Assembly (NCBI GenBank): GCA_021414025.1 | Contig: JAIOPG010000008.1 | Span: 62,001-126,000, forward strand | Direction of reading: 5' to 3' | From: Planctomycetota bacterium | GTDB lineage: Bacteria > Planctomycetota > Phycisphaerae > Phycisphaerales > SM1A02 | Length of the DNA stretch: 64,000 bases | Shown: in pieces, positions 1-64,000 of the stretch | Position numbering within the stretch: the first letter of the stretch is position 1 | Layout: each line of letters begins with the position of its first letter | Program-made: the position numbers and the translations under genes | Notes under the pieces: generated by a model | What the model saw: only the letters and a program-made list of their open reading frames with translations | What the model was told of the DNA's origin: nothing | Databases searched by the model: none

Positions 1-1
1 C

Positions 2-2209
2 GAGTCCGCCCTCGAGAGCATCGCCAACCTGAAGCAGCGCGTGAAGCTCGCTCCCACCGAGTCTTCGCAACGCGCGGCTTCCGACGAGTTGTTGCGAGTG
101 AGCCGCGGACTTCTTTCCGCCAACAAGAATGATCCACGCTGGCCCATCTGGCTGGCGGACCATGCCGAGGCGTGCTTCACCATCGCGATGCCCGCCGGCG
201 ACGATGTGGACCGGGTGATCTTCGGACTTGCCGGGCCGGAGGCGCGACGCCGCGTGCGCGACCTGTCGCGCGAAATGCTGCTGGCGGCGGAGGACGCCGA
301 GGCGTCGGCGCAGCAGTCGATCGCCCGCCAGGGCCCCGATCGCCCCTCGGCGCAACTGGTCGCCCAGCTCGAGCAGGTCGAGCGCTCGCGGCGCATTCCC
401 CTGCTGCGATCGCTGGCGGAGATCCTGAACACCGAGACCGCCGAGTACGACGCGCAGAAGCGCCGGGCCATGGCCGAGTCGGCGCTGGCACGACTCGACG
501 CGCTGGTGACCGAGCTGGACGACCGCACCGCAAGCATCGTGAGCCGCTACGCCGGGCTGGCCGCGGCGCGCATGGGCGACGAGCAGCGCGCCAATCAGTA
601 CCTCTCGCTCGCGCGGCAGAAGGCCGGCGATGACGAGGCCCTGCTCACACTGGCGGACCTCGCCTCGCTCCGCGCCGCGGGACTGTTGCGCGGACCGAGC
701 CCCGCCGCCGATGCCGCCGTCATCCTCGAGGGCACGGGCTCGCTGTCGCGGCAGTTGGCGATCGCCGAACTTGAGTGTCGCTTGCGGAAGCAAGCGCTCG
801 GCGAGCTTGGTGCCGAGCCGCAGTCGACGCAGCGCCCCTGGTCGGCGCCGCTGGGCGACGTCATCCGGCGCAGCGCTCCCAAGGACATCTCCGCGACGCG
901 CGACGCGGTGCTGGGGCGCCTCGCGGCGATTGAGCGCGACGGCACGCCCCTGCCGGAGCGCGATCCCGTCTGCGTGATCGCTTCCGCCGACCAGGCGATC
1001 GACCGCGGCGAAGCCACGCTGGACCGGGCCAACGCGCTGGAATCGCTGAGCAACGATCCCGTCGTGCTGAATTCGCTGCAGGCCGCGGCGCTGCGAACGC
1101 TGGCACGCATGGATCTGGCCGCCGAGCATTGGAGCGACGCCGCGGATCGTTCCATTCGCCTGGCCAAGGAGCATGAGGATGACGCGGCGAGCCCGGCGGC
1201 GATCGCGCTGGCGATCCGCGTGAGCCGCGAGCTCGATCGCGGCGCCGACGGACAGGATCCGGTGGCGCGAAAGAGACTCGAGAAGGCTGTGCAGATCGGC
1301 GCCTCCAAATTTTCCGACCATCCGGAGTTCGGGCTCTGGCAGTTGGAGCGGAAGGTGCTGGCGACGGAGGCTCTTGCGGATCAGCGCGAATGCGAACTGG
1401 AGAATGCGTCCCCCACCGCGCCGCTTCCGACGAACTCAGCGGCGACGGCCGAGTTGCAGGAGCGACTGGCTGCGGCCGAGGCGTGGATCCAGGCCGAGCA
1501 GGGCCACTACCAGGCGGCGCTGGATTGCCTTGCCCGCGGCAGCGGAGCCGCGCTGGGTCCGACCGCGTCGGCGCGGAGACTCTCGGCGAAAATTTCTGCG
1601 ACCGCGGCGCTGGCGAAGGACCTCGCCAACGATCCGGAGCTGCTCGCGGCCAATCAGAAGAACCCCTCGCTGGTCGCGGGTCTCACCGCGCGGAAATTGC
1701 ACGCGCTGATGCCGGCAAACCGATGGCCCGCCTCCCTGCCCTCGCCAGACGCAAGTCTCTCGACTTCAGCGCGGTCGCTCATGCAGATGCTCTCGATGAG
1801 CAACTCCACCGACGCGGTCGCCTGGCTCGACCTCGCGGATCTGCTGCGCTTCGCCGGCGAGTTCGAGAAGGCGCAGAGCGCCTACGAGAAGTCGCTGGCT
1901 CTGAAGGCCAACTCACGCGAGGCGCTACTGGGCAAGGCCGAGTGCCTGGTCGCCAAGCGCGACGAAGCGTCGATGGGTGCGGCCATGTCCATCTACAAGC
2001 AACTGCTCGCCGGCCGCGAGTACGAGCCGGATGCGGCGCAGCGCGACCCGGCGTGGTGGCTCTGCCAGCTTCGCCAACTAGAGATTCTCCGCGCCGCCAA
2101 CCGCTGGGATGAGCGGGCGTCACTGCGGCTGGCGCGGTTAAAGGCGCTGGATGCGTCATTCGGCTCCGCGGAGTGCGCCGCGGCGTTCGCGAAGCTGAGC
2201 AATTCCTGA
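2..2209 (+). CDS. TPR-containing protein, 5' end outside the window
   Basis: The reading frame is open from the first bases, so the true start lies upstream. A GTG at 41 is only an internal candidate. What is visible is about 735 residues rich in Ala, Leu and Arg that form paired helices. The C-terminal part (from about position 1800) has clear tetratricopeptide spacing, with segments such as AFEKAQSAYEKSLALK-type helices followed by a second repeat around 1920-2020. No signal peptide, catalytic motif or transmembrane segment is seen in the visible part. TPR solenoids are protein-interaction scaffolds; the upstream missing portion could hold a catalytic or membrane domain. The gene converges with the minus-strand nucleosidase gene, 49 bases away. 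No terminator hairpin is obvious between them. Confidence 0.7.
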   Translation, partial: ESALESIANLKQRVKLAPTESSQRAASDELLRVSRGLLSANKNDPRWPIWLADHAEACFTIAMPAGDDVDRVIFGLAGPEARRRVRDLSREMLLAAEDAEASAQQSIARQGPDRPSAQLVAQLEQVERSRRIPLLRSLAEILNTETAEYDAQKRRAMAESALARLDALVTELDDRTASIVSRYAGLAAARMGDEQRANQYLSLARQKAGDDEALLTLADLASLRAAGLLRGPSPAADAAVILEGTGSLSRQLAIAELECRLRKQALGELGAEPQSTQRPWSAPLGDVIRRSAPKDISATRDAVLGRLAAIERDGTPLPERDPVCVIASADQAIDRGEATLDRANALESLSNDPVVLNSLQAAALRTLARMDLAAEHWSDAADRSIRLAKEHEDDAASPAAIALAIRVSRELDRGADGQDPVARKRLEKAVQIGASKFSDHPEFGLWQLERKVLATEALADQRECELENASPTAPLPTNSAATAELQERLAAAEAWIQAEQGHYQAALDCLARGSGAALGPTASARRLSAKISATAALAKDLANDPELLAANQKNPSLVAGLTARKLHALMPANRWPASLPSPDASLSTSARSLMQMLSMSNSTDAVAWLDLADLLRFAGEFEKAQSAYEKSLALKANSREALLGKAECLVAKRDEASMGAAMSIYKQLLAGREYEPDAAQRDPAWWLCQLRQLEILRAANRWDERASLRLARLKALDASFGSAECAAAFAKLSNS

Positions 2210-2258
2210 GCGTTCAAATTGTAAAACGGGTCACAGGGCCGGAGACGCGACCACTACG

Positions 2259-2894
2259 TTACGCGCTCGCAAGAATCGAATCGATGTGAGCGCCAAGCCT
2301 GCCGAGCGCGGCGAACGCCTTGGCGGCATCCCACTTTTGATGCGGCCGCTCGCCCGTGGTGTTGCTGATGGCGCGAATCTCCGTCCCGGGAATTCCAAAC
2401 TTGTTCGCCGCATGCGCCACCGCCGCCCCCTCCATCGCCTCGGCCATCGCGCCGGTTCTTCGGGCGACCTCGCTCGCGAATGCATCGGTCCCGCTGCACG
2501 TCGCCACCGTCGCGATGGCTCCGCTGCGAGTTCCCGCCGGCGCCAGTCGGTCGAGCGAACGAGCGGTCGGAACGATGTTTCCCGCAAAATCTCCAAGCGA
2601 CCATCCCAACTTCCGCATGTCGCCGAAGCCCTCGGGAAGTTGGATGCCCTCCTCGGCGTAGACGCACTCGGTGGCCAGCACCAAGTCGCCGATCGAGAGA
2701 TTCGATCCCGGCAGCGAGCCGGCGATGCCCGCGCTGAGCACCGCGTCCACTCTGCCGTGCAAGTGAAGATGCTCCGCGACGGTCAGCGCCGCGTTCACGC
2801 GTCCGAGACCCGAGACCGCCACCGTGGCACGGCGGCAGGAAAGCGCGTTCGCTTCTTTCTCGGTCGCCACGACGATCAGCAGCCGCATGCTCAT
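2259..2894 (-). CDS. mqnB: Futalosine hydrolase-like nucleosidase (phosphorylase superfamily)
   Basis: This 211-residue protein starts with MSMRLLIVVATEKEANAL, the first strand of the PNP/MTAN nucleosidase fold. It has VSGLGRVNAAL, then SAGIAGSLPG, AMEGAAVAHAANKFGIP and EIRAISNTTGERPHQKW. The Met-Glu pair in AMEGAAVA is the nucleoside-binding signature of the superfamily. The combination EIRAISN with a downstream K-W and a GIQLPEGF segment is typical of futalosine hydrolase, which splits futalosine to hypoxanthine and dehypoxanthine futalosine in menaquinone synthesis. The start codon overlaps the hisS stop as ATGA, so translation is probably coupled. No other mqn gene is in the window. An MTA/SAH nucleosidase activity is the main alternative. 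Confidence 0.72.
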   Translation of the reverse strand: MSMRLLIVVATEKEANALSCRRATVAVSGLGRVNAALTVAEHLHLHGRVDAVLSAGIAGSLPGSNLSIGDLVLATECVYAEEGIQLPEGFGDMRKLGWSLGDFAGNIVPTARSLDRLAPAGTRSGAIATVATCSGTDAFASEVARRTGAMAEAMEGAAVAHAANKFGIPGTEIRAISNTTGERPHQKWDAAKAFAALGRLGAHIDSILASA

Positions 2895-4246
2895 CCGTTC
2901 TTGCCGGAGGTCGCGGCCGAGGCGTTCCCGCATGGAGCGCAAAGCGCCGCGGCGACCTCCTTCAGCGGCACGACGCGCTGTCCGCCGCCGTCGAGATCCT
3001 TGATGGCCACGGCGCCTTCGGCCAGCTCCGATCCCAGGATCACAGCGCGCTTGGCGCGGCACTTGCCCGCTTCGCTGAGCAGCTTGCCGATGTTCTTCGT
3101 GGCTTTCCAAGAGTAGCGCACGTGCAGCCCTTCACGCCGAAGCCGCATGGCGAGCCTGGGCATTTCGATTTCAGACGCTTCGCTGCCATCGGAAATCAGG
3201 AAGACATCGGGCCGAGGCATCAGCTCGTGACCGTCCTTGGGAAGCAATCCCTTGTCCGCCAGCACCAGGCCGAGCACGACATCACCCATTCCGAAACCCA
3301 TGGCCGGCATCTTCGGTCCGCCGAACATTTCGACGAGGCCGTCATAGCGCCCGCCGCCGGCGATCGCCCGCTCCTTGCCTGCCGCCTCGTGCACCTCGAA
3401 GACCGTGCCGGTGTAGTAGGCGAGTCCGCGCACGATGCCGAAGTCCCACTGGCACCACTCGGCGAGGCCCATCGCGTTCAGCTTCAGCGCCAACTCGATC
3501 AGCGGCGCCAGCAGATCCGCGGCCACTCCCAGCTCGGCGGCGATCTCAGTGAGGCACTTGGTCATCGGAAATTTCTTCGAGCCCAACGCGGCGAATTTTT
3601 TCTGCGCCGCCTCGTCGAGCCCCAGCTTCACGGCCCGTGACTGGAATTCCTCAGGCGTCAGCTTCTCGCGGCGGTCGAGCAATTCGAAAGCTTCTCCGAT
3701 GCGGTCCGCAGCCACACCGGCCGCCGTCAGCACGGCCGCCGACGCTCCGCGGTGCGCCATGCGGAACTGCACATCCGATGGCTTCAGACCCAGCCGCTCC
3801 AGAGCCAGCGCGGCGCAAGCGATCACATCGCTATCGGCCGCCGCGCCCTCGCTGCCCAGCAGGTCGACATTCCACTGCACAAACTCGCGCAACCGCCCGC
3901 GCTGCGGCCGCTCGGCGCGGAAGTGCAGCGGAATGGCGAACCACTTGGTCGGGACCGTCAGCGAGCCCGCCCGCGCCGCCGCCATCCGTGCCAGCGTGGG
4001 CGTGAATTCAGGTCGCAGCGCGTAGTCGTCCTCGCCGCCCGCGCGGCGAAATGAAAAGAGTTCGCTGACAATTCCCGGCCCGCTCTTGGCGGTGTAGAGC
4101 GCGAGATGCTCGAAGGTCGGCCCCTCGATCTCGTCGTAGCCGCAGTCGACGCTGGCCTTGCGCCAAATATTTTCAACGTGGCGACGCACCGCCATGTCGG
4201 CGGGATAGAAGTCGCGGGTTCCCTTTGGGCTTTGAAAGGCGGCCAT
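2891..4246 (-). CDS. hisS: Histidine--tRNA ligase
   Basis: A 451-residue class II aminoacyl-tRNA synthetase that charges tRNA-His in the cytoplasm. The N-terminus has the family PKGTRDFYP segment, then ALRPEFTPTLARM (motif 2 region). RGLAYYTGTVFEVH is the histidine-specific HisA-type motif, and AIAGGGRYDGLVEMFGG lies before the C-terminal anticodon-binding domain (about residues 345-440, with GLHVRYSWKATKNIGKLL). Length is normal for the family. The stop overlaps the downstream nucleosidase start by ATGA. The upstream neighbour, a zinc-ribbon membrane protein, ends 24 bases before this start, so hisS is probably read from an upstream promoter. The start-codon region is nearly identical to that of the upstream neighbour (see the repeat entries). 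Confidence 0.95.
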   Translation of the reverse strand: MAAFQSPKGTRDFYPADMAVRRHVENIWRKASVDCGYDEIEGPTFEHLALYTAKSGPGIVSELFSFRRAGGEDDYALRPEFTPTLARMAAARAGSLTVPTKWFAIPLHFRAERPQRGRLREFVQWNVDLLGSEGAAADSDVIACAALALERLGLKPSDVQFRMAHRGASAAVLTAAGVAADRIGEAFELLDRREKLTPEEFQSRAVKLGLDEAAQKKFAALGSKKFPMTKCLTEIAAELGVAADLLAPLIELALKLNAMGLAEWCQWDFGIVRGLAYYTGTVFEVHEAAGKERAIAGGGRYDGLVEMFGGPKMPAMGFGMGDVVLGLVLADKGLLPKDGHELMPRPDVFLISDGSEASEIEMPRLAMRLRREGLHVRYSWKATKNIGKLLSEAGKCRAKRAVILGSELAEGAVAIKDLDGGGQRVVPLKEVAAALCAPCGNASAATSGKNG

Positions 4247-4258
4247 GGCGGGATGGTA
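4236..4258 (-). repeat. 23-base direct repeat, copy 1, spanning the hisS start codon
   Basis: A 23-base stretch over the translation start of hisS is repeated perfectly at 5169-5191 over the start of the upstream membrane-protein gene. On the coding strand it begins with TACCATCCCGCC and contains ATGGCCGCC. Both proteins therefore begin MAA. The match extends a few bases further with one mismatch. Confidence 0.85.
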
Positions 4259-4270
4259 GAGAATCCTCGA

Positions 4271-5179
4271 TCAGCCGTGCAGGAACTTCCAGATCGCGTG
4301 GTTGAGGAGCCGCAATTGCGGCAAGGTCACGGGCGCCATCAGCATCAGGAACGGAATGATCCACAAGAGAAATCCCCATTTGTTCCAGCGATGAGCCCTG
4401 AAACATTGACTCCGCGCAGGATGGATTACGAACGGCTGCGCCTCAACCAGGCCGCACTCGGGGCATGTCGTGGCCGCCGGCGTCATCAAGCGATATCCGC
4501 ATCGCACGCACCAGCGTTCAGTGACTGGCCCTGCAATGAGAGGAATTGACCGCGTCAGGATGTGGGCGGCGATGAGCGCCTGCATCACCAGAATCGACCA
4601 CCCATTCAACTGATAAGGGAGTTCCCCCGTCCCGATGTCCAACGCCACGCGCGGGACATCGATGCGGAGGAACACCTCCCAGATAATGTTCGCGACAACA
4701 ATCGCGATGGCAAGGCCAAGCGTTGACTTCCACCATGTGCTGACCAACAGGCTGCGCCGACGCGCTACGCCTAATTCGCGCCAGGACCCCGACCAGCCCA
4801 CGCAGCGCATCAAGCACACGGCGACGAACAGCACCGCGCCTTGAATCACAAGCCACACGACGACGAAAAGGAGCTGGATGTCCCAAGGAATTCTCTGAAG
4901 CATGGCCACGATCGGTAGCGTCACATTGCGATAAGAGATGGTCCGAGTCCAAGAAGTCATTTGAGCCGTTGGACACCAATCCCGCAGCACATTGATCAAG
5001 GATTCAGGCAAGTTTCGGCCAACCCAGATTCCCACACCAAATGACCACACCAATGCCGGCACGCTGTAGAAAGCCGCAGCGATCGCGACCGCACCCGGCG
5101 CCTTGGTGAAAGCGCGTCTCAGTCGGTCGGTATTGGCCGCAAAGAAGTGCACGCGCTTGGACTGTTGCAAGGCGGCCAT
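4271..5179 (-). CDS. Multi-pass membrane protein with C-terminal zinc ribbon, paralogue 1
   Basis: A 302-residue integral membrane protein of unknown function. Hydrophobic segments occur at about residues 25-45, 85-110, 130-155 and 180-200. A ribbon follows, CVRCGYRLMTPAATTCPECG, and then one more hydrophobic segment (FLLWIIPFLMLMAPVTL) near the C-terminus. Four cysteines in the spacing CxxC-x11-CxxC are expected to bind one zinc. It is a tandem paralogue of the protein at 5242-6102, with the same order of segments and the shared RWNKW and LMLMAP motifs. I chose the ATG at 5179 because it matches the paralogue in length and because the frame upstream lacks membrane-protein character. The first 16 residues have no counterpart in the paralogue. 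Confidence 0.75.
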   Translation of the reverse strand: MAALQQSKRVHFFAANTDRLRRAFTKAPGAVAIAAAFYSVPALVWSFGVGIWVGRNLPESLINVLRDWCPTAQMTSWTRTISYRNVTLPIVAMLQRIPWDIQLLFVVVWLVIQGAVLFVAVCLMRCVGWSGSWRELGVARRRSLLVSTWWKSTLGLAIAIVVANIIWEVFLRIDVPRVALDIGTGELPYQLNGWSILVMQALIAAHILTRSIPLIAGPVTERWCVRCGYRLMTPAATTCPECGLVEAQPFVIHPARSQCFRAHRWNKWGFLLWIIPFLMLMAPVTLPQLRLLNHAIWKFLHG

Positions 5180-5191
5180 GGCGGGATGGTA
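5169..5191 (-). repeat. 23-base direct repeat, copy 2, spanning the membrane-protein start codon
   Basis: This is the second copy of the block at 4236-4258, with identical sequence over all 23 bases. It covers the translation start of the zinc-ribbon protein gene and the first three codons. The two copies are about 930 bases apart in the same orientation. Confidence 0.85.
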
Positions 5192-5241
5192 AAGGAATCC
5201 GCCGCGCGCGGAAGTGTCCGCTGGCACCGCGGCCATTCGCG

Positions 5242-6102
5242 TCAGAAGAGCCTGGACACGACGCGGAATAGCGCCGGCATCTGCGGCAAGATCACTGGCG
5301 CCATCAGCATCAGCAGTGGCACGAGCGACAAGAGCAAGACCCACTTGTTCCAGCGGCGATCCGCAAAGATGCGAGACCATGCAACGCGCGCCGTGAATGG
5401 CCACTCCTCGGTAAGGCCACACTCAGGACAGGTCATTGCGACCGGTTGCGTCAAGCTATATCTGCATCGCATGCATTTGCGACCGGCCTCCTTCCTCGAA
5501 CCACGAATCAGCCGGGTCAGGACATGGGTGGTGAAAAGAAAAGTGATCACCGGAATCGCGAGCCGATTGAGCCAATACGGAATCGAACTGAAATCCAGCA
5601 AGACATGAGAGCCAAAATATTCAAAATCCATCAAAATGCGATCCCCTTCCCCCGCTTGCATGATGCGGAAGAAAAACAACCAGACCAACCCCACGACGGG
5701 CAATGTGGCAATAAGGCAAAGCGAAGACATCCACCACGCTCGCAGCCTCAGGTCGCGACGACCCGTCGAATCAAAATCCCGCCAGTTCTCCGGCCAACCG
5801 AAACAGCGGATCCAATACGCTGCGAGGAACAAACACAGTGCCTGCATGACAAACGTTGCGCCCGCCCAGAGCACGATGTGCGCATAATGAAGCGCGTCAA
5901 CAAGGATCGGCTCCGGCCGCATGTTTACTTCCTCGTGCCTATAAGATTGGTCACGCGGCACCCAACCCTGCAGCATTTCAAAGAGTGACGCCGGCAATTG
6001 CCCGCCGATCCAAATGGCAAGATCGCAGGCGAGTTCCGCAGCGACGCAGGCGGCCATAACAATCAGGGCCACTCCGAACGTCTTGGCGAACGATCGCCTC
6101 AC
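5242..6102 (-). CDS. Multi-pass membrane protein with C-terminal zinc ribbon, paralogue 2
   Basis: A 286-residue membrane protein. It has a first hydrophobic helix at about residues 8-30, three further segments in the middle, the ribbon CMRCRYSLTQPVAMTCPECG at about 225-245 and a final hydrophobic segment LLLSLVPLLMLMAPVIL. It aligns along its length with the downstream neighbour at 4271-5179, so the two arose by tandem duplication. The start overlaps the stop of the upstream gene as ATGA, which fixes the start. The ribbon presumably faces the cytoplasm and could bind zinc or another protein. No enzymatic motif is present. Similar ribbons occur in four other proteins in this window. Confidence 0.8.
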   Translation of the reverse strand: MRRSFAKTFGVALIVMAACVAAELACDLAIWIGGQLPASLFEMLQGWVPRDQSYRHEEVNMRPEPILVDALHYAHIVLWAGATFVMQALCLFLAAYWIRCFGWPENWRDFDSTGRRDLRLRAWWMSSLCLIATLPVVGLVWLFFFRIMQAGEGDRILMDFEYFGSHVLLDFSSIPYWLNRLAIPVITFLFTTHVLTRLIRGSRKEAGRKCMRCRYSLTQPVAMTCPECGLTEEWPFTARVAWSRIFADRRWNKWVLLLSLVPLLMLMAPVILPQMPALFRVVSRLF

Positions 6103-6713
6103 GCCGAGCGGAATTCCTTCGGCACATCACCCTCGCGCATCGATCGCAGGAAAATCACCGCGGGCAGACCCGCGAGCATCCAGCACACGATGCTGTCGAT
6201 CATCAGCACCTGGGTCCATGACCCGGGCATGTAGAGAAAGTTCCACGAAACAAGGTGCGTTCCAATGGTCATGAAGGCGACCGCCGCGACCAGCACCATG
6301 AACCGTCGAAAAATCCCGTGGCCTGAGCCGCCCAGCCCGATCAACGCCGCGAGCGACGCAGTGGCGAACAGCTCAATGAGAAATCCGCGCACGAAAACGG
6401 TTGGATCGGCCGGATCCGCGCCTTCCTTGTGGTAGAGCACCATGAAGAAGGGACCCTTTTTATACGCGGCCATGGCCGCAGTCATCGCCGCGTCCTTTTC
6501 TGCCGCAGTCGCGTTCGCGGGCGCCGCCGGAAATCCCGGATACATGATCGCTCCGTCTTTCTTCGTGCTCGATTCGATCGCCGCCACGAATGGCTCCGGC
6601 GCCGTGATGGTCGTGATCGCCCCGCCCCAGATGTTGCCGCCCCACGCCGCCGCGCCCCAGCAAAATGCCAGGAAAGTTCCTGCCAGGCACACCAGCAAAT
6701 ATCGAATCACCAT
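6099..6713 (-). CDS. Predicted four-helix membrane protein, unknown function
   Basis: A 204-residue protein with an N-terminal hydrophobic helix (about residues 4-25), an extracytoplasmic loop of about 85 residues rich in Ala and Lys, then three hydrophobic segments (about 110-130, 138-160 and 170-190). The C-terminus is short and charged. No conserved motif was recognised. It overlaps the end of the mutase gene by 7 bases and its stop overlaps the start of the next gene by 4, so it sits inside a tightly coupled run. Membership of the run does not by itself link it to the mutase. Confidence 0.65.
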   Translation of the reverse strand: MVIRYLLVCLAGTFLAFCWGAAAWGGNIWGGAITTITAPEPFVAAIESSTKKDGAIMYPGFPAAPANATAAEKDAAMTAAMAAYKKGPFFMVLYHKEGADPADPTVFVRGFLIELFATASLAALIGLGGSGHGIFRRFMVLVAAVAFMTIGTHLVSWNFLYMPGSWTQVLMIDSIVCWMLAGLPAVIFLRSMREGDVPKEFRSA

Positions 6714-8401
6714 TCGGGTCCGCCCGCGTAGCGGCCATAGACATCGGCCATGGCCTGCACCATTTCGCCAAGCGTGCAGCGATCCAGCGAAGCCTCGACC
6801 AGCGCCGGCATCACATTTGCGCCCTTGCGAGCCGCCTCGCGAATTCCATCCAAGCCTTTCTTTGCCAGGCCCGCGTCGCGCTCCTTGCGGAACTTCGCCA
6901 GCCGATCGTTCTGCTCCGACTCCACCTCATGCGGAATCTGCAGAATTTCCATCTGCCGATCCTCGTTGCCATCGGTGTAGGCGTTCACGCCCACGATCAC
7001 GCGGTCGCCCGCCTCCATCTCCTGGCCGAAGCGGTAGCTGGCCTCGGCGATCTGCCGGCGGAAATATCCCTTGTGGATGCCGGAGACCACGCCGCCCATG
7101 TCGTCAATCTCCTTGATGTAGTCGTTGGCGTCGCTCTCCATGCGGTCGGTGAGCGCCTCCACGAACCAGCTTCCGCCCAGCGGATCCACCGTCCGGTGCA
7201 CGCCGGTTTCATGGGCAAGGATCTGCTGCGTGCGCAGCGCCACCCGCACCGCCGTTTCGGTCGGCAGGCCGAGCGTCTCATCCATGCTGTCGGTGTGCAG
7301 ACTCTGGCAGCCGCCCAGCACTCCGGCCAGCGCCTGATAGGCGACGCGCACGATGTTGTTCATCGGCTGCTGCTCGGTGAGCGAGCAACCCGCGGTCTGC
7401 ACGTGCGTGCGCATGAGCCAGCTTCGCTCCTGCTTGGCGCCGAAGCGGAAGCGCATGGCATTTGCCCAGATGCGCCGCGCCGCTCGCAGCTTGCAGATCT
7501 CCTCGAAGAATTCGTTGTGGCTGTTGAAGAAGAAACTCAGCCGCGATGCGAAGGAATCCACGTCCAGCCCGCGCTTCAGGCAGGCCTCGACGTACTCCAT
7601 GCCGTCGCGCAGCGTGAAGGCCAGCTCCTGCGTCGCCGTCGAACCCGACTCGCGGATGTGGTAGCCGCTGATCGAAACGGAATTCCATTTCGGCGTGTGC
7701 TGCGCCGCGAATTCGATCGTGTCCACCACCAGCTTCACGCTGGCCTCGGGCGGATAGATGAACTCATTCTGGCTGTGGAACTCCTTGAGCACGTCGTTCT
7801 GCAGCGTGCCGCCAAGCGTGTCCCAGGGAATGCCGCGTTGCTTGGCCATGGCCAGATACATCGCCCAGATTACGCAGGCCGGGCCGTTGATGGTCTGGCT
7901 CACGGTGACCTCGCCAACGGGAATGTCGGCGTAGAGACGGTGCATGTCATCGATGGTGCAGATGGCGACGCCGCAGCGCCCCACTTCGCCCGCGGCCAGC
8001 GGATCGTCGGAATCGCGTCCCATCAGGGTCGGCAAATCAAACGCCGTCGAGAGTCCGGTGTTGGCCTTGGTTCCCTTGGCGTTGTCCAGCAGATATTTGA
8101 ATCGCTTGTTGGTGTCGTCGGCGCTGCCGAAGCCCGCGAACTGCCGCATGGTCCAGAGGCGGTTGCGGTACATCGTCTCGTGTACGCCGCGCGTGAAAGG
8201 AAATTTCCCCGGCTCGGCGATGCGAGCGTGGGGCTTGGCGGGATCCTTCGGGTCGGTCGTGGGAACCTGCGGCCCGTAGCGCTGCTCGAGCTCGTAGCCC
8301 GAGAGCGTGACCGCTTCATGGTTCACTTTCCCGGCTTCGACCGCGCCTGGCGTCTTCGAGGTTTCAGCATGACTGGTGGTTTTGGATTTCAGTGAAGACA
8401 T
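6707..8401 (-). CDS. icmA: B12-dependent acyl-CoA mutase large subunit, isobutyryl-CoA mutase-like
   Basis: A 564-residue protein covering only the substrate-binding TIM-barrel part of the methylmalonyl-CoA mutase family. The B12-binding domain is absent, as in IcmA-type two-subunit enzymes. Family landmarks are RLWTMRQFAGFG (about 81-92), GLSTAFDLPTLMGRDSD, GTLQNDVLKEF, SISGYHIRESG and DPLGGSWFVE. The two residues that set substrate in this family can be read directly. The tyrosine of methylmalonyl-CoA mutase (Y89) is F88 here, and the arginine (R207) is Q211 in EFHSQNEFIYPP. Phe plus Gln is the isobutyryl-CoA mutase pair, predicting interconversion of isobutyryl-CoA and n-butyryl-CoA. The small B12-binding subunit is not in this window. 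The ATG at 8401 has an AAAGG-type ribosome binding site just upstream. Confidence 0.82.
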   Translation of the reverse strand: MSSLKSKTTSHAETSKTPGAVEAGKVNHEAVTLSGYELEQRYGPQVPTTDPKDPAKPHARIAEPGKFPFTRGVHETMYRNRLWTMRQFAGFGSADDTNKRFKYLLDNAKGTKANTGLSTAFDLPTLMGRDSDDPLAAGEVGRCGVAICTIDDMHRLYADIPVGEVTVSQTINGPACVIWAMYLAMAKQRGIPWDTLGGTLQNDVLKEFHSQNEFIYPPEASVKLVVDTIEFAAQHTPKWNSVSISGYHIRESGSTATQELAFTLRDGMEYVEACLKRGLDVDSFASRLSFFFNSHNEFFEEICKLRAARRIWANAMRFRFGAKQERSWLMRTHVQTAGCSLTEQQPMNNIVRVAYQALAGVLGGCQSLHTDSMDETLGLPTETAVRVALRTQQILAHETGVHRTVDPLGGSWFVEALTDRMESDANDYIKEIDDMGGVVSGIHKGYFRRQIAEASYRFGQEMEAGDRVIVGVNAYTDGNEDRQMEILQIPHEVESEQNDRLAKFRKERDAGLAKKGLDGIREAARKGANVMPALVEASLDRCTLGEMVQAMADVYGRYAGGPEW

Positions 8402-8497
8402 GAGGTCCTTTCGTGCGCCAGCCTGTGGCCGCGACTTCCGAAGCATGATAGGGAATTTCGCTTCCTGATCGAAGTCGCGGCTAGCATTCCAGTCCTG

Positions 8498-9505
8498 ATG
8501 CCTCCCAGCAAACCCAGCAACGCCGGCAAGAAGCTCGCCTGCTTCGCCCTGGTGTATCTGGTCTGGGGCAGCACCTATCTGGGCATGAAAATCGCCACCG
8601 GAAAGATCCCCCCGTTCTTCATCGGCGGGTCGCGATTCCTCGCCGCCGGCGCATGCCTGCTGCTCATCCTCACGGCGCTGGGAAAATTCCAGCCACGCTG
8701 GTTGACGAACCCGGCCTATTGGCGCGGCTCGGTCCTGGTGGGCATGCTGATGATGCTCGGCGCCAACGGACTTCTTTGCGCCAGCTTGGGACGGCCGGGA
8801 CTGCCCTCGGGATTGGCGGCGCTCATCGTCGCCAGCACTCCGATCTGGATGCTGCTGCTGGATCGCTGGCAGACGGGTTCGGGAAAGTTCACGCCGCAGA
8901 TCGTCGCGGGTCTCACCATCGGCTTGGTCGGCGTGGGCGTGCTGATGAGCGGGAAAATTTTCACTTCGGGCGAGAGCGCTCCCATCGATGTGACCGGCTG
9001 CCTGATGGTGCTGGTGAGCTGCATCCTCTGGAGCGCCGGCAGCATCGTGGGACGAAAAGTGCAGCAGCCGCCCCATCCCCTGGCCGCGAGTTCGATGCAG
9101 ATGATCTCCGGCGGCGTGATGATGCTGGCGCTCAGCGCCTGCATCGAGCAGTGGCGGCCCATCGCCGATGTCCCATGGGACGACCGCGCGTGGATCGCAT
9201 GGGCCTACCTGGCCATCTTCGGCTCGATGATCAGCTTCAGCGCCTTCGTCTGGCTGATGCACAATGTCAGCGCGGCCTCGGTGTCGACCTACGCCTACGT
9301 CAATCCGCTCATCGCCATGCTGCTGGGCTGGATCTTCCTTGGCGAGCAGCTGGGATTCCGCACGGGCGTCGCGGCGGTGCTGGTGCTTAGCGGCGTCGTA
9401 CTCATCCAGCTCTCGCGGCGCAAGACCAGCCGGGCCCGCCGCGCCACCACGCTGGTCGCCGACAGCATTCCCGCCCCTGCCGGGGAATCCCTCCTGCAAA
9501 AGTAG
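8498..9505 (+). CDS. EamA/DMT-superfamily transporter
   Basis: A 335-residue protein with ten predicted membrane helices in two repeats of five, the layout of the drug/metabolite transporter superfamily. The first helix carries YLVWGSTYLGMKIA, a hallmark of the YedA/RhaT-like branch. The second EamA repeat begins near CLMVLVSCILWSAGSIVG. The C-terminus ends in a basic tail (RRKTSRARRATT) on the cytoplasmic side. The substrate cannot be read from sequence; relatives export amino acids and metabolites. It is transcribed divergently from the mutase gene across a 96-base gap, which should hold promoters for both. The stop codon lies inside a perfect hairpin. Confidence 0.85.
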   Translation: MPPSKPSNAGKKLACFALVYLVWGSTYLGMKIATGKIPPFFIGGSRFLAAGACLLLILTALGKFQPRWLTNPAYWRGSVLVGMLMMLGANGLLCASLGRPGLPSGLAALIVASTPIWMLLLDRWQTGSGKFTPQIVAGLTIGLVGVGVLMSGKIFTSGESAPIDVTGCLMVLVSCILWSAGSIVGRKVQQPPHPLAASSMQMISGGVMMLALSACIEQWRPIADVPWDDRAWIAWAYLAIFGSMISFSAFVWLMHNVSAASVSTYAYVNPLIAMLLGWIFLGEQLGFRTGVAAVLVLSGVVLIQLSRRKTSRARRATTLVADSIPAPAGESLLQK

Positions 9506-9526
9506 CCCGGTCGCCTGCCGGGCTAC
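9502..9526 (+). other. Perfect 9-bp hairpin over the transporter stop codon
   Basis: GTAGCCCGG and CCGGGCTAC form a perfect 9-bp GC-rich stem with a 7-base loop. The left arm contains the TAG stop of the transporter gene, and the right arm ends 9 bases before the next start at 9536. No T-tract follows, so this is not a standard intrinsic terminator. It may stabilise the 3' end of the message or mask the ribosome binding site of the next gene. Confidence 0.6.
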
Positions 9527-9535
9527 GATGTCCCA

Positions 9536-10639
9536 ATGATGTCCGTTGTTCCATCGATTCGTTTCAAAGTGGGCGTGACGCTGCTGACCCTGCTGGCAGG
9601 CCTGCAACTGGCCGGCGACCCGCAGGACAAGAAGGCGCCGCCGAACTCGCTGCCCGCGGCCGACGGCAGCGCCAATCCCAAGTGGCTTGAAAAACTGGAC
9701 GCGCCGGAACGCACCTATCTCAACGAAGGGCTGGGCAAGCCCGCGACGGCGCCCCCCGCGTCGGTGGAGTGGTTCGGTGGAAAGGCGCCGGAGGCATTTG
9801 AGAACAGCGTCACCGTGATCCAGAGCATTCAGGACAAGGGCGGCGGCATGGGCCCGGCCGAGCGGATCCGCAAGGTGTTGCCGCCGGAGGCAAATTTCAT
9901 CGGCGTGGTCATTCCCGAGGACGCGGCGAAGTTGAAGAAAAAACTCGAGAAGAAGACTCCATTTCTCATCGCGTTGGACCCGGATGGATTGTGGACCACA
10001 CGCCTGGGGCTGCTGAAGATTCCCAGCAACATGATCGTGGACAAGAATGGCGTCATCCGCTTCGCGGGCCTTAATCCCAATGGCGTGAAGCTGGCCTGCG
10101 CCTTCCTGCTCGCGGAAAAAGTTGCCGTGGTCGAGCGCGGTGCCGATGCCACACCGAGCTATCCGAAGTTCACCGACCCAGTGGCCGGCGCCAGCGACCG
10201 GCGCGGACAGCGCATGATTCCCTTCGCGGTGCAGGAATGGATCACCAAGCAGCCCGTGATGGAGAACAAGCTGATGGTCATCGAGTTCTGGGCGACGGCC
10301 GACGAGCCGAGCCTGGCCGCAGTTCCCCGCATGAACGCCATCGCCAAGAAATACGCGGCGGACGCCATCTGCATCGGCATCACCGACGAGTACAAGAACA
10401 CCTTCGAAGCGGGACTCACAAAAAAGAAACTGACCCTCGCCTCGTTCGAGTATGCACTGGCGATCGACACCGCCCGCACGCTGAGCTCCTACTTCGACGT
10501 CAAGAGCATGCCCAACTGCGCCGTGGTCTCCAGCGATGGCATCGTGCGCTGGCAGGGCCCGCCGGCGCAGCTCGACGACGCGATCATGGCCAAGCTTGTC
10601 GACGCTCACAAAGCGTTGACCGCCCCCGCACAAAAGTGA
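9536..10639 (+). CDS. Secreted tandem thioredoxin-fold protein lacking the CxxC active site
   Basis: A 367-residue protein with an N-terminal signal-like helix (about residues 10-27) followed by two thioredoxin/TlpA-like domains. Domain 1 (about 75-210) keeps the features ...TPFLIALDPDGLWTTRLGL and IPSNMIVDKNGVIRFAG. Domain 2 (about 235-360) has KLMVIEFWATADEPS, SMPNCAVVSSDGIVRWQGPP and a final helix. In TlpA-type proteins FWATWCxPC precedes helix 1. Here the cysteines are replaced (ATADEPS), and no CxxC is present anywhere, so no thiol-disulfide chemistry is expected. A structural or binding role is inferred. ATG codons at 9536 and 9539 are adjacent and cannot be told apart. The gene follows the transporter by 30 bases. 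Confidence 0.7.
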   Translation: MMSVVPSIRFKVGVTLLTLLAGLQLAGDPQDKKAPPNSLPAADGSANPKWLEKLDAPERTYLNEGLGKPATAPPASVEWFGGKAPEAFENSVTVIQSIQDKGGGMGPAERIRKVLPPEANFIGVVIPEDAAKLKKKLEKKTPFLIALDPDGLWTTRLGLLKIPSNMIVDKNGVIRFAGLNPNGVKLACAFLLAEKVAVVERGADATPSYPKFTDPVAGASDRRGQRMIPFAVQEWITKQPVMENKLMVIEFWATADEPSLAAVPRMNAIAKKYAADAICIGITDEYKNTFEAGLTKKKLTLASFEYALAIDTARTLSSYFDVKSMPNCAVVSSDGIVRWQGPPAQLDDAIMAKLVDAHKALTAPAQK

Positions 10640-10806
10640 GCTGGACGATCAGGCGATACCGGAAACTTTGGGCGCAATTGTGCCTTTTTATCTTTTGATT
10701 TATGAAATTAATTGTTTGCCCCAAGCGGGTTTTCAGTCATACTGCGCGGGCATCCTTGGCGCTGTCTCAGTCCATCATGCCGAGCTCATCCTTCCGGAAC
10801 ATTCAA
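10640..10806 (+). promoter_or_regulatory. Leader region of the RCC1 gene cluster with a candidate sigma-70 promoter
   Basis: This 167-base gap contains a distinctly AT-rich patch (about 10684-10715) in otherwise GC-rich DNA. It is followed by TTGCCC (10715-10720) and CATACT (10738-10743) with a 17-base spacer, a plausible -35/-10 pair. Just before the start lies GGAACATTCAA, repeated exactly before the second cluster gene. No transcription data support the promoter, and the -35 match is imperfect. Confidence 0.35.
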
Positions 10807-13704
10807 ATGAATCAAACCTCTCGATCGCTCGTCCATTTCAAAAGCTATTTCCATCTCGCGGCGCTTGCCGCGGTCGCATGCATCACGCTCCCCGCCTCGG
10901 TCGCCCATGCTCGCGGCGAAGGTACGGTCGTGGGCTGGGGAAGCAACTTCAGCGGAGAAAGCAGTGCGCCGGCAAATCTTGGCGCCTGCAAAGCTGTTTC
11001 GGGAGGGATTTCCCACAGCGCGGCCATCAAGGAAGATGGAACCGTCGTGGCCTGGGGATACAACGGCTGGGGTGAATGCACGGTTCCTGGAACTCTGGGT
11101 TCCTGCAAGGCAATTGCGGCGGGCAATTTGTTCACGGTGGCTCTCAAGGACAACGGCCTTGTCGTTGCCTGGGGCGCGGGAACTACAAACACAGGGAGTC
11201 TTCCCAACTTTGGTCAGGCCATCGTGCCACCAACACTTGGAGCCTGCAAAGCCATTGCCACAAGCGGCTACCACACCCTGGCCTTGAAAGAAGATGGGAC
11301 GGTCGTGGCTTGGGGCACGGGAACGACCATTCAAGCGGCAGGCGGAGCGAGCAGTTTTGAGTGGGGTCAATCGATCGTTCCACCGACGCTCGGTCCATGC
11401 AAGGCCATCGCCGCGGGACCGAACCACTCGGTGGCCATCAAGACCACAGGAACGGTCGTGGCCTGGGGCAAGAACATCGATGGCCAGTGCAATGTGCCGG
11501 GCACGCTTGGCGCCTGTATCGCAGTTGCCGCAGGTGAATCTCACACTGTGGCGCTCAAGGCGGATGGAACGGTCGTGGCTTGGGGTTGGAATGGCTACGG
11601 TCAAACAGCTGTTCCCCCGACACTTGGCGCCTGCAAAGCAATTGCAGCGGGCGTCGGCCACACCGTGGCACTGAAAGAAAATGGAGTCGTGATCGTTTGG
11701 GGATTGAACTCCAACGGTCAATCAAGCATTCCCTACAACCTGGGTCATTGCAAGGCCATTGCCGCGGGGCAATACCACACCCTGGTTATTCAATCTCCCG
11801 CCACACCCTGTCTGGACAGCGCCGTTGGTTGGGGCTGGAACGGCTACGGCCAAACCACCGTGCCGGCCTCTTTGAGTTCTTGCAAAGCTTTGTCGGGCGG
11901 CTACGGCCACACGGTGGCGCTGCAGGAAGATGGAACGGTCAAGGCCTGGGGGTGGAATGATTTCGGCCAGGCCACCGTCCCCGCGAATCTTGGATTTTGC
12001 AAGGCGATTGCCGCCGGCGATTACCACACCGTTGCACTCAAGACAAATGGAACGGTTGTGGCCTGGGGTTACAACAATTACGGTGAAACAACGGTCCCTG
12101 GCGGACTTGGCGCCTGCAAAGCCATTGACGCCGGCGCCTACCACTCCGTGGCCGTCCAAGTGAGCGGATCCGTCGTGGCGTGGGGCAACAACGACTACGG
12201 CCAAACCAATGTGCCCGGCGACCTGGCGACATGCCAGTCCGTGTCCGCGGGCTACGGCCACACCGTCGCTCTGCAGGATGATGGCACGGTCCGAGCCTGG
12301 GGCTACGACTTCAACGGCCAGGCCACAGTGTCCCCCACGCTCGGCTCATGCAAAGCAATTGCTGCGGGAGGTTTCCACACTGTGGTCTTGCGAGATGACG
12401 GCACCGTCGCGGCATGGGGAAACGACTTCTACGGACAATCCACCGTGCCGGCGACTCTTGGCCCATGCAAGGCGATTGCCGCCGGCGATTTTCACACCGT
12501 GGCTCTTCAAGAGGATGGAACGGTCGTGGCCTGGGGCGACAACGACGATGGCGAAGCCACTTTGCCGACAAATCTTGGTCCCTGCACCACAATTGGCGCG
12601 GGCAGCTACCACACCTTGGCCATTCAAAAATCGCCTTCGCTTGGAGTGTTGAATTGTTGGGGTGACAACTCCTACTCCCAATTGAATATTCCTGTCGGCC
12701 TTGGTTCTTGCCTGGCCATTTCGGGTGGAAGCGGGTTTACCGTTGCGATACAGGAAGATGGGGCAGTTGCCGCCTGGGGTATTAACAACTTAGGTCAAAC
12801 CAATGTGCCTGCAAATCTTGGCGGCTGCAATAAAGCCGTTTCAGCGGGTGGTTGGCACACGGTGGTCATTACGGAAGATGGAACGGTGAAGGCTTGGGGC
12901 GCAGGAACGACCAACGGCGTCTTTCCCAATCTCGGGCAATCAATCGTGCCGCCAACTCTTGGTCCCTGCAAAGCGATCGACACCATCTACATGCACACCG
13001 TGGCGCTGCGGGAAGATGGAACAGTCGTGGCCTGGGGCGCTGGAACAACAATTCAGGCCGGCGGTGGAGCCTATGGACTTGAGTACGGTCAATCCATCGT
13101 TCCTCCGACACTTGGTCCATGCAAGGCCATTGCGGCGGGCATATACCACACCCTGGCTCTCAAAGAAGATGGAACAGTCGTGGCGTGGGGTGACAACAGC
13201 TACGGCCAACTCAATGTGCCTTTTGCAACGCTTGGCCCATGCAAGGCCATTGCGGCGGGCGGATTCCACTCCGTGGCACTGCGGGAAGATGGAACCGTCG
13301 TCACCTGGGGCTCCAACAGCTACGGTCAAGTCGAAGTGCCCGCGACGCTTGGCGCATGCAAGGCGATTTCAGCGAATCAAGCGAACACGCTGGCATTGAA
13401 GGAGAATGGAAAAGTTGTGGGATGGGGTCACAACTTCAACGGCCAAACCGACATTCCCGCCGGCCTTGGAGTTTGCTTCGCCATTGATGCGGGCGGCTTT
13501 CACACTCTGGCGCTCGTTGACCCGTTTGGAGTCTTTTGCACCTCCGACCTGGACGATTCCGGCGAGGTTGATTCCGGCGACATCGGCTTGATGCTGCTTG
13601 ATTTCGGCCCCTGCCCCGGCTGTCCCACCGATCTGGATGGTTCCGGCGAAGTGGACGGCGGCGACATCGGTTTGGCATTGCTTGATTTCGGTCCGTGCCC
13701 TTGA
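10807..13704 (+). CDS. Secreted RCC1-repeat protein A: 21 blades (3 x 7) plus dockerin-like tail
   Basis: A 965-residue protein. Residues 1-37 form a signal peptide (hydrophobic LAALAAVACITLPASVAHA). Then come 21 RCC1-like repeats of about 39 residues with the core GTVVAWGxNxxGQ...VPxxLGxCKAIAAGxxHTVALKED. Linkers lacking the Gly-Thr-Val junction fall after repeat 7 (SPATPCLD) and repeat 14 (SPSLG), splitting the chain into three groups of seven. That predicts three seven-bladed propellers at about 38-336, 337-614 and 616-902. Repeats 3-4 and 17-18 carry long loops (GTTN..., GTTIQ...) at the same blade positions of propellers 1 and 3. Residues about 905-965 hold two calcium-loop-like motifs (DLDDSGEVDSGD and DLDGSGEVDGGD). 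I chose the start at 10807 because it gives a clean signal peptide and matches the leader of gene B. Confidence 0.85.
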   Translation: MNQTSRSLVHFKSYFHLAALAAVACITLPASVAHARGEGTVVGWGSNFSGESSAPANLGACKAVSGGISHSAAIKEDGTVVAWGYNGWGECTVPGTLGSCKAIAAGNLFTVALKDNGLVVAWGAGTTNTGSLPNFGQAIVPPTLGACKAIATSGYHTLALKEDGTVVAWGTGTTIQAAGGASSFEWGQSIVPPTLGPCKAIAAGPNHSVAIKTTGTVVAWGKNIDGQCNVPGTLGACIAVAAGESHTVALKADGTVVAWGWNGYGQTAVPPTLGACKAIAAGVGHTVALKENGVVIVWGLNSNGQSSIPYNLGHCKAIAAGQYHTLVIQSPATPCLDSAVGWGWNGYGQTTVPASLSSCKALSGGYGHTVALQEDGTVKAWGWNDFGQATVPANLGFCKAIAAGDYHTVALKTNGTVVAWGYNNYGETTVPGGLGACKAIDAGAYHSVAVQVSGSVVAWGNNDYGQTNVPGDLATCQSVSAGYGHTVALQDDGTVRAWGYDFNGQATVSPTLGSCKAIAAGGFHTVVLRDDGTVAAWGNDFYGQSTVPATLGPCKAIAAGDFHTVALQEDGTVVAWGDNDDGEATLPTNLGPCTTIGAGSYHTLAIQKSPSLGVLNCWGDNSYSQLNIPVGLGSCLAISGGSGFTVAIQEDGAVAAWGINNLGQTNVPANLGGCNKAVSAGGWHTVVITEDGTVKAWGAGTTNGVFPNLGQSIVPPTLGPCKAIDTIYMHTVALREDGTVVAWGAGTTIQAGGGAYGLEYGQSIVPPTLGPCKAIAAGIYHTLALKEDGTVVAWGDNSYGQLNVPFATLGPCKAIAAGGFHSVALREDGTVVTWGSNSYGQVEVPATLGACKAISANQANTLALKENGKVVGWGHNFNGQTDIPAGLGVCFAIDAGGFHTLALVDPFGVFCTSDLDDSGEVDSGDIGLMLLDFGPCPGCPTDLDGSGEVDGGDIGLALLDFGPCP

Positions 13705-13714
13705 TGGATTCTTT

Positions 13715-13739
13715 CACGCCGCATTCGAAGTGCGGAACA
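13715..13739 (+). repeat. Intergenic 25-base element, copy 1 (A-B junction)
   Basis: A 25-base block between RCC1 genes A and B that recurs at 17743-17767 between genes C and D with 23 of 25 positions identical. It centres on the palindrome TTCGAA. In this copy CCGCA and TGCGG can pair around it, but in the second copy that stem has an uncompensated mismatch. Confidence 0.6.
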
Positions 13740-13758
13740 TTATTTTCGGAACATTCAA

Positions 13759-15678
13759 ATGAAAAAAATATTTCAACTTGCTGCGTTGGCCATTGTCGCT
13801 TTGACCACCCGCGCATCGGTGGCGCTCGCCTGCGACACCGGCACATTCGTTGGCTGGGGCTGGGGCGGCTACGGCCAGCTCAACACCCCCGTCAATCTTG
13901 GCGACTGCAAAGCGATTTCGGGGGGCTACGCGCACACGATGGCTCTTCGTGCCGATGGAACGGTCGCGTGCTGGGGCTGGAACGACTTCGGTCAATCCAC
14001 TTTGCCTTTCGGTCTGGGCACTTGCAAGAAAATCGCGGCGGGCTCCTACCACAGCGTGGCCATTGATGACAGTGGAGCCGTCTGGGCCTGGGGCTACAAC
14101 TTCTACGGTGCCGTCAATGTGCCCCCGACTCTTGGCGCATGCAAGGCGATTGCAGCAGGCGACTACACAACCGTGGCGATCCAAAACGATGGAACCGTCG
14201 TGGCCTGGGGATTCAACGAGTCGGGACAATGCGATGTGCCGGCGAATCTTGGCGCCTGCAAGGCAGTCGCGGCGGGCTTCCGTCACACCGTTGCGCTGAA
14301 GGAAAATGGAACGGTCGTGGTCTGGGGAGACAATTTCTACGGTCAATGCAATGTGCCTGCGACTCTTGCTCCTTGCAAAGCCATTTCGGCGGGCGTCTAC
14401 AACATCGTGGCGCTGCAGGAAGATGGAACTATTGTCGCATGGGGGAACAATTCCTGGGGTCAGAACGATGTGCCGGCCGACCTTGGTCCATGCAAGGCAA
14501 TTGAGTGCGGCGATTTTCACACCGCGGCGCTGCGCGAAGATGGAACCGCCGAGGCGTGGGGCTACAACCAAGATGGCGAATGTGTCACTCCTTCCAACCT
14601 AGGCGCCTGCGGCGCCATTGCCGCCGGCGCCTACCACACCGTGGCGCTCCATTTGCCCGCGACTGGAATGGTGAAGGCCTGGGGCGCGAATGTGAACAAC
14701 CAAAATGGCCAGGCGAATGTGCCGGCAGACCTTGGCCCCTGCAAGGGCATCGCTGCGGGATATACCCACACCCTTGCTCTCAGAGAGGATGGAACGGTCA
14801 CGGGCTGGGGAAACAATTTGACCGGACAGATCAATGTGCCCGCCAATCTCGGCGCCTGCAACAGGGCGATTGCGGCAGGCTCGTTGCATTCCGTTGCGCT
14901 GCAAGCGGATGGAACGGTCGTGGCCTGGGGATACAACGGGTTCGGCCAATGCAATGTGCCTGCGGGACTCGGTTCCTGCAAAGCCATTGCAGCGAATGAC
15001 AATCACACCTTGGCGCTCAAGGACAATGGGATGGTCGTGGCATGGGGCTCGAATTTTTCCGGCGAAAGCGATGTGCCTACATCCCTTGGCGCCTGCAAAG
15101 CCATCACTGCGGGCTGGGAACACAACCTGGTCATCAAGGTCGATGGAACGGTCGTGGCCTGGGGTTACAACAGTTTCGGCCAATGCGATGTGCCGGCGGG
15201 ACTTGGTTCCTGCAAAGCGATTGCCGCCGGCGATTACCACTCTGTGGCGATCAAGGCAGATGGAACCGTCGTGGCATGGGGCAGCAACGCCCTGGGCCAA
15301 TGCAATGTGCCCGCAGATCTTGGAGCTTGCAAAGCGGTGGCGGCAGGTTCCGACCACTGTGTGGCGTTGCGGGAGGACGGAACGGTCGTGGCCTGGGGCA
15401 ACAACCTGGATGGGCAATGCGACGTGCCTGCGGATCTTGGCGTCTGCCACGCGATTTCCGCGGCGACATACCACACCGTCGCGCTTCAATTGCAGAGTGC
15501 AACGCTCTGTCCATCCGACATGGATGGTTCCGGCGAAGTGGACGGCGGAGACATCGGGCTGATCCTTCTTGACTTCGGGCCATGCCCCGGTTGCCCCACC
15601 GACCTCGATGGCTCGGGCGAAGTCGATGGCGGCGACATTGGTCTGGTGCTGCTCGATTTCGGTCCGTGCCCGGAATGA
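13759..15678 (+). CDS. Secreted RCC1-repeat protein B: 14 blades (2 x 7) plus dockerin-like tail
   Basis: A 639-residue protein. It begins MKKIFQLAALAIVALTTRASVALA, a short signal peptide. Fourteen repeats of about 39 residues follow, in two groups of seven split after HLPATG (about residue 302). The tail (about 580-639) has CPSDMDGSGEVDGGDIG followed by PCPGCPTDLDGSGEVDGGD, two dockerin-like calcium loops of the same subtype as protein A. Half or more of the blades carry a second cysteine, GQCNVP or GQCDVP, nine residues before the constant one. The gene starts 54 bases after gene A, in the same orientation, so they are probably co-transcribed. GGAACATTCAA directly before the ATG is shared with gene A. 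The role is unknown; an extracellular structural or ligand-binding role is inferred. Confidence 0.85.
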   Translation: MKKIFQLAALAIVALTTRASVALACDTGTFVGWGWGGYGQLNTPVNLGDCKAISGGYAHTMALRADGTVACWGWNDFGQSTLPFGLGTCKKIAAGSYHSVAIDDSGAVWAWGYNFYGAVNVPPTLGACKAIAAGDYTTVAIQNDGTVVAWGFNESGQCDVPANLGACKAVAAGFRHTVALKENGTVVVWGDNFYGQCNVPATLAPCKAISAGVYNIVALQEDGTIVAWGNNSWGQNDVPADLGPCKAIECGDFHTAALREDGTAEAWGYNQDGECVTPSNLGACGAIAAGAYHTVALHLPATGMVKAWGANVNNQNGQANVPADLGPCKGIAAGYTHTLALREDGTVTGWGNNLTGQINVPANLGACNRAIAAGSLHSVALQADGTVVAWGYNGFGQCNVPAGLGSCKAIAANDNHTLALKDNGMVVAWGSNFSGESDVPTSLGACKAITAGWEHNLVIKVDGTVVAWGYNSFGQCDVPAGLGSCKAIAAGDYHSVAIKADGTVVAWGSNALGQCNVPADLGACKAVAAGSDHCVALREDGTVVAWGNNLDGQCDVPADLGVCHAISAATYHTVALQLQSATLCPSDMDGSGEVDGGDIGLILLDFGPCPGCPTDLDGSGEVDGGDIGLVLLDFGPCPE

Positions 15679-15730
15679 TGTAGGTTACGAAGCATTTGAT
15701 TTGCACAACACACCTTCCCGGAGAGTTCCT

Positions 15731-17713
15731 ATGAATCACGCGTCGCCTTCGCCGCTCCAGTTGAATGGCTTCCTCCGATGTGCGGCCGTGGCCTTCATGG
15801 CCTTGACCACGATGGCTTCCGTGGCGAACGCCAGCACCGGAGTTGGAACCGTCTTTGCATGGGGCAGCAATGCTTCCAGCCAAAACACTATCCCCGCGAC
15901 CTTTGGATATTGCAAAGCCGTGGGTTCGGGTTTCCAGCACAACATGGCTCTCACCCAATACGGAACCGTGCTGGTCTGGGGCGACAACTCCCAGGGGCAG
16001 ACCAATGTGCCGGGCACGCTCGGAACATGCAAGGCCATCGCGGCAGGCACCTACTTCAGCCTTGCTCTCAAGGACAATGGAACGGTCGCGGCCTGGGGTT
16101 CCAACAACTTTGGACAAAGCACGGTGCCGGGAACTCTGGGCACCTGCCAGGCCATCGCGGCGGGCGGCTTTCACGCGCTGGCCATCAAAGTCGATGGAAC
16201 CGTCGTGGCCTGGGGCGACAACTCATACAACCAACGCACTGTGCCGGGAACGCTTGGCGCGTGCAAGGCAGTCGGCGGCGGCTCCTACCACTCTCTGGCC
16301 ATCAAGGTCGATGGAACCCTCGTGGCTTGGGGCCGCAACACCTACGGTCAGTGCAATGTGCCGGTCGCGCTTGGAGCTTGCACGCAGGCGGCCGGCGGAT
16401 TTGGCCACACCGTGGCGCTGAAAGCCGACGGCACCGTGGTGGCCTGGGGCTTGAACAACAAGGGCCAGAGCACCGTGCCTGCGACTCTGAGCGCCTGCAT
16501 CGCCGTTGCGGCGGGCGAGTCCCACAGCGTTGCACTCCAAGTCGATGGCACGGTCGTGGCCTGGGGATTGAACACGGATGGCCAATGCACGGCACCTTCC
16601 GAGCTCGGCGACTGTGTCGCGATTGGTGCCGGCTCCGCAAACACGATGGCCGTCCAATTGCCTTTCGCAGGAGTTGTGGATGCGTGGGGCTCAAACGTAT
16701 CGGGTATTTCCACGCCGCCCGCAGGTCTCGGTTTTTGCACGGCCCTCGATGGGGGCGACAAGCACACCATTGCGTTGCAAGTCGATGGAACGGTTGTGGC
16801 CTGGGGAGCGGGTGCGACGAATACTGGAGTCTCGCCGCATTATGGACAATCCATCGTGCCTCCAAGCCTGGGACCCTGCATTGCAATTGCTGCCGGGTTT
16901 TTCCATTCGTTGGCCATCGATGAAAATGGAATCGTTTTTGCCTGGGGTCTAAACAGTGAAGGACAATGCAACGTCCCCGCCAACCTTGGCATATGCAGGT
17001 CCATTTCTGGGGGAAGCGGTCACTCTTTGGCCCTGAAGGAAAATGGAACCGTCGTTGCCTGGGGAAGAAACACGCTCGGACAATGCAATGTTCCCGCCAC
17101 GCTTGGCGCCTGCAGGGCGATTTCGGCGGGGCATGATTATTCAGTGGCGCTGACGGCGAATGGAACGATCGTCGCCTGGGGCTACAACGGCTTGAGTCAA
17201 TGCGGGACCGCGAGCGAAAAAACCGGAACCGGAACCACTGCCTACTGGACGAAGTCAAGCATTGGAGCATGCAAGGCCATCTCAGCGAGCTCCGATCACA
17301 CTGTTGCTCTAAAGGCGGATGGGACCGTTGTGGCATGGGGCAGCAACGCAAGTGGACAATGCAACGTCCCGGCCAATCTTGGTGCATGCATCGCAGTCGC
17401 AACGACGAATACCTCCACTTTGGCCCTCAAACTTGATGGAACGATCGTCGCATGGGGGGGCAACTCCGGTGGAGAATGCAATGTGCCGGCGAGTCTTGGT
17501 CCATGCAAGGCCCTGGCCACCGGTGATTTCCACGCCCTGGTACTCAAAGTTGCGCTGGTCGGCGATCTGAGCGGCGACGATGTGGTCGACAGTGCCGATG
17601 TCGGCTTGATGCTTTTGGACTACGGCCCCTGCCTGGGATGCGCGTCGGATCTGAACGGCGACGGCGTCGTCGACGGCGCCGACATGGGATTGCTGCTGCT
17701 GAGTTTTTCTTGA
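15731..17713 (+). CDS. Secreted RCC1-repeat protein C: 14 blades (2 x 7) plus dockerin-like tail
   Basis: A 660-residue protein. The N-terminus MNHASPSPLQLNGFLRCAAV leads into a signal peptide ending near VANAS. Fourteen repeats follow in two groups of seven, split after QLPFAG (about residue 313). Blade 9 has a long GATNTG... loop like those of protein A. Blade 12 carries an insert beginning GTASEKTGTGTTAYW, which is also found in protein D. The tail (about 607-660) is of a different subtype from A and B: GDLSGDDVVDSADVG, then SDLNGDGVVDGADMG. I preferred the ATG at 15731 because the frame upstream is the end of gene B, and because its first residues match protein D. The gap to gene B is 52 bases. 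Confidence 0.85.
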   Translation: MNHASPSPLQLNGFLRCAAVAFMALTTMASVANASTGVGTVFAWGSNASSQNTIPATFGYCKAVGSGFQHNMALTQYGTVLVWGDNSQGQTNVPGTLGTCKAIAAGTYFSLALKDNGTVAAWGSNNFGQSTVPGTLGTCQAIAAGGFHALAIKVDGTVVAWGDNSYNQRTVPGTLGACKAVGGGSYHSLAIKVDGTLVAWGRNTYGQCNVPVALGACTQAAGGFGHTVALKADGTVVAWGLNNKGQSTVPATLSACIAVAAGESHSVALQVDGTVVAWGLNTDGQCTAPSELGDCVAIGAGSANTMAVQLPFAGVVDAWGSNVSGISTPPAGLGFCTALDGGDKHTIALQVDGTVVAWGAGATNTGVSPHYGQSIVPPSLGPCIAIAAGFFHSLAIDENGIVFAWGLNSEGQCNVPANLGICRSISGGSGHSLALKENGTVVAWGRNTLGQCNVPATLGACRAISAGHDYSVALTANGTIVAWGYNGLSQCGTASEKTGTGTTAYWTKSSIGACKAISASSDHTVALKADGTVVAWGSNASGQCNVPANLGACIAVATTNTSTLALKLDGTIVAWGGNSGGECNVPASLGPCKALATGDFHALVLKVALVGDLSGDDVVDSADVGLMLLDYGPCLGCASDLNGDGVVDGADMGLLLLSFS

Positions 17714-17742
17714 ATTGCGATTCGCATTTGAATTGGTTCCTG

Positions 17743-17767
17743 CACGCCCCATTCGAACTGCGGAACA
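17743..17767 (+). repeat. Intergenic 25-base element, copy 2 (C-D junction)
   Basis: The second copy of the element at 13715-13739, with two substitutions. It lies 20 bases before the start of gene D. The B-C junction does not contain it. Confidence 0.6.
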
Positions 17768-17787
17768 CTCTTTGTCGGGAGACAAAT

Positions 17788-19785
17788 ATGAATCACGCTT
17801 CGCCATCGTTCCTCAATTCGAAAAACTTCATCAAGCATGTGGCGCTGGCGGCTGTGTTCTTCTTCGCGTACTCGTCCGCGGCTCTGGCGGCCGTCACGAC
17901 ACAGGTCGTCTCCTGGGGCAACAACGACTACAGCCAGAACAATGTGCCGACGAATCTGGGTTCCTGCAAAGCCATTGCCTCGGGGTACACCCACCACGTG
18001 GCGATCCAGGACAGTGGAACGGTCGTCGCCTGGGGATGGAACGACTATGGCCAGGCCACCGTGCCGGGAACACTTGGCGCTTGCAAGGCCGTGGCAGCCA
18101 GCGCCTACCACTCCGTGGCGTTGAAAGAAAGTGGCACGGTCGCGGCTTGGGGCGACAACTCCTACGGTCAATGCACGGTGCCGGGAACGCTCGGAGTCTG
18201 CCAGGCGATTGCCGCAGGCGGCTTTCACACCCTGGCGCTCAAAGTGGATGGAACGGTCGTGGCGTGGGGAGCGAACACGGTGGGTCAATCGACCGTGCCC
18301 GCAGCGCTCGGCGCTTGCAAGGCGATTGCCGCTGGACAATTTCATTCCGTCGCACTCAAGGTCGACGGAACGGTCGTGGCCTGGGGCTGGAATCCATTTG
18401 GTCAATCCACGGTTCCTCCGGCACTTGGCGCCTGCACGGCCATTGAAGCGGGATACGCACACTCGATCGCGTTGAAAGCCGATGGAACGGTGGCGGCCTG
18501 GGGCTCAAACAGCGATGGTCAGTGCAATGTCCCGGCATCGCTTGGCGCCTGCAAGGCCATCGCCGCGGGCGATTTCCACAGCGTTGCCCTGCAAGTCGAT
18601 GGAACCGTCGTGATGTGGGGCCAAAATACGGATGGCCAGTGCAATCTTCCCTCCGATGTCGGCGCCTGCACCGCGATCGCAGCCGGCGGCCTCAACACGG
18701 TCGTGCTTCAATTGCCCTTCACAGGAATCGTGAGCGCGTGGGGCCTCAACAACTTGGGACAAACCACGGTGCCCAGCGACCTTGGTTTTTGCGTGGCCCT
18801 TGCCGGAGGTGGCTACAACACCCTGGTCATTCAGGAAGATGGAACAGTCCTGGCATGGGGCAGAAACACGTTTGGCGAAAGCGCGGTGCCGGTGAATCTT
18901 GGCGCTTGCAAGGCGGTCGCCGGCGGTGGTTTTCACAGTCTGGCGCTGCGCCAGGATGGAAGCGTCGCGTCATGGGGCCAGAACTCCTTCGGTCAATCGA
19001 CCGTGCCGGTGACTCTTGGCGCCTGCAATGCGATCGAAGCGGGTTCTCAATTCTCCGCGGCTCTCAAGGCGAATGGAATTGTCGCAACCTGGGGTCTTAA
19101 CAGTTCCGGACAATGCAATGTGCCGGCGCCGCTTGGCCCTTGCAAAGCAATCGCGGCGGGCACCACCCACATGGTGGCCCTTCGACAGGATGGAACCGTC
19201 ATGGCCTGGGGCGACAACGCCGAAGGCCAATGTGGAACTGCAAGCGAGAAAGTTGGAACTGGATTGACCGCGTACTGGCCGAAGTACAGCCTGGGACCTT
19301 GCAAAGACATTGCCGCAGGTCAATACCACTCGGTCGCTCTCAAGGTCGATGGAACAGTCGTGGCGTGGGGGTACAACGGCAGCGGTCAATGCAATGTGCC
19401 CGCGACGCTCGGCGCCTGCAAGGCCATTGCCGTGGGCTTCAGTCACACCGTGGCACTTCGACAGGATGGAACAATCGTGGCCTGGGGGGACAACGGCAAC
19501 AGCCAATGTGGAACACTCGACGAAAAAATTGGGGCAGGCCCGACCGCATACTGGGTCAAGAGCAATTTTGGCGCTTGCAAAGCGATTGCCGCGGGAGGCC
19601 TTCACACTATGGCGCTCAAAGTGCCAATCGTTGGCGATTTGAGCGGCGACAATGTCGTCGACAGCGGCGATGTCGGCCTGATGCTGCTGGACTACGGCCC
19701 CTGTCCGGGCTGCGCCTCCGACCTCGACGGCGACGGCTACGTCGACGGTGCCGACATGGGATTGCTGCTCTTGAGTTTCTCGTGA
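17788..19785 (+). CDS. Secreted RCC1-repeat protein D: 14 blades (2 x 7) plus dockerin-like tail
   Basis: A 665-residue protein. MNHASPSFLNSKNFIKHVAL precedes a hydrophobic signal segment ending near AALAA. Fourteen repeats follow in two groups of seven, split after QLPFTG (about residue 312). Blades 12 and 14 both carry the GTxxEK...TAYW insert shared with protein C. The tail (about 613-665) has GDLSGDNVVDSGDVG and SDLDGDGYVDGADMG. C and D are the closest pair in the cluster by signal peptide, insert and tail. The gene ends one base before the convergent uup-like stop, so any terminator must lie inside that coding sequence. A function cannot be assigned from sequence. Confidence 0.85.
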   Translation: MNHASPSFLNSKNFIKHVALAAVFFFAYSSAALAAVTTQVVSWGNNDYSQNNVPTNLGSCKAIASGYTHHVAIQDSGTVVAWGWNDYGQATVPGTLGACKAVAASAYHSVALKESGTVAAWGDNSYGQCTVPGTLGVCQAIAAGGFHTLALKVDGTVVAWGANTVGQSTVPAALGACKAIAAGQFHSVALKVDGTVVAWGWNPFGQSTVPPALGACTAIEAGYAHSIALKADGTVAAWGSNSDGQCNVPASLGACKAIAAGDFHSVALQVDGTVVMWGQNTDGQCNLPSDVGACTAIAAGGLNTVVLQLPFTGIVSAWGLNNLGQTTVPSDLGFCVALAGGGYNTLVIQEDGTVLAWGRNTFGESAVPVNLGACKAVAGGGFHSLALRQDGSVASWGQNSFGQSTVPVTLGACNAIEAGSQFSAALKANGIVATWGLNSSGQCNVPAPLGPCKAIAAGTTHMVALRQDGTVMAWGDNAEGQCGTASEKVGTGLTAYWPKYSLGPCKDIAAGQYHSVALKVDGTVVAWGYNGSGQCNVPATLGACKAIAVGFSHTVALRQDGTIVAWGDNGNSQCGTLDEKIGAGPTAYWVKSNFGACKAIAAGGLHTMALKVPIVGDLSGDNVVDSGDVGLMLLDYGPCPGCASDLDGDGYVDGADMGLLLLSFS

Positions 19786-19786
19786 G

Positions 19787-21658
19787 TCACGCGCCGCGCT
19801 TGCTCTCAAGCTCCTGCCAGCGCGCATAGAGCGTGGCGATGGTGTCCTGCACGGCGTCGAGCGCCTTGCAGGCGGCGGCCATTTTCTTGTGGTCGGCGGC
19901 GACGGCGGGATCGGCCACTTTCGCCTCGGCGACCAGGCGCTCCTTTTCAGCGGTTTCAACAGCGGCTTCCATTCCATCCAGCTCGCGCTGCTCCTTGAAG
20001 CTCAGCCGCGTCCGCTTTGTGAGAGTGCCGCTTGCCCGTGCGGCGCGATTGCCCTCGGCCCGCGCGGCGCGGTCGCGCACCGTGGTGGCGTTCTCGGCGC
20101 GCTCCAGCGCGGCGAGCGCCTGATCCAGGCTGGCGACCACCGACACGCTCGCGTCGGGCGCGCCGATCACCACGATGCTCTTGGCCAGGCGCCCGAGCAT
20201 GGTGCGATCGTGCGTCACCAGCAGCACGGCACCGGGGAAGGACTCGATCGAATCCTCGAGCACCTCGAGCGTGGGAATGTCCAGGTCGTTGGTCGGCTCG
20301 TCCAGCACCAGGATGTCCGCCGGCTCCAGCATCATGCGGGCGATGTGGGCGCGGGCCCGCTCGCCGCCGGAAAGATTGCCCACGGTCTGCAGCAGCTGCG
20401 CGTCCTTGAAGAGGAAGCGGCGCGACCAGGCGGTAATGTGCATCGAGCGCCCCTGGAAGTCGACCGTTTCGCCCAGCGGGCAGATGGCGTCCTTGAGCAG
20501 TGTGTTCTCGGGAATGTCGGTGCGCTGCTGGCGCAGCACCACCACGCGCGGCATCGGATCGGCGAAGCGGATGGTGCCCGCGTCGGGCTTGAGGTCGCCG
20601 CAGATGATGCGAAGAAGTGTGGTCTTGCCGCTGCCGTTGGGGCCCATCAGGCCGATGCGGTCGCCCGGCGCGATCTCCAGATCGAGCTCGCGGAAGAGCG
20701 TGCGCCCGTCGAAACCCTTGGAAATGCCGGTGGCCTGCACCAGCCGCTTGGTGCGCCGGCCGCTGGCGGTGAAGTCCACGCGGGCTCCGCCGGCCCCCGC
20801 CGCCTCGTTTCGGGCCGCGATCGCGCTGAGCTCGTCGCGCCGGTCGGCGCTCTCGTCGATGCGGCTCTTGGCCTTGGTGCCGCGGCCCTGCGGTCCGCGC
20901 GACAGCCAGTAGTCATCCAGGCGCACCTCGTTGGCCAGCGTCGCCTCGGCCTGTTCCTGCGCCGCCAGAAATTCCGCGCGACGCCGCAGGAACTCGCTGT
21001 AGTTGCCCTCGGTCATCAGCGTCCCCTGCGGATAGGCGCGGCTGAGCTCGAGCACACGCGTGGCCACCCGCTCAAGGAAGGCGCGGTCATGGGTGACGAA
21101 GACGCAGGCCCCGGCGCGGATGTCGTTGGTGCCTTTGGCGAGGAACTGCTCAAGCCAGCGGATGCCCTCCACATCAAGATGGTTGGTCGGCTCGTCCAGC
21201 AGCAGCAGGTCGGGCGTGCCCCCCGCTTCGCAGAGACCGCACGCGATGGACAGCCTCTTCTTCCAGCCGCCGGAAAGAAGCTCGACGGGTTCGTCCATGC
21301 GCGAGTCGGGAAAGCCGAGCTTGCCCAGGATCACGCTGCCCAGCACCTCCGCTTCGTGCTTGTCGCCGTGCACGCTGGCGGATTTCAGCGCGGCGGCCGT
21401 GGCCGCCGAGCGCGGGGTCAAGCCCGCGGGAAAATCGTCGCGCTGACCAACGAACACGACCACCGTGCCGCGCTGCAGGCGCACCACGCCGTGATCGGGC
21501 TCCTCGAGGCCCGCGAGCATGCGCATCAGCGTGGACTTGCCGGCGCCGTTGGGGCCGATGAAGCCCACGCGGTCGCCATCGGCGACGCTGAACGACACTC
21601 CGTGGAAGAGTTCACGCAGGCCGTGCGACTTGGAAAGATCTTTGGCGACGAGGAGCAT
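19787..21658 (-). CDS. uup: ABC-F family ATPase, Uup-like
   Basis: A 623-residue soluble protein with two ABC ATPase domains and no membrane segment. Domain 1 has Walker A GPNGAGKST, signature LSGGWKKRL and Walker B LLLLDEPTNHLD. Domain 2 has Walker A GPNGSGKTT, signature LSGGERARAHIA and ILVLDEPTNDLD. The LSGGWKKRL form of the first signature is typical of Uup. A charged coiled-coil tail (about 540-620) fits the Uup C-terminal DNA-binding region. ABC-F proteins act on the ribosome E site or, for Uup, also on branched DNA intermediates. The gene is convergent with the RCC1 cluster, and its promoter should lie in the 79 bases shared with the divergent gene at 21738. Confidence 0.88.
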   Translation of the reverse strand: MLLVAKDLSKSHGLRELFHGVSFSVADGDRVGFIGPNGAGKSTLMRMLAGLEEPDHGVVRLQRGTVVVFVGQRDDFPAGLTPRSAATAAALKSASVHGDKHEAEVLGSVILGKLGFPDSRMDEPVELLSGGWKKRLSIACGLCEAGGTPDLLLLDEPTNHLDVEGIRWLEQFLAKGTNDIRAGACVFVTHDRAFLERVATRVLELSRAYPQGTLMTEGNYSEFLRRRAEFLAAQEQAEATLANEVRLDDYWLSRGPQGRGTKAKSRIDESADRRDELSAIAARNEAAGAGGARVDFTASGRRTKRLVQATGISKGFDGRTLFRELDLEIAPGDRIGLMGPNGSGKTTLLRIICGDLKPDAGTIRFADPMPRVVVLRQQRTDIPENTLLKDAICPLGETVDFQGRSMHITAWSRRFLFKDAQLLQTVGNLSGGERARAHIARMMLEPADILVLDEPTNDLDIPTLEVLEDSIESFPGAVLLVTHDRTMLGRLAKSIVVIGAPDASVSVVASLDQALAALERAENATTVRDRAARAEGNRAARASGTLTKRTRLSFKEQRELDGMEAAVETAEKERLVAEAKVADPAVAADHKKMAAACKALDAVQDTIATLYARWQELESKRGA

Positions 21659-21737
21659 GGGAAGGGACCAGTCGCAAGGACGGGTCGACGATCATAGGGA
21701 TATTCGCTCACTGAGGACCGTCATATATCCTTCAGGC

Positions 21738-22535
21738 ATGTGCTCATGCATCAAGATGCTGCCGCCCATTCTTCGGAAGAAGGAGCGATGGGTCTATTTC
21801 TCCATGCTGGGTGCCGTCGGCGCGTGCTTTCTCTTCGATGCCTGCTTTCAATTCATGCCGAATGGCTTCGGCCCGTGGCCGGTCCTCGTCGCGGTGATCA
21901 CTGTTCCGACCCTTCTCTTCCTGGCCGCGTTCTGCATCCTCATCTGGTCCACCTGGACCTCGCTCACGGTGTGGGATCGCGTCAAGCAAATCGGCTTCCG
22001 TGCGTGCGGGCACTGCGGATGCGACTTGGGCGGCATGGAAACCCCTGGGCATTGCCCTCGATGCGGGGCGCAGTGTGATCCTGAAAAACTTCGTGGGTTC
22101 TGGAAGCGCTGCGAGAATTTCAGAAGCCAAACCATGGCAGGCGGCATCGCCAAGGGCACGGTTCCCAAATACCTGCGCAATATCGCCGGAGTCTTTGGGG
22201 TCCTTTTGCTCGCGCCGATGTTTTTATTTTCGTGCTTCCCCCCACTCTTCCCCGAGTCGATCTATCGCACGGTGCCGGCCTTGGCCATGTGTGGGACCCT
22301 TGTCCTGCTGATCCTCGCGATCAAATGCGCGCAATCAATTGTGTCGATGCGTCTATGTCGGCACGTCACGGCGCGCGACGGACTGGTGTGCCTGGAGTGC
22401 GGCGGCGACCTTGTGGCCAGCGGTTCGGACACCAAGTGCGCCCAGTGCCACGCCCATCGCCCTGAGAGCGAAGTGCGCGAGCAGTGGAATCAATGGAAGC
22501 CCCCCTGTTGGAACGTTGAAGCGATGGACGCCTGA
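21738..22535 (+). CDS. Membrane protein with two zinc-ribbon-like cysteine clusters
   Basis: A 265-residue protein with two hydrophobic helices near the N-terminus (about 20-38 and 45-70). A first ribbon, CGHCGCDLGGMETPGHCPRCG, is followed by two more hydrophobic segments (about 150-205) and a second ribbon, CLECGGDLVASGSDTKCAQC, near the C-terminus. Both ribbons have the CxxC-x10-12-CxxC spacing. Function is unknown. The ATG at 21738 is preferred, but an in-frame ATG at 21756 is equally possible. The following gene begins directly after the stop, so the two are probably co-translated. Confidence 0.65.
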   Translation: MCSCIKMLPPILRKKERWVYFSMLGAVGACFLFDACFQFMPNGFGPWPVLVAVITVPTLLFLAAFCILIWSTWTSLTVWDRVKQIGFRACGHCGCDLGGMETPGHCPRCGAQCDPEKLRGFWKRCENFRSQTMAGGIAKGTVPKYLRNIAGVFGVLLLAPMFLFSCFPPLFPESIYRTVPALAMCGTLVLLILAIKCAQSIVSMRLCRHVTARDGLVCLECGGDLVASGSDTKCAQCHAHRPESEVREQWNQWKPPCWNVEAMDA

Positions 22536-23279
22536 GTGCGCGGCCAGTTTCCAAATCCGTTCCGGATCCGAACGACGCCGAAACCCAAATGCGCCCGGCA
22601 GCGCTGGTGGATCCGCGCCATCCCGACCACGCTGCTGATCGCGATGCTCGTGGTGCCTCTCTACATCGCTTCCAGCGGTCCCGCCTCCCGCTTCCGATCC
22701 CTTCCGACACCGATCCTGGCAATGGCGATCTTCGCCGTGGCGTTCACGGCGATCGTCTCGCGTCGGGACCTGCGACTGCGCGTCAAGGCCGAGCAGTGCG
22801 GCGGCCGAATGTGCACCGCGTGCGAATACGAATTGACCCATGCTCCAGACTCGGGCACATGCCCGGAATGCGGAACCCCCTATTCCATCGACGAGGTGGT
22901 CCGCGCCTGGACCGAGTGGGGATTCAAGCCCTACGACGCCGCCAACCCGGCGCCCGCCGGCATCTACTGGAAACTCACGGTGCTGATCGTGTCGTCCGTC
23001 GCGCTCTTTCTCGCCATCGTCGTGCCCGGACTGATCGCCATGGTGTCAGCGCGAATGGATTTTCTCGCGGCTCGCGCGGCGGAGGACGCCGCGACCGGCG
23101 ATGCCAAGACCAAGGCGATGGACGCGACGATGGCCGCACTGAGCCGGAGGGTCGAAGCAGCGACGGCATTCATCCCGATGCCGATCTGGGGCGCCTCGAT
23201 TGTTCTCGCCATTTGGATCGCCATCGCCCTCTGGCACAAGTGGCTGGGCAGACGGATCGTGGCGCGCGGCGACCTATGA
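22536..23279 (+). CDS. Membrane protein with cytoplasmic zinc ribbon
   Basis: A 247-residue protein starting with a GTG directly after the stop of the previous gene. It has a hydrophobic pair at about 28-70, the ribbon CTACEYELTHAPDSGTCPECG (about 88-108), a helix at about 145-170, a charged, Ala-rich amphipathic stretch (about 175-205) and a final helix. This matches the architecture of the other ribbon proteins in the window, with CPECG as the most constant part. No enzymatic motif is seen. Its end overlaps the end of the convergent CPBP protease gene by 6 bases. Confidence 0.7.
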   Translation: MRGQFPNPFRIRTTPKPKCARQRWWIRAIPTTLLIAMLVVPLYIASSGPASRFRSLPTPILAMAIFAVAFTAIVSRRDLRLRVKAEQCGGRMCTACEYELTHAPDSGTCPECGTPYSIDEVVRAWTEWGFKPYDAANPAPAGIYWKLTVLIVSSVALFLAIVVPGLIAMVSARMDFLAARAAEDAATGDAKTKAMDATMAALSRRVEAATAFIPMPIWGASIVLAIWIAIALWHKWLGRRIVARGDL

Positions 23280-23828
23280 GTGCGTGGACTGCCAGATGGA
23301 GTAGAGATTGCCCATCGAGTGCATCGCCATGGGCAGGATGAGCGAGCCGCTGCGCACGCGGCACTCGCCCAGGAAGATGCCGTCCAGGAAGATCAAGAAG
23401 ATGAAGGCCGGCGCGTACTGCACATGGATCGCGGCCCACGCAACGGAGGTCACCAGGATCGCGCCGCGCAATCCGAAACGGGTGCGCTCAATGAGGCTCA
23501 GCACCGCGCCGCGAAAGACAAGCTCCTCGAGCACGGGCCCGACGAGTCCGATGGCCGCGACGCGCATCCAGAAGATCGGCGCCGAGTATTCCGGCCAGGG
23601 CTTGGGCTGCTCCATGCCGAATTGGGCCAGTGCGACTTCGCTCAGCGCCATCCACGCGATCCACGCCGCGAGCCAGAAGGCCGCGGCGGTCCACGTCGGT
23701 AGCCGCAGGCCCAGACCGCTCGCGTCCCGAAGTTTGATGCCGCGCTTCTTCGCCACGAAGAGCAGCACCACGCACGCCACCAGTGGCCCGAGCAACTTGA
23801 TCAGCGTGGACTGGAGGACCGGATCCAT
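23274..23828 (-). CDS. CPBP family intramembrane metalloprotease
   Basis: A 184-residue multi-helix membrane protein of the CPBP (CAAX protease and bacteriocin-processing) family. Motif 1 is LEELVFRGAVLS, the EExxxR signature that places the catalytic glutamates. Motif 2 is AAIHVQYAPAF, and the third motif is ILPMAMHSMGN, which supplies the last histidine. About five hydrophobic segments are visible. Bacterial members are linked to immunity, membrane protein processing and stress, and the substrate here is unknown. It is 7 bases downstream of the methyltransferase gene and probably in the same transcript. Confidence 0.85.
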   Translation of the reverse strand: MDPVLQSTLIKLLGPLVACVVLLFVAKKRGIKLRDASGLGLRLPTWTAAAFWLAAWIAWMALSEVALAQFGMEQPKPWPEYSAPIFWMRVAAIGLVGPVLEELVFRGAVLSLIERTRFGLRGAILVTSVAWAAIHVQYAPAFIFLIFLDGIFLGECRVRSGSLILPMAMHSMGNLYSIWQSTHS

Positions 23829-23835
23829 GGATCCC

Positions 23836-24498
23836 TCAGGAGGGCTTGCGCCCCTCGATGATCAGCGTGTGCGGCGTGGCGAAGTCATCCTCGAACTCCT
23901 TCGACAAGCACTCCTGGAACAGATCCGGGTGATGCGTCTCGCGCGTCGGCATGCAGACGCGCAAGTCGGTGAAGCCGGCCGCCGTCATCAGCTCTTCAAG
24001 GAACGATCGGGTCAGGATCGTCAGGTGCTCCTGCCGGCAGAAGATGAAGTTCTCGAACTTGCCGCCGATGCTGGCCCGCTTGTCGGGAAAGTCGATGAAC
24101 CAGTTCAGATCCTTCTGCATGAACTTGGCGATCGCCGAGTCCCCGTTCGGCCCGCCCACCCGGTAGATCGCGCCGGGCTTCAGGCAGCGGAAGACCTCCT
24201 TCAAGTGGGCGGCGACATCGGGCAGGTGTTCGATCACATGGTGCGAATACATCGCGTCGATCGATGCGCTGTGAAAGGGCAGCGGATTGCGCAGGTCCGC
24301 CCACACATCGCACTTGCCGGTGAACATGTTGGCGTCCACATTGATCCAGCCATCGAGATAGTTCTTCTGCCCGGGGCCCAGGTGCACTTTCAGCCGGTCG
24401 GTTTTGGGCGCCCGCAGCGCGCGGTAGAGGATTCCATTGAGCCACATCAGCGGACCCGCGGCCGCATAGAAGGTCGCCTTGGCTTTGCGGCTGATCAC
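23836..24498 (-). CDS. SAM-dependent methyltransferase, type 11
   Basis: A 220-residue class I methyltransferase. The sequence VHLGPGQKNYLDGWINVD is a variant of motif I followed by the acidic residue that binds the ribose of SAM. DLRNPLPFHSASIDAMYSHH and VIEHLPD are motifs II-III, and LKEVFRCLKPGAIYRVGGPN is motif IV/post-motif. Proteins with LxxGPGxxxxxGWxNVD often act in surface polysaccharide pathways, but the substrate is unknown. The start is a GTG. A short hydrophobic segment near residue 12-28 may associate with the membrane. The gap of 104 bases to the upstream anti-sigma gene holds no recognised feature. Confidence 0.8.
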   Translation of the reverse strand: MISRKAKATFYAAAGPLMWLNGILYRALRAPKTDRLKVHLGPGQKNYLDGWINVDANMFTGKCDVWADLRNPLPFHSASIDAMYSHHVIEHLPDVAAHLKEVFRCLKPGAIYRVGGPNGDSAIAKFMQKDLNWFIDFPDKRASIGGKFENFIFCRQEHLTILTRSFLEELMTAAGFTDLRVCMPTRETHHPDLFQECLSKEFEDDFATPHTLIIEGRKPS

Positions 24499-24602
24499 GG
24501 TTTCCTACCTTCGCGAACAGGTGTTTCCATTCCGCGATCCTAGCGAATGGAAAGATCCGCCGAGGCGATGGCGACGCTCTCGCGAATCCGGCGACGCCCC
24601 CG

Positions 24603-24959
24603 TCACGGCGTCGCGAGCGGATCGAAGCCGGGCTCGTGCGACGAGTTGCATTCGACGATGTAGACGCGGTCGCCGCGGCGACCGACGCGCTCGCAGGCGT
24701 TGGCAACTTCCAGTTCCAGCGCGAGATGGGCGTCGTCGTTGATCACCTCGACGTACGCGGGCAGCGGCCGATGGGCCGTGGCCACGAGGTTCTGGTTGCG
24801 AAATTCCGTGCCCACCACCGGCAGCAGGAAATACGACCCGAAGACGATGAGCATCACGGCTGCGGCGATGCCGGCTCGCCTTCGGCTGCGGCGCCGGGCC
24901 ACGGCCTTGTCGAATTCGGCAAGTCCCCGTTCGAGGATGCGGGCGTGATGGTCGTTCAT
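24603..24959 (-). CDS. Small single-pass membrane protein, probable anti-sigma partner
   Basis: A 118-residue protein with a basic N-terminal region (residues 1-28, with RRRSRRR), one transmembrane helix (about 29-48) and an extracytoplasmic domain of about 70 residues. Its start overlaps the ECF sigma-factor stop as ATGA, which is the usual position of an anti-sigma factor. The zinc-binding HxxxCxxC motif of ZAS-type anti-sigma factors is absent, so the assignment rests on gene position and topology only. Confidence 0.5.
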   Translation of the reverse strand: MNDHHARILERGLAEFDKAVARRRSRRRAGIAAAVMLIVFGSYFLLPVVGTEFRNQNLVATAHRPLPAYVEVINDDAHLALELEVANACERVGRRGDRVYIVECNSSHEPGFDPLATP

Positions 24960-25549
24960 GGCGTGACTCCTTCGATGGCCTGTCGGGCGCGCTCGGTGGC
25001 GCGGCGCAGGCGGCTGTCAATGGCGGACGTTCCGATTCCAAGTGCGGTGGCGATCTGCGAAACCGTTCCCGCCATGCGGGCGCGGAGCTCCAGCAGCGAG
25101 CGATCCTCATCGGGAATCGCCCGCAGTGCGCCCAGCTCGTGGCGGGCCTGCTCCAGCAGCGAGGCGTCCTGCAGGAATGCCGTCGCTTCAACACGGCTGC
25201 GGGCCACGCGCTGCTCGCGCAGTCGGCGCGAGAGCTCGTTGCGGAGCAGATCGATGGCGGCGCTGGAAGCGACACGACGAAGCCAGGCGTCCAGGGCGAC
25301 GGCGCACGGGCAATGCACCGGCTTTCGTGCGACGCGGATCCACGCATCCTGCGCGGCGTCCGGCACCAGGTCTCCGCGATGGCCCAGCGCCCGCGCCGTC
25401 ATGCGCTCGACAAAGTCGCAGCGCATGACGAAGAGCTCGGCGTAGGCGTTGCGGTCGCCGCCGACCATCGACCGAGTCAACGACTCCGCCTTCGCGTCGG
25501 CGAGGGCGGTCGTGGTCGGGCGGTTCGACTCGGCGCTGGGCAAGGGCAT
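24956..25549 (-). CDS. ECF-type RNA polymerase sigma factor
   Basis: A 197-residue sigma-70 family protein with only regions 2 and 4. Region 2 spans about 35-105, with AYAELFVMRCDFVERMTARA and VPDAAQDAWIRVAR, the latter being the DxxQDxxxRxxR-type core-binding helix. Region 4 spans about 145-192, with VSQIATALGIGTSAIDSRLRRA, a helix-turn-helix that reads the -35 element. The linker includes HCPCAVALDAWLRRVASSAAIDLLR. Phycisphaerae encode many such factors. It sits 20 bases after a DUF1573 protein gene and is coupled to the probable anti-sigma gene. Confidence 0.85.
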   Translation of the reverse strand: MPLPSAESNRPTTTALADAKAESLTRSMVGGDRNAYAELFVMRCDFVERMTARALGHRGDLVPDAAQDAWIRVARKPVHCPCAVALDAWLRRVASSAAIDLLRNELSRRLREQRVARSRVEATAFLQDASLLEQARHELGALRAIPDEDRSLLELRARMAGTVSQIATALGIGTSAIDSRLRRATERARQAIEGVTP

Positions 25550-25569
25550 GGTCGGTGGATCGACTTTGA

Positions 25570-26526
25570 TCAGCGGCCCGCGCCCGACGCGTCGACGACC
25601 TGCTTCACCACGGCGATCTGCGCGTCGCTGCCGTGCACAAAGAGCGTGCCGGTCTCGCGGTGAATCTTCATGGAGAGGCCGCCGGTGCCGCCCTGCTTCT
25701 CCAGCGCGCTGTCGATGGCAAGGATGACCTGGTCCTGGGCCTCCTCCACTTGCCGCTGCGTCGAGGCGTCGGCGCGCTGCGCCTCCTGAAGGCGGAAGAG
25801 CGCGGTGGCCGGAGTCGACTTCACCATCAGGATGAGCTGCTCAGCATTGGCATGATTGGTGACAATGGTCAGCTTCGGCGGGCTGCCGGCGGCTCGCCAC
25901 GCCTTCCAGTCGATCAGGAACTCCTGGTGGAGGCCGCTGCCGGCGGTTCCCGCGGGAAGCGTGGCAACGCCATCCGGCTTCACGCCCGTGACCAGGAAGG
26001 GAACGCCCTCCTTGCTTTCCAGCGTCACTCTTGTCGGCGCCGCCTCGGAGGCGTCGGAAACCTCCAGAACCTCCGGCTTCACCGCGACGAACGTTTTCAC
26101 GAATCCTGTGATCGTGAAGGGCTGTGCCGCGGCGCCCTCGACTTGAAAGGTGATCTTCTTGCTCAGCGGGATGCCGGTCTTGGCGCCGGGGTCGATGGTG
26201 ATGTCGATGTCGAAATGGGCGCCGGGGGCGACGGCCTCGGCGGGCGCGGCGCTGATGGTCGTGCAGCCGCACGCGGGAACGATGCGGAGGATCTTCACCG
26301 GCTTGTCGCCGGCGTTGAACACCGTGAGCTTGCCGGTCTTCTTCTGGCCGGCGACCATCTCGCCAAGATCCAGCTGCGCGGGCTCGAAGCGAAGCGATGG
26401 CGTCTGTGGTGCCTCCACGGATGGCGCCGCCGGAGCGATGTTCGATGCGGAAGAAGTCGCGGGCGATGTCTGGGGCGCGGTGCCGGTCAGAGCGAGCAGC
26501 GAGGCGAGTAGGGCGGTCGGCAGCAT
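25570..26526 (-). CDS. Secreted DUF1573-domain protein
   Basis: A 318-residue protein with a signal peptide (MLPTALLASLLALTGTAP), a Ser/Ala/Pro linker and a DUF1573 beta-sandwich at about 50-150. The diagnostic segment is FNAGDKPVKILRIVPACGCTT, containing the family CGCT motif. A second, looser beta-rich half follows (about 150-245). A C-terminal amphipathic helical region (about 250-318) resembles a secretin-type short domain, ending ...VHGSDAQIAVVKQVVDA. DUF1573 proteins of planctomycetes and bacteroidetes are extracytoplasmic; the role is unknown. The ATG at 26526 has AGGAG 7 bases upstream. It is the probable first gene of the sigma-factor operon. Confidence 0.75.
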   Translation of the reverse strand: MLPTALLASLLALTGTAPQTSPATSSASNIAPAAPSVEAPQTPSLRFEPAQLDLGEMVAGQKKTGKLTVFNAGDKPVKILRIVPACGCTTISAAPAEAVAPGAHFDIDITIDPGAKTGIPLSKKITFQVEGAAAQPFTITGFVKTFVAVKPEVLEVSDASEAAPTRVTLESKEGVPFLVTGVKPDGVATLPAGTAGSGLHQEFLIDWKAWRAAGSPPKLTIVTNHANAEQLILMVKSTPATALFRLQEAQRADASTQRQVEEAQDQVILAIDSALEKQGGTGGLSMKIHRETGTLFVHGSDAQIAVVKQVVDASGAGR

Positions 26527-26617
26527 GGCAATCTCCTGTTGTTGGAGCCAGCGGAATGCTAGCCCTTTGAAGAACGAAGCCGACCGCCCAAATCCGTCAG
26601 GCCAGTAGAATCCGCCC

Positions 26618-27187
26618 ATGGATGTCGACCGCACCCCCTCCAATTGCGCGCCGATCGACCCCCGCACCATCACGCGTCCCGATCCGGTGCTCCGCACCTA
26701 TTACATCATCGTCGCCATCCTGACCCTGCCGGCCGTGGTGATCACGCTGCCGCTGCTGATGTTCAAGTACAAGTCGCTGCGCTACCGCTTCGACGATGAG
26801 GGCATCGCCATGTCCTGGGGCATCCTCTTCCGGCGCGAGATGTACCTGACCTACCGCCGCATCCAGGACATCCACGTCACCCGCGGCATCATCCAGCGCT
26901 GGTTGGGCATTGCCACGATCTCCGTGCAAACGGCCTCGGGCGGCATGGGCTCCGACATGCTGATCGAGGGCATCGTGGAGTACGACGCGCTGCGCGATTT
27001 CCTCTACCGCCGCATGCGCGGAGCCCATGGAGAGATCGATCCCACGACCACCGACGCATCGGGCATTTCGCGACCCGGCGATCCTGTGCACATCGCGGGC
27101 CGCGATCCCGACGAGGCGCTGGCGCTGTTGCGCGAAATCCGCGACGAGATCCGGCGCCTGAAACCAACCAGCGGAGCTCGATCGTGA
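26618..27187 (+). CDS. Bacterial PH-domain (bPH2/DUF304) membrane protein 1
   Basis: A 189-residue protein with a membrane hairpin (about 28-48) followed by a bPH2 domain: YRFDDEGIAMSWGILFRREMYLTYRRIQDIHVTRGIIQR, ...GIATISVQTASG. The R-x-I-Q-D/N-I/V pattern with GxxxR...G is the hallmark of the YdbS/YdbT-type proteins. The C-terminal 45 residues are hydrophilic and end in a helix (EALALLREIRDEIRRLK). An almost identical final helix occurs in the neighbour, which suggests that the two interact. The gene is divergent from the DUF1573 operon over a 91-base gap. The start is 26618 because the sequence before it is non-coding in this frame. Confidence 0.8.
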   Translation: MDVDRTPSNCAPIDPRTITRPDPVLRTYYIIVAILTLPAVVITLPLLMFKYKSLRYRFDDEGIAMSWGILFRREMYLTYRRIQDIHVTRGIIQRWLGIATISVQTASGGMGSDMLIEGIVEYDALRDFLYRRMRGAHGEIDPTTTDASGISRPGDPVHIAGRDPDEALALLREIRDEIRRLKPTSGARS

Positions 27188-27981
27188 CGGGCCAGGCGGA
27201 CAAAGCCGCGCAATGGATGTACCAGGGCATCTGGGGTGTGCTCGTCGAGCTCTTCAAGGTGCCACGTGAACCGCCCGCGCTTCCGGTGTCCACCGGCCAT
27301 CGCCATGACACCTTCCAGCCCGGCCCCGGCTACCTGCGCTACATGAAGTTCAAGTTCTGGGTGATCCTGCTGTTGATGGACATTGTCTTCAGCATCATCT
27401 GGTTCGTGCTGACGGCAGTGCTGCTGAAGACTGACCATTACATCCTGGCCGGGCTGCTCGCCATTCCCGCGCTGGCCATCATCGTGCTGCCCGACATCGT
27501 GGCCTACATCGCCATTCATCTGCGCTACGACACCACCTGGTATGTCTTCACCGACCGCAGCATGCGCCTCCGCCGCGGCGTCATGGTGCTGCACGAGATG
27601 ACCATCACCTTCGAAAATGTCCAGAATGTCACCGTGGACCAGGGGCCGCTGCAGCGCTACTTCGGTATCGGATCGGTGGTGGTGCAGACTGCCGGCGGCG
27701 CCTCAGGGGATCCCAAGCATGGCGGCGGCTCAACGCACCAGGCGGTCATCGAGGGGATCGACAATCCCGCGGATGTTCGCGATCGGATCATGGCCCAGGT
27801 TCGCGCCAGCACCAGCGCCGGGTTGGGCGACGAGCATCATCTTCCGAGCCACTCCTTCGCCGGAGCAAGCGAATCACTCGCCGCGCCGGGACGCGGCCAT
27901 GCGCCGGCCTGGACGGCGGCGCACCTTGATGCCCTCCGCGCTATTCGTGATGAGCTTCGTTCGCTGCCGGCGAGTGCGTGA
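27184..27981 (+). CDS. Bacterial PH-domain (bPH2/DUF304) membrane protein 2
   Basis: A 265-residue partner of the preceding protein. It has two hydrophobic segments (about 58-82 and 88-112) and then a bPH2 domain: YVFTDRSMRLRRGVMVLHEMTITFENVQNVTVDQGPLQRYFGIGSVVVQTAGG. A low-complexity His/Ala/Gly linker follows, then a C-terminal helix, LDALRAIRDELRSLPA, like the one ending its neighbour. It starts with GTG that overlaps the preceding stop. The last 41 bases overlap the end of the convergent hydrolase gene, an unusually long convergent overlap. Confidence 0.8.
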   Translation: MTGQADKAAQWMYQGIWGVLVELFKVPREPPALPVSTGHRHDTFQPGPGYLRYMKFKFWVILLLMDIVFSIIWFVLTAVLLKTDHYILAGLLAIPALAIIVLPDIVAYIAIHLRYDTTWYVFTDRSMRLRRGVMVLHEMTITFENVQNVTVDQGPLQRYFGIGSVVVQTAGGASGDPKHGGGSTHQAVIEGIDNPADVRDRIMAQVRASTSAGLGDEHHLPSHSFAGASESLAAPGRGHAPAWTAAHLDALRAIRDELRSLPASA

Positions 27982-29086
27982 CCTTCTTGACTGCGACATC
28001 GCCGACCTTGCCGCCCGCGATGAAGTTCGCCACCAATTCATCGAGCTCCTTCGGGTGGTCGTCCATGATGAAGTGACGGGAGTCTTCGATCGTGACCAGT
28101 TTCACGCTGGGTGAGGCATCCGCAAACTCCCCCGCCACCGCTTTCCTCATGACGGCGGCCATCTCCGGACCCATGTCGTCGGAAATGGCGCTGATCACCA
28201 GCAACGGCACCTGCACCTTGCTCAGCATCGGGCGCAGGTCCGATCCGACCAGTTCGAGCATGTACTCCATCGTGGTGTCCTTGGGCACCAGGGAGCAGAT
28301 CTCGCCGATCTCCTTCGCGCGCACCGGGTCCGTCACCATCCGCGCCACCGACTGCTTCTGACCCGCGGGCCAGGACTCCTCAGGCATGGACTTCATCATC
28401 GAGGTGAATTGCGCCACCATCGCCGCTCGCGCCTCCCTGGTGTCAGGCTGTCCCGGCTGAGGCGGCGGGAACACCGGCAGTCCGTCGATGGAGATCGCGC
28501 ATTTGATTTTGTCGCCGTGCAGGGCCGCAAGTTGGATCGCCAGGTTGCCGCCCATCGAGTGTCCGATGATGACGGGCTTGTCCAGCTTCTGAACCTCGAT
28601 GAATTTCAGGATCGCGGCCTGGGCGTTTTGCAGCCAAGGGCTGTCCATCGGCGACGCGCCCGCCGCAAGCTCAGGCGGATTGCTGCAGCCGAATCCCGGC
28701 AGCGTCACCGCGAACATGCGGTACTTCGTGGCGTTGCGTGCCATGAAGGATTCGTAGACGCTCCAGTCGCATGAGAGGCCGGGGATCAGGATCATCGTGA
28801 TCGGACCGGTGCCTCGCTCCTCGGTGTGGGCGAGCGTCTTGGGAGGCATGGTCAGGATTGTTTTTGAGGCGGGCGCTTTGGAAGCGGGAGTCGCCTGCGG
28901 TGCCGCAGCAGGCGCCGTGGATTTCGTCGCCGCGGGCTTGGCGGCCGGCGTCGTCGCCGGAGTGGATGCGGGCGGAGTCGTCGGCGGCGCGGAGGGCGGC
29001 GCTGCGACCGTAGCGGAGTTCAGGGCAAGCAGTCCAGCGCCGATCGAAAAGATCGCGAGGCGCACGCAAGTCATTTGAGTTTTCAC
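27941..29086 (-). CDS. Secreted alpha/beta hydrolase
   Basis: A 381-residue protein with a signal peptide (about 1-28), a Pro/Ala/Thr-rich linker (about 29-75) and an alpha/beta hydrolase fold (about 85-365). The nucleophile elbow is GHSMGGN (Ser), preceded by the oxyanion region LIPGLSCDWSVY. The catalytic His lies in DSRHFIMDDHP, and an acidic residue near VISAISDDMGPE is the likely third member. The substrate is unknown. The GTG start has AAGGA upstream; ATG at 29074 is an alternative. The gene lies 36 bases downstream of the VOC gene, same strand. Confidence 0.82.
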   Translation of the reverse strand: MKTQMTCVRLAIFSIGAGLLALNSATVAAPPSAPPTTPPASTPATTPAAKPAATKSTAPAAAPQATPASKAPASKTILTMPPKTLAHTEERGTGPITMILIPGLSCDWSVYESFMARNATKYRMFAVTLPGFGCSNPPELAAGASPMDSPWLQNAQAAILKFIEVQKLDKPVIIGHSMGGNLAIQLAALHGDKIKCAISIDGLPVFPPPQPGQPDTREARAAMVAQFTSMMKSMPEESWPAGQKQSVARMVTDPVRAKEIGEICSLVPKDTTMEYMLELVGSDLRPMLSKVQVPLLVISAISDDMGPEMAAVMRKAVAGEFADASPSVKLVTIEDSRHFIMDDHPKELDELVANFIAGGKVGDVAVKKVTHSPAANEAHHE

Positions 29087-29122
29087 AATTTCAATCCTTG
29101 AAAGATGATGTCCGAACCTGAT

Positions 29123-29953
29123 CTATTTGTTCTTGAAGAGCGCAAAGGTCGCACCGGTGGGATCCGTGGCCACCGCGAAGCGCCCCACGTTGGGGATGTC
29201 CGTCGGCGGGCAGCAGACCTTGCCGCCATGCTGCGTCGCCCGCGCCGCGGCCGCGTCGACATCGTCCACCATGATGTAGGTGAGCCAGTTCGACGGCATG
29301 GGACCCATCTCCGGCAGAATCTTCATCATGCCGCCGACGCCACCCTGCTTCTTCGCCTTGTCGGCGCCGGGCAGCCAGAAGAGCGTGTAGTCGCCCGTGG
29401 GCATCGGCATCACGGTGGTGGTCCATCCGAGGAGCTGCGAATAGAACGTCTCCGCCTTGGCCGGATCATTGGTGAGCAGCTCGGCCCAGCAGAATGTGCC
29501 CGTCTCGTTTTGCGGGGCACGCATGCCGCACTGATCCACGCCCTTGAAGAGATGAACCACGGCGCCGGTGGGGTCGGCAATCTGGCAGATACGACCAACA
29601 TTGGGGAAGTCCATCGCGTCCATGATCTTGTGCGCGCCCAGCTTCACCGCCTTGGCCACCGCGACGTCGACGTCCGGCACATTGATGTACACGGCCCAGT
29701 TGGCGGGCACGCTCGCCGGAACTTCCTTGGGCATGTTCATCATGCCGCCGACATGCATGCCGCTCTTGGTGACCCATTCGGTGTAGCTGCCGCTGCTGTC
29801 ATCGGGGCAGCCGTGCGTGGTCCAGCCCACGACCTTGGTGTAGAAGTCGGCGGCGCGCTTGGTGTCGCGCGTGTGCAACTCGTTCCAGCAGATGATGCCC
29901 ATGATGCGCTCGGCGGACTTGGACGATGTCGGGGTTGCGGTGGTGTTTGGCAT
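29123..29953 (-). CDS. Two-domain VOC (glyoxalase/bleomycin resistance fold) protein
   Basis: A 276-residue protein made of two homologous VOC modules. Module 1 (about 18-135) begins ICWNELHTRDTKRAADFYTKVVGW and ends ADPTGAVVHLFKG. Module 2 (about 148-275) begins FCWAELLTNDPAKAETFYSQLLGW and ends ATDPTGATFALFKNK. In VOC enzymes the metal ligands are a His or Glu on the first and last strands. Here the first-strand Glu is kept (NELHT, AELLT), but the last-strand ligand (usually E or H) is not obvious, so the metal site may be incomplete. Related proteins are annotated as glyoxalase-like hydroxylases of unknown substrate. The ATG at 29953 is chosen because homology starts soon after it. Confidence 0.8.
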   Translation of the reverse strand: MPNTTATPTSSKSAERIMGIICWNELHTRDTKRAADFYTKVVGWTTHGCPDDSSGSYTEWVTKSGMHVGGMMNMPKEVPASVPANWAVYINVPDVDVAVAKAVKLGAHKIMDAMDFPNVGRICQIADPTGAVVHLFKGVDQCGMRAPQNETGTFCWAELLTNDPAKAETFYSQLLGWTTTVMPMPTGDYTLFWLPGADKAKKQGGVGGMMKILPEMGPMPSNWLTYIMVDDVDAAAARATQHGGKVCCPPTDIPNVGRFAVATDPTGATFALFKNK

Positions 29954-30140
29954 GAGGTCAAGAATACCCTGACGCCGCGGGTGAGAAAGGGAATGGTGGG
30001 CGGGTGAAATCTCTAAAATCCCATGTAAAACCTTTGACTTGGCCCCCTTCCGCATTACTCTGCTGGTCGTCGTTCCGGCTTCCCTTTGAACCGCCGGGTG
30101 TTCAAGCCGGAACGGCGAGAATTGCTGCTGGAGAAACAAC

Positions 30141-31004
30141 ATGAATCGCACTTCCCTTGTGCATGCCTTGACGATGGTCGCCGCTCTCGTGATTGCCGCG
30201 TTCGCCACGCCGGCATCGGCCCAGTTCGTGCTGGATGGCGCCGCCGCCGACCGCACCTCGTTCATCACCATGCTGAATTCGTTTTCCACAGGCGGCGCCT
30301 GGAAGCAGGTCGGCGCAGACAACGAACTGGCCTTCACGGCCGACGGCAAGCCGCTGAACAACTTTGCCACCAAGACCAAGGGCTACAACGACGGATCGGG
30401 ATTCAAGCTGACGCTGGAAGTGGGCCGCAATCAGCCCGGCGTGCTGGTCGGTTCCTTCATGGGCGGCGGCATCCAGCGGCTGGACCTGACCGACATTGCG
30501 ACATTCTCCGACGACATCACCTTCAAGCCCAAGGGCGATTTCCAGCAGGCAATCCTGCTGCACGAGCTGGCGGAGGTGTACACCGCGGTCAACCGAAACC
30601 TGGGATACGACGCATCGCACCGGGCCGCCATCGATGTTGAGAACGCGCAGATCAAGGCCATGGGCGCGTTGGGCGAGCGGGATGTTCTGGGAGTGACCCA
30701 GTTCCTCAACGGCAATCCGTTGAATGGATTTCGACCGGAGATTCGCTCGCCGTGGACCTATCACGATCCCGCCGGGGACATCAAGGGCTTCCTGTCCATC
30801 AAAATCGGAAACGCCAACATTCTCAGCGACCGGTTCATTCGAGGCGGGCTCTTCGATTTTGAAAATCCGTTCGATCCCGCCACCAGCGAGGATGTGTGGA
30901 TCGAAAGCTACGACTTCGTGCCTGAAGTCATTCCCGCCCCGGGAGCCTCGGCGCTGCTGGGATTGGGCATGGGTTTCGCGGTTCGCCGGCGGCGAACGGA
31001 CTGA
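30141..31004 (+). CDS. Secreted protein with exosortase-type C-terminal tail
   Basis: A 287-residue protein with a signal peptide (about 1-27, ending ATPASAQ) and a C-terminal sorting tail: VIPAPGASALLGLGMG, then a hydrophobic stretch ending in FAVRRRRTD. The PAPGA + hydrophobic helix + arginine cluster layout is the form of PEP-CTERM seen in this lineage. Such tails are cleaved by an exosortase, none of which lies in the window. The middle contains ILLHELAEVYTAVNRNLGY and DASHRAAIDVENAQIKAMG, a pattern that resembles a degenerate metallopeptidase site (HELxx..., ENxxIxxxG). Function is unknown. The 5' region (29954-30140) may carry a promoter, but I see no convincing one. Confidence 0.7.
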   Translation: MNRTSLVHALTMVAALVIAAFATPASAQFVLDGAAADRTSFITMLNSFSTGGAWKQVGADNELAFTADGKPLNNFATKTKGYNDGSGFKLTLEVGRNQPGVLVGSFMGGGIQRLDLTDIATFSDDITFKPKGDFQQAILLHELAEVYTAVNRNLGYDASHRAAIDVENAQIKAMGALGERDVLGVTQFLNGNPLNGFRPEIRSPWTYHDPAGDIKGFLSIKIGNANILSDRFIRGGLFDFENPFDPATSEDVWIESYDFVPEVIPAPGASALLGLGMGFAVRRRRTD

Positions 31005-31052
31005 CGCCGCGCGAGCGGCGGTGACTTCCTGTTGTGAATGGCGCGCCCGCGT

Positions 31053-32258
31053 CTAGGCGCCAGGCTGTCCGGCCAGCGCCGCCATGCGCACCCCGCGCGG
31101 CGGCAGCGGCGTCCCGCACTCCGGGCACTTCAGCGCGTCCAGGTTCAGCGTGTTGTAGTTGCATTGGGTGCAGTGCGGCAGCGCCACGCGCACGGTCAGG
31201 ATCAGCCCGCACCCGACGCAAGGCGAGGAGCCCGTGGGCGCCTTCTGCTGCTTGCGGCAGTTGGGGCATTGGATCGAGACTTCACGGATCGTGTCGGCGC
31301 TGGTCGCCACTTCCAGCGGGTTGACGCGCTTGTTGTAGCGGCTGAGGATGATGACGGCCAGGGTGGCGCAGCACGCGGCGATCGCGAACGCGGCGGTCAG
31401 ACGGGCCGCCAAGTCGTTGGACCCGAAGACATGATCGAAGAAGCCTTTCGTGTAGACCAGATTCACATAGGTCATTCCGGCGCAGGTCGCCGCCATCGCA
31501 GCGATGGTGGCCATCGCCATCCATCGCTGTGCAGCGGGCAGATGGAAACGCAGCACGAAATTCGCGTGGGCGACTCCCACCGCCACGATGCAGCACTCGT
31601 TGAAAATCCTGCTTTCCTCATGAATGTCGTTCCAGATTCCCCAGCAGCCCATCGAAAAGACGGCGGCGCAGGCGACGACGCCGATCCATCGCCAATGGGC
31701 CGAGTCCGTTCCGGCTCCGACCATGGCCAGGAACGCCAGCATGCCCATTCCGAAGAGAAGCCAGGCCGTCTCGAAGGACTTGTCGCTGTAGGCATTGGCC
31801 CAGAAGGTGTGCTGCCAGATGCCCACCAGAAGCAAAATGAAAATGGCCGCAGTGCACGCAAACCACACCTGTCCCGCCAGTCGCCCCGCCTTGAAGCCGA
31901 TCGCGATCATGGCCATGGTCGACGTGATCCCGTACCCGCACAAGGCGAAGGCGGTCGCGACGATCCGCTCATCCATGAGCGGGTAGAACATTTGAATCCA
32001 GATTGACAGCAGCGCGGCCAAGTACGTCGCCACCGTCGCGCCCAGAGCCCACACGCCCGCGAGGCGCATCGCTGGATTGTCCATCACCTTCGCGGCGGGC
32101 ATGGCGAATCCGATCGCGACGGCCGTCAGGAACCCGGAGCCGCAGACCCGCCCCATGATTTCGTTGCCGGGAATCAGGACGATCAGCACCCCCGCCCCGG
32201 CGCAGACGGCCAGCGCTATCAACATGAAGCGCAGCAAGGTTTTCTGAATGGGCGTCAT
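31053..32258 (-). CDS. Multi-pass membrane protein with C-terminal double zinc ribbon
   Basis: A 401-residue protein with eight or nine hydrophobic segments (first at about 12-30, last at about 290-312). A cytoplasmic tail follows with three cysteine pairs: [21 protein letters not shown] (about 333-353) and [20 protein letters not shown] (about 366-385). Two zinc ribbons are therefore expected. The architecture fits the other zinc-ribbon membrane proteins in the window, but with more helices. It overlaps the end of the SPFH gene as ATGA, a strong hint that the two products work together in the membrane. No enzymatic motif is seen. Confidence 0.75.
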
Positions 32259-33256
32259 GCCGAGTTGGGATTGCCGATCTGCACCACCGGATGGGCGCCG
32301 CGGTCACTCACCAGCACGACCAACAGGTTCGACACGATCTGCGCCTTCTGCTCCGGAGTCATCACCGCCAGCTTCTTTGCGGCGATCTGCTCCAGCGCCA
32401 GCTCGACCATGCCGACCGCGCCCTCGACGATCTTGAACCGCGCCGCGACGAAGGCTGAGGCCTGCTGGCGCTGCAGCATCGCCGAGGCAATCTCCGGTGC
32501 GTAGCTCAGGCACGAGATGCGGCTTTCGAGCACTTCGATCCCTGCGCCGCCAAGCCGTCCTTCGAGCTCCTCCTTCAGCTTGGCGCCGACCTGATCGGTG
32601 CTGCCGCGCAGGCTCATGCCCTCCGCGTCGGGGTAGTCGTAGTGGAAGCGGCTGGCCAGATTGCGCAGGGCCGATTCGCTTTGAATCTCCACGAATTGTT
32701 CGTACTTTTGCACCGCGAAAAGTGCCTCGGCGGTGTCGACCACGCGCCAGACCACGATCGCCGCGATGTCAATGGGATTACCGTCGAGATCGTTCACCTT
32801 GACCGGGTGGCGCGACCGCGTCGCCTCGCGAATGATCTTGCCGGCGGCGTCCTTGACCGCTTCGGTTTCACTGGAACCGGTCTCAAAGGTGCGGACGCGC
32901 AAGGAGACCCGGGTCTTGCGCGTGAAAGGATTCGTCCAGTGGAAACCGAGCTTGCGAACGGTGCCGCGGTAGTGGCCGAAGAGCACCAGCACGCGGCTTT
33001 CGTTGGGGCCGACCACGAAGAATCCGGCAAGGCTGATCACCAACCCGAGAAAGATCAGGATTGCCAAGATGATCGTTGGCGGTTCACCCTTCTTCACTCC
33101 GCCCACGAACATGGCGATCGAGAAAAGAAGAAGGAAGATCCAGACTGGAATCATCAGCCAGCCTGAAAAGGGCTTGAACAGTTTCTCGCGGAACTGCGAT
33201 TCGCCGAGGAATCTTTGATTGGCCGAAGAAACACCGCCGGAAGTTGCGTTTGACAT
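32255..33256 (-). CDS. SPFH/band 7 (stomatin-prohibitin-like) membrane protein
   Basis: A 333-residue protein with two N-terminal membrane helices (about 33-52 and 60-80) and an SPFH domain (about 85-260) starting [23 protein letters not shown]. Further motifs are [31 protein letters not shown], and a helical region with [25 protein letters not shown]. It belongs to the slipin/prohibitin-like group that forms membrane scaffolds. No NfeD partner is next to it; the coupled partner is the zinc-ribbon membrane protein. The C-terminal [21 protein letters not shown] resembles the end of other bacterial members. Confidence 0.88.
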
Positions 33257-33293
33257 GGTGCCGTCCTTTGGGCGGGATTATATCGGTTCTGTT

Positions 33294-34958
33294 CTACCCC
33301 ATGACAGTCTCGGCGTGCATCCGAGTGAAGCAAATTCGGTGCAGCGTGCTCGCGAGGGACGCAAGCTTACCTTGCGCGATCTCGCCCATGAGGCCGATCT
33401 GAATCCAGTTCCGGCGGCGGAGGTAATCGCTGTTGTAACTCAGGAGATAACCGGCCTCCATCAACTGCCCGCCGATGATTGCCGAGTCCAGCTCCGCCGG
33501 CAGGACGATCGTGATGATGGCGGGCGAATAGTGCCCGTCCACATCAATGAGACTAAAACCGGATCCGCGCAACGAAGTTCGCAGCGCGGCGGACACCTCA
33601 GCCACGCTTGTGAAATGCTTTTCCCAGTCCGTGTGCTTGAGGGATGCGTGCAGGGCGTGAACCAGGTTGGAGGAGTGCGTGAAGGCGATGCCTTGGTGCT
33701 GCGCGTAGTGGCCAAGGTCGAGGTATCGCGGCAGGCGCGGGCTGGTCGCGAGCTCGTGGTGGTAGAACACCAGGGCCAGTCCGGAATAGGAGCGCAAGCC
33801 CTTGCCGCTGGCGCACGACGCCAGATGCACCCCGCTCAAATCCACGGGCAGCGTGCCGATGGAACTGATGGCGTCCAAACATAATTTGATGCTGCAGTCG
33901 GCGCAGATCTTTTTCAGCGCGTCGAGGTCGTTCAACACGCCGGTGGAGGTCTCGCAATGCGCACACCAGAGCCAGCCGATGCCCGATTTCTGATTTTCGA
34001 TTCCAGATATTCCGGCACCTTTACATTGGCGCTCGACGAGGGAGAAATCAATCGTGTCGCCCCATTCGAAGGATAGTGTGTCGAACTCCAGGCCCAGCCG
34101 GCGCGCGTGGTCGACAAGTCGCTCGCCGAATTCTCCGTTGACCAGGATCAATCCGCGTTCGTACGCCAGCGAAAGTTGGGCGGCGACAGCGTCGTTGGCG
34201 AGCGAACCGGAGCCAAGGAGAATTTCGACTTTGGCGGAGCGAGTCAGCTTGCAGAGTGCTTGCTTGGCCGCCTGAAAGTCGCTGACAAAGACGTCGGTCC
34301 GATGGGATTCGGGAGTCTGCTCGAACGCGCGCTTAACGACGCGGGGGATGGCGACCGGGCCGGGCAGAAAGTTCGCCGCCGCCGTCTGGAACGCGCGAGT
34401 GGGCGAGTCGCGGAGAAAGTCCTTCGCGGCGCTCTCAAATGTTTCGAGCGTAATGAACATCGGTTGAAACACAGCATCGCCCTTGCCGACGAGCGGGCCG
34501 AATGGGGTGAAGCCGATATGGCGGTAGAGTCTTTCCTGCCGCGTCGTGCCCGAGATGATGGCAAGGTCGTAGCCCTGCTCCATTCCGTGCTGCCAGAGCA
34601 GCGCGAGGATGCCGCCGAGCACCTGCCCGCCGATCAAGCCGCGGTATTTTTTTTCGGTGGCCAGCAGACGGATCTCGCAAATCTTCCGCCCGGGCGGCAG
34701 ATAGGAATCGAGCCTCTCCAATTTCCCGTCGAGCGAAAATGGGCGGTTGCCGCGCACGGCCATCATGCCGACGAGCTTGCGGCCGCTGAAACAGGTGAGG
34801 TAGGTGTTCTCATTGTGGAACTTGTCCACGAGCCGCTTCGACGGCGACGCGGCGTGCTGGGGAATCTCCTCGACGAAGGTCTTGTAGTTGAGATGATGGA
34901 TCGCCTCGAATTCCCAATCCTCGCTGGCGATCTTGAAGACGAGCGGTTGCTGGCTCAT
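33294..34958 (-). CDS. GNAT-like acyltransferase fused to class V aminotransferase
   Basis: A 554-residue fusion. Residues about 1-195 form a GNAT-like N-acyltransferase domain (MAVRGNRPFSLDGKLERLD, EIRLLATEKKYRGLIGGQVL, RLYRHIGFTPFG). Residues about 205-550 form a fold-type I PLP enzyme of class V: ILLGSGSLANDAVAAQLSL (cofactor phosphate region), WCAHCETSTGVLNDLDAL, DAISSIGTLPVDLSG and CASGKGLRSYSGLALVFY, whose Lys should bind PLP. The class-V part resembles alanine-glyoxylate/serine-pyruvate and 2-aminoethylphosphonate aminotransferases. The two activities on one chain suggest transamination of a keto compound and acylation of the product. The DNA is somewhat less GC-rich than its surroundings (runs of T near 34648). 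It is 37 bases before the SPFH gene. Confidence 0.78.
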   Translation of the reverse strand: MSQQPLVFKIASEDWEFEAIHHLNYKTFVEEIPQHAASPSKRLVDKFHNENTYLTCFSGRKLVGMMAVRGNRPFSLDGKLERLDSYLPPGRKICEIRLLATEKKYRGLIGGQVLGGILALLWQHGMEQGYDLAIISGTTRQERLYRHIGFTPFGPLVGKGDAVFQPMFITLETFESAAKDFLRDSPTRAFQTAAANFLPGPVAIPRVVKRAFEQTPESHRTDVFVSDFQAAKQALCKLTRSAKVEILLGSGSLANDAVAAQLSLAYERGLILVNGEFGERLVDHARRLGLEFDTLSFEWGDTIDFSLVERQCKGAGISGIENQKSGIGWLWCAHCETSTGVLNDLDALKKICADCSIKLCLDAISSIGTLPVDLSGVHLASCASGKGLRSYSGLALVFYHHELATSPRLPRYLDLGHYAQHQGIAFTHSSNLVHALHASLKHTDWEKHFTSVAEVSAALRTSLRGSGFSLIDVDGHYSPAIITIVLPAELDSAIIGGQLMEAGYLLSYNSDYLRRRNWIQIGLMGEIAQGKLASLASTLHRICFTRMHAETVMG

Positions 34959-35038
34959 GACTTCTCCTGCGGGTGGACGGCTCGCGATGGCGAGCGAAGC
35001 GTTTCAAGAATTCCTCTTCGTTGAGGTGCTCGAAGAGG

Positions 35039-36163
35039 CTACTCCAACACCCGCAGCTTGGCGATGGCGTCGAGGTTGAGCTGTGCCTCCTTGCCGCGAC
35101 GGGGACTTTGCAGGAGCGCCGTGTAGACAGTCTCCGCCTCATCGAGCTTGGCCTGGCGAATGAGTGCGACGCCAAGATTGAAGCGGGCGTCCTCGGTGAT
35201 GCGCGGATCGAAGCTCATGTAGCGGTCGTGGGTTCCGGTGTCGAGCATCTTGAGCAGGTGACGCAGCTGTTGCTCGGCCTGCGGCCACTCGCCGCGCAAA
35301 GCGTGGGTGCGCGCGACCGCCCAGATCAGCGGCGCATTGCGCGGAAACCAGCGATGTGTGAGTGCGATGAGCTCGTCCACGGGCACCAGCTTCTGGCTTG
35401 GAAACGCGAAGAGCTGCTCGATGAGCGACGATGCGATGAGCGTCGGCGCCCGGGGCGAGGCGCGGCTTTGCAGCATGACGGCCGCCGCCTCCGCCAGCAC
35501 GGCGGGCGCCTTGGGAGACTTGATTTCGAACAGCGCCCGCGCCAGCTCGACGAGGTAGTAGAGCTGGCCGGGGCGAAGCTGCAGCTCCTTCTCGCAAAGC
35601 ACCGCGGCCCGGGCAATTTTCTCGGGAAGCCGCTCGGCGATGTAGCCCCAGTGCTGGAATCGGATGTTGGAGACCAGGACTTCCTTTCCCATGCCGCGGG
35701 CGATGTCGACCGGCTCCGGCGAGAGGTGCTCGTGAATGACACCGACAAATTTGGCGGGCAGATCGCGCCGGACCAGCCGCAACTGATGCATCTCGCTGAA
35801 CCAATCGGGACGGTCCAGCGCGAAGAAATCCTGGCGGATGATCTGGTAGGCGATGGCGCGCGGGTTGGCCATCGCTTCGCGGACATCCTTCTCGCAACCG
35901 GGCTTGAGCCGTTCATCGGCGTCGAGCCAGAGGATCCACTCCCCCGCCGCGTATTGCTGACAGGCGTTGCGGGCGGCCGCAAAATCATCGGTCCACGCAT
36001 AGTGCGACACCTTGGCGCCGAGCCGCTTGGCCAGCTCGACGGTGTCGTCGGTCGAGCCGGTGTCGGTGACAATGATCTCGTCCGCGATCGCACGGACGGA
36101 ATTGATCGCATCGGCGAGCCGCGAAGACTCGTTGCGGGCGATCAGACAGACGCTGAGTTTCAT
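35039..36163 (-). CDS. Family 2 glycosyltransferase with C-terminal TPR region
   Basis: A 374-residue protein beginning MKLSVCLIARNESSRLADAI, the GT-A nucleotide-binding start of family 2. It has VTDTGSTDDTVELAK, EWILWLDADERL (the DxD/DAD metal-binding motif) and MHQLRLVRRD, ending the catalytic domain at about 200. The C-terminal part (about 205-370) is helical and TPR-like (GTHDRYMSFDPRITEDARFNLGVALIRQAKLDEAETVYTALL). This architecture fits the SPBc2 SunS-like branch of bacterial glycosyltransferases; the acceptor is unknown. It is 80 bases upstream of the GNAT-aminotransferase gene. The TPR end overlaps no other domain. Confidence 0.85.
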   Translation of the reverse strand: MKLSVCLIARNESSRLADAINSVRAIADEIIVTDTGSTDDTVELAKRLGAKVSHYAWTDDFAAARNACQQYAAGEWILWLDADERLKPGCEKDVREAMANPRAIAYQIIRQDFFALDRPDWFSEMHQLRLVRRDLPAKFVGVIHEHLSPEPVDIARGMGKEVLVSNIRFQHWGYIAERLPEKIARAAVLCEKELQLRPGQLYYLVELARALFEIKSPKAPAVLAEAAAVMLQSRASPRAPTLIASSLIEQLFAFPSQKLVPVDELIALTHRWFPRNAPLIWAVARTHALRGEWPQAEQQLRHLLKMLDTGTHDRYMSFDPRITEDARFNLGVALIRQAKLDEAETVYTALLQSPRRGKEAQLNLDAIAKLRVLE

Positions 36164-36190
36164 CGAAAGGTAAACGTACCCGAACCGGGT

Positions 36191-36805
36191 CTAGCGCCGG
36201 CGTCTGCGTTGCAACAGGTAGAACGGCAGACACGCGAACGCGGAGGGAGCGGGAACGGGGACCACTGAGAAGTTGACGGTGCCGAAGTCAACTCCCTCGC
36301 TGAAGGCCACCACGCCGCTCGTTTTTCCGTTGGCGGTGCCGATGTCTCCAAACTGGGCGCGGAGAAACGCCTGTGCCAACTGGGTGTCGGTGAGAAGTGA
36401 ATCGATGATGGCGCTTTCCTGGAAACCCGGGAACGCCGTGCTGAACTCGTTGCCGAAGAGGCGCGTGAGGCTTCCAAACGACATCACCAAGTGATATCCG
36501 TCGCCACCGCTACCGGATCCCGTTCCACCGGCAAGGCCGAGCATGGCAAAGGAATCTCCGAACTCCGAGGCGGGGTTCGTCACTCCCCAACTGCAACTGC
36601 ATTCAGGAGAGATCATGAGATCGGTGAGCACGATCCCCGGGGCGCCCGATCCGGTTCCACTGAACATGAGCAAGGTATGAGTGAGATCGCCCCCAAGGTG
36701 TGCGTTGTTGCGGACTTCAGTCACGACATCCGCGCTGGCCACCGGGGCCCACGCTGAAACGAGTCCGACGGCAAGACAGGCGGCCTGCAAATTGGTCTTG
36801 GGCAT
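36191..36805 (-). CDS. Secreted protein with exosortase-type C-terminal tail
   Basis: A 204-residue protein with a signal peptide (about 1-25, ending APVASAD). The C-terminal tail is VVPVPAPSAFACLPFYLLQRRRRR: a proline-rich motif, a short hydrophobic stretch and an arginine cluster, as in PEP-CTERM sorted proteins. The middle is Gly/Ser-rich (GLAGGTGSGSGGDGYH) with no known domain. A Cys pair (SPECSCSWG) might form a disulfide. Function is unknown. It lies in a minus-strand row with the protease and glycosyltransferase, but 123 bases after the protease gene, so co-transcription is not certain. Confidence 0.65.
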   Translation of the reverse strand: MPKTNLQAACLAVGLVSAWAPVASADVVTEVRNNAHLGGDLTHTLLMFSGTGSGAPGIVLTDLMISPECSCSWGVTNPASEFGDSFAMLGLAGGTGSGSGGDGYHLVMSFGSLTRLFGNEFSTAFPGFQESAIIDSLLTDTQLAQAFLRAQFGDIGTANGKTSGVVAFSEGVDFGTVNFSVVPVPAPSAFACLPFYLLQRRRRR

Positions 36806-36928
36806 TGATGCTCTCTCGAAAGGGTCAACTCGTCCGGCAAGAGGTACAGGTAGACCGTCCGGACACGGCCTGCCGTCCAGTCATACCACGGAATGCACCC
36901 GAGTCAAACGAAGTTCACAAGAGAGCGG

Positions 36929-38419
36929 CTAATTCTGGCCCGCCAGTTTGAGGGCAGCCTCCAATTCCAGATCCGAGCCCTTCAGAATGTCGTTGATCGT
37001 GTAAGTAGTTTCGACATTGGGCAGCACGCCTCGGCGATGATCGTGATCGTCGCCCACAGCCATGTAGTACCCCACCAAGTGGATCTCGATCCGCAGTTTC
37101 GAGTTGGGCAGCGTGAGCATCGAACCCGGGCCGGAAGTGTTGCCTGAGAATCCGCCGCCGGTTTCCTCGCCGATGAGGGTCGCCCGGCCGCTGTCTTGCA
37201 TCTTGGCCAGGAATTCGCAGGTCGTGGAATAGCTTCTGGAATTCACCAGGATGATCACTCGGCCGCCAAAGTACGGCTCCGCGGGTTGCAGCTCTCCCCA
37301 GTTCGGGTGCTTGATCAACCGGTATTTCCCGTCGGGCTGCTTCTGGACAAAATCCTCCGGCAACGGCCGTGCTTCCGGATCGTCGCGCCAGAAGTCAAAG
37401 TTCAGCTTGTTCACCACCAGGTCGCGGTAATACTGGAAGGGTTGATTGACACAATGAGCGAAGAGCTGCGCTCCAAGTTCATCCGATCCCCCGCCATTGT
37501 TTCGCACATCAAGGATCAAGGTCTTCTTGTCGGACGCGGCAAGATCCCGGAACACCTCGTTCAAGTAGGCGTTGCCCGGCTTGCCATTGATCTCTTCGGA
37601 AAATTGGCCCAGTCGCAGGACTGCCGTGTCGCTTCCAATTGCGCGATAGTCGGCATCGCTCGTCGGTCCGCCCGCGGCGATGCGCGCCTGTTCGGCCCGC
37701 TCCTGGAGCTTTGGAAAGGGAATGCCTTCCACTGTGGCTTCGACTTTTTTCCCCTGCACATCCATCTCGATCCGGAAAGGTGACTCGATCCCGGCCATCG
37801 TGTACAGCCGTTTCGAGAAGAGAAGCTGATCCGCCAATCGTCCGCGTCCCGCGGTCCGGGAGTCTCCATCGCCGGTCACGGAGGAAAGCAGGATCGCAAG
37901 CAATTCCTTTGCCGGCCGCCCATTCACGCTCACCAGCCGGGCGCCGCGAAACTTGCCGGCATCGTCAGTGAAGTCGGAAGTCAAATAGACCTCGTCGCCC
38001 AACACCCGCACGGCAAAGGGAAAGAGAGCCATCACACTATTCAGTTTCTTCGTGGTTTCCACCGCCGGCAGCAGAGAGGTGTGCGCGCACTTCACGGCAG
38101 CCACCACCGGGGCGAGGATTCGATAGAGCTCGATCGATTCCATCGGCCGGGTGATTGCCTTTCGCGCCGCATCGAACCGAGCGTCCAATTCCGCCTTCGG
38201 GGTGTACCGATGAACGCCCGGGTGCGCCTCTTCCAGCGCCGCCTGAAGGATGTCGATGTCTTTGAGGGCTTCGGCCGTCGACAACAATTTCCCTGCAACT
38301 TTGGCTTCTTGCACCGCTTGTGCGGCCTTTGATTCATCGACCGCGGCCGCCGACCGCGGCAGAATGCTTCCACAAAGTGCCACGAGAACGCATGCTCCGA
38401 GGTTCGCGATTCGAGTCAT
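36929..38419 (-). CDS. Secreted S41 (C-terminal processing/tricorn-like) peptidase
   Basis: A 496-residue protein with a signal peptide (about 1-26). A helical N-terminal region (about 40-130, ...LQAALEEAHPGVHRYT) is followed by a PDZ-like part and the S41 catalytic core (about 285-460). DVRNNGGGSDELGAQLF is the conserved G-rich strand, and LVNSRSYSTTCEFLAKMQDSG carries the nucleophile Ser of the S-x-x-E type. IGEETGGGFSGN follows it. No lysine partner is obvious at the usual CtpA position, so it may use the tricorn-like Ser-His mechanism. Start chosen at the ATG at 38419 (MTRIANLG), which begins a standard signal peptide. It is 62 bases after metH, same strand. Confidence 0.8.
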   Translation of the reverse strand: MTRIANLGACVLVALCGSILPRSAAAVDESKAAQAVQEAKVAGKLLSTAEALKDIDILQAALEEAHPGVHRYTPKAELDARFDAARKAITRPMESIELYRILAPVVAAVKCAHTSLLPAVETTKKLNSVMALFPFAVRVLGDEVYLTSDFTDDAGKFRGARLVSVNGRPAKELLAILLSSVTGDGDSRTAGRGRLADQLLFSKRLYTMAGIESPFRIEMDVQGKKVEATVEGIPFPKLQERAEQARIAAGGPTSDADYRAIGSDTAVLRLGQFSEEINGKPGNAYLNEVFRDLAASDKKTLILDVRNNGGGSDELGAQLFAHCVNQPFQYYRDLVVNKLNFDFWRDDPEARPLPEDFVQKQPDGKYRLIKHPNWGELQPAEPYFGGRVIILVNSRSYSTTCEFLAKMQDSGRATLIGEETGGGFSGNTSGPGSMLTLPNSKLRIEIHLVGYYMAVGDDHDHRRGVLPNVETTYTINDILKGSDLELEAALKLAGQN

Positions 38420-38481
38420 GCCCTCAGGACACGGCACAGGCACTGAAGTTGCAGGATTTCTCCCGGCAAAATGCGTTTGAG

Positions 38482-41400
38482 CTAAATCGCGAAGTACTTG
38501 GCCTCAGGGTGATGCACGATGATGGCGCTGGTGCTCTGCTCGGGATCGATCTGCCAGTTCTCGGAGAGATGGCAGCCGATCCGCTCCGGCTTGAGCAGCT
38601 TGAACAACTTCTCCTGGTCGCTCATCTCGGGACAGGCCGGATAGCCGAAGCTGTAGCGGCTGCCGCGGTACTTCTGCGTGAACAACTCCTTCACGCGCGG
38701 GCTGTCCTCATGGCCGATGCCCAGCTCGGCGCGGATGCGCTTGTGCCAGAGTTCGGCGAGTGCTTCAGCGCACTCAACGCCCATGCCGTGCAGGTAGAGA
38801 TATTCGGTGTATTCGTTGCGCTCGAAAAGCTGCTTGGCGCGGTGGCTGACCTCGATGCCCATGGTCACGCAGTGGAAGGCCACAACGTCTCGTTCGCCAC
38901 TGCTCGCCGGGCGGAAGAAATCGCTGATGCAGAGCCGCTGCCGCGCCGTCTGTCGCGGGAATGAGAACCGCTCCATCTCGCGCTCGGGATCGGCCGGGTC
39001 GTACACCACGAGATCGTTGCCTTCGCTCGCACAGGGGAAAAACCCATAGACCACCGCGGGCCGCAGGATGCGCTCCGCCTTGCATTGAATCTTCAGCCGC
39101 TCGAAGATCGGCTCGGCCTTGTCGCGGATCATCGCCTCGTGCTGCGCCTCGTCCATGTCGCCGCGCTTGAAGCCCCATTGGCCGCGATAGAGCGCGATCT
39201 TGTTGACGAAGGGATAGATCGCGTCGAGGTCGATCTCCTCGACCAGTCGGTCGCCCCAGAAGGGCGGCTTGGGGACGGGGACATCCCGCTTCACTTCGCT
39301 TCGCTCCGTCGCCGTCGAAGTGGAGGACGCAGCGGCCTCGAGGCGCTGGCCAACTTTGGCGTCAACCTCGGCGCGCTTAGTCAGACGCGCCGCGATTTCG
39401 GAGTCGACTTCCGCCAGCGTGCCGCCGGCCAGCGCGTTGCAGACGGAGAGCCCCTCAAAGGCATCCTTGCCGTAGTAGAGAGGTCCCTTGTAGATGCCGC
39501 GCAGATGTCCTTCGGCATAGTGGCGCGTCAGCGCCGCGCCGCCGAGCATGATCGGGATGCGGATGTTGAGCTCGTTCAGCTCCTGAAGATTGCGCTCCAT
39601 CACCGTCACGCTCTTGACCAGCAGGCCGCTCATGCCGATGGTGTCGGCGTTGGTGCTCTTCCACGCGTCCACGATCTGCTGCAGGCTCTGCTTGATGCCG
39701 ATGTTGTGCACCTTGAAGCCATTGTTCGACAGAATGATGTCCACCAGATTCTTCCCGATGTCATGCACGTCGCCGGCGACGGTGGCCAGAACCACCGTGG
39801 CCTTGGGCTTCTCGGCGACCCCCTGCTTCACCATGAAAGGCTGCAGGAACGCCACGGCTTTCTTCATCACGCCGGCGCTCTGCAGCACAAACGGCAGCTG
39901 CATGGAGCCGGCGCCGAAGAGATCGCCGACAGTTTTCATGCCCGCAAGCAAGTGATCGTTGATGATGGCCAGCGGGTCGTACTTTTTCATCGCCTCGGTC
40001 AGCGACTCCGCCAGCACGCCATCGTCGCCGTCGATGATGTGGCGCTGCAGGCGCTCCTCCAGCGGCAGGTCGGACATGCCCTTCTTCTTCTCGACCTGCT
40101 CCTCGCCGTCGGGGAACAAGCTGATGTAGTGGAGAAGCGGATCGAAGTCCGCGGGCTTGCCTTCCGGACGCGTCTTGCCGCGGCGGTCGAAGATGAGCCA
40201 CTCGGCGGCCTCCCACTGCTCCCGCGCAATTCTGTTTTTTGGAAGCAGTTTCGAGAAGTGCACGATGGCCGCGGTGAGTCCGCGCTTGCGGGCCTCGCCC
40301 AGGAACACCGTGTTGAGCACGGTGCGCGCCGAGGGCTTGAGGCCGAACGAAATGTTTGACAGACCGAGAATGATCCCGCACTTGGGAAATTCCTTTGCGA
40401 TCTGCTCGATGCCGTCGAGCGTCTGCCAGCCAAGCTCGCGGTCGTCCTCGTTGCCGGTGGCAATCGTGAAGGTGAGCGGATCGAAGATCAGGTCGCTCTC
40501 GTCCAGCCCCCACTTGCGGGTGTAGAGGTCGTGAATGCGCTTGGCGATCTCCAGCTTACGCTCGGCGGTCTTTGCCATTCCGGCCTGCGGATCCTCATCA
40601 ATGGTCAGGGCCACACAGGCGGCGCCGTAGCGCTTCAGCAGCGGGCAGACGCTGTTCATGCGCCCCTCGCCATCCTCCAGATTGATCGAGTTCACGATGC
40701 AGCGCCCCGCCGATCGCTTCAGCCCCGCTTCGAGCACGGGCGCCTCGGTGCTGTCGAGCATCAGCGGCGCGTTCACCTGCCGCACCACGCGCGAGACGAA
40801 CTCACCCATGTCGGTCACGCCATTGCGCCCGACGAAGTCCACGCACACATCCAGCAGATGGCTGCCATCCTTGGTTTCCTCGCGGGCCATGCCCACCAGC
40901 GCGTCCCACTGCTCCTCGTCGAGCAGGCGCTTGAACTTGCGGCTGCCGTTGGCGTTGGTGCGCTCGGCGACGATCAGGAAGGAGTTGTCCTGCTTGAACT
41001 CCGTCATGCCGTAGAGGCTGCTGCAACCGGGAGTCTGCGGCGTGGTGGCCCTCTTCATGCGCGCCCGCGACTCGCCCAAGACTTTCCGCACTTCGTGGAT
41101 GTGCTCCGGCGTCGTGCCGCAGCAACCGCCGACGATGTCGATCTTGTATTCCTCGATGAAGCGCCGCATGGCGTTGGCAAAGGCATCGGCGCGAAGCGGA
41201 TACTCGGTGCGCCCCTCCACCAGAATCGGCAGCCCCGCGTTGGGAACCACGCTCACGGCGCGATCCCAGTGCTTGGCCAGATAGGCGATGTGCTCCGCCA
41301 TTTCCACGGGGCCGGTGGCGCAGTTCAGTCCCAGGCTCACGATCGGGAAGGGCTTGAGCGCGTTCACCACCGCGGCCATGTCGCTGCCCAGCAGCATGGT

Positions 41401-42006
41401 GCCGGTGGTCTCCATGGTCACGCTCACCAGGATCGGAATGTCGTTGACCGTGCGGTTGGATTCGCCCAGCGCGTCCAGGCAGGCGTTGATGGCGCACTTC
41501 ACCTGCAGCAGATCCTGGCAGGTCTCGATCATGAAGCAGTCCACGCCGCCGTCGATGAGTCCGCGCGCCTGCTCCGTGTAGGAGTCGAGCATCGCCTCCC
41601 ATGACGTGTTGCCAAGCGTGATGAGTTTGGTGCCCGGACCCATGGAGCCGGCGACGAAGCGCGGGCGCTCCTTGGTCGCGTGCTTGGCGCATGCAGCCCG
41701 CGCGACTTGCGCACCCAGCTTGTTCAATTCCCGCGTCCACGCCATCAGCTCGGGATCGAACTCGGCGCCGACCAGCTTGTTGGTGCCGAAGGTGTCGGTC
41801 TCGACCACGTCGGCACCCGCGAGCAAAAACGTTTCGTGGATGCGCTGAATCATGTCGGGCCGCGACTTCACCAGGATGTCGGTGCAGTTGTCGCGGCCCA
41901 AATAGTCTTCGGGCTTGCAATCAGCGCAGGAATGAATGCTGGTGCCCATGGCGCCGTCGAAGAGAAGGACATTCTTGTGCAGGGTGTCGAGAAACCGGCT
42001 GGCCAT
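38482..42006 (-). CDS. metH: Cobalamin-dependent methionine synthase
   Basis: A 1174-residue four-module enzyme that transfers a methyl group from methyltetrahydrofolate to homocysteine. The homocysteine domain (about 1-330) has FDGAMGTS and the zinc cysteines in GLNCATGP and GGCCGTTPEH. The pterin domain (about 345-620) has ERTNANGSRKFKRLL and ILGLSNISFGLKP. The B12 domain (about 650-880) has DVHDIGKNLVDIILSNNGF, where the His (about residue 745) ligates cobalt. The activation domain (about 930-1174) has RGSRYSFGYPACPEMSDQEKLF, the AdoMet-binding site, ending HPEAKYFAI. Length is close to the 1227 residues of E. coli. No metE and no cobalamin riboswitch are present nearby; the 95-base gap upstream is too short for one. 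Confidence 0.96.
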   Translation of the reverse strand: MASRFLDTLHKNVLLFDGAMGTSIHSCADCKPEDYLGRDNCTDILVKSRPDMIQRIHETFLLAGADVVETDTFGTNKLVGAEFDPELMAWTRELNKLGAQVARAACAKHATKERPRFVAGSMGPGTKLITLGNTSWEAMLDSYTEQARGLIDGGVDCFMIETCQDLLQVKCAINACLDALGESNRTVNDIPILVSVTMETTGTMLLGSDMAAVVNALKPFPIVSLGLNCATGPVEMAEHIAYLAKHWDRAVSVVPNAGLPILVEGRTEYPLRADAFANAMRRFIEEYKIDIVGGCCGTTPEHIHEVRKVLGESRARMKRATTPQTPGCSSLYGMTEFKQDNSFLIVAERTNANGSRKFKRLLDEEQWDALVGMAREETKDGSHLLDVCVDFVGRNGVTDMGEFVSRVVRQVNAPLMLDSTEAPVLEAGLKRSAGRCIVNSINLEDGEGRMNSVCPLLKRYGAACVALTIDEDPQAGMAKTAERKLEIAKRIHDLYTRKWGLDESDLIFDPLTFTIATGNEDDRELGWQTLDGIEQIAKEFPKCGIILGLSNISFGLKPSARTVLNTVFLGEARKRGLTAAIVHFSKLLPKNRIAREQWEAAEWLIFDRRGKTRPEGKPADFDPLLHYISLFPDGEEQVEKKKGMSDLPLEERLQRHIIDGDDGVLAESLTEAMKKYDPLAIINDHLLAGMKTVGDLFGAGSMQLPFVLQSAGVMKKAVAFLQPFMVKQGVAEKPKATVVLATVAGDVHDIGKNLVDIILSNNGFKVHNIGIKQSLQQIVDAWKSTNADTIGMSGLLVKSVTVMERNLQELNELNIRIPIMLGGAALTRHYAEGHLRGIYKGPLYYGKDAFEGLSVCNALAGGTLAEVDSEIAARLTKRAEVDAKVGQRLEAAASSTSTATERSEVKRDVPVPKPPFWGDRLVEEIDLDAIYPFVNKIALYRGQWGFKRGDMDEAQHEAMIRDKAEPIFERLKIQCKAERILRPAVVYGFFPCASEGNDLVVYDPADPEREMERFSFPRQTARQRLCISDFFRPASSGERDVVAFHCVTMGIEVSHRAKQLFERNEYTEYLYLHGMGVECAEALAELWHKRIRAELGIGHEDSPRVKELFTQKYRGSRYSFGYPACPEMSDQEKLFKLLKPERIGCHLSENWQIDPEQSTSAIIVHHPEAKYFAI

Positions 42007-42046
42007 GAGGGCACTCTATATCGGCTCGGGCGGGTATTCAACCGTG

Positions 42047-42064
42047 TATCCGGATAAACGGATA
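42047..42064. promoter_or_regulatory. Inverted repeat in the metH / S41-lipoprotein divergent gap
   Basis: TATCCG and CGGATA are separated by GATAAA, a perfect 6-bp inverted repeat. Read on the minus strand it contains two direct TATCCG repeats. It sits 41 bases before the metH start and 38 bases before the divergent start, in the only region that can hold promoters for either gene. A regulator-binding site is possible. Confidence 0.35.
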
Positions 42065-42101
42065 GATCCGATGCCTTGCGGGCTGGATAGGATCAAAACC
42101 A

Positions 42102-43619
42102 ATGAATCAAAGGCCGATTCTCCAAGCATTTGGCGCGATCGGCCTGGCCATGGCATCCGCCTGCAGCACCCCGCAAAAAGCCCCTTCTGAGCCCCAAACT
42201 CCGATTTCCAGGGAAGTCGCCCTGGCCTCCTTCGATGAAACCTGGAGCACGGTCGAACGGTCGGACTTCGACTCTGGACATGGAGGCGTGGATTGGATGG
42301 CGGTCAAGGTGGAGTTGCGTCCCAAGGCCGAGAAGGCCGCAAGCCGCGAGGAACTCCGGCTGATTCTCAGCGACATGCTCTCGCGCCTGCATCGCAGCCA
42401 CTACGGATTGATACCCGCCGAAAGCGTGGATGCCCTTCCCACCGCGGAGCCTTCGAGTGCACCGGAGAGCGACCCGCCAACCTCGGCGCCGGCCACGTCG
42501 GCTTCCGCGCCAACCTCCAGTCATGAGGCGGAAATTTCAGCTGGGGAAAAGTCGACTGCGACGAAGTCGGCCGTGGGAAAATCCTCGCATCGAAAATCCC
42601 GCCGCGCCGCCGAGGCGGAAGCTTCGTTCGGCCTGACGCTGCGCTGGATCGAGGACGCGCCCATCGTCACCGGCGTGCGCGATCGCTCCCCTGCCCAGAA
42701 GGCCGGCGTTCAATTGGGTTGGACAGTGAAGTCCATCGATGGCGTGGAGTTTCACGCTTCGGACGCCAACGCTTCCGGCGAAGCCGCGAAATACGTCAAG
42801 GATCTGATCCTGCAAAGCGCGGACGCCGGCGACGAGGAGAGCGAGGAGGCCTGGATCTTCGAGAAGGATTCCGGTGACGCGCAAGCCCTCTCCATGACCC
42901 GCGAGCCGAGCGAAGGAATCAGCACGAAACTCGGGCTTTTGCCGCCCTTTCAAGCCCACTGCGATGACCGGGTCCTGAGCAAGCAGGAGCTCCGCGCCCT
43001 ATCCCTGCCGGAGGACCTCGACATCGCCGTGATCGCCTTCAACATCTGGATGCCCGCGCTTGCTCAGAGCGTGGACGACGCCTTCCAGCGCCATCGAGAC
43101 GCCGACGGCTTGATCATCGATCTGCGCGGCAACCCCGGCGGGGCCGGCGGCATGGTGATGGGCATCGCCGGCCATGTGATCGACGAACCGCTCAGCCTGG
43201 GCACCATGCGCACCCGCGACACCACGCTGGAGTTCAAGGTGAATCCCCGGCGCAGCACGCGCCTGGGCGAGAGCGTGGAACCCTTCTCCGGCCCGGTCGC
43301 CGTCGTGGTTGATCCGCTCTCGGCCAGCACCAGCGAGATCTTCGCGGGCGGTTTGCAGAAGCTCGACCGCGCCCGCGTCTTCGGCCGCACCAGCGCCGGC
43401 GCCGCGCTGCCCGCACAAATGAAATCCCTTGCCTCGGGCGACGCCATCCTCTACGCCTTCGCCAACTACACGCTGCCCGACGGCACCACCATCGAGGGCG
43501 CGGGCGTGAAGCCCGATGAGCCCACCGGATCGCGCCGCGGCGACTGGTCGAACAATCGCGACGCCGATGTCGACGCGGCGGCGCGCTGGATTTCCTCGAA
43601 AATTCAAGCGGAAAACTGA
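42102..43619 (+). CDS. S41 peptidase lipoprotein with PDZ domain
   Basis: A 505-residue CtpA-like protein. It has a lipobox (GLAMASAC at about 14-21), so it should be acylated at Cys and anchored in a membrane. An N-terminal helical region is followed by a Ser/Pro/Ala/Lys low-complexity stretch (about 110-170), then a PDZ domain (about 175-260: TGVRDRSPAQKAGVQLGWTVKSIDG). The S41 core (about 300-490) has GLIIDLRGNPGGAGGM, then VVDPLSASTSEIFAGGLQ with the likely catalytic Ser in SASTSEIF. The partner Lys would be expected about 25 residues later, where only GAALPAQMK is seen. It is divergent from metH. A second S41 peptidase lies on the other side of metH. Confidence 0.82.
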   Translation: MNQRPILQAFGAIGLAMASACSTPQKAPSEPQTPISREVALASFDETWSTVERSDFDSGHGGVDWMAVKVELRPKAEKAASREELRLILSDMLSRLHRSHYGLIPAESVDALPTAEPSSAPESDPPTSAPATSASAPTSSHEAEISAGEKSTATKSAVGKSSHRKSRRAAEAEASFGLTLRWIEDAPIVTGVRDRSPAQKAGVQLGWTVKSIDGVEFHASDANASGEAAKYVKDLILQSADAGDEESEEAWIFEKDSGDAQALSMTREPSEGISTKLGLLPPFQAHCDDRVLSKQELRALSLPEDLDIAVIAFNIWMPALAQSVDDAFQRHRDADGLIIDLRGNPGGAGGMVMGIAGHVIDEPLSLGTMRTRDTTLEFKVNPRRSTRLGESVEPFSGPVAVVVDPLSASTSEIFAGGLQKLDRARVFGRTSAGAALPAQMKSLASGDAILYAFANYTLPDGTTIEGAGVKPDEPTGSRRGDWSNNRDADVDAAARWISSKIQAEN

Positions 43620-43676
43620 GGGGATCCGGGCCGGGTCCGACCGGCAGGTACACTTCCCGCTCTTCGAAGGAGCCTC

Positions 43677-44828
43677 ATGAAACCATTTGGAATCGTCCTG
43701 TCCGCGGCATTGTTCACCACCACCGTCCTGGCCCAGGGCGACTCGTTCGGGTCGAAGCCCTCGGGCACGCCCGGCGCTCCGCCGACCTCGGCGCCCACCG
43801 CGCCCCCGACGAGTGCGCCATCGAAGACTCCACCGACCGCGACTCCCAAGAAGTCGCTCGGCAAGGGCGATGAAGCCGCGCCCGCGGCACCGGGCGCGAA
43901 TCCGCAGACCGCCCCAGCCGATGCACCGAGCCCGGTCGTCACTCCGCTGGTGCCGCAGCCCGCGGGTCCGCTTCCCTCGGCAAGCGAACTCTTCGCCAAG
44001 GGCATCAACGCGATCGGCGGGGCCGACGCGATCCGCAAGCACACATCGATGGTGACCCAGGGAACCCTGTCCATGCCCGCGGCCGGCATGAACGGCAAAC
44101 TGGAGATCACCACGCTCGCCCCCGACAAAGTCCTCACCTTGATGGAATTTCCGGGCGTGGGCCAGATCCGCCAGGGTTTCGATGGCACCGTGGGGTGGAG
44201 CATGGACCCGATGCGCGGCCCGAACCTGATCGAAGGCAAAATGCTGGATGAGCTGAAAAAGTCCGGCGACATGTACAAGGATCTTGATCCCAGCAAGATT
44301 TGGACCAAGGCCGAGACCAAGGGCGCGGTGAATTTCGGCGGCGTCCCCTGCTACGAAATCGCCGTCGAAGGCGCCCCCGGCGACGGCGCCCTGTACTACG
44401 AGATTCAAAGCGGCCTGACCCGCGGCATGGTGCTCACCGTCGAAAGCGCTATGGGCAAGGTTCCCACAACCACCCTCATGAGCGAGTACAAGGATTTCGA
44501 CGGGGTCAAGATGGCCACGCACACCGACGTGGAGGCGATGGGCATGAAGCAGGCGCTGGTGATCGACAGCGTGAGCTACGCGCCGGTCGATCCGGCGATC
44601 TTTGCCCTGCCGCCCGAAATCAAGGCGCTGGTGGCCGCGAAGAGCAATCCCGCGGCGCCCGGAGCCGCGGCCAAGTCACCCAAAAAACCCAAAGGTTCGA
44701 GCAAGGCCGGCAATGGAACTGCGACCGGTTCCACTCCGCCTGCTACTCCGCCACCTGCCACGACACCGCCCGCATCGACGCCGCCGAGCGCTCCTCCAAC
44801 GACACCGCCACCTGGCGGCTCGCGCTGA
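43677..44828 (+). CDS. Secreted LolA-like lipoprotein-sorting-fold protein 1
   Basis: A 383-residue protein with a signal peptide (MKPFGIVLSAALFTTTVLA), a Pro/Ala/Thr-rich linker (about 22-105) and a beta-rich domain (about 108-310). The pattern is GGADAIRKHTSMVTQGTLSM, ...FPGVGQIRQGFDGTVGWSM..., VIDSVSYAPVDPAIFALP. This matches the unclosed beta-barrel of LolA-like proteins (DUF4292/outer-membrane lipoprotein sorting superfamily). A second Pro/Thr-rich tail (about 330-383) ends the protein. It starts a run of plus-strand genes with a paralogue and an ABC transporter. The role is probably binding of a lipid or lipopeptide; this is inferred from the fold only. Confidence 0.65.
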   Translation: MKPFGIVLSAALFTTTVLAQGDSFGSKPSGTPGAPPTSAPTAPPTSAPSKTPPTATPKKSLGKGDEAAPAAPGANPQTAPADAPSPVVTPLVPQPAGPLPSASELFAKGINAIGGADAIRKHTSMVTQGTLSMPAAGMNGKLEITTLAPDKVLTLMEFPGVGQIRQGFDGTVGWSMDPMRGPNLIEGKMLDELKKSGDMYKDLDPSKIWTKAETKGAVNFGGVPCYEIAVEGAPGDGALYYEIQSGLTRGMVLTVESAMGKVPTTTLMSEYKDFDGVKMATHTDVEAMGMKQALVIDSVSYAPVDPAIFALPPEIKALVAAKSNPAAPGAAAKSPKKPKGSSKAGNGTATGSTPPATPPPATTPPASTPPSAPPTTPPPGGSR

Positions 44829-44860
44829 CGCGAACCTCCACGACGCCATGAGTTGAATCA

Positions 44861-45673
44861 ATGACGCCCCGCCGCACGATCAAGGATGCCTGCATCGGAC
44901 TCGCCATCGCGCTGCTCTGCGCGGCGCCCGTGGCCCAGGCCGACGACGTCTCGGCGGACTCGGTGGTGCAGCGCGCCATCGAAGTCACGGGCGGTTTCAA
45001 GGAAGTGCGCTCGCTTCGCATCGAGGGCGTGGTGAGCTCGCCGCAGGGCATCACCCGCGTCGAGATGCTGGTGCAGGGCGCCGGGCCGGAGAAGTTCCGC
45101 GTCACCCAGAAATTGCCGGGCGGCCAGAGCATGGAGACCGGCACGGACGGAGACCTGGCCTGGCTGCGCAGCCCGCTCGATGGCTCGTGGCGCCTGCTCG
45201 ATCGGCGCGGCGCGCTGACGGCCACCGTCGGCGTGCTTCCCTATCGGATGATGGCCGCCATCTTCGAGCGCTTTCCGATCCGCGAGCTCGGCCCCGTCGA
45301 AAAGAAGGACGGCGTGAGCTGCCGCCGGGTCGACCTGAAGGACCGCGAAGGCCTGGAGGCAACGGCCTGGTTCGAGGAATCCACCGGGAAACTGCGGGTG
45401 CTGCAGACCTCCGAAGGCGCCGCCCCGGGTGTGCCCACGGTCATGACCATCGAGGCGTGGACCAAGGTGGGCGAGCTGGACATTCCGCGCCGCCTCTCCA
45501 TCCGCAGGGGAACCGCCCTCACCACCAGCGACTTCACCACCATCTCGGTGGATCCCATCGACGCCGCGCGGTTCGCGGCACCCGCCGAAGTGGTGCGCCT
45601 CTCGCAAGGCAAGGAGCCGGGCGAAGCGCCGCGGGCCGGCACCACCGCCGCCGCGCCGAGGATCAAGCCATGA
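44861..45673 (+). CDS. Secreted LolA-like lipoprotein-sorting-fold protein 2
   Basis: A 270-residue protein with a signal peptide (about 1-28, ending APVAQAD) and one domain. It shares with protein 1 the order VTGGFKEVRSLRIEGVVSS, ...PGGQSMETGTDGDLAWLRSP... and FTTISVDPIDAARFAAP. Thus it is a shorter paralogue without the long Pro-rich linkers. The stop codon overlaps the ABC ATPase start as ATGA, so a periplasmic LolA-like protein is co-translated with an ABC exporter. That supports a substrate-handling role for the pair, but the substrate is not readable from sequence. Confidence 0.7.
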   Translation: MTPRRTIKDACIGLAIALLCAAPVAQADDVSADSVVQRAIEVTGGFKEVRSLRIEGVVSSPQGITRVEMLVQGAGPEKFRVTQKLPGGQSMETGTDGDLAWLRSPLDGSWRLLDRRGALTATVGVLPYRMMAAIFERFPIRELGPVEKKDGVSCRRVDLKDREGLEATAWFEESTGKLRVLQTSEGAAPGVPTVMTIEAWTKVGELDIPRRLSIRRGTALTTSDFTTISVDPIDAARFAAPAEVVRLSQGKEPGEAPRAGTTAAAPRIKP

Positions 45674-46641
45674 GCGATCTCGTCATCCAGCTCGATCAGG
45701 TGAACAAGCGCTTTGGCGCGCTGCACGCGGTGAAGGATGTCAGCTTTGAGATCCGCCGCGGACAGGTCTGCGGATTTCTGGGCCCCAACGGCGCCGGCAA
45801 GAGCACCACCATCCGCATGATCATGAGCATCCTGCTGCCCGACTCCGGCTCGATCCAGGTGCTGGGCGGCTCGGCGCTGGACGCCAAGGACCGCATCGGC
45901 TATCTGCCCGAGGAGCGCGGCGTCTACCGCAAGATGCGCGTGGAGGATTTCCTGCGCTTCATGGCCAAGCTCAAGGGCATCGCCCGCGGCGAGGCCGACC
46001 TGCGCATCCGCGCCTGGCTCGAGCGCGTCGAGCTGCCCGGCGTCTCGCGCAAGCGCTGCGAGGAGCTCTCCAAGGGCATGCAGCAGAAACTGCAGTTCAT
46101 CGCCTCGGTCCTGCACCAGCCCCCGCTGCTGATTCTGGACGAGCCCTTCTCCGGTCTGGATCCTGTGAATCGCCGTCTGCTCAGCTCCATCGTCCGACAA
46201 TTGAAGGACGCGGGCACGTCCATTCTCTTCTCCACCCACCAGATGGAGCAGGCCGAGGATCTCTGCGACCAGGTGCTGCTGATCCACAAGGGCGAGAAGG
46301 TGCTCGATGAGTCCATCCATGGAATCCGCGGGCAGTTCGACCCGCGAACGGTGTTGGCGGAGCCCTCCAACGGGATCGACTCGAGTCTGCGCACGCTGCA
46401 GGATCTGCCCTCGGTCGAAACCGTTCGCTGGAATGCCGATCAGAAAGTGTTTCAGATCCGCCTCGCCGAGGGCGTGGATCCCCAGCATGCGATGGTGAAT
46501 GTGATGCGCGCTGTCCCGCTCCGCCGCGTCGAGCTGCAGCGAGCCACGCTGGACGATGTCTTCGTGAAGCTGGTCGGCGGCTCGGTGGTGGATTTCAACG
46601 AAGCGGGTTCCACCGGAAAGCTGCAGGTGAACCATGCATGA
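45670..46641 (+). CDS. ABC transporter ATPase, NatA-like
   Basis: A 323-residue ATPase. Walker A is GPNGAGKSTT, the signature LSKGMQQKLQF, and Walker B LLILDEPFSGLDPVN with H-loop STHQME. LSKGMQQK in place of LSGGQ is the usual NatA variant. The C-terminal segment (about 235-323) has the NatA-like DUF4162 accessory domain (RTVLAEPSNGIDSSLRTLQDL...). The ATG at 45670 overlaps the stop of the LolA-like gene, and the end overlaps the permease start by 8 bases. Together with the permease it forms an ABC-2 type exporter. Confidence 0.9.
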   Translation: MSDLVIQLDQVNKRFGALHAVKDVSFEIRRGQVCGFLGPNGAGKSTTIRMIMSILLPDSGSIQVLGGSALDAKDRIGYLPEERGVYRKMRVEDFLRFMAKLKGIARGEADLRIRAWLERVELPGVSRKRCEELSKGMQQKLQFIASVLHQPPLLILDEPFSGLDPVNRRLLSSIVRQLKDAGTSILFSTHQMEQAEDLCDQVLLIHKGEKVLDESIHGIRGQFDPRTVLAEPSNGIDSSLRTLQDLPSVETVRWNADQKVFQIRLAEGVDPQHAMVNVMRAVPLRRVELQRATLDDVFVKLVGGSVVDFNEAGSTGKLQVNHA

Positions 46642-47929
46642 GAAGGGCTCCCCGCGGCGGATCCGCGCGATCGCGTGGCGCGAATTCCGCTACACGGTTC
46701 TCACCAAGGGCTTCGTGATCGGCGCCATCGTGCTGCCGCTGATCATGTTTGCGGCGATTCCGCTGATCCCGATGCTGATGAGTTCGAAATCCGCGCCGCT
46801 GGTGGGGCGCGTCGTGGTGATCGATCCCTCGGACAAGCTGGCCAAGCCATTTGAATTGTCGCTGCCCACCACGCCCCAGGACTCCCTGAAAAAGGAGAAA
46901 AAGAGCCTGATGGGAAGCGAAGCGGTCGAGGTTTCGCTGACCGTGGAAAATGTCACGGACACAGCCCGCACCGACGAATTCCGCAAGCAGCTCAAGGACA
47001 GTGTGTTGCGGGCGCTGATCATCGTCACGCCGGCGCCCGAGGGGCCGACCGCCGAGCTTCTGGTCCCCAGCGGCGCCAGCCCGCGCCACACCACGATCCT
47101 CGAGTCCTCGCTGCGCGAGGCGCTCACCCGGGCCCGCGTCGCCCAGGCGAACGAGGACTACGACCGGCTCAGCAAACTCATGCAACGCGCGTCGGTCGAA
47201 ACCAAGCGCGTCTCACCCGAGGGAAGCGAGTCGAGGGAGATCGCCCAGCTGCGCATGCTGGTGCCCGCCGGCTTCATGTTCCTGCTGTGGATCGCCGTCT
47301 TCACCAGCTGCAACTACCTGCTGACCTCCACGATCGAGGAGAAGTCCAGCCGCGTGATGGAGGTGCTGCTCTCGGCCGCGAGCCCGATCGAGCTGCTCGC
47401 CGGAAAACTCGTCGGCCAGGCCGGCGTGGCGTCGGTCATGCTCGCGATGTATGGCGGCGTCGGCCTCGCGGGCCTGGGCGCCTTCGCCATGCTCGACATC
47501 GTTCCGCCCACCCACCTGCTGTGGCTGGCGGTCTGGTTCCCGCTGGCGTATTTCACCGTCGCCTCCATCATGGTCAGCATCGGCAGCGCGGTCTCGGATC
47601 TGCGCGAGGCGCAGGCGCTGGTCGGCCCCGCCATGATGACCCTCATGATTCCGCTGATCCTGTGGCTGCCGATCGTGGAGAGCCCCAACGGCATGCTGGC
47701 CACCGTGTGCAGCTTCCTGCCGCCGGCCGCCCCCTTCGTCATGATCCTGCGCCTGACCGCCGCCAACGAACCGGTTCCCATCTGGCAATCCATGCTCGCC
47801 GTGCTCACCAGCGTGGCCGCGGTCTGCGTCATCGTGTGGGCGGGCGCCCGCATCTTCCGCGTGGGCGTCCTCATGCAGGGGAAGCCGCCGACCCCCATGG
47901 AGCTGCTCCGGTGGATCCGTGCGCGGTGA
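46634..47929 (+). CDS. ABC-2 type permease, NatB-like
   Basis: A 431-residue permease. The first helix is about 22-45 (FVIGAIVLPLIMFAAIPLIP). A large extracytoplasmic loop (about 50-205) follows, typical of NatB/YhaP-type ABC-2 permeases. It then has five or six hydrophobic segments at about 218-240, 270-305, 310-330, 338-360, 375-400. The motif TSTIEEKSSRVMEVLLSAASPIELLAGKLVG is the conserved ABC-2 coupling segment. The partner ATPase is encoded immediately upstream. Substrate unknown. The zinc-ribbon gene begins 9 bases after its stop, which suggests co-transcription with the transporter. Confidence 0.9.
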   Translation: MHEKGSPRRIRAIAWREFRYTVLTKGFVIGAIVLPLIMFAAIPLIPMLMSSKSAPLVGRVVVIDPSDKLAKPFELSLPTTPQDSLKKEKKSLMGSEAVEVSLTVENVTDTARTDEFRKQLKDSVLRALIIVTPAPEGPTAELLVPSGASPRHTTILESSLREALTRARVAQANEDYDRLSKLMQRASVETKRVSPEGSESREIAQLRMLVPAGFMFLLWIAVFTSCNYLLTSTIEEKSSRVMEVLLSAASPIELLAGKLVGQAGVASVMLAMYGGVGLAGLGAFAMLDIVPPTHLLWLAVWFPLAYFTVASIMVSIGSAVSDLREAQALVGPAMMTLMIPLILWLPIVESPNGMLATVCSFLPPAAPFVMILRLTAANEPVPIWQSMLAVLTSVAAVCVIVWAGARIFRVGVLMQGKPPTPMELLRWIRAR

Positions 47930-47938
47930 TCGGCGCGA

Positions 47939-49408
47939 ATGAACTCTGACCTCTCCCTGACCCTGATCTGGATCGCGGTCCTGCTCTTCGCGGCCACCTC
48001 GATCTACGGGCTCTGGTGGTCGATCTACTGGGACCGGCCGCAGGGACGGCGCCGCTGCCCGAAGTGCTGGCACACGCTCGAGGACCGCTTCCCTTTCCGC
48101 TGCTGCGAGTGCGGCTACGTGACAATCTTCGAGAAAAACATTTTTCGCACGCGCCGCCGCTGGGGCTGGGCCGTGGCCGCGATCGTCACCATGCTCCTGG
48201 GCACGGTCTGGCTGCGCGATCAGGTTTCGATGCGCAGCTGGTGGACGCTTTTTCCCGACCGGGTGGTCATTCTGCTTCTGCCCTGGGCCGACAGCGCCGA
48301 CGCTTTGCAGGACATCCCGCAGCATCTGGCGGTGCGCCTGGAGCGCGGCGACATGTCCGAGGAAAACGCGCTGCGGCTGCTGGCCCAGTGCGCCGGCGGC
48401 GATGCCTCGGCCCCGCCCGGCAGCGACAAATGGCGCATCAAGTACGAGGCGATCGCCGCCACGCTGAAGAATTCGCTTCCCCATGCGGAAGCCTCGGCGA
48501 AGTTCGTCCGGGACCTCGAGCTGGGCCTCAACACGATGCCTCCCTACATCCGCCTGGACACGCCGGAGATGTGGAACGCGGTGGAGCCGGTGGTGGTTTC
48601 GGCGCGGGTCCGCAACTGGTGGCCCGAGGATTCAAAGATCGAGCTGCGCTTCGAATCCGCCAGCGGCATTCCGCTGAGCGAGGAAGCGCTGCGACGCCTG
48701 CGCCAGGAAGAGTGGGAGCGGGTCACGCCGACACTCTCTTCCTCGACGATGTTTGCCTTTGACCTGGGCACGCTGCCGGTGGGCAAGCACGCCGGGGAGA
48801 TCATGCTGCGATGGGAGGCCACGCTGCCGGCCCCTACGCCGACCGCCGAAGCGCGGCGCGACGAGGGTGTGGTCGGTATTCCGGTCGAGATCGAGGTGCA
48901 GGCCGCGCCGCAGCCGCTCACGCCGATCTCCTCGCCGGAGATCGACGCGCTGGTGCGCGAAGCCTTCGAGCCGGGCCTGCTGCGCTGGCCCAGCGGCCGC
49001 GTGCGCCATGCCTTCCAATACAAGGCGTACAACACCTCCTCAAGCGACCTCGAGGAAGTCGCCTTCGGCCTCGTCGTCGAGGCGCTCGAGGACGGTGTGC
49101 CGCGGCGCGAATTGCATGTGTGGTGGCGCGGCGGGCGCGGCGGCTCGCGCTCCGGCTGGAAGGTGACGCTTGAGGACCAGGAGGCGCTGGATCGAGCCAG
49201 CGCCAACAGCCACTGGACCCTGCGGATCCGCGGTGATGAAAAGCTGGCGCGACGGGCGGCCGGGCTCTACGCCGGGCCGCCGGTCACCAAGTGGTGGTCG
49301 GGAACCATCGAGATGCCGATGGCGGTCAATGACCAATCCGGCGAGCGCAGCGGTCGGGTGTGGATGTTGCAGCGCTACGTGAGCAAGCCGATCGGCGCGA
49401 CCCGCTGA
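47939..49408 (+). CDS. Membrane protein with zinc ribbon and large beta-rich domain
   Basis: A 489-residue protein. It begins with a hydrophobic helix (about 8-27), then the ribbon CPKCWHTLEDRFPFRCCECG (about 40-59) and a second helix (about 77-95). A large hydrophilic region follows (about 105-489) with VVVSARVRNWWPEDSKIELRF-type strands and a second conserved half (about 330-480) ending MLQRYVSKPIGATR. Unlike the other ribbon proteins, most of this one is soluble and probably extracytoplasmic. It follows the permease by 9 bases. No known domain is recognised in the large part. The ribbon differs slightly by an extra Cys (CCECG). Confidence 0.65.
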   Translation: MNSDLSLTLIWIAVLLFAATSIYGLWWSIYWDRPQGRRRCPKCWHTLEDRFPFRCCECGYVTIFEKNIFRTRRRWGWAVAAIVTMLLGTVWLRDQVSMRSWWTLFPDRVVILLLPWADSADALQDIPQHLAVRLERGDMSEENALRLLAQCAGGDASAPPGSDKWRIKYEAIAATLKNSLPHAEASAKFVRDLELGLNTMPPYIRLDTPEMWNAVEPVVVSARVRNWWPEDSKIELRFESASGIPLSEEALRRLRQEEWERVTPTLSSSTMFAFDLGTLPVGKHAGEIMLRWEATLPAPTPTAEARRDEGVVGIPVEIEVQAAPQPLTPISSPEIDALVREAFEPGLLRWPSGRVRHAFQYKAYNTSSSDLEEVAFGLVVEALEDGVPRRELHVWWRGGRGGSRSGWKVTLEDQEALDRASANSHWTLRIRGDEKLARRAAGLYAGPPVTKWWSGTIEMPMAVNDQSGERSGRVWMLQRYVSKPIGATR

Positions 49409-49464
49409 GCCGCGGCTCCGCGCCACGAACGATCCGTGGGATGCGCGGCGTGTAGCATTTGCGC

Positions 49465-50010
49465 ATGCAGCGCAACCTCTGGGCACCCTGGCGCATGGCC
49501 TACATCCGCGACATCGAGTCGCAGGCGGCCCAGGCGAAGATCAATCCTCCGCCGGACTCCGACGGCGACTTTCTTCTGGCCACATGGCGCAATCCTTCCA
49601 TGGACGCCACGCAGCATGTCGTGCACCGAAACGAACATGGACTGATCCTGCTCAACCGCTATCCCTATGCCAACGGCCACCTGCTGGCGGCGCTGGGCGA
49701 CGCCCGGCCGCGCCTGGCGGATTATCCCGCGGAGGCCCGCGCAGACTTCTGGCGGCTGGTCGATCTCGCAGCGGCGCTCATCGAGGTCGCGCTGCGCCCG
49801 CAGGGACTCAACATCGGCGTCAACGAGGGGCGCGCCGGCGGCGCCGGGCTTCCCCAGCACGTGCATGCCCATGTCCTGCCGCGCTGGAATGGCGACACCA
49901 ACTTCATGTCCGCGGTCGCAGGCGTCCGGGTGATTCCCGAATCGCTCGACCGCGTCGCCCAGCTCTACCGCGAGGCCCTTCCCGAGGCGAGAAAGCGGGT
50001 GGGCCCATAG
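49465..50010 (+). CDS. HIT-family nucleotide hydrolase/transferase
   Basis: A 181-residue protein with the sequence NLWAPWRMAYI at its N-terminus, typical of the Ap4A phosphorylase/HIT branch, and a histidine triad, QHVHAHVLPRWNGD, at about 130-143. The triad H-x-H-x-H is intact; the central His makes the nucleotidyl intermediate. The HIT core also shows ILLNRYPYANGHLLAAL. Proteins of this type hydrolyse or phosphorolyse dinucleoside polyphosphates. ATG at 49465 was chosen over an upstream in-frame TTG because the family begins at about this residue. The gene follows the ribbon gene on the same strand by 56 bases. Confidence 0.88.
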   Translation: MQRNLWAPWRMAYIRDIESQAAQAKINPPPDSDGDFLLATWRNPSMDATQHVVHRNEHGLILLNRYPYANGHLLAALGDARPRLADYPAEARADFWRLVDLAAALIEVALRPQGLNIGVNEGRAGGAGLPQHVHAHVLPRWNGDTNFMSAVAGVRVIPESLDRVAQLYREALPEARKRVGP

Positions 50011-50328
50011 CCGCCTCCGTTTAGACTCGAACTTTCGACTCTTCGCCCCGTCGGGCGACCTCTGACCACGCGTCCGGACCGATGCGAACCCGCAGGGATC
50101 CCTTCTTAATGGCTGCGTCGATGAACATGCCTCCCGCACTTGTGCGGCGTGGAAGTTCGGGAACGACGGCCGGGGAGCCCACTTGATTGCTGGGTTCGGA
50201 CAACATCGTCGGAGAGCGCTTCCCATCGAAGCGACAGAACGCAATTTCTGTTCCTCCGACGGGGCAAAGAGCCGAAGACATGGGATGCGTTTGTCTCCGC
50301 CGCCCAACGCCTATGCTGCCCGATCCGG
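50011..50328. other. Intergenic region between HIT and MFS genes
   Basis: This 318-base stretch has no gene that I can support. An open frame on the minus strand (50021-50281, 86 codons, MSSALCPVGG...) lacks any recognised motif and has no ribosome binding site that I trust. The plus-strand frame runs into the MFS gene but is unlike it in composition. The region could carry the MFS promoter; none is clear. Confidence 0.4.
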
Positions 50329-51723
50329 ATGAGCGCGACCAACGACACGAAGCGTGACCCAAATGAGTCTGAGGGGCTCCTGGCGCGGTTCCATCCGCGC
50401 CATCTGCCCTTCATGTCGCGCACGGCCTACGTCAACGAGATCCTGAGCTGGGCCTTCCTGCCCTTCTTCCTCGGCGCCATCGAGGGCGGCACGCTGGGCG
50501 TGGTGGTGAAGAAGACCTTCACCGGCGTCGCGGACATCAGCCCCATCGAGCTCAATCTCGCGGTGGCCTTGGTCACCGCCGCACCCAATGTGGCCAACCT
50601 GTCCAGCTTCATGTGGGCGGCGCACTCGCAGGGCAAGCCCAAGGTCGCCTACATCGCAACGCTGCAGACCATGACCGCGGTGTGCGTCGCCGCCATCGCC
50701 GCCATGCCCGAGCAGCGCTGGGGACTGTGGACGCTCTGCCTGCTGGCCACGCTGGCCCGCATCACCTGGACCGGCGTGATCACCCTGCGCTCGGCGGTGT
50801 GGAGGGCCAACTATCCGCGGGAAATCCGGGCGAAAATCGCGGGAAACATGGCGACGGTGCAGAGCCTGGTGCTGGCCCTTTGCGGCTGGGCGATCGGCGC
50901 CGCCATGGACTTCAGCCCGATGAGTTTCCACTTCCTCTTTCCGGCCCTGGCCCTGCTGGGCATCGCCGGCAATGTGCTCTGGCGCCGCGTGCCGATGCGC
51001 GGCGAGCGGCGCCTGCTCCGCGCCGAGCTCGCGGCGCCGCGGCGCGACGGGCCGCAGATCAACCCCGTCTCGGTGTTGCGCGTGCTCAAGCAGGACCGCG
51101 CCTACGCCAAGTTCATGCTGTGGATGTCGGTCTTCGGCCTGGGCAACCTGATGGTCTCGGCGCCGCTGGCGATCGTGCTGGAGGAGGAGCTCAACGCCAC
51201 CTACGCGCAGGGCATCCTGGTCACGACGGTCATTCCGCTGCTGGTGATGCCGCTGGCGATTCCCTTCTGGGCGCGGATGCTGGACCGCTCGCACGTGGTG
51301 GATTTCCGCGCCATCCATGCGTGGAGCTTCGTGACCGCGGCGGGGCTGGTCTTCGTCGCGGCGATCGCCAAATCCATGACGATCTTCTACGTCTCAGGAT
51401 TGTTCCTGGGCATCGGCTTCGCCGGCGGCAGTCTGGCGTGGAACATCGGCCACCAGGATTTCGCGCCGCCCGAGCGCGACGCCGAATACATGGGCGTGCA
51501 TGTCACGCTCAATGGCATTCGCGGCTTGATCGCGCCGTTTTTGGCGGTCGGCCTCTACGAATGGCTCAAGGGGATGCACGCGGGCTCCTGGGCCTTCTTC
51601 GTCTGCTTTGTGGTCAACGCGATCGGGGCGTGGGGCTTCGTGGCCATGCGACGGGACCGGAAACGGCACCGCAAGGCCACTTTGGTCAGCGACTCCCAGC
51701 CGCGCCCCCTGCCGCAGGCCTAG
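50329..51723 (+). CDS. Major facilitator superfamily transporter 1
   Basis: A 464-residue protein with about 11-12 predicted helices in two halves, split by a hydrophilic loop around residues 225-260 (RRVPMRGERRLLRAELAAPRR). The first half has LSWAFLPFFLGAIEGGTLGVVVKK and the second half begins YAKFMLWMSVFGLGNLMVSAP. The basic GxxxDR-type motif A of MFS is weak (FWARMLDRSHVVDFRAI), but the overall hydropathy and order fit. Substrate unknown. The start at 50329 (MSATNDTKRD) is the first ATG followed by a normal cytoplasmic N-tail. A second, distantly similar MFS gene is at 56611-57891. Confidence 0.75.
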   Translation: MSATNDTKRDPNESEGLLARFHPRHLPFMSRTAYVNEILSWAFLPFFLGAIEGGTLGVVVKKTFTGVADISPIELNLAVALVTAAPNVANLSSFMWAAHSQGKPKVAYIATLQTMTAVCVAAIAAMPEQRWGLWTLCLLATLARITWTGVITLRSAVWRANYPREIRAKIAGNMATVQSLVLALCGWAIGAAMDFSPMSFHFLFPALALLGIAGNVLWRRVPMRGERRLLRAELAAPRRDGPQINPVSVLRVLKQDRAYAKFMLWMSVFGLGNLMVSAPLAIVLEEELNATYAQGILVTTVIPLLVMPLAIPFWARMLDRSHVVDFRAIHAWSFVTAAGLVFVAAIAKSMTIFYVSGLFLGIGFAGGSLAWNIGHQDFAPPERDAEYMGVHVTLNGIRGLIAPFLAVGLYEWLKGMHAGSWAFFVCFVVNAIGAWGFVAMRRDRKRHRKATLVSDSQPRPLPQA

Positions 51724-51875
51724 CCCCTTCAATCGCAGCGGGTTTTCCGCTACCATCTTCGACCCGGTCGATTTTTGCCGGTGCCTTTCACGGACGCGCG
51801 TCCGGGGCATTTCTTTCCAGCCGAGTTTGCGGCGCGGTCCGCAACGGCGCAACACGCACCCTTTCAAAAGACAAC

Positions 51876-53633
<1,758 letters not shown>

Positions 53634-53657
53634 GTTCTTTGAAGTCCTGAAAACATG

Positions 53658-53694
53658 ACGACCGCGGCCTCATCAGCCGCGGTCGTTTTCTTTT
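53658..53694 (+). terminator. Intrinsic terminator after rpsA
   Basis: ACGACCGCGGC (53658-53668) pairs perfectly with GCCGCGGTCGT (53676-53686) around the loop CTCATCA. The tract TTTTCTTTT runs from 53685 to 53694. An 11-bp GC-rich stem plus T-run is a standard Rho-independent terminator, 24 bases after the rpsA stop. Confidence 0.93.
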
Positions 53695-53917
53695 CCGGGG
53701 CCGCTCATGCGCGAAGCGGCCGCGGAAGAACGTTCAGGGCAGGCCCGTGGGTCAGCACAGGGCGATGAAGCCCATGAACGCGAGCATCAGGATTCGCTTC
53801 AGGCCGGCGCGATCATCATCGTTGAGTCGAAGGAACTTCAAGGGAAAAGCTCTCTCTGCGGAGGAAGGGAAGACCGGGTCGAAACGCTGACTCGGGCGCC
53901 TCCGTTACAGTGCCACC

Positions 53918-55756
53918 ATGTCGCGACTTCGCCGCGTGTCCAGAAGTTTCCCGCATCCACTGGCGATTTTGCTGGTTGCGATTCTGGTTATCACGCCCGC
54001 CCTGGCTCAGGTCTGCCCGGCCGCGGATGCCCGAGCCCTCTTTCAGGCTTCGCGCGAATGGCTCGACCGGCAATCGCTGCGCGAGCCTCTCGACGCGCGC
54101 GCGCCGGATTTCTCGGGCAACCCGAAGCTCGCGCCGGAATTTTCCGCGACCGCGGCGGGCGTGGTGCTGCGCCTGAACGGGCGCCCGGTGGGACAGGCCT
54201 GGGCAAGTTCAAATTCGGATGGAGCCGCCTGCCTGGGCAGGGCGCTGCTCAAGGCGCTGCAGCAGGCGAACGCGGACCGGATCCTTGCCGCGCTGCCCGA
54301 GGCGGAGCGCGCCGAGGCTCCGCAAAAAATCTCCCTTGAGATCGAGTTGGTCGGCGAGGCGCGCCCCCTCATCGGCGACCGCGTCGACGCGCTGGCGGCG
54401 CGGATCGACAATGGGCGCCAGGCGATGGCCATCCGCGCCGGCGACCGCTGGGCCTTCTCCCTTCCTTCGATGCAGCAGTCGCTCAATCAGACGCAGCTGC
54501 CCTGGTACACGATGGTCGCCATGGCCCGCGAGGTCGGCGTGGAGGCGGGCGCCGACAAGAAGTTCCAGCTGCCCGAGGGAGTGGTCGTCTACCGCGCCGA
54601 CACGCGCCGGCTGGCCCAGATCGCCGCCAAGGCCCCGCCGTTCGAGGTGACCCGCGGCATGCTGACTGTGCCCCTCTCCGACATCAATGCCGCGTCGCTC
54701 GACCGCATGGCCATCGCCATCGCGGCGCATCTGGGGGGTCGAATCCGCCCCTCCGATGGACTCACGCCCGAGACCATCGACATGCTGCAGGCCCTCGGTC
54801 CGGCGGGCGAGTACCAGCCGGCGCTTGGCTGCGCCACGCAGCAGGTCTGCTCGCCGCTTGAGCAGGCGATGGCCGCGTACGCCATGGCACGATTCGCGGA
54901 GCTTCCCTTTTCCGAAAGCGATCGAATTGCCGCGCGGGCCTTCGCGATCTCCACGCTGCATGCGCTGCAGCGCGTCGTCGGCGAGGAGCGAAATCCGCTG
55001 GATCACCCCGCCGCTGCGGCGGCCTGTGCTTTGACCATCCAGTCCCTGAACCGGACCGGCGCCGCATGGCAGGATCCACCGACGCAGGAGTGGTCGAAAT
55101 TGTTCAAGACCAAGGTCGCGGAGCACTTTCGCAAGAGTGAGCGCGCCGATCTGCAGACCTGGGCTCTCTGCGCGGCGGCCTTCGCGGAGGAGGCGCCGGA
55201 CGAGGTCGCCGCTGAACTCGACAAAGCGTGGCAGGTCCGGCCCGTCGAGCAACTGCTCGCTGCAAGTCCATGGTTGTTGCTTGCAGAGCAGCGCGTCGGC
55301 AAGGCCTCCGACCACGTGAAGGCAAAGGAGGCTTGGGAATTGCTGCAGCCCCTGCTCGTGAGGAATCAGCTCTCGCGGAAGCTGGATCCCGACCTTGCCG
55401 CCGATCTCGATGGAGGTTGGGCCACCACCGCCACCGGCGCTGCGGTGGCGACGGCCCAGTCATCGCGACCGGCGCTCACGCTCGCGCTGGCGATGAATCC
55501 TTCCTTGTTCGGAAGTTCCGCGGCGGCGAACGATTCAAGCCTGGATTCCCTCAGGCGTGCACTTCGCTTTCTCAAGCAACTGCAGGTGGATCAGGCTTCC
55601 TGTTACGCCTTCCGCGATCCGGAAAAGTCGATCGGCGGCATTCGCGCAGCTCCCTGGGACAGCAACCAGCCGCTGGGCGCCAATGCGACAACCTTGCTGA
55701 CCCTGCTCGAAGCCCGCGGGCTTCTGGCGGAGGATTCAGCGGCCAAAAACAATTGA
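53918..55756 (+). CDS. Secreted protein of unknown function, probable helical toroid
   Basis: A 612-residue protein with a signal peptide (about 1-30, ending ITPALAQ). The N-terminal part (about 35-240) is mixed, with VVLRLNGRPVGQAWASS, a segment that recalls AMMECR1-like domains but is too weak to claim. The C-terminal part (about 280-612) is all-helical with repeats such as QAMAAYAMARFAELPFSE, ADLQTWALCAAAFAEEAP and LRRALRFLKQLQVDQASCYAF, the layout of an alpha/alpha toroid. The end IGGIRAAPWDSNQPLGANATTL resembles the ends of squalene-cyclase-type repeats, but no DxDD motif is present. Function unknown. It is followed closely by the next gene. Confidence 0.65.
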   Translation: MSRLRRVSRSFPHPLAILLVAILVITPALAQVCPAADARALFQASREWLDRQSLREPLDARAPDFSGNPKLAPEFSATAAGVVLRLNGRPVGQAWASSNSDGAACLGRALLKALQQANADRILAALPEAERAEAPQKISLEIELVGEARPLIGDRVDALAARIDNGRQAMAIRAGDRWAFSLPSMQQSLNQTQLPWYTMVAMAREVGVEAGADKKFQLPEGVVVYRADTRRLAQIAAKAPPFEVTRGMLTVPLSDINAASLDRMAIAIAAHLGGRIRPSDGLTPETIDMLQALGPAGEYQPALGCATQQVCSPLEQAMAAYAMARFAELPFSESDRIAARAFAISTLHALQRVVGEERNPLDHPAAAAACALTIQSLNRTGAAWQDPPTQEWSKLFKTKVAEHFRKSERADLQTWALCAAAFAEEAPDEVAAELDKAWQVRPVEQLLAASPWLLLAEQRVGKASDHVKAKEAWELLQPLLVRNQLSRKLDPDLAADLDGGWATTATGAAVATAQSSRPALTLALAMNPSLFGSSAAANDSSLDSLRRALRFLKQLQVDQASCYAFRDPEKSIGGIRAAPWDSNQPLGANATTLLTLLEARGLLAEDSAAKNN

Positions 55757-55791
55757 TTCTTCCGTCGACGGTTTGCCGTAAAATCAGCCCA

Positions 55792-56610
55792 ATGCGAATC
55801 CATCGCCCTGGCTTGTTTGTTCGACTGGCGTTCCCTGTGATCGCGGCGATCCTCCTCACGGGCGCTCCGCTCGAGATGGTTGCCCTCGCGATGCCGCTGC
55901 AATCCTCCGCGAAGAATGACGCCGCCCGGAGTCGCTGGGTCTCCACGCTTCGCACTCGCCCCATCACGGTCTCCTTCAATCATCTCCCCTTCGCCGAGGC
56001 GATCCAGGCGATCTCCAAGAAATCGGGTGTGCCGATCCAGGCCCTGATGCAGGACCAGCCCGCGGGCACGGCAGGGATTGATCCCGCCATCACGGTCGAT
56101 CTCGAGGCGAAGAATCAGCCGGCCATTCGGGTTCTGGAAAATATCCTGCAGCAGGTCAGCGATGCCACGCACACAGAATGCCGCTGGCAAGCGACTCCGG
56201 GCGGCATCGAGGCGGGGCCGAAGTCCCGGCTGATGCGCAGTAGCGCCATGGAGCGGCGCGCCTATTCTGTGATTGATCTTGGTTTCAGGCCGGCGGACTT
56301 CCAAGTGCCGCAACTTCCAAGCGGCGGAAATGGCGGAGGCTCAGGAGGCGGTTCGGGCGGCGGATCGGGTGGTGGATCGGGCGGCGGCTCCGGCGGCTCA
56401 CCTCCACCATTCACTCCTTCGCAGAACGAAGCTCGCTACCAGAAGATCAAGGGCCTGATTCAATCCACCGTGGAGACGGATGTCTGGTCCGAGACCGCGG
56501 GCGGCCCCTGCACCATTGCCGTCTTCAACGACAAGCTGATCGTGGTCGCCCCCGATTTTGTCCACCGGGAAATTTCCGACACTCGCCCCACGCTCCGATC
56601 ATCCCGCTAA
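55792..56610 (+). CDS. Secreted protein with STN/secretin-like domain and Gly-Ser linker
   Basis: A 272-residue protein with a signal/anchor helix (about 12-32). A domain follows (about 55-150) with PITVSFNHLPFAEAIQAISKK and the later VLENILQQVSD, the two-helix pattern of the secretin/TonB short N-terminal (STN) fold. Next is a natural Gly-Ser linker (about 178-203: repeats of GGGS) and a short C-terminal domain (about 205-272: KIKGLIQSTVETDVWSE, ...IAVFNDKLIVVAP). No secretin or TonB barrel is present. The ATG at 55792 was chosen because the protein begins with a signal sequence there. The next gene starts directly after the stop. Confidence 0.65.
   Translation: MRIHRPGLFVRLAFPVIAAILLTGAPLEMVALAMPLQSSAKNDAARSRWVSTLRTRPITVSFNHLPFAEAIQAISKKSGVPIQALMQDQPAGTAGIDPAITVDLEAKNQPAIRVLENILQQVSDATHTECRWQATPGGIEAGPKSRLMRSSAMERRAYSVIDLGFRPADFQVPQLPSGGNGGGSGGGSGGGSGGGSGGGSGGSPPPFTPSQNEARYQKIKGLIQSTVETDVWSETAGGPCTIAVFNDKLIVVAPDFVHREISDTRPTLRSSR
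56321..56400 (+). repeat. Gly-Ser codon minisatellite
   Basis: About six imperfect 12-base units (GGCGGCGGATCG-type) encode the Gly-Gly-Gly-Ser linker of the preceding gene. Third-position differences (GGC, GGT, GGA, GGG; TCA, TCG, TCC) show that the units are conserved as protein and not as recent DNA copies. Confidence 0.8.
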
Positions 56611-57891
56611 ATGGATGAAGCCAGCCAGCCGGATTCGACCGCCACCCGCCGTGACTTCACGGCGTGCACGGGCGATGGCGCCACCTATTGCCTGATGGTC
56701 GGCTCGGGCGAGACCTATTTCGCGGCGCTGGTGCTGGCCCTGGGAAAAAGTCCGCTCGTCGGCGGGCTCATTGCCACCATTCCCATGCTCGTCGGCGCCG
56801 CAGTCCAGCTCGCCTCGCCCGCGGGACTGCGCCATGTCGGCTCGCCGCGCAAGTGGATCCAGGGCTGCTCCATCGTGCAGGCGCTCTCGTTTGTGCCGCT
56901 CATTATCGCCGCGGGCATGGGTGAAATTCCCAGCTGGCTGGCTTTCCTCACCATCTCCATCTACTGGAGCGCCGCCCTCGGCGCCAGCCCGGCCTGGACC
57001 ACCTGGGTGGCGCGGCTCTTTCCGGAATCGCTGCGGGCCAAGTATTTCAGCGGGCGCAACCGCTTCTGCCAGATCGCCCAGCTCTCGGCGATGCTCGGCG
57101 CGGGTGCCCTGCTCTCCTTCGGCGAGCGCGGCGGCTGGCAGCTCAACGCCTTCATGCTGATCATGATCTTCGCGGCGCTGTCGCGCCTCTCCAGCGTCTG
57201 GTTTCTCCACCATCAGGGCGATGTGAAACTGCGACCCGCCGACATCGCCCCCGTGGAATTTCACGCACTGCCCGCGCGATTCGCGCGGCACGGCGACCTG
57301 CGCATCCTGCTCTGCCTGATCGCGCTGCAGTTCGCCGCCAACGTCAGCGGGCCCTTCGTGAATCCCTGGCTCCTGAACTACCTGAAGTTCGACAAGGCTT
57401 CCTATCTGCTGATCATCTGCACGCTCTTCGCCTCCAAGTGCGTGGCGCTCACGTTGCTGGGCGGCGTGATCCGCAAGATTGGCGCCCGCCGCGTGCTGCT
57501 GCTGGGCACAGCGGGCACCTCGGTCGGCGTGCTGCTGCTTTCGCTTTCCTCCAATCTCGCCTGGCTCACCTTCGTCCAGGTCTTCAGCGGCTTCATGTGG
57601 GCGGCGTGGGAATTGTCGGCCTTCCTGGTCCTGCTCGAGAGCATCCGCCACAGCGAGCGCACTTCCATGATGGCGCTTTACAACTTCACCACCTACCTGG
57701 CGATCGCCGCCGGTTCCTTCGTCGGCGCGTCCGTCCTTGAGGCAATGGGCACTTCGGGCAGCGCGTACATCTCCATCTTCGTCCTCTCCGGCGTGCTGAG
57801 ACTTGCGGTGCTCTGGCTGCGGCCGTCGCGCGTTCGTCCGGCCACGGTCGAAGTGATTGAGCCGGCGCTCGCGAGCGAGGTGGCGGCATGA
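56611..57891 (+). CDS. Major facilitator superfamily transporter 2
   Basis: A 426-residue membrane protein with about 12 helices. It begins after the stop of the previous gene with no spacer. Segments include LVLALGKSPLVGGLIATIPML, LGASPAWTTWVARLFPESLR (helix 4-5 region with the MFS loop residues R and F) and a second half starting LRILLCLIALQFAANVSGPFVNPWL. The loop GGVIRKIGARRVLLLG has the motif-A-like GxxxxKxGARR. Architecture matches MFS carriers; substrate unknown. It is coupled to the GT-C gene that follows by ATGA. A lipid-linked sugar or lipid flippase role would fit this neighbour but is speculative. Confidence 0.8.
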   Translation: MDEASQPDSTATRRDFTACTGDGATYCLMVGSGETYFAALVLALGKSPLVGGLIATIPMLVGAAVQLASPAGLRHVGSPRKWIQGCSIVQALSFVPLIIAAGMGEIPSWLAFLTISIYWSAALGASPAWTTWVARLFPESLRAKYFSGRNRFCQIAQLSAMLGAGALLSFGERGGWQLNAFMLIMIFAALSRLSSVWFLHHQGDVKLRPADIAPVEFHALPARFARHGDLRILLCLIALQFAANVSGPFVNPWLLNYLKFDKASYLLIICTLFASKCVALTLLGGVIRKIGARRVLLLGTAGTSVGVLLLSLSSNLAWLTFVQVFSGFMWAAWELSAFLVLLESIRHSERTSMMALYNFTTYLAIAAGSFVGASVLEAMGTSGSAYISIFVLSGVLRLAVLWLRPSRVRPATVEVIEPALASEVAA

Positions 57892-59615
57892 GGGACAATG
57901 CGGCCATCGTCAACCTTCGTAAACCGGATTTTTTCCTCTGGCTCGCCGGCATCGCCATCGTCGCCGCCAGCTGGATTCTTTCGCAGGACGCGCTCGCGCA
58001 ATTCTTCCTGCATCCGGTGCGGCTGAACGCTCAGGCACATGCGATGGATTCCGCCGCGGCGGCCCGGGTGGGATGGACCGTCGTTGGCCTCTCGCTCTGC
58101 CTCTTCCCCTGGCTGCTTCGGCGCGCCGGACGTGCCGCGCCGAATCCATCCTCAACGAATACACCCCCGATTTTTTCCAAGCCACTCTTCGTACTTCTGA
58201 TCGTGTCGCTCATCGTCCGGCTGATCCGGGTCAACGAAAGCCTCTGGTACGACGAGATCGCATCGCTGGCCACTTATGTCGTGCATGGTCCCGGCGTCAT
58301 CATGGGCAACGCCTTCACCACCGCGAATCATCCGCTGCAATCGCTGCTCTCATGGATGTCGATGCCGCTGAGCATCGATCCGGGCATACGACTTCCTTCC
58401 ATTCTTGCAGGACCGGTCGCGGTGTTTGGAGTCTGGCAATTCACGCGGCAAGTGACCAGCGAGCGCGTCGCCCTGGTCGCGGCGGCCGCGATGGCATTTG
58501 CGCCGGCCGCGGTGTTCGCCTCCGACGAGGCCCGCGGCTACGCGCTCTCCTTCGCGTTTTGCTCACTGGCGAATTCCATGATGCTTTCCATGCTGCAGGG
58601 AACCAGCCGCCGCAGAACCGCCTGGTGGTATGCCCTGTTCATGGCGCTGGCGACGTGGGCGCATTTTGTGGCCGCGTGTCTGGCGGTCGGGCATTTCCTT
58701 GTCCTGCTGTGGATGCTCCGGTTGCGCGAGCAGCGCGCGGCGGCGGTGAGCGCGATCATCGCCGTGTTCTGGGCTGGGTGCCTGTCGCTGGGTCTCTGGT
58801 CCCCGGCGCTTCCGGACTTGTTCCACACTCGCGAGCAGTTCTTCGCCGTCACTGGAAATGAGCCGCGATTCTTCAAGAACGGGCACATGAGCGACGAAGC
58901 CGTCATGCTGATCCTTCAATTCGGCGGCTCCTATTTTAGCGCGGCGCTGATTGGGTTGCCGCTGGCAATTTGGGGCCTGGTGGCTGCTTTACGGCTGCGC
59001 AACCTGCGGCTGGCATTTGCCGTCGCGGGCTTGGGGGTGCCGGTGGCGCTGCTGGCGGCGTGGCTGGGCAACAGTTGGCTCTACGCCCGATTCCTGCTTT
59101 TCGCCATGCCCGCCACCGCGTTCCTGCTCGCGGTCGGGCTGTCATCGATATGGAACTTCCGCCGCTGGATCGCCGTCACCTGGATGGCATTCGTCGGCGT
59201 GCTGTGGATCGGGCAGATCATCATGTTTGAGCCCAAGCAGCCTTTGCGCGAAGCGGTCGAATTTGTGGCGGAGCGCAAGGCGCCGCAGGACACTGTGGCC
59301 ATCATCACGCCGGCGGACAATGTCGGGCAGTGGTATGCACTCGCCCACAACTTCGAGCTGCTGCCCACTGGGCAATACGGATCGGAACTCGAGGCATGCC
59401 TGCGTTCGACCCAGCCGCCGCCGTGCTGGATCGTGGTGCTGTATCCGCACTCCGTTCCAGATTCGGTCAATGCCCTGCTGCGGCACGAGAACTATAAAGC
59501 GGTCTCACGGCGGTATTGGAAGAGCGATCAATACCACGGATTCCACGGCTGGGTGGACTGGGGCCGTGGCGTAATCGACGTCTGGCAGCGCGATCCACCA
59601 GCTACCGATCGCTAA
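57888..59615 (+). CDS. GT-C fold glycosyltransferase (ArnT/PMT-like)
   Basis: A 575-residue membrane protein with about 11-12 helices. Residues about 108-125 hold RVNESLWYDEIAS, whose Asp-Glu is the catalytic D-E motif of GT39/GT83 dolichyl- and undecaprenyl-phosphate sugar transferases. A conserved N-terminal half (SFAFCSLANSMMLSML, WAHFVAACLAVGHFLVLLW) precedes a soluble C-terminal domain (about 455-575) with VGQWYALAHNFELLPTG. Substrate and acceptor are unknown; such enzymes modify lipid A, proteins or cell-surface polymers. It overlaps the end of the MFS gene by 4 bases. Confidence 0.82.
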   Translation: MRDNAAIVNLRKPDFFLWLAGIAIVAASWILSQDALAQFFLHPVRLNAQAHAMDSAAAARVGWTVVGLSLCLFPWLLRRAGRAAPNPSSTNTPPIFSKPLFVLLIVSLIVRLIRVNESLWYDEIASLATYVVHGPGVIMGNAFTTANHPLQSLLSWMSMPLSIDPGIRLPSILAGPVAVFGVWQFTRQVTSERVALVAAAAMAFAPAAVFASDEARGYALSFAFCSLANSMMLSMLQGTSRRRTAWWYALFMALATWAHFVAACLAVGHFLVLLWMLRLREQRAAAVSAIIAVFWAGCLSLGLWSPALPDLFHTREQFFAVTGNEPRFFKNGHMSDEAVMLILQFGGSYFSAALIGLPLAIWGLVAALRLRNLRLAFAVAGLGVPVALLAAWLGNSWLYARFLLFAMPATAFLLAVGLSSIWNFRRWIAVTWMAFVGVLWIGQIIMFEPKQPLREAVEFVAERKAPQDTVAIITPADNVGQWYALAHNFELLPTGQYGSELEACLRSTQPPPCWIVVLYPHSVPDSVNALLRHENYKAVSRRYWKSDQYHGFHGWVDWGRGVIDVWQRDPPATDR

Positions 59616-59624
59616 CCTTCGTGC

Positions 59625-59939
59625 ATGTTCCACGGCCCGCTCGAACTCCTGAATGAAACCGAGGCCGACCACGGCTGGCGGTTCGATGCGCAGTTCATCG
59701 AGCCCGGCGGAACGCTTCGCAAGATTACGTTCACCCTCAGTTGGGCGGACTACGACCTGTTCTGCCCCGATGGCGGAACCGAGCCTTCGCTGGTCGCGGA
59801 GACCGTGCTGCGCTGGATGATCGGTCGCGGCGATTCCGATCAACTCTCCAACCGCCTCGACGCCAGTCTGGCTCGTCGGCTCGACCCCGACGCGGACGCT
59901 CAGATTCGAAGCTTGTTCATCCCGCGCGATCCGCCATGA
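59625..59939 (+). CDS. Small conserved-looking protein, unknown function
   Basis: A 104-residue soluble protein, acidic and without motif (MFHGPLELLNETEADHGWRFDAQF...). It has well-formed strand-helix alternation (TLRKITFTLSWADYDLFCPDGG, SLVAETVLRWMIGRG). The final 23 bases overlap the convergent sensor-kinase gene. It follows the GT-C gene by 9 bases, and an ATG lies at the start. It has good codon usage for this genome, so I regard it as real. Confidence 0.6.
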   Translation: MFHGPLELLNETEADHGWRFDAQFIEPGGTLRKITFTLSWADYDLFCPDGGTEPSLVAETVLRWMIGRGDSDQLSNRLDASLARRLDPDADAQIRSLFIPRDPP

Positions 59940-61461
59940 GCGGCGGCAATTTCTTGGCGCGAAACTCCAGCGGCATCTCCACCCAGAAGCTCGATCCCTG
60001 GTTCAATTTGGAATCGACCCCGAGCTTTGCCCCCAGCATCGTGGCCAGCTCGCGGCAGATCGCCAGGCCAAGGCCGGTGCCCGCGTGGCGCTTGGTGTGA
60101 CTCGCGTCGACCTGACGGAATTTCTCGAAGATCGTCTGCTGCATGTCCAGCGGGATGCCCGGCCCATGGTCGACAACGGTGATGCGCAGCCCCGGCGCGC
60201 CGTCCACCGCCCAAAGGTCGGCGTGCACGACAACGCGCGACCCCTCGGGTGAAAACTTGATCGCGTTGCTGACGAAGTTGTAGAGAATCTGCTGCAGCTT
60301 GCCGGGGTCGGTCTCCACCGTGGGCAGATTCTCCGGCCGCTGGATCTCGATCGCGATCTTTTTCAGGTCCGCCTGCGGCCGCATGATCGCGGAGATGCCT
60401 TCGAGCATGTCCAGGATGCTGGCATTGGAGACGCTCAGCTCCATGCGGCCGGCCTCGATCTTGGCCATGTCCAGCAGCTCGTTGATCATCTCCAGCAGGC
60501 CGCGCCCGCTCTTGAGAATGTGCTCGATGTAGCGGATCCGCTTGGGATCGGCGTCGGGATCGGCGCGGGCCAGCTCCGCCAGCAGTTCGGCAAACCCGAT
60601 CACGCTGTTGAGCGGCGTGCGCAGCTCATGCGAGACATTCGCCAGAAATTCGCTCTTGAGCCGGTTGCTTTCGAAGAGCCCGACATTGGCCTCGCTCAGC
60701 TCGAGCAGCTTGAAGTCCAGGCTCTCGTTCATGCTCTGCAGCTGCTTCTGGCTCGCGTCGAGCGTGGCCACCATGGAGTTGAAGGAAGTCCCCAGCTCTT
60801 CCAGTTCGTCGCCGGTGCGCAACTGGCTGCGGCTGGAGAGGTCGCCGCCGCGCACGCGGTTGGCCACGTCGCGCAGCCGCCGCACCGCGCGCAGATAGCC
60901 GCGCACCACCAGCAGGCGCACTGCGAAGAGGATGCCGATCCACGCCAGCCCGCCGCCGATCAGCAGATAAATGCGGTCCTCCAGTATCCGCCGGGCGGGA
61001 GCGCCGCCGGAGCGCTCGATGGAGAAGACGCCGGTCAACGGCAGCTTCTGCCACGCGGCGTCCACAACGTCCAGTGCGACGGGCTCCCCGGACGCGACGC
61101 GATCGGCCTGGTCGCCGCGCAGCGCTCGGACGTAGCGCGACAGCGGCGGGGCCACCTCCTGCTGCAGCTCGAAATGGTCGAATTTTGCGGGCTCCCGGGC
61201 GAATTCCTCAAAGGCCTGCGCCAGGAAGGGATCCCCCGCGGCGGCCTGGGCGTCCGAGCCCTTCACGAAGCGGAATCCGGTCGACGAGAGGTCCGGTGCG
61301 TGCGCCCAGACCTGCGCGACGTCTCGCATCGATTGCAGCAGCTCCGCCTCCGCCGACACGCGGGTCTGGATCCACGGCGTCACCATCGCCGCAGAGATGG
61401 CCAGCGCAGCCGTGGCACCCATGACGAATTGGCTGCGTTGTGTGAGACTGAGTCTCGCCAT
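59917..61461 (-). CDS. Sensor histidine kinase with HAMP domain
   Basis: A 514-residue membrane kinase. Two transmembrane helices (about 13-33 and 165-190) flank a periplasmic sensor of about 130 residues with no known fold. HAMP follows (about 190-245: LRAVRRLRDVANRVRGGDLSSR), then a coiled coil. HisKA is about 265-335 with FLANVSHELRTPLNSVIGFAEL (phospho-accepting His). HATPase is about 380-500 with FVSNAIKFSPEGSRV (N box), VVDHGPGIPLDM (D/G1) and GTGLGLAI (G2). No response regulator is next to it, so it is an orphan kinase here. Its end overlaps the small gene at 59625-59939. Confidence 0.92.
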   Translation of the reverse strand: MARLSLTQRSQFVMGATAALAISAAMVTPWIQTRVSAEAELLQSMRDVAQVWAHAPDLSSTGFRFVKGSDAQAAAGDPFLAQAFEEFAREPAKFDHFELQQEVAPPLSRYVRALRGDQADRVASGEPVALDVVDAAWQKLPLTGVFSIERSGGAPARRILEDRIYLLIGGGLAWIGILFAVRLLVVRGYLRAVRRLRDVANRVRGGDLSSRSQLRTGDELEELGTSFNSMVATLDASQKQLQSMNESLDFKLLELSEANVGLFESNRLKSEFLANVSHELRTPLNSVIGFAELLAELARADPDADPKRIRYIEHILKSGRGLLEMINELLDMAKIEAGRMELSVSNASILDMLEGISAIMRPQADLKKIAIEIQRPENLPTVETDPGKLQQILYNFVSNAIKFSPEGSRVVVHADLWAVDGAPGLRITVVDHGPGIPLDMQQTIFEKFRQVDASHTKRHAGTGLGLAICRELATMLGAKLGVDSKLNQGSSFWVEMPLEFRAKKLPPLMADRAG

Positions 61462-61499
61462 GCTGTGCGGAGCATAGCGGGCGTGCGTACCCTGTCGAC

Positions 61500-61865
61500 A
61501 TGCACCGACCCGGATCGAACTCCGATCGCATGGAGCCCGATGATTTTCTCTGCGACTTCTGCGGCCGCCCGTGGACGCTCGCCCAGCCCTTCGTCGAGGG
61601 ACACCAGGGAGGCTGCATCTGCGGGCGCTGCCTGACCGCGGCGATGAGCGCGTTCGCGTCCGTGCCCACGGAAACGGCTTGCGCCGACCTTTGCACCATG
61701 TGCCTGGAGGCCCGGAAGGAGCCCGCCTGGAGCGTTCCCGCCCCGCCGCTTTCGCCCGCCGATCGCTCCGCCGCCCGCATCTGCAGACGCTGCGCCGTTC
61801 AGGCGGCGCGCACGCTGGAGCGGGACGCCGAATCCGGATGGAAGCGCCCGCTCACGAGCGCTTGA
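61500..61865 (+). CDS. Small protein with a ClpX-type zinc finger
   Basis: A 121-residue protein. Residues about 18-41 read CDFCGRPWTLAQPFVEGHQG followed by GCICGRCL, a C-x2-C ... C-x2-C finger with the FVEGHQG...ICGRC pattern that resembles the N-terminal zinc finger of ClpX. A second cysteine set follows (CADLCTMC and ICRRC). The AAA+ motor of ClpX is absent. The protein may be an adaptor or a small stand-alone zinc protein. ATG at 61500 is used; a second ATG (MEPDD) lies 10 codons in. Its end overlaps trmB by 14 bases on the opposite strand. Confidence 0.6.
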   Translation: MHRPGSNSDRMEPDDFLCDFCGRPWTLAQPFVEGHQGGCICGRCLTAAMSAFASVPTETACADLCTMCLEARKEPAWSVPAPPLSPADRSAARICRRCAVQAARTLERDAESGWKRPLTSA

Positions 61866-62499
61866 CCAGGGTCGTGGCGTGGAAGGGCCGACCCTCGCGC
61901 CGGTATTTCCGCTCGAAATTTGTGCCGACCACCTCGCCCGCCTCGGCGCTGGCCGGCGGGGCGAAAGCCTTGCGCGTGAACAGATCCTGCGCCGCCAGCA
62001 GCTCCTCGTACCACTTCCACAGCTCGTCGTGATCGGTGACCAGTCGCACCTCGCCGCCCGGGCGCAGCACGCGATGGAACTGCGCCAGCGCCGCATGCTG
62101 CAGCACGCGGCGCTTGTGGTGGCGCGCCTTGGGCCAGGGGTCGCTGAAATACAAGTGGATGATCGCCACGCAACCGTCGGGCAGCCAGTGCGCGATGAAC
62201 TCGACTGCGTCCGCATAGAGCATGCGCACATTGGGCAAGGCATGCCTCCGCACCCGGTCGGTGGCGTGGCGGAAGAATTCGCCCGCGTTCTCCACGCCCA
62301 GGAAGTCGCGCTCGGGGCAGCGCGTCGCCTCCTGCACGAGGAAAGTCCCCTTGCCCGACCCGATTTCGATCTCGAAGGGGCGAGACTCGTCGCGCCCCGG
62401 GAAAAAGAAATCCGCGGCGATCCGGCCTTGCTCCGGCGCCGTCAGATCCCGCTGATTCCAGCCCCACGGCCTCAGATCTGGGTGCGCTCGCTCGCTCAA
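61852..62499 (-). CDS. trmB: tRNA (guanine-N7-)-methyltransferase
   Basis: A 215-residue enzyme that methylates G46 of tRNA using SAM. It has IEIGSGKGTFLV (SAM-binding motif I), FLGVENAGEFF, and FSDPWPKARHHKRR, the TrmB signature with Asp and Lys/Arg for RNA binding. The C-terminus contains TNFERKYRREGRPFHATT, the T-x-F-E motif that closes the active site. The TTG start (62499) is inferred from the position of the N-terminal homology; no better start is in frame. It lies 5 bases after rsfS in the same direction. Confidence 0.92.
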   Translation of the reverse strand: MSERAHPDLRPWGWNQRDLTAPEQGRIAADFFFPGRDESRPFEIEIGSGKGTFLVQEATRCPERDFLGVENAGEFFRHATDRVRRHALPNVRMLYADAVEFIAHWLPDGCVAIIHLYFSDPWPKARHHKRRVLQHAALAQFHRVLRPGGEVRLVTDHDELWKWYEELLAAQDLFTRKAFAPPASAEAGEVVGTNFERKYRREGRPFHATTLVKRS

Positions 62500-62504
62500 T
62501 CGAA

Positions 62505-63122
62505 TTATTTGCTCGAAGTCTTATTCTTCGACTTCTTGGCGCTCTTGGCCGTGGCGCGGGCCTTCGCCTTGGTGGCCTTCGCCTTCACGACTTTGGCGGC
62601 CTTGGATTTCGCAGCCGCCTTCTTGACCGCCGGCGCCTTGGCGACCGGTGCTGCTTGTGCAGGCTCCGACTTCTCGATGGTCTTCTTGCGCCACTCCACG
62701 CGCGGCGCATCCACCCACATCCCCTCGAGGTCATACCACGCACGCTGCCCGGGCTCAAAGAGATGCACGACGACATCGACGAAATCGGCGGCGATCCAGG
62801 TGCCGTTGGTGTCGCGGTCGCGCTTCCAGCGGGGCATGCCATGCTCGGCGCCATAGGCTTTCAACTGGTCGGCGACGGCCTTCATCTGCCGGTCGCTGGT
62901 TCCGCTGGCAATGACCAGATATTCGCAGAGCTGGCTGCGGCCGCGCACATCGATCAGGGTGACCTGCTCGCACTTCAGCTCCGAGGCCATGCGCGCCAGC
63001 TCGATCGCGAACTGGCGAATGTCCTTGGCGTCGCCCTGGCTCTGCGAGCGCGACACGTTCAGTGGTGCTTCGGCTTTCTTCGCGACCGGGGCCTGGCTCT
63101 TCGAAGACACTCGCACGGTCAC
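62505..63122 (-). CDS. rsfS: Ribosomal silencing factor RsfS with basic C-terminal tail
   Basis: A 205-residue protein. The RsfS/Iojap domain is at about 35-140: RQFAIELARMASELKCEQVTLIDVRGRS, YLVIASGTSDRQMKAVADQL, RDTNGTWIAADFVDVVVHLF. RsfS binds uL14 and blocks subunit joining in starvation. The tail (about 150-205) is Lys/Ala-rich and low in complexity, resembling histone-H1 or HU C-terminal tails (KSKAAKVVKAKATKAKARA). The N-terminal 30 residues are also basic and Ser-rich. The GTG start at 63122 overlaps the rpsU stop. Family members usually have no such tail. Confidence 0.9.
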   Translation of the reverse strand: MTVRVSSKSQAPVAKKAEAPLNVSRSQSQGDAKDIRQFAIELARMASELKCEQVTLIDVRGRSQLCEYLVIASGTSDRQMKAVADQLKAYGAEHGMPRWKRDRDTNGTWIAADFVDVVVHLFEPGQRAWYDLEGMWVDAPRVEWRKKTIEKSEPAQAAPVAKAPAVKKAAAKSKAAKVVKAKATKAKARATAKSAKKSKNKTSSK

Positions 63123-63427
63123 TCGCTGCGGCCCCGCGACATGCCGCGTCCGCCCGACTTGGACTTGCTCTTGGCGCCGGCGCGTCCGCCCGCTCCGCCG
63201 CTGCGTCCGCCGTCGCGCGATCCCGCGCCGACCGCGGTCGATCCGGGGCGTCCGAGTTCGCGTGGCGGGCCGCGCCGCACTTCGCGGCGCTTGCGCTCCG
63301 ACGGCTTCTCGTAGTACTGGCGCTTCTTGACCTCCTTGGTCAGGCCTTCCTTCTCGCAGATTTTCTTGAAGCGCCGCAGAAGTTGTTCCGCGGATTCACC
63401 GGCACGAGCCTTGATACGAATCGCCAT
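63119..63427 (-). CDS. rpsU: 30S ribosomal protein S21, extended
   Basis: A 102-residue S21. The core is MAIRIKARAGESAEQLLRRF and KKICEKEGLTKEVKKRQYYEK, with the standard KPSERKRRE-type basic stretch. The C-terminal 35-40 residues are a Gly/Ser/Arg/Lys-rich tail (AGAKSKSKSGGRGMSRGRSE), longer than the usual 70-residue S21. AAGGA lies 11 bases before the ATG at 63427. It is the first gene of a set (rpsU-rsfS-trmB) for translation, all overlapped or closely packed. Confidence 0.9.
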   Translation of the reverse strand: MAIRIKARAGESAEQLLRRFKKICEKEGLTKEVKKRQYYEKPSERKRREVRRGPPRELGRPGSTAVGAGSRDGGRSGGAGGRAGAKSKSKSGGRGMSRGRSE

Positions 63428-63533
63428 AGTTGCAGTTGTCCTTCGGGTTTGAGGTAAAGAGCCTCGTATCATGACCGTTTTCCCCCCTCCCCGCAAGCGG
63501 TTCGATCCTTGATTTTTCAGCCATAATGGCCCG

Positions 63534-64000
63534 ATGCCCGTCCTGGTCGACGCCCTGAATGTGCTGCACGTGACGGGCGTCCTGCCGCCGGAGATGGCCG
63601 GGCCCGAGCCGGCGGATCTGGCGGGATGGATCGAGCGAAGCCGCTACCGCGGCGAGAAGGTCTCCCTGGTGTGCGACGGACAGAAGCCCTCTTCGTCGAG
63701 TTTCCTGCGCGGCAGTTTCGTCACCTTGGTCTGGACGGGCGCCCAGAAAGCCGACGACCGGATCGCCGCCACCCTGCAGGAGTCCAGTCATCCGCGCCGC
63801 CATCTGGTGGTTTCCTCCGATCGACAGGTGCAGAAGACCGCGACGCGACTCGGCGCCCGGACCCTGTCCAGCGCGACATTTCTTCAGCATCTGGCCAGTG
63901 ATCTGCGCCGCACTCCGCGCCCTCAGTCGCCCGATCGCAATGTTACGCTGGACCCGCGGAGCGTCCAGAACTGGTTGGAAACCTTCGGGCTCTCCGGTGA
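63534..64000 (+). CDS. YacP-like NYN-domain protein, 3' end outside the window
   Basis: A frame open from ATG at 63534 to the window end (155 codons visible). The N-terminus MPVLVDALNVLHVTGVLPPE has the strand and Asp-Asn pattern (VDALNVL) of NYN/PIN-like YacP nucleases. KVSLVCDG is the second acidic strand and TGAQKADDRIAATLQES supplies the next acidic pair. LVVSSDRQVQKTATRLGA is the SDRxxQ motif. All the expected acidic residues are present. Members are putative ribosome- or RNA-associated nucleases. It is divergent from rpsU over 106 bases, where both promoters should lie. Confidence 0.82.
   Translation, partial: MPVLVDALNVLHVTGVLPPEMAGPEPADLAGWIERSRYRGEKVSLVCDGQKPSSSSFLRGSFVTLVWTGAQKADDRIAATLQESSHPRRHLVVSSDRQVQKTATRLGARTLSSATFLQHLASDLRRTPRPQSPDRNVTLDPRSVQNWLETFGLSG

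Follow-up and report, generated by a model that had tools for sequence, protein, structure and literature searches.

Four tandem genes (A–D) at positions 10807–19785 of the window encode chains of two or three seven-blade RCC1-type propellers each, and with a probability of about 0.6 we regard their products as exported RCC1/BLIP-II-type scaffolds for recognition or adhesion, which would bind a ligand through a variable face and would be sorted or attached through a dockerin-like tail that occurs genome-wide. The window is the whole stretch of DNA analyzed, 64,000 nucleotides that correspond to positions 62001–126000 of contig C8 in a 2.80-Mb assembly of 8 contigs with a completeness of 97.48. 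This reading builds on a match in fold and phase to BLIP-II, the coincidence of variable positions with BLIP-II contact positions, the aromatic residues found there, a contrast in pN between these positions and the remainder of the blade, a gene fusion at locus L019, and published precedents.

Blade Counts and Domain Composition of the Cluster

The four RCC1 genes are the only long ORFs within the cluster, and their positions match those given in an earlier note on this DNA (table 1). Arrival of the cluster on a mobile element was considered and set aside. To count blades, we used W-G anchors and two passes of a unit HMM, the first built from 43 exact 39-residue units of A–D and the second from first-pass matches in many loci. 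All counts gave 21, 14, 14, and 14 blades of ~39 residues for A, B, C, and D, respectively (63 in total), confirming the numbers that the earlier note had claimed; extra WG pairs, two in A and two in B, all lie inside blades. PF13540 (RCC1_2) and PF25390 (RCC1-like domain) match all four proteins far over cut-off (E 9e-95 to 1.8e-159), and a scan against NCBIfam gave no matches over a cut-off. The claim of complete seven-blade sets is supported by these unit counts and, for B, by an AlphaFold model. Signal-like N-termini, judged by eye, also support the description of the chains as probably secreted.

Table 1. Positions of the RCC1 cluster and flanking genes in the window
Feature	Positions	Strand	Parts and remarks
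Left flank, thioredoxin/AhpC-TSA-like gene	9536–10639	+	PF00578 and PF08534 over cut-off
Gene A	10807–13704	+	ATG 10807 used, in-frame upstream ATG at 10702; signal-like N-terminus; propellers ~10924–11793, ~11824–12630, ~12652–13515; double DxDxSG tail ~13531–13701
Gene B	13759–15678	+	Propellers ~13843–14649, ~14668–15489; tail ~15496–15675; 14 units and AlphaFold model
Gene C	15731–17713	+	ATG 15731; propellers ~15848–16657, ~16676–17551; tail; 14 units, one split unit merged
Gene D	17788–19785	+	ATG 17788; propellers ~17905–18711, ~18727–19623; tail; 14 units, two units split by inserts merged
Right flank, ABC-F type ATPase gene (our presumption)	19787–21658	-	Convergent; one base between its stop and the stop of D

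Fold and Relationship to BLIP-II

The AlphaFold model of B contains 14 three-stranded blades that align to solved seven-blade propellers (mean pLDDT 77.1, 253 of 639 residues at 90 or above, pTM 0.52), whereas that of A was discarded for its low mean pLDDT of 46.9; structure prediction, which the earlier note had proposed, therefore bears out the blades of B, and the three propellers of A are derived from its sequence alone. Closed toroids are seen for B in the model, and the assignment of A–D to the RCC1/BLIP-II group, which is treated as one propeller group in a published paper (PMC9218822), is based on sequence. The best solved sequence relative is BLIP-II of Streptomyces exfoliatus (1jtd, 3qhy, and 3qi0; E 1.9e-41), which also ranks first in a Foldseek search with the model of B (E 1.5e-27, target TM 0.87) and aligns to it in VIA-align with a Z of 40.3 and an rmsd of 1.3 over 267 residues. 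BLIP-II likewise has three-stranded blades of ~39 residues with the same start and end phase, the chain starting with the third strand, as is characteristic of this subtype. It differs from A–D in having one propeller, no tail, and a known target, beta-lactamase. The ectodomain of the plant receptor kinase CRINKLY4 (7a0j and 7a0k; Z 26.9 against the model of B) comprises, according to the part of its description used here (PMC4617170), seven extracellular RCC1-related repeats, also of ~39 residues and with three strands per blade, and is unlike A–D in its single propeller and its own Cys pattern. The short blades, which the earlier note had contrasted with the longer ones of eukaryotic RCC1, are shared with at least these two proteins, and regarding them as odd is not supported.

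BLIP-II chains align to the model of B over 263–267 residues. The BLIP-II alignment spans residues 25–578 of the model yet covers only 267 of them, as would be expected if it consisted of the N-terminal strand and the second half of B; UVR8 aligns to residues 45–313, without the N-terminal strand. In the model, the first strand of B may thus close the second propeller, in a region of low pLDDT and at the pTM given above.

Boundaries between Propellers

To compare boundaries, we counted the residues from the conserved His position of a blade to the next Trp. This distance is 13 in 54 of 54 junctions measured inside the propellers of A–D, and 15, 15, 15, 16, and 18 at their five boundaries. The breaks after blades 7 and 14 that the earlier note reported are real in A–D but they are not general. 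Inside other propellers of this genome the distance is 13 in 142 of 143 junctions, and the boundaries of the other double propellers also have 13 residues with a normal turn (11 of 11 measured), a twelfth, in L010_7672, looking unbroken on reading. Boundaries in related genomes have 13 residues in seven of seven cases (one, L037, from the same order). Arrays from other phyla are mixed, with long spacers separating the seven-blade sets in some and no spacers in others. Among the propellers of this genome, the break after blade 7 is confined to the A–D cluster.

A two-residue turn can hardly reach from one ring to another, so in unmarked arrays the next strand should complete the first ring's blade 7, and the last blade of the second ring would then be left to the free N-terminal strand. 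This suggests that in unmarked double propellers the first strand of the chain closes the last propeller, a reading that agrees with the model of B and with WRAP, a protein of 14 blades discussed below. A single ring of 14 blades is a possible alternative for an unmarked array of this length.

The Variable Face

Among 241 units from this genome, the six highest entropies are found at blade positions 29, 7, 9, 30, 10, and 14. With stricter filtering, positions 29, 7, 9, 30, and 10 are the top five, in varying order, in each of four sets (173 units from the genome's own radiation, 45 other units from this genome, 408 from related genomes, and 280 from other loci in other phyla). The BLIP-II interface includes 22 residues named in part of a published study (PMC10817188), of which 21 were mapped by eye to positions 7, 8, 9, 10, 14, 29, and 30; all 21 agree in type with the printed BLIP-II sequence, and BLIP-II blade 1 has one extra residue in the mapped region. 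Five of the seven most variable positions fall within this interface (hypergeometric p 7e-4 per set, the sets not being independent), and the top five are all BLIP-II contact positions. Because the same five positions lead in all four sets, variability of the face that makes contact in BLIP-II is a general property of short-blade propellers and does not single this genome out as diversifying.

In the genome's own radiation, Y, F, W, and H account for 47% of residues at positions 10 and 30 and 19% at positions 7, 9, and 29, compared with 2% at positions 13, 17, 18, 21, and 37, which were taken as lying away from the variable face. Residues at contact positions differ from blade to blade. Each propeller would present on one face a ring of fourteen variable loops (positions 7–10 and 29–30) rich in aromatics, which may bind a ligand in the way that BLIP-II uses these loops to bind beta-lactamase, and two or three propellers per chain would provide multivalency or several specificities.

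Across eight selected paralogue pairs, interface positions have a pN of 0.43 and the other positions one of 0.20, at similar pS (0.62 and 0.60, respectively); in two of the pairs the difference in pN is small. The pN/pS ratio at interface positions is 0.69, and a value below 1 together with near-saturated synonymous sites leaves room for relaxed constraint; positive selection was considered as well and dropped in view of this saturation (pS ~0.6). The propellers could accordingly be structural spacers, building blocks of a stalk or surface layer that have no specific ligand and whose loops vary under low constraint, and the variation of the same positions in all groups, the many copies, and the strict sevens would agree with such a role. 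We consider spacers unlikely because the aromatic content at positions 10 and 30 (His counted) is unusual for an idle exposed surface and because the variable positions match BLIP-II contacts. The latter match also raises the idea that the proteins are inhibitors or decoys that bind and block certain enzymes secreted by competitors or hosts, as a picomolar enzyme inhibitor that uses the same contact positions is their closest relative of known structure. Yet BLIP-II has a single propeller and no such tail, and the blade-to-blade differences at contact positions likewise speak against this function, which seems quite improbable to us. For the recognition or adhesion scaffold that we favor there is an additional precedent in PilX2, whose RCC1 propeller is a candidate adhesin.

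Cys occupies blade position 22 in 97% of units in the genome's own radiation, compared with 0% in its other propellers (45 units), 21% in related genomes, and 7% elsewhere, and is thus peculiar to this radiation. A redox link between this residue and the thioredoxin-like product of the left-flank gene (9536–10639) was considered and dropped, as that protein has WATADEPS in place of CxxC, which we take to be the usual motif of thioredoxin-like proteins, and may be redox-inactive.

The C-Terminal Tail

Two DxDxSGxxDxxD-like repeats are visible in the tails that the earlier note called dockerin-like, but none of them reaches the cut-off of the Pfam Dockerin_1 model (22.9 bits): the tails of A, B, and D score 12.1, 14.6, and 18.9 bits, respectively, and that of C has no match. 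A tail HMM matches A with an E of 6.8e-52, the tail of A being itself in the training set. LPxTG wall anchors are absent from A–D, whose C-termini, by eye, end in the DxDxSG tail. By eye also, 20 of the 25 RCC1 ORFs in this genome have the double tail; the exceptions are the three ORFs of L018 with one half, L017 with a different variant, and L013_6076 without a tail.

Matches to the tail of B alone occur at ~50 further places in the genome (counted by hand, weak matches included). Nine stretches around such places contain 24 tail-bearing ORFs, and ten of these were scanned, yielding one subtilase, one protein with CotH and lamin-tail domains, two with matches under cut-off, and six with none. 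The presence of the tail on varied non-propeller ORFs marks it as a general C-terminal tag and not as a hallmark of RCC1 propellers; it may serve in sorting or attachment. At L019 (2504–5404; ~86503–89403 of contig C5 in this genome, G000), one ORF combines a reprolysin-type metallopeptidase, one seven-blade propeller, and the dockerin-like tail, and additionally has a TSP_3 match of 23.2 bits, under the cut-off of 25.

This combination, and the subtilase and the CotH and lamin-tail-domain protein among tail-bearing products, would also be expected if the propellers served an extracellular peptidase complex as modules for docking or substrate binding. The planctosome proposed for freshwater planctomycetes (PMC6461901) is such a complex: according to part of its description, reprolysin-like peptidases are held in it by cohesin–dockerin contacts, and this genome shares with it dockerin-like modules and peptidases of that type. 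However, the planctosome needs cohesin, and Pfam cohesin (PF00963) has no match in this genome at its completeness of 97.48, where a divergent cohesin could be missed; in a sample of the family, 8 of 61 genomes have one at E ≤0.001, and 6 of these are over cut-off. The sub-cut-off Dockerin_1 scores of the tails point in the same direction, and we judge docking to a peptidase complex improbable. The terms "RCC1" and "propeller" do not occur in the main text of the planctosome description (PMC6461901).

The Genome-Wide Set of Propellers and the Rule of Sevens

A search with B gave 124 matches in this genome, and PF13540 gave at least 150 (scored among 336 candidates). Of the 61 genomes sampled, this one has the most PF13540 repeats, at least 109, followed by 68 in the next; the figures are lower bounds for this genome and four others. 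The DNA probably comes from a planctomycete, judging by the tail type and by Phycisphaerae among the related loci; the best named match, at 42% identity, is labeled Akkermansia. In the 11 stretches of this genome that hold RCC1 matches, we counted 25 RCC1 ORFs including A–D with 42 propellers: one ORF has 21 blades, fifteen have 14, and nine have 7. Multiples of seven were obtained for 23 of the 25 by raw count and for all 25 after matches of 5.5 bits or less were dropped, and sevens in this genome are not due to chance.

The earlier note had proposed a profile search to see whether multiples of seven are kept in Planctomycetota genomes, and in related genomes several ORFs depart from the rule. 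The counts leave out duplicates with identical sequence and any ORF that runs off a contig. Related genomes supplied 32 complete ORFs, of which L031 and L037 belong to the same order and the other 30 to the same genus or family. Exact sevens were found in 24 by raw count, in 25 without the weak matches, and in 29 by either; the failures are L031 (11 near-identical blades), L038 (11), and L177 (13 or 12). A stricter coverage measure passes 21 of the 32. L173, which gives a multiple of seven only without weak matches, has a degenerate look on reading, and the first ORF of L176, open-ended and left out of the count, has 12 WG units. In a wider collection of 63 ORFs from 80 related loci, 36 pass by either count and 21 by coverage; short-blade ORFs among them pass in 13 of 15 cases by either count, and in several long-blade failures the first and last blade are each split in two. 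Sevens are thus not a universal rule across relatives and other loci.

Three ORFs illustrate further arrangements. L013_6076 (6076–7200, minus strand) stops within its eighth blade after seven complete ones and lacks a tail; it looks like a truncated double-propeller gene, and the gene that follows it has its own signal-like N-terminus (L013 4614–7200; G000 contig C6 ~225613–228199). L168 (3147–12725, genome G083) encodes a single chain of 3192 residues with five seven-blade sets in a row with spacers, and L074, an ORF open at both ends, has five separate seven-blade sets with spacers on one chain.

Phylogeny of the Propellers and the Cluster Junction in Relatives

We constructed a quick tree of the 42 propellers of this genome and 47 from related genomes (two from the same order), the relatives being picked by best match. 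The tree has 86 inner branches (16 starred, 38 open), and long branches are flagged in it. Thirty-five of the 42 propellers form one group without any of the 47 from relatives (SH-aLRT 82, not starred), and this group appears lineage-specific with modest support. The second propeller of A pairs with the first of B (94), the first of C with the first of D (SH-aLRT 95, starred), and the first of A with the third of A (82). Pairing across genes suggests that entire propellers were duplicated and passed from one neighboring gene to another, and the set may have grown in the lineage by such duplication and exchange.

The earlier note had asked whether the order of the cluster is kept. Of eight relatives, six have close left-flank orthologues; G001 and G007, with distant copies, were left out, as were partial left-flank copies in G015 and G008. 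In five of the six (G002, G005, G006, G010, and G012), the ABC-F orthologue (79–89% identity; three cut by a contig end) follows the left-flank orthologue after ~12 to 135 bases with no RCC1 gene between them. The cluster is therefore not conserved, the junction being closed in five of the six relatives examined. In the sixth, G014 (L161 ~9014–10917), the junction holds a gene resembling an O-antigen ligase by eye, together with an RCC1-type ORF that runs off the contig after its first part. Gene content at this site may vary between genomes, and the cluster would occupy a junction that is closed in most of the relatives examined.

A broader picture, which we advance tentatively and hold to be rather doubtful as a whole, is that this genome encodes a diversified repertoire for recognition, with 42 propellers or more distributed over 25 chains that are probably exported. 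Most of it would have arisen inside the lineage as whole propellers were duplicated and exchanged, and 20 of the 25 chains carry the double tail. In most double propellers the two rings would be interlocked by strand exchange, a pattern from which A–D depart by a longer boundary hairpin.

Comparison with Known Arrays

The published systems considered here are compared from parts of the cited papers. Honeybee bifidobacteria have 7–24 RCC1 genes per genome, mostly in tandem clusters (PMC4449606), whose products carry a wall anchor and comprise two to four domains of about seven repeats each (PMC4449606, PMC3447821). These arrays resemble A–D in their tandem genes and in having two or more seven-repeat domains per protein; they are described as strain-specific and are said to diversify (PMC4449606, PMC3447821). 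Compared by description, they differ in having LPxTG and Flg_new repeats and not the DxDxSG tail. Another precedent is the WRAP protein of Nostoc punctiforme, which we take to belong to the WD40 lineage. It resembles the double propellers of this genome in having 14 blades on one chain that form two seven-blade propellers, and is unlike A–D in its near-identical blades and in forming the C-terminal part of a STAND ATPase protein (PMC9218822). Fifteen genes of an RCC1 COG are also recorded for Haliangium (PMC3035250). In openly licensed literature, judged by title, RCC1 and dockerin occur together in synthetic cellulosome work only, and RCC1 with Planctomycetes yields nothing on propeller arrays, "RCC1" once being part of a strain name.

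The bifidobacterial clusters and WRAP do not allow the array to be regarded as an undescribed system, as the earlier note had suggested: the kind is already known, and what differs is the tail, the lineage, and the boundary pattern. The multi-propeller RCC1 surface array of bee bifidobacteria would thus also exist in a distant lineage, with another C-terminal tag. The 39-residue blade with five variable positions is a natural template for designed binders, and the unmarked 14-blade arrays make it testable how an uninterrupted array splits into two rings of seven.
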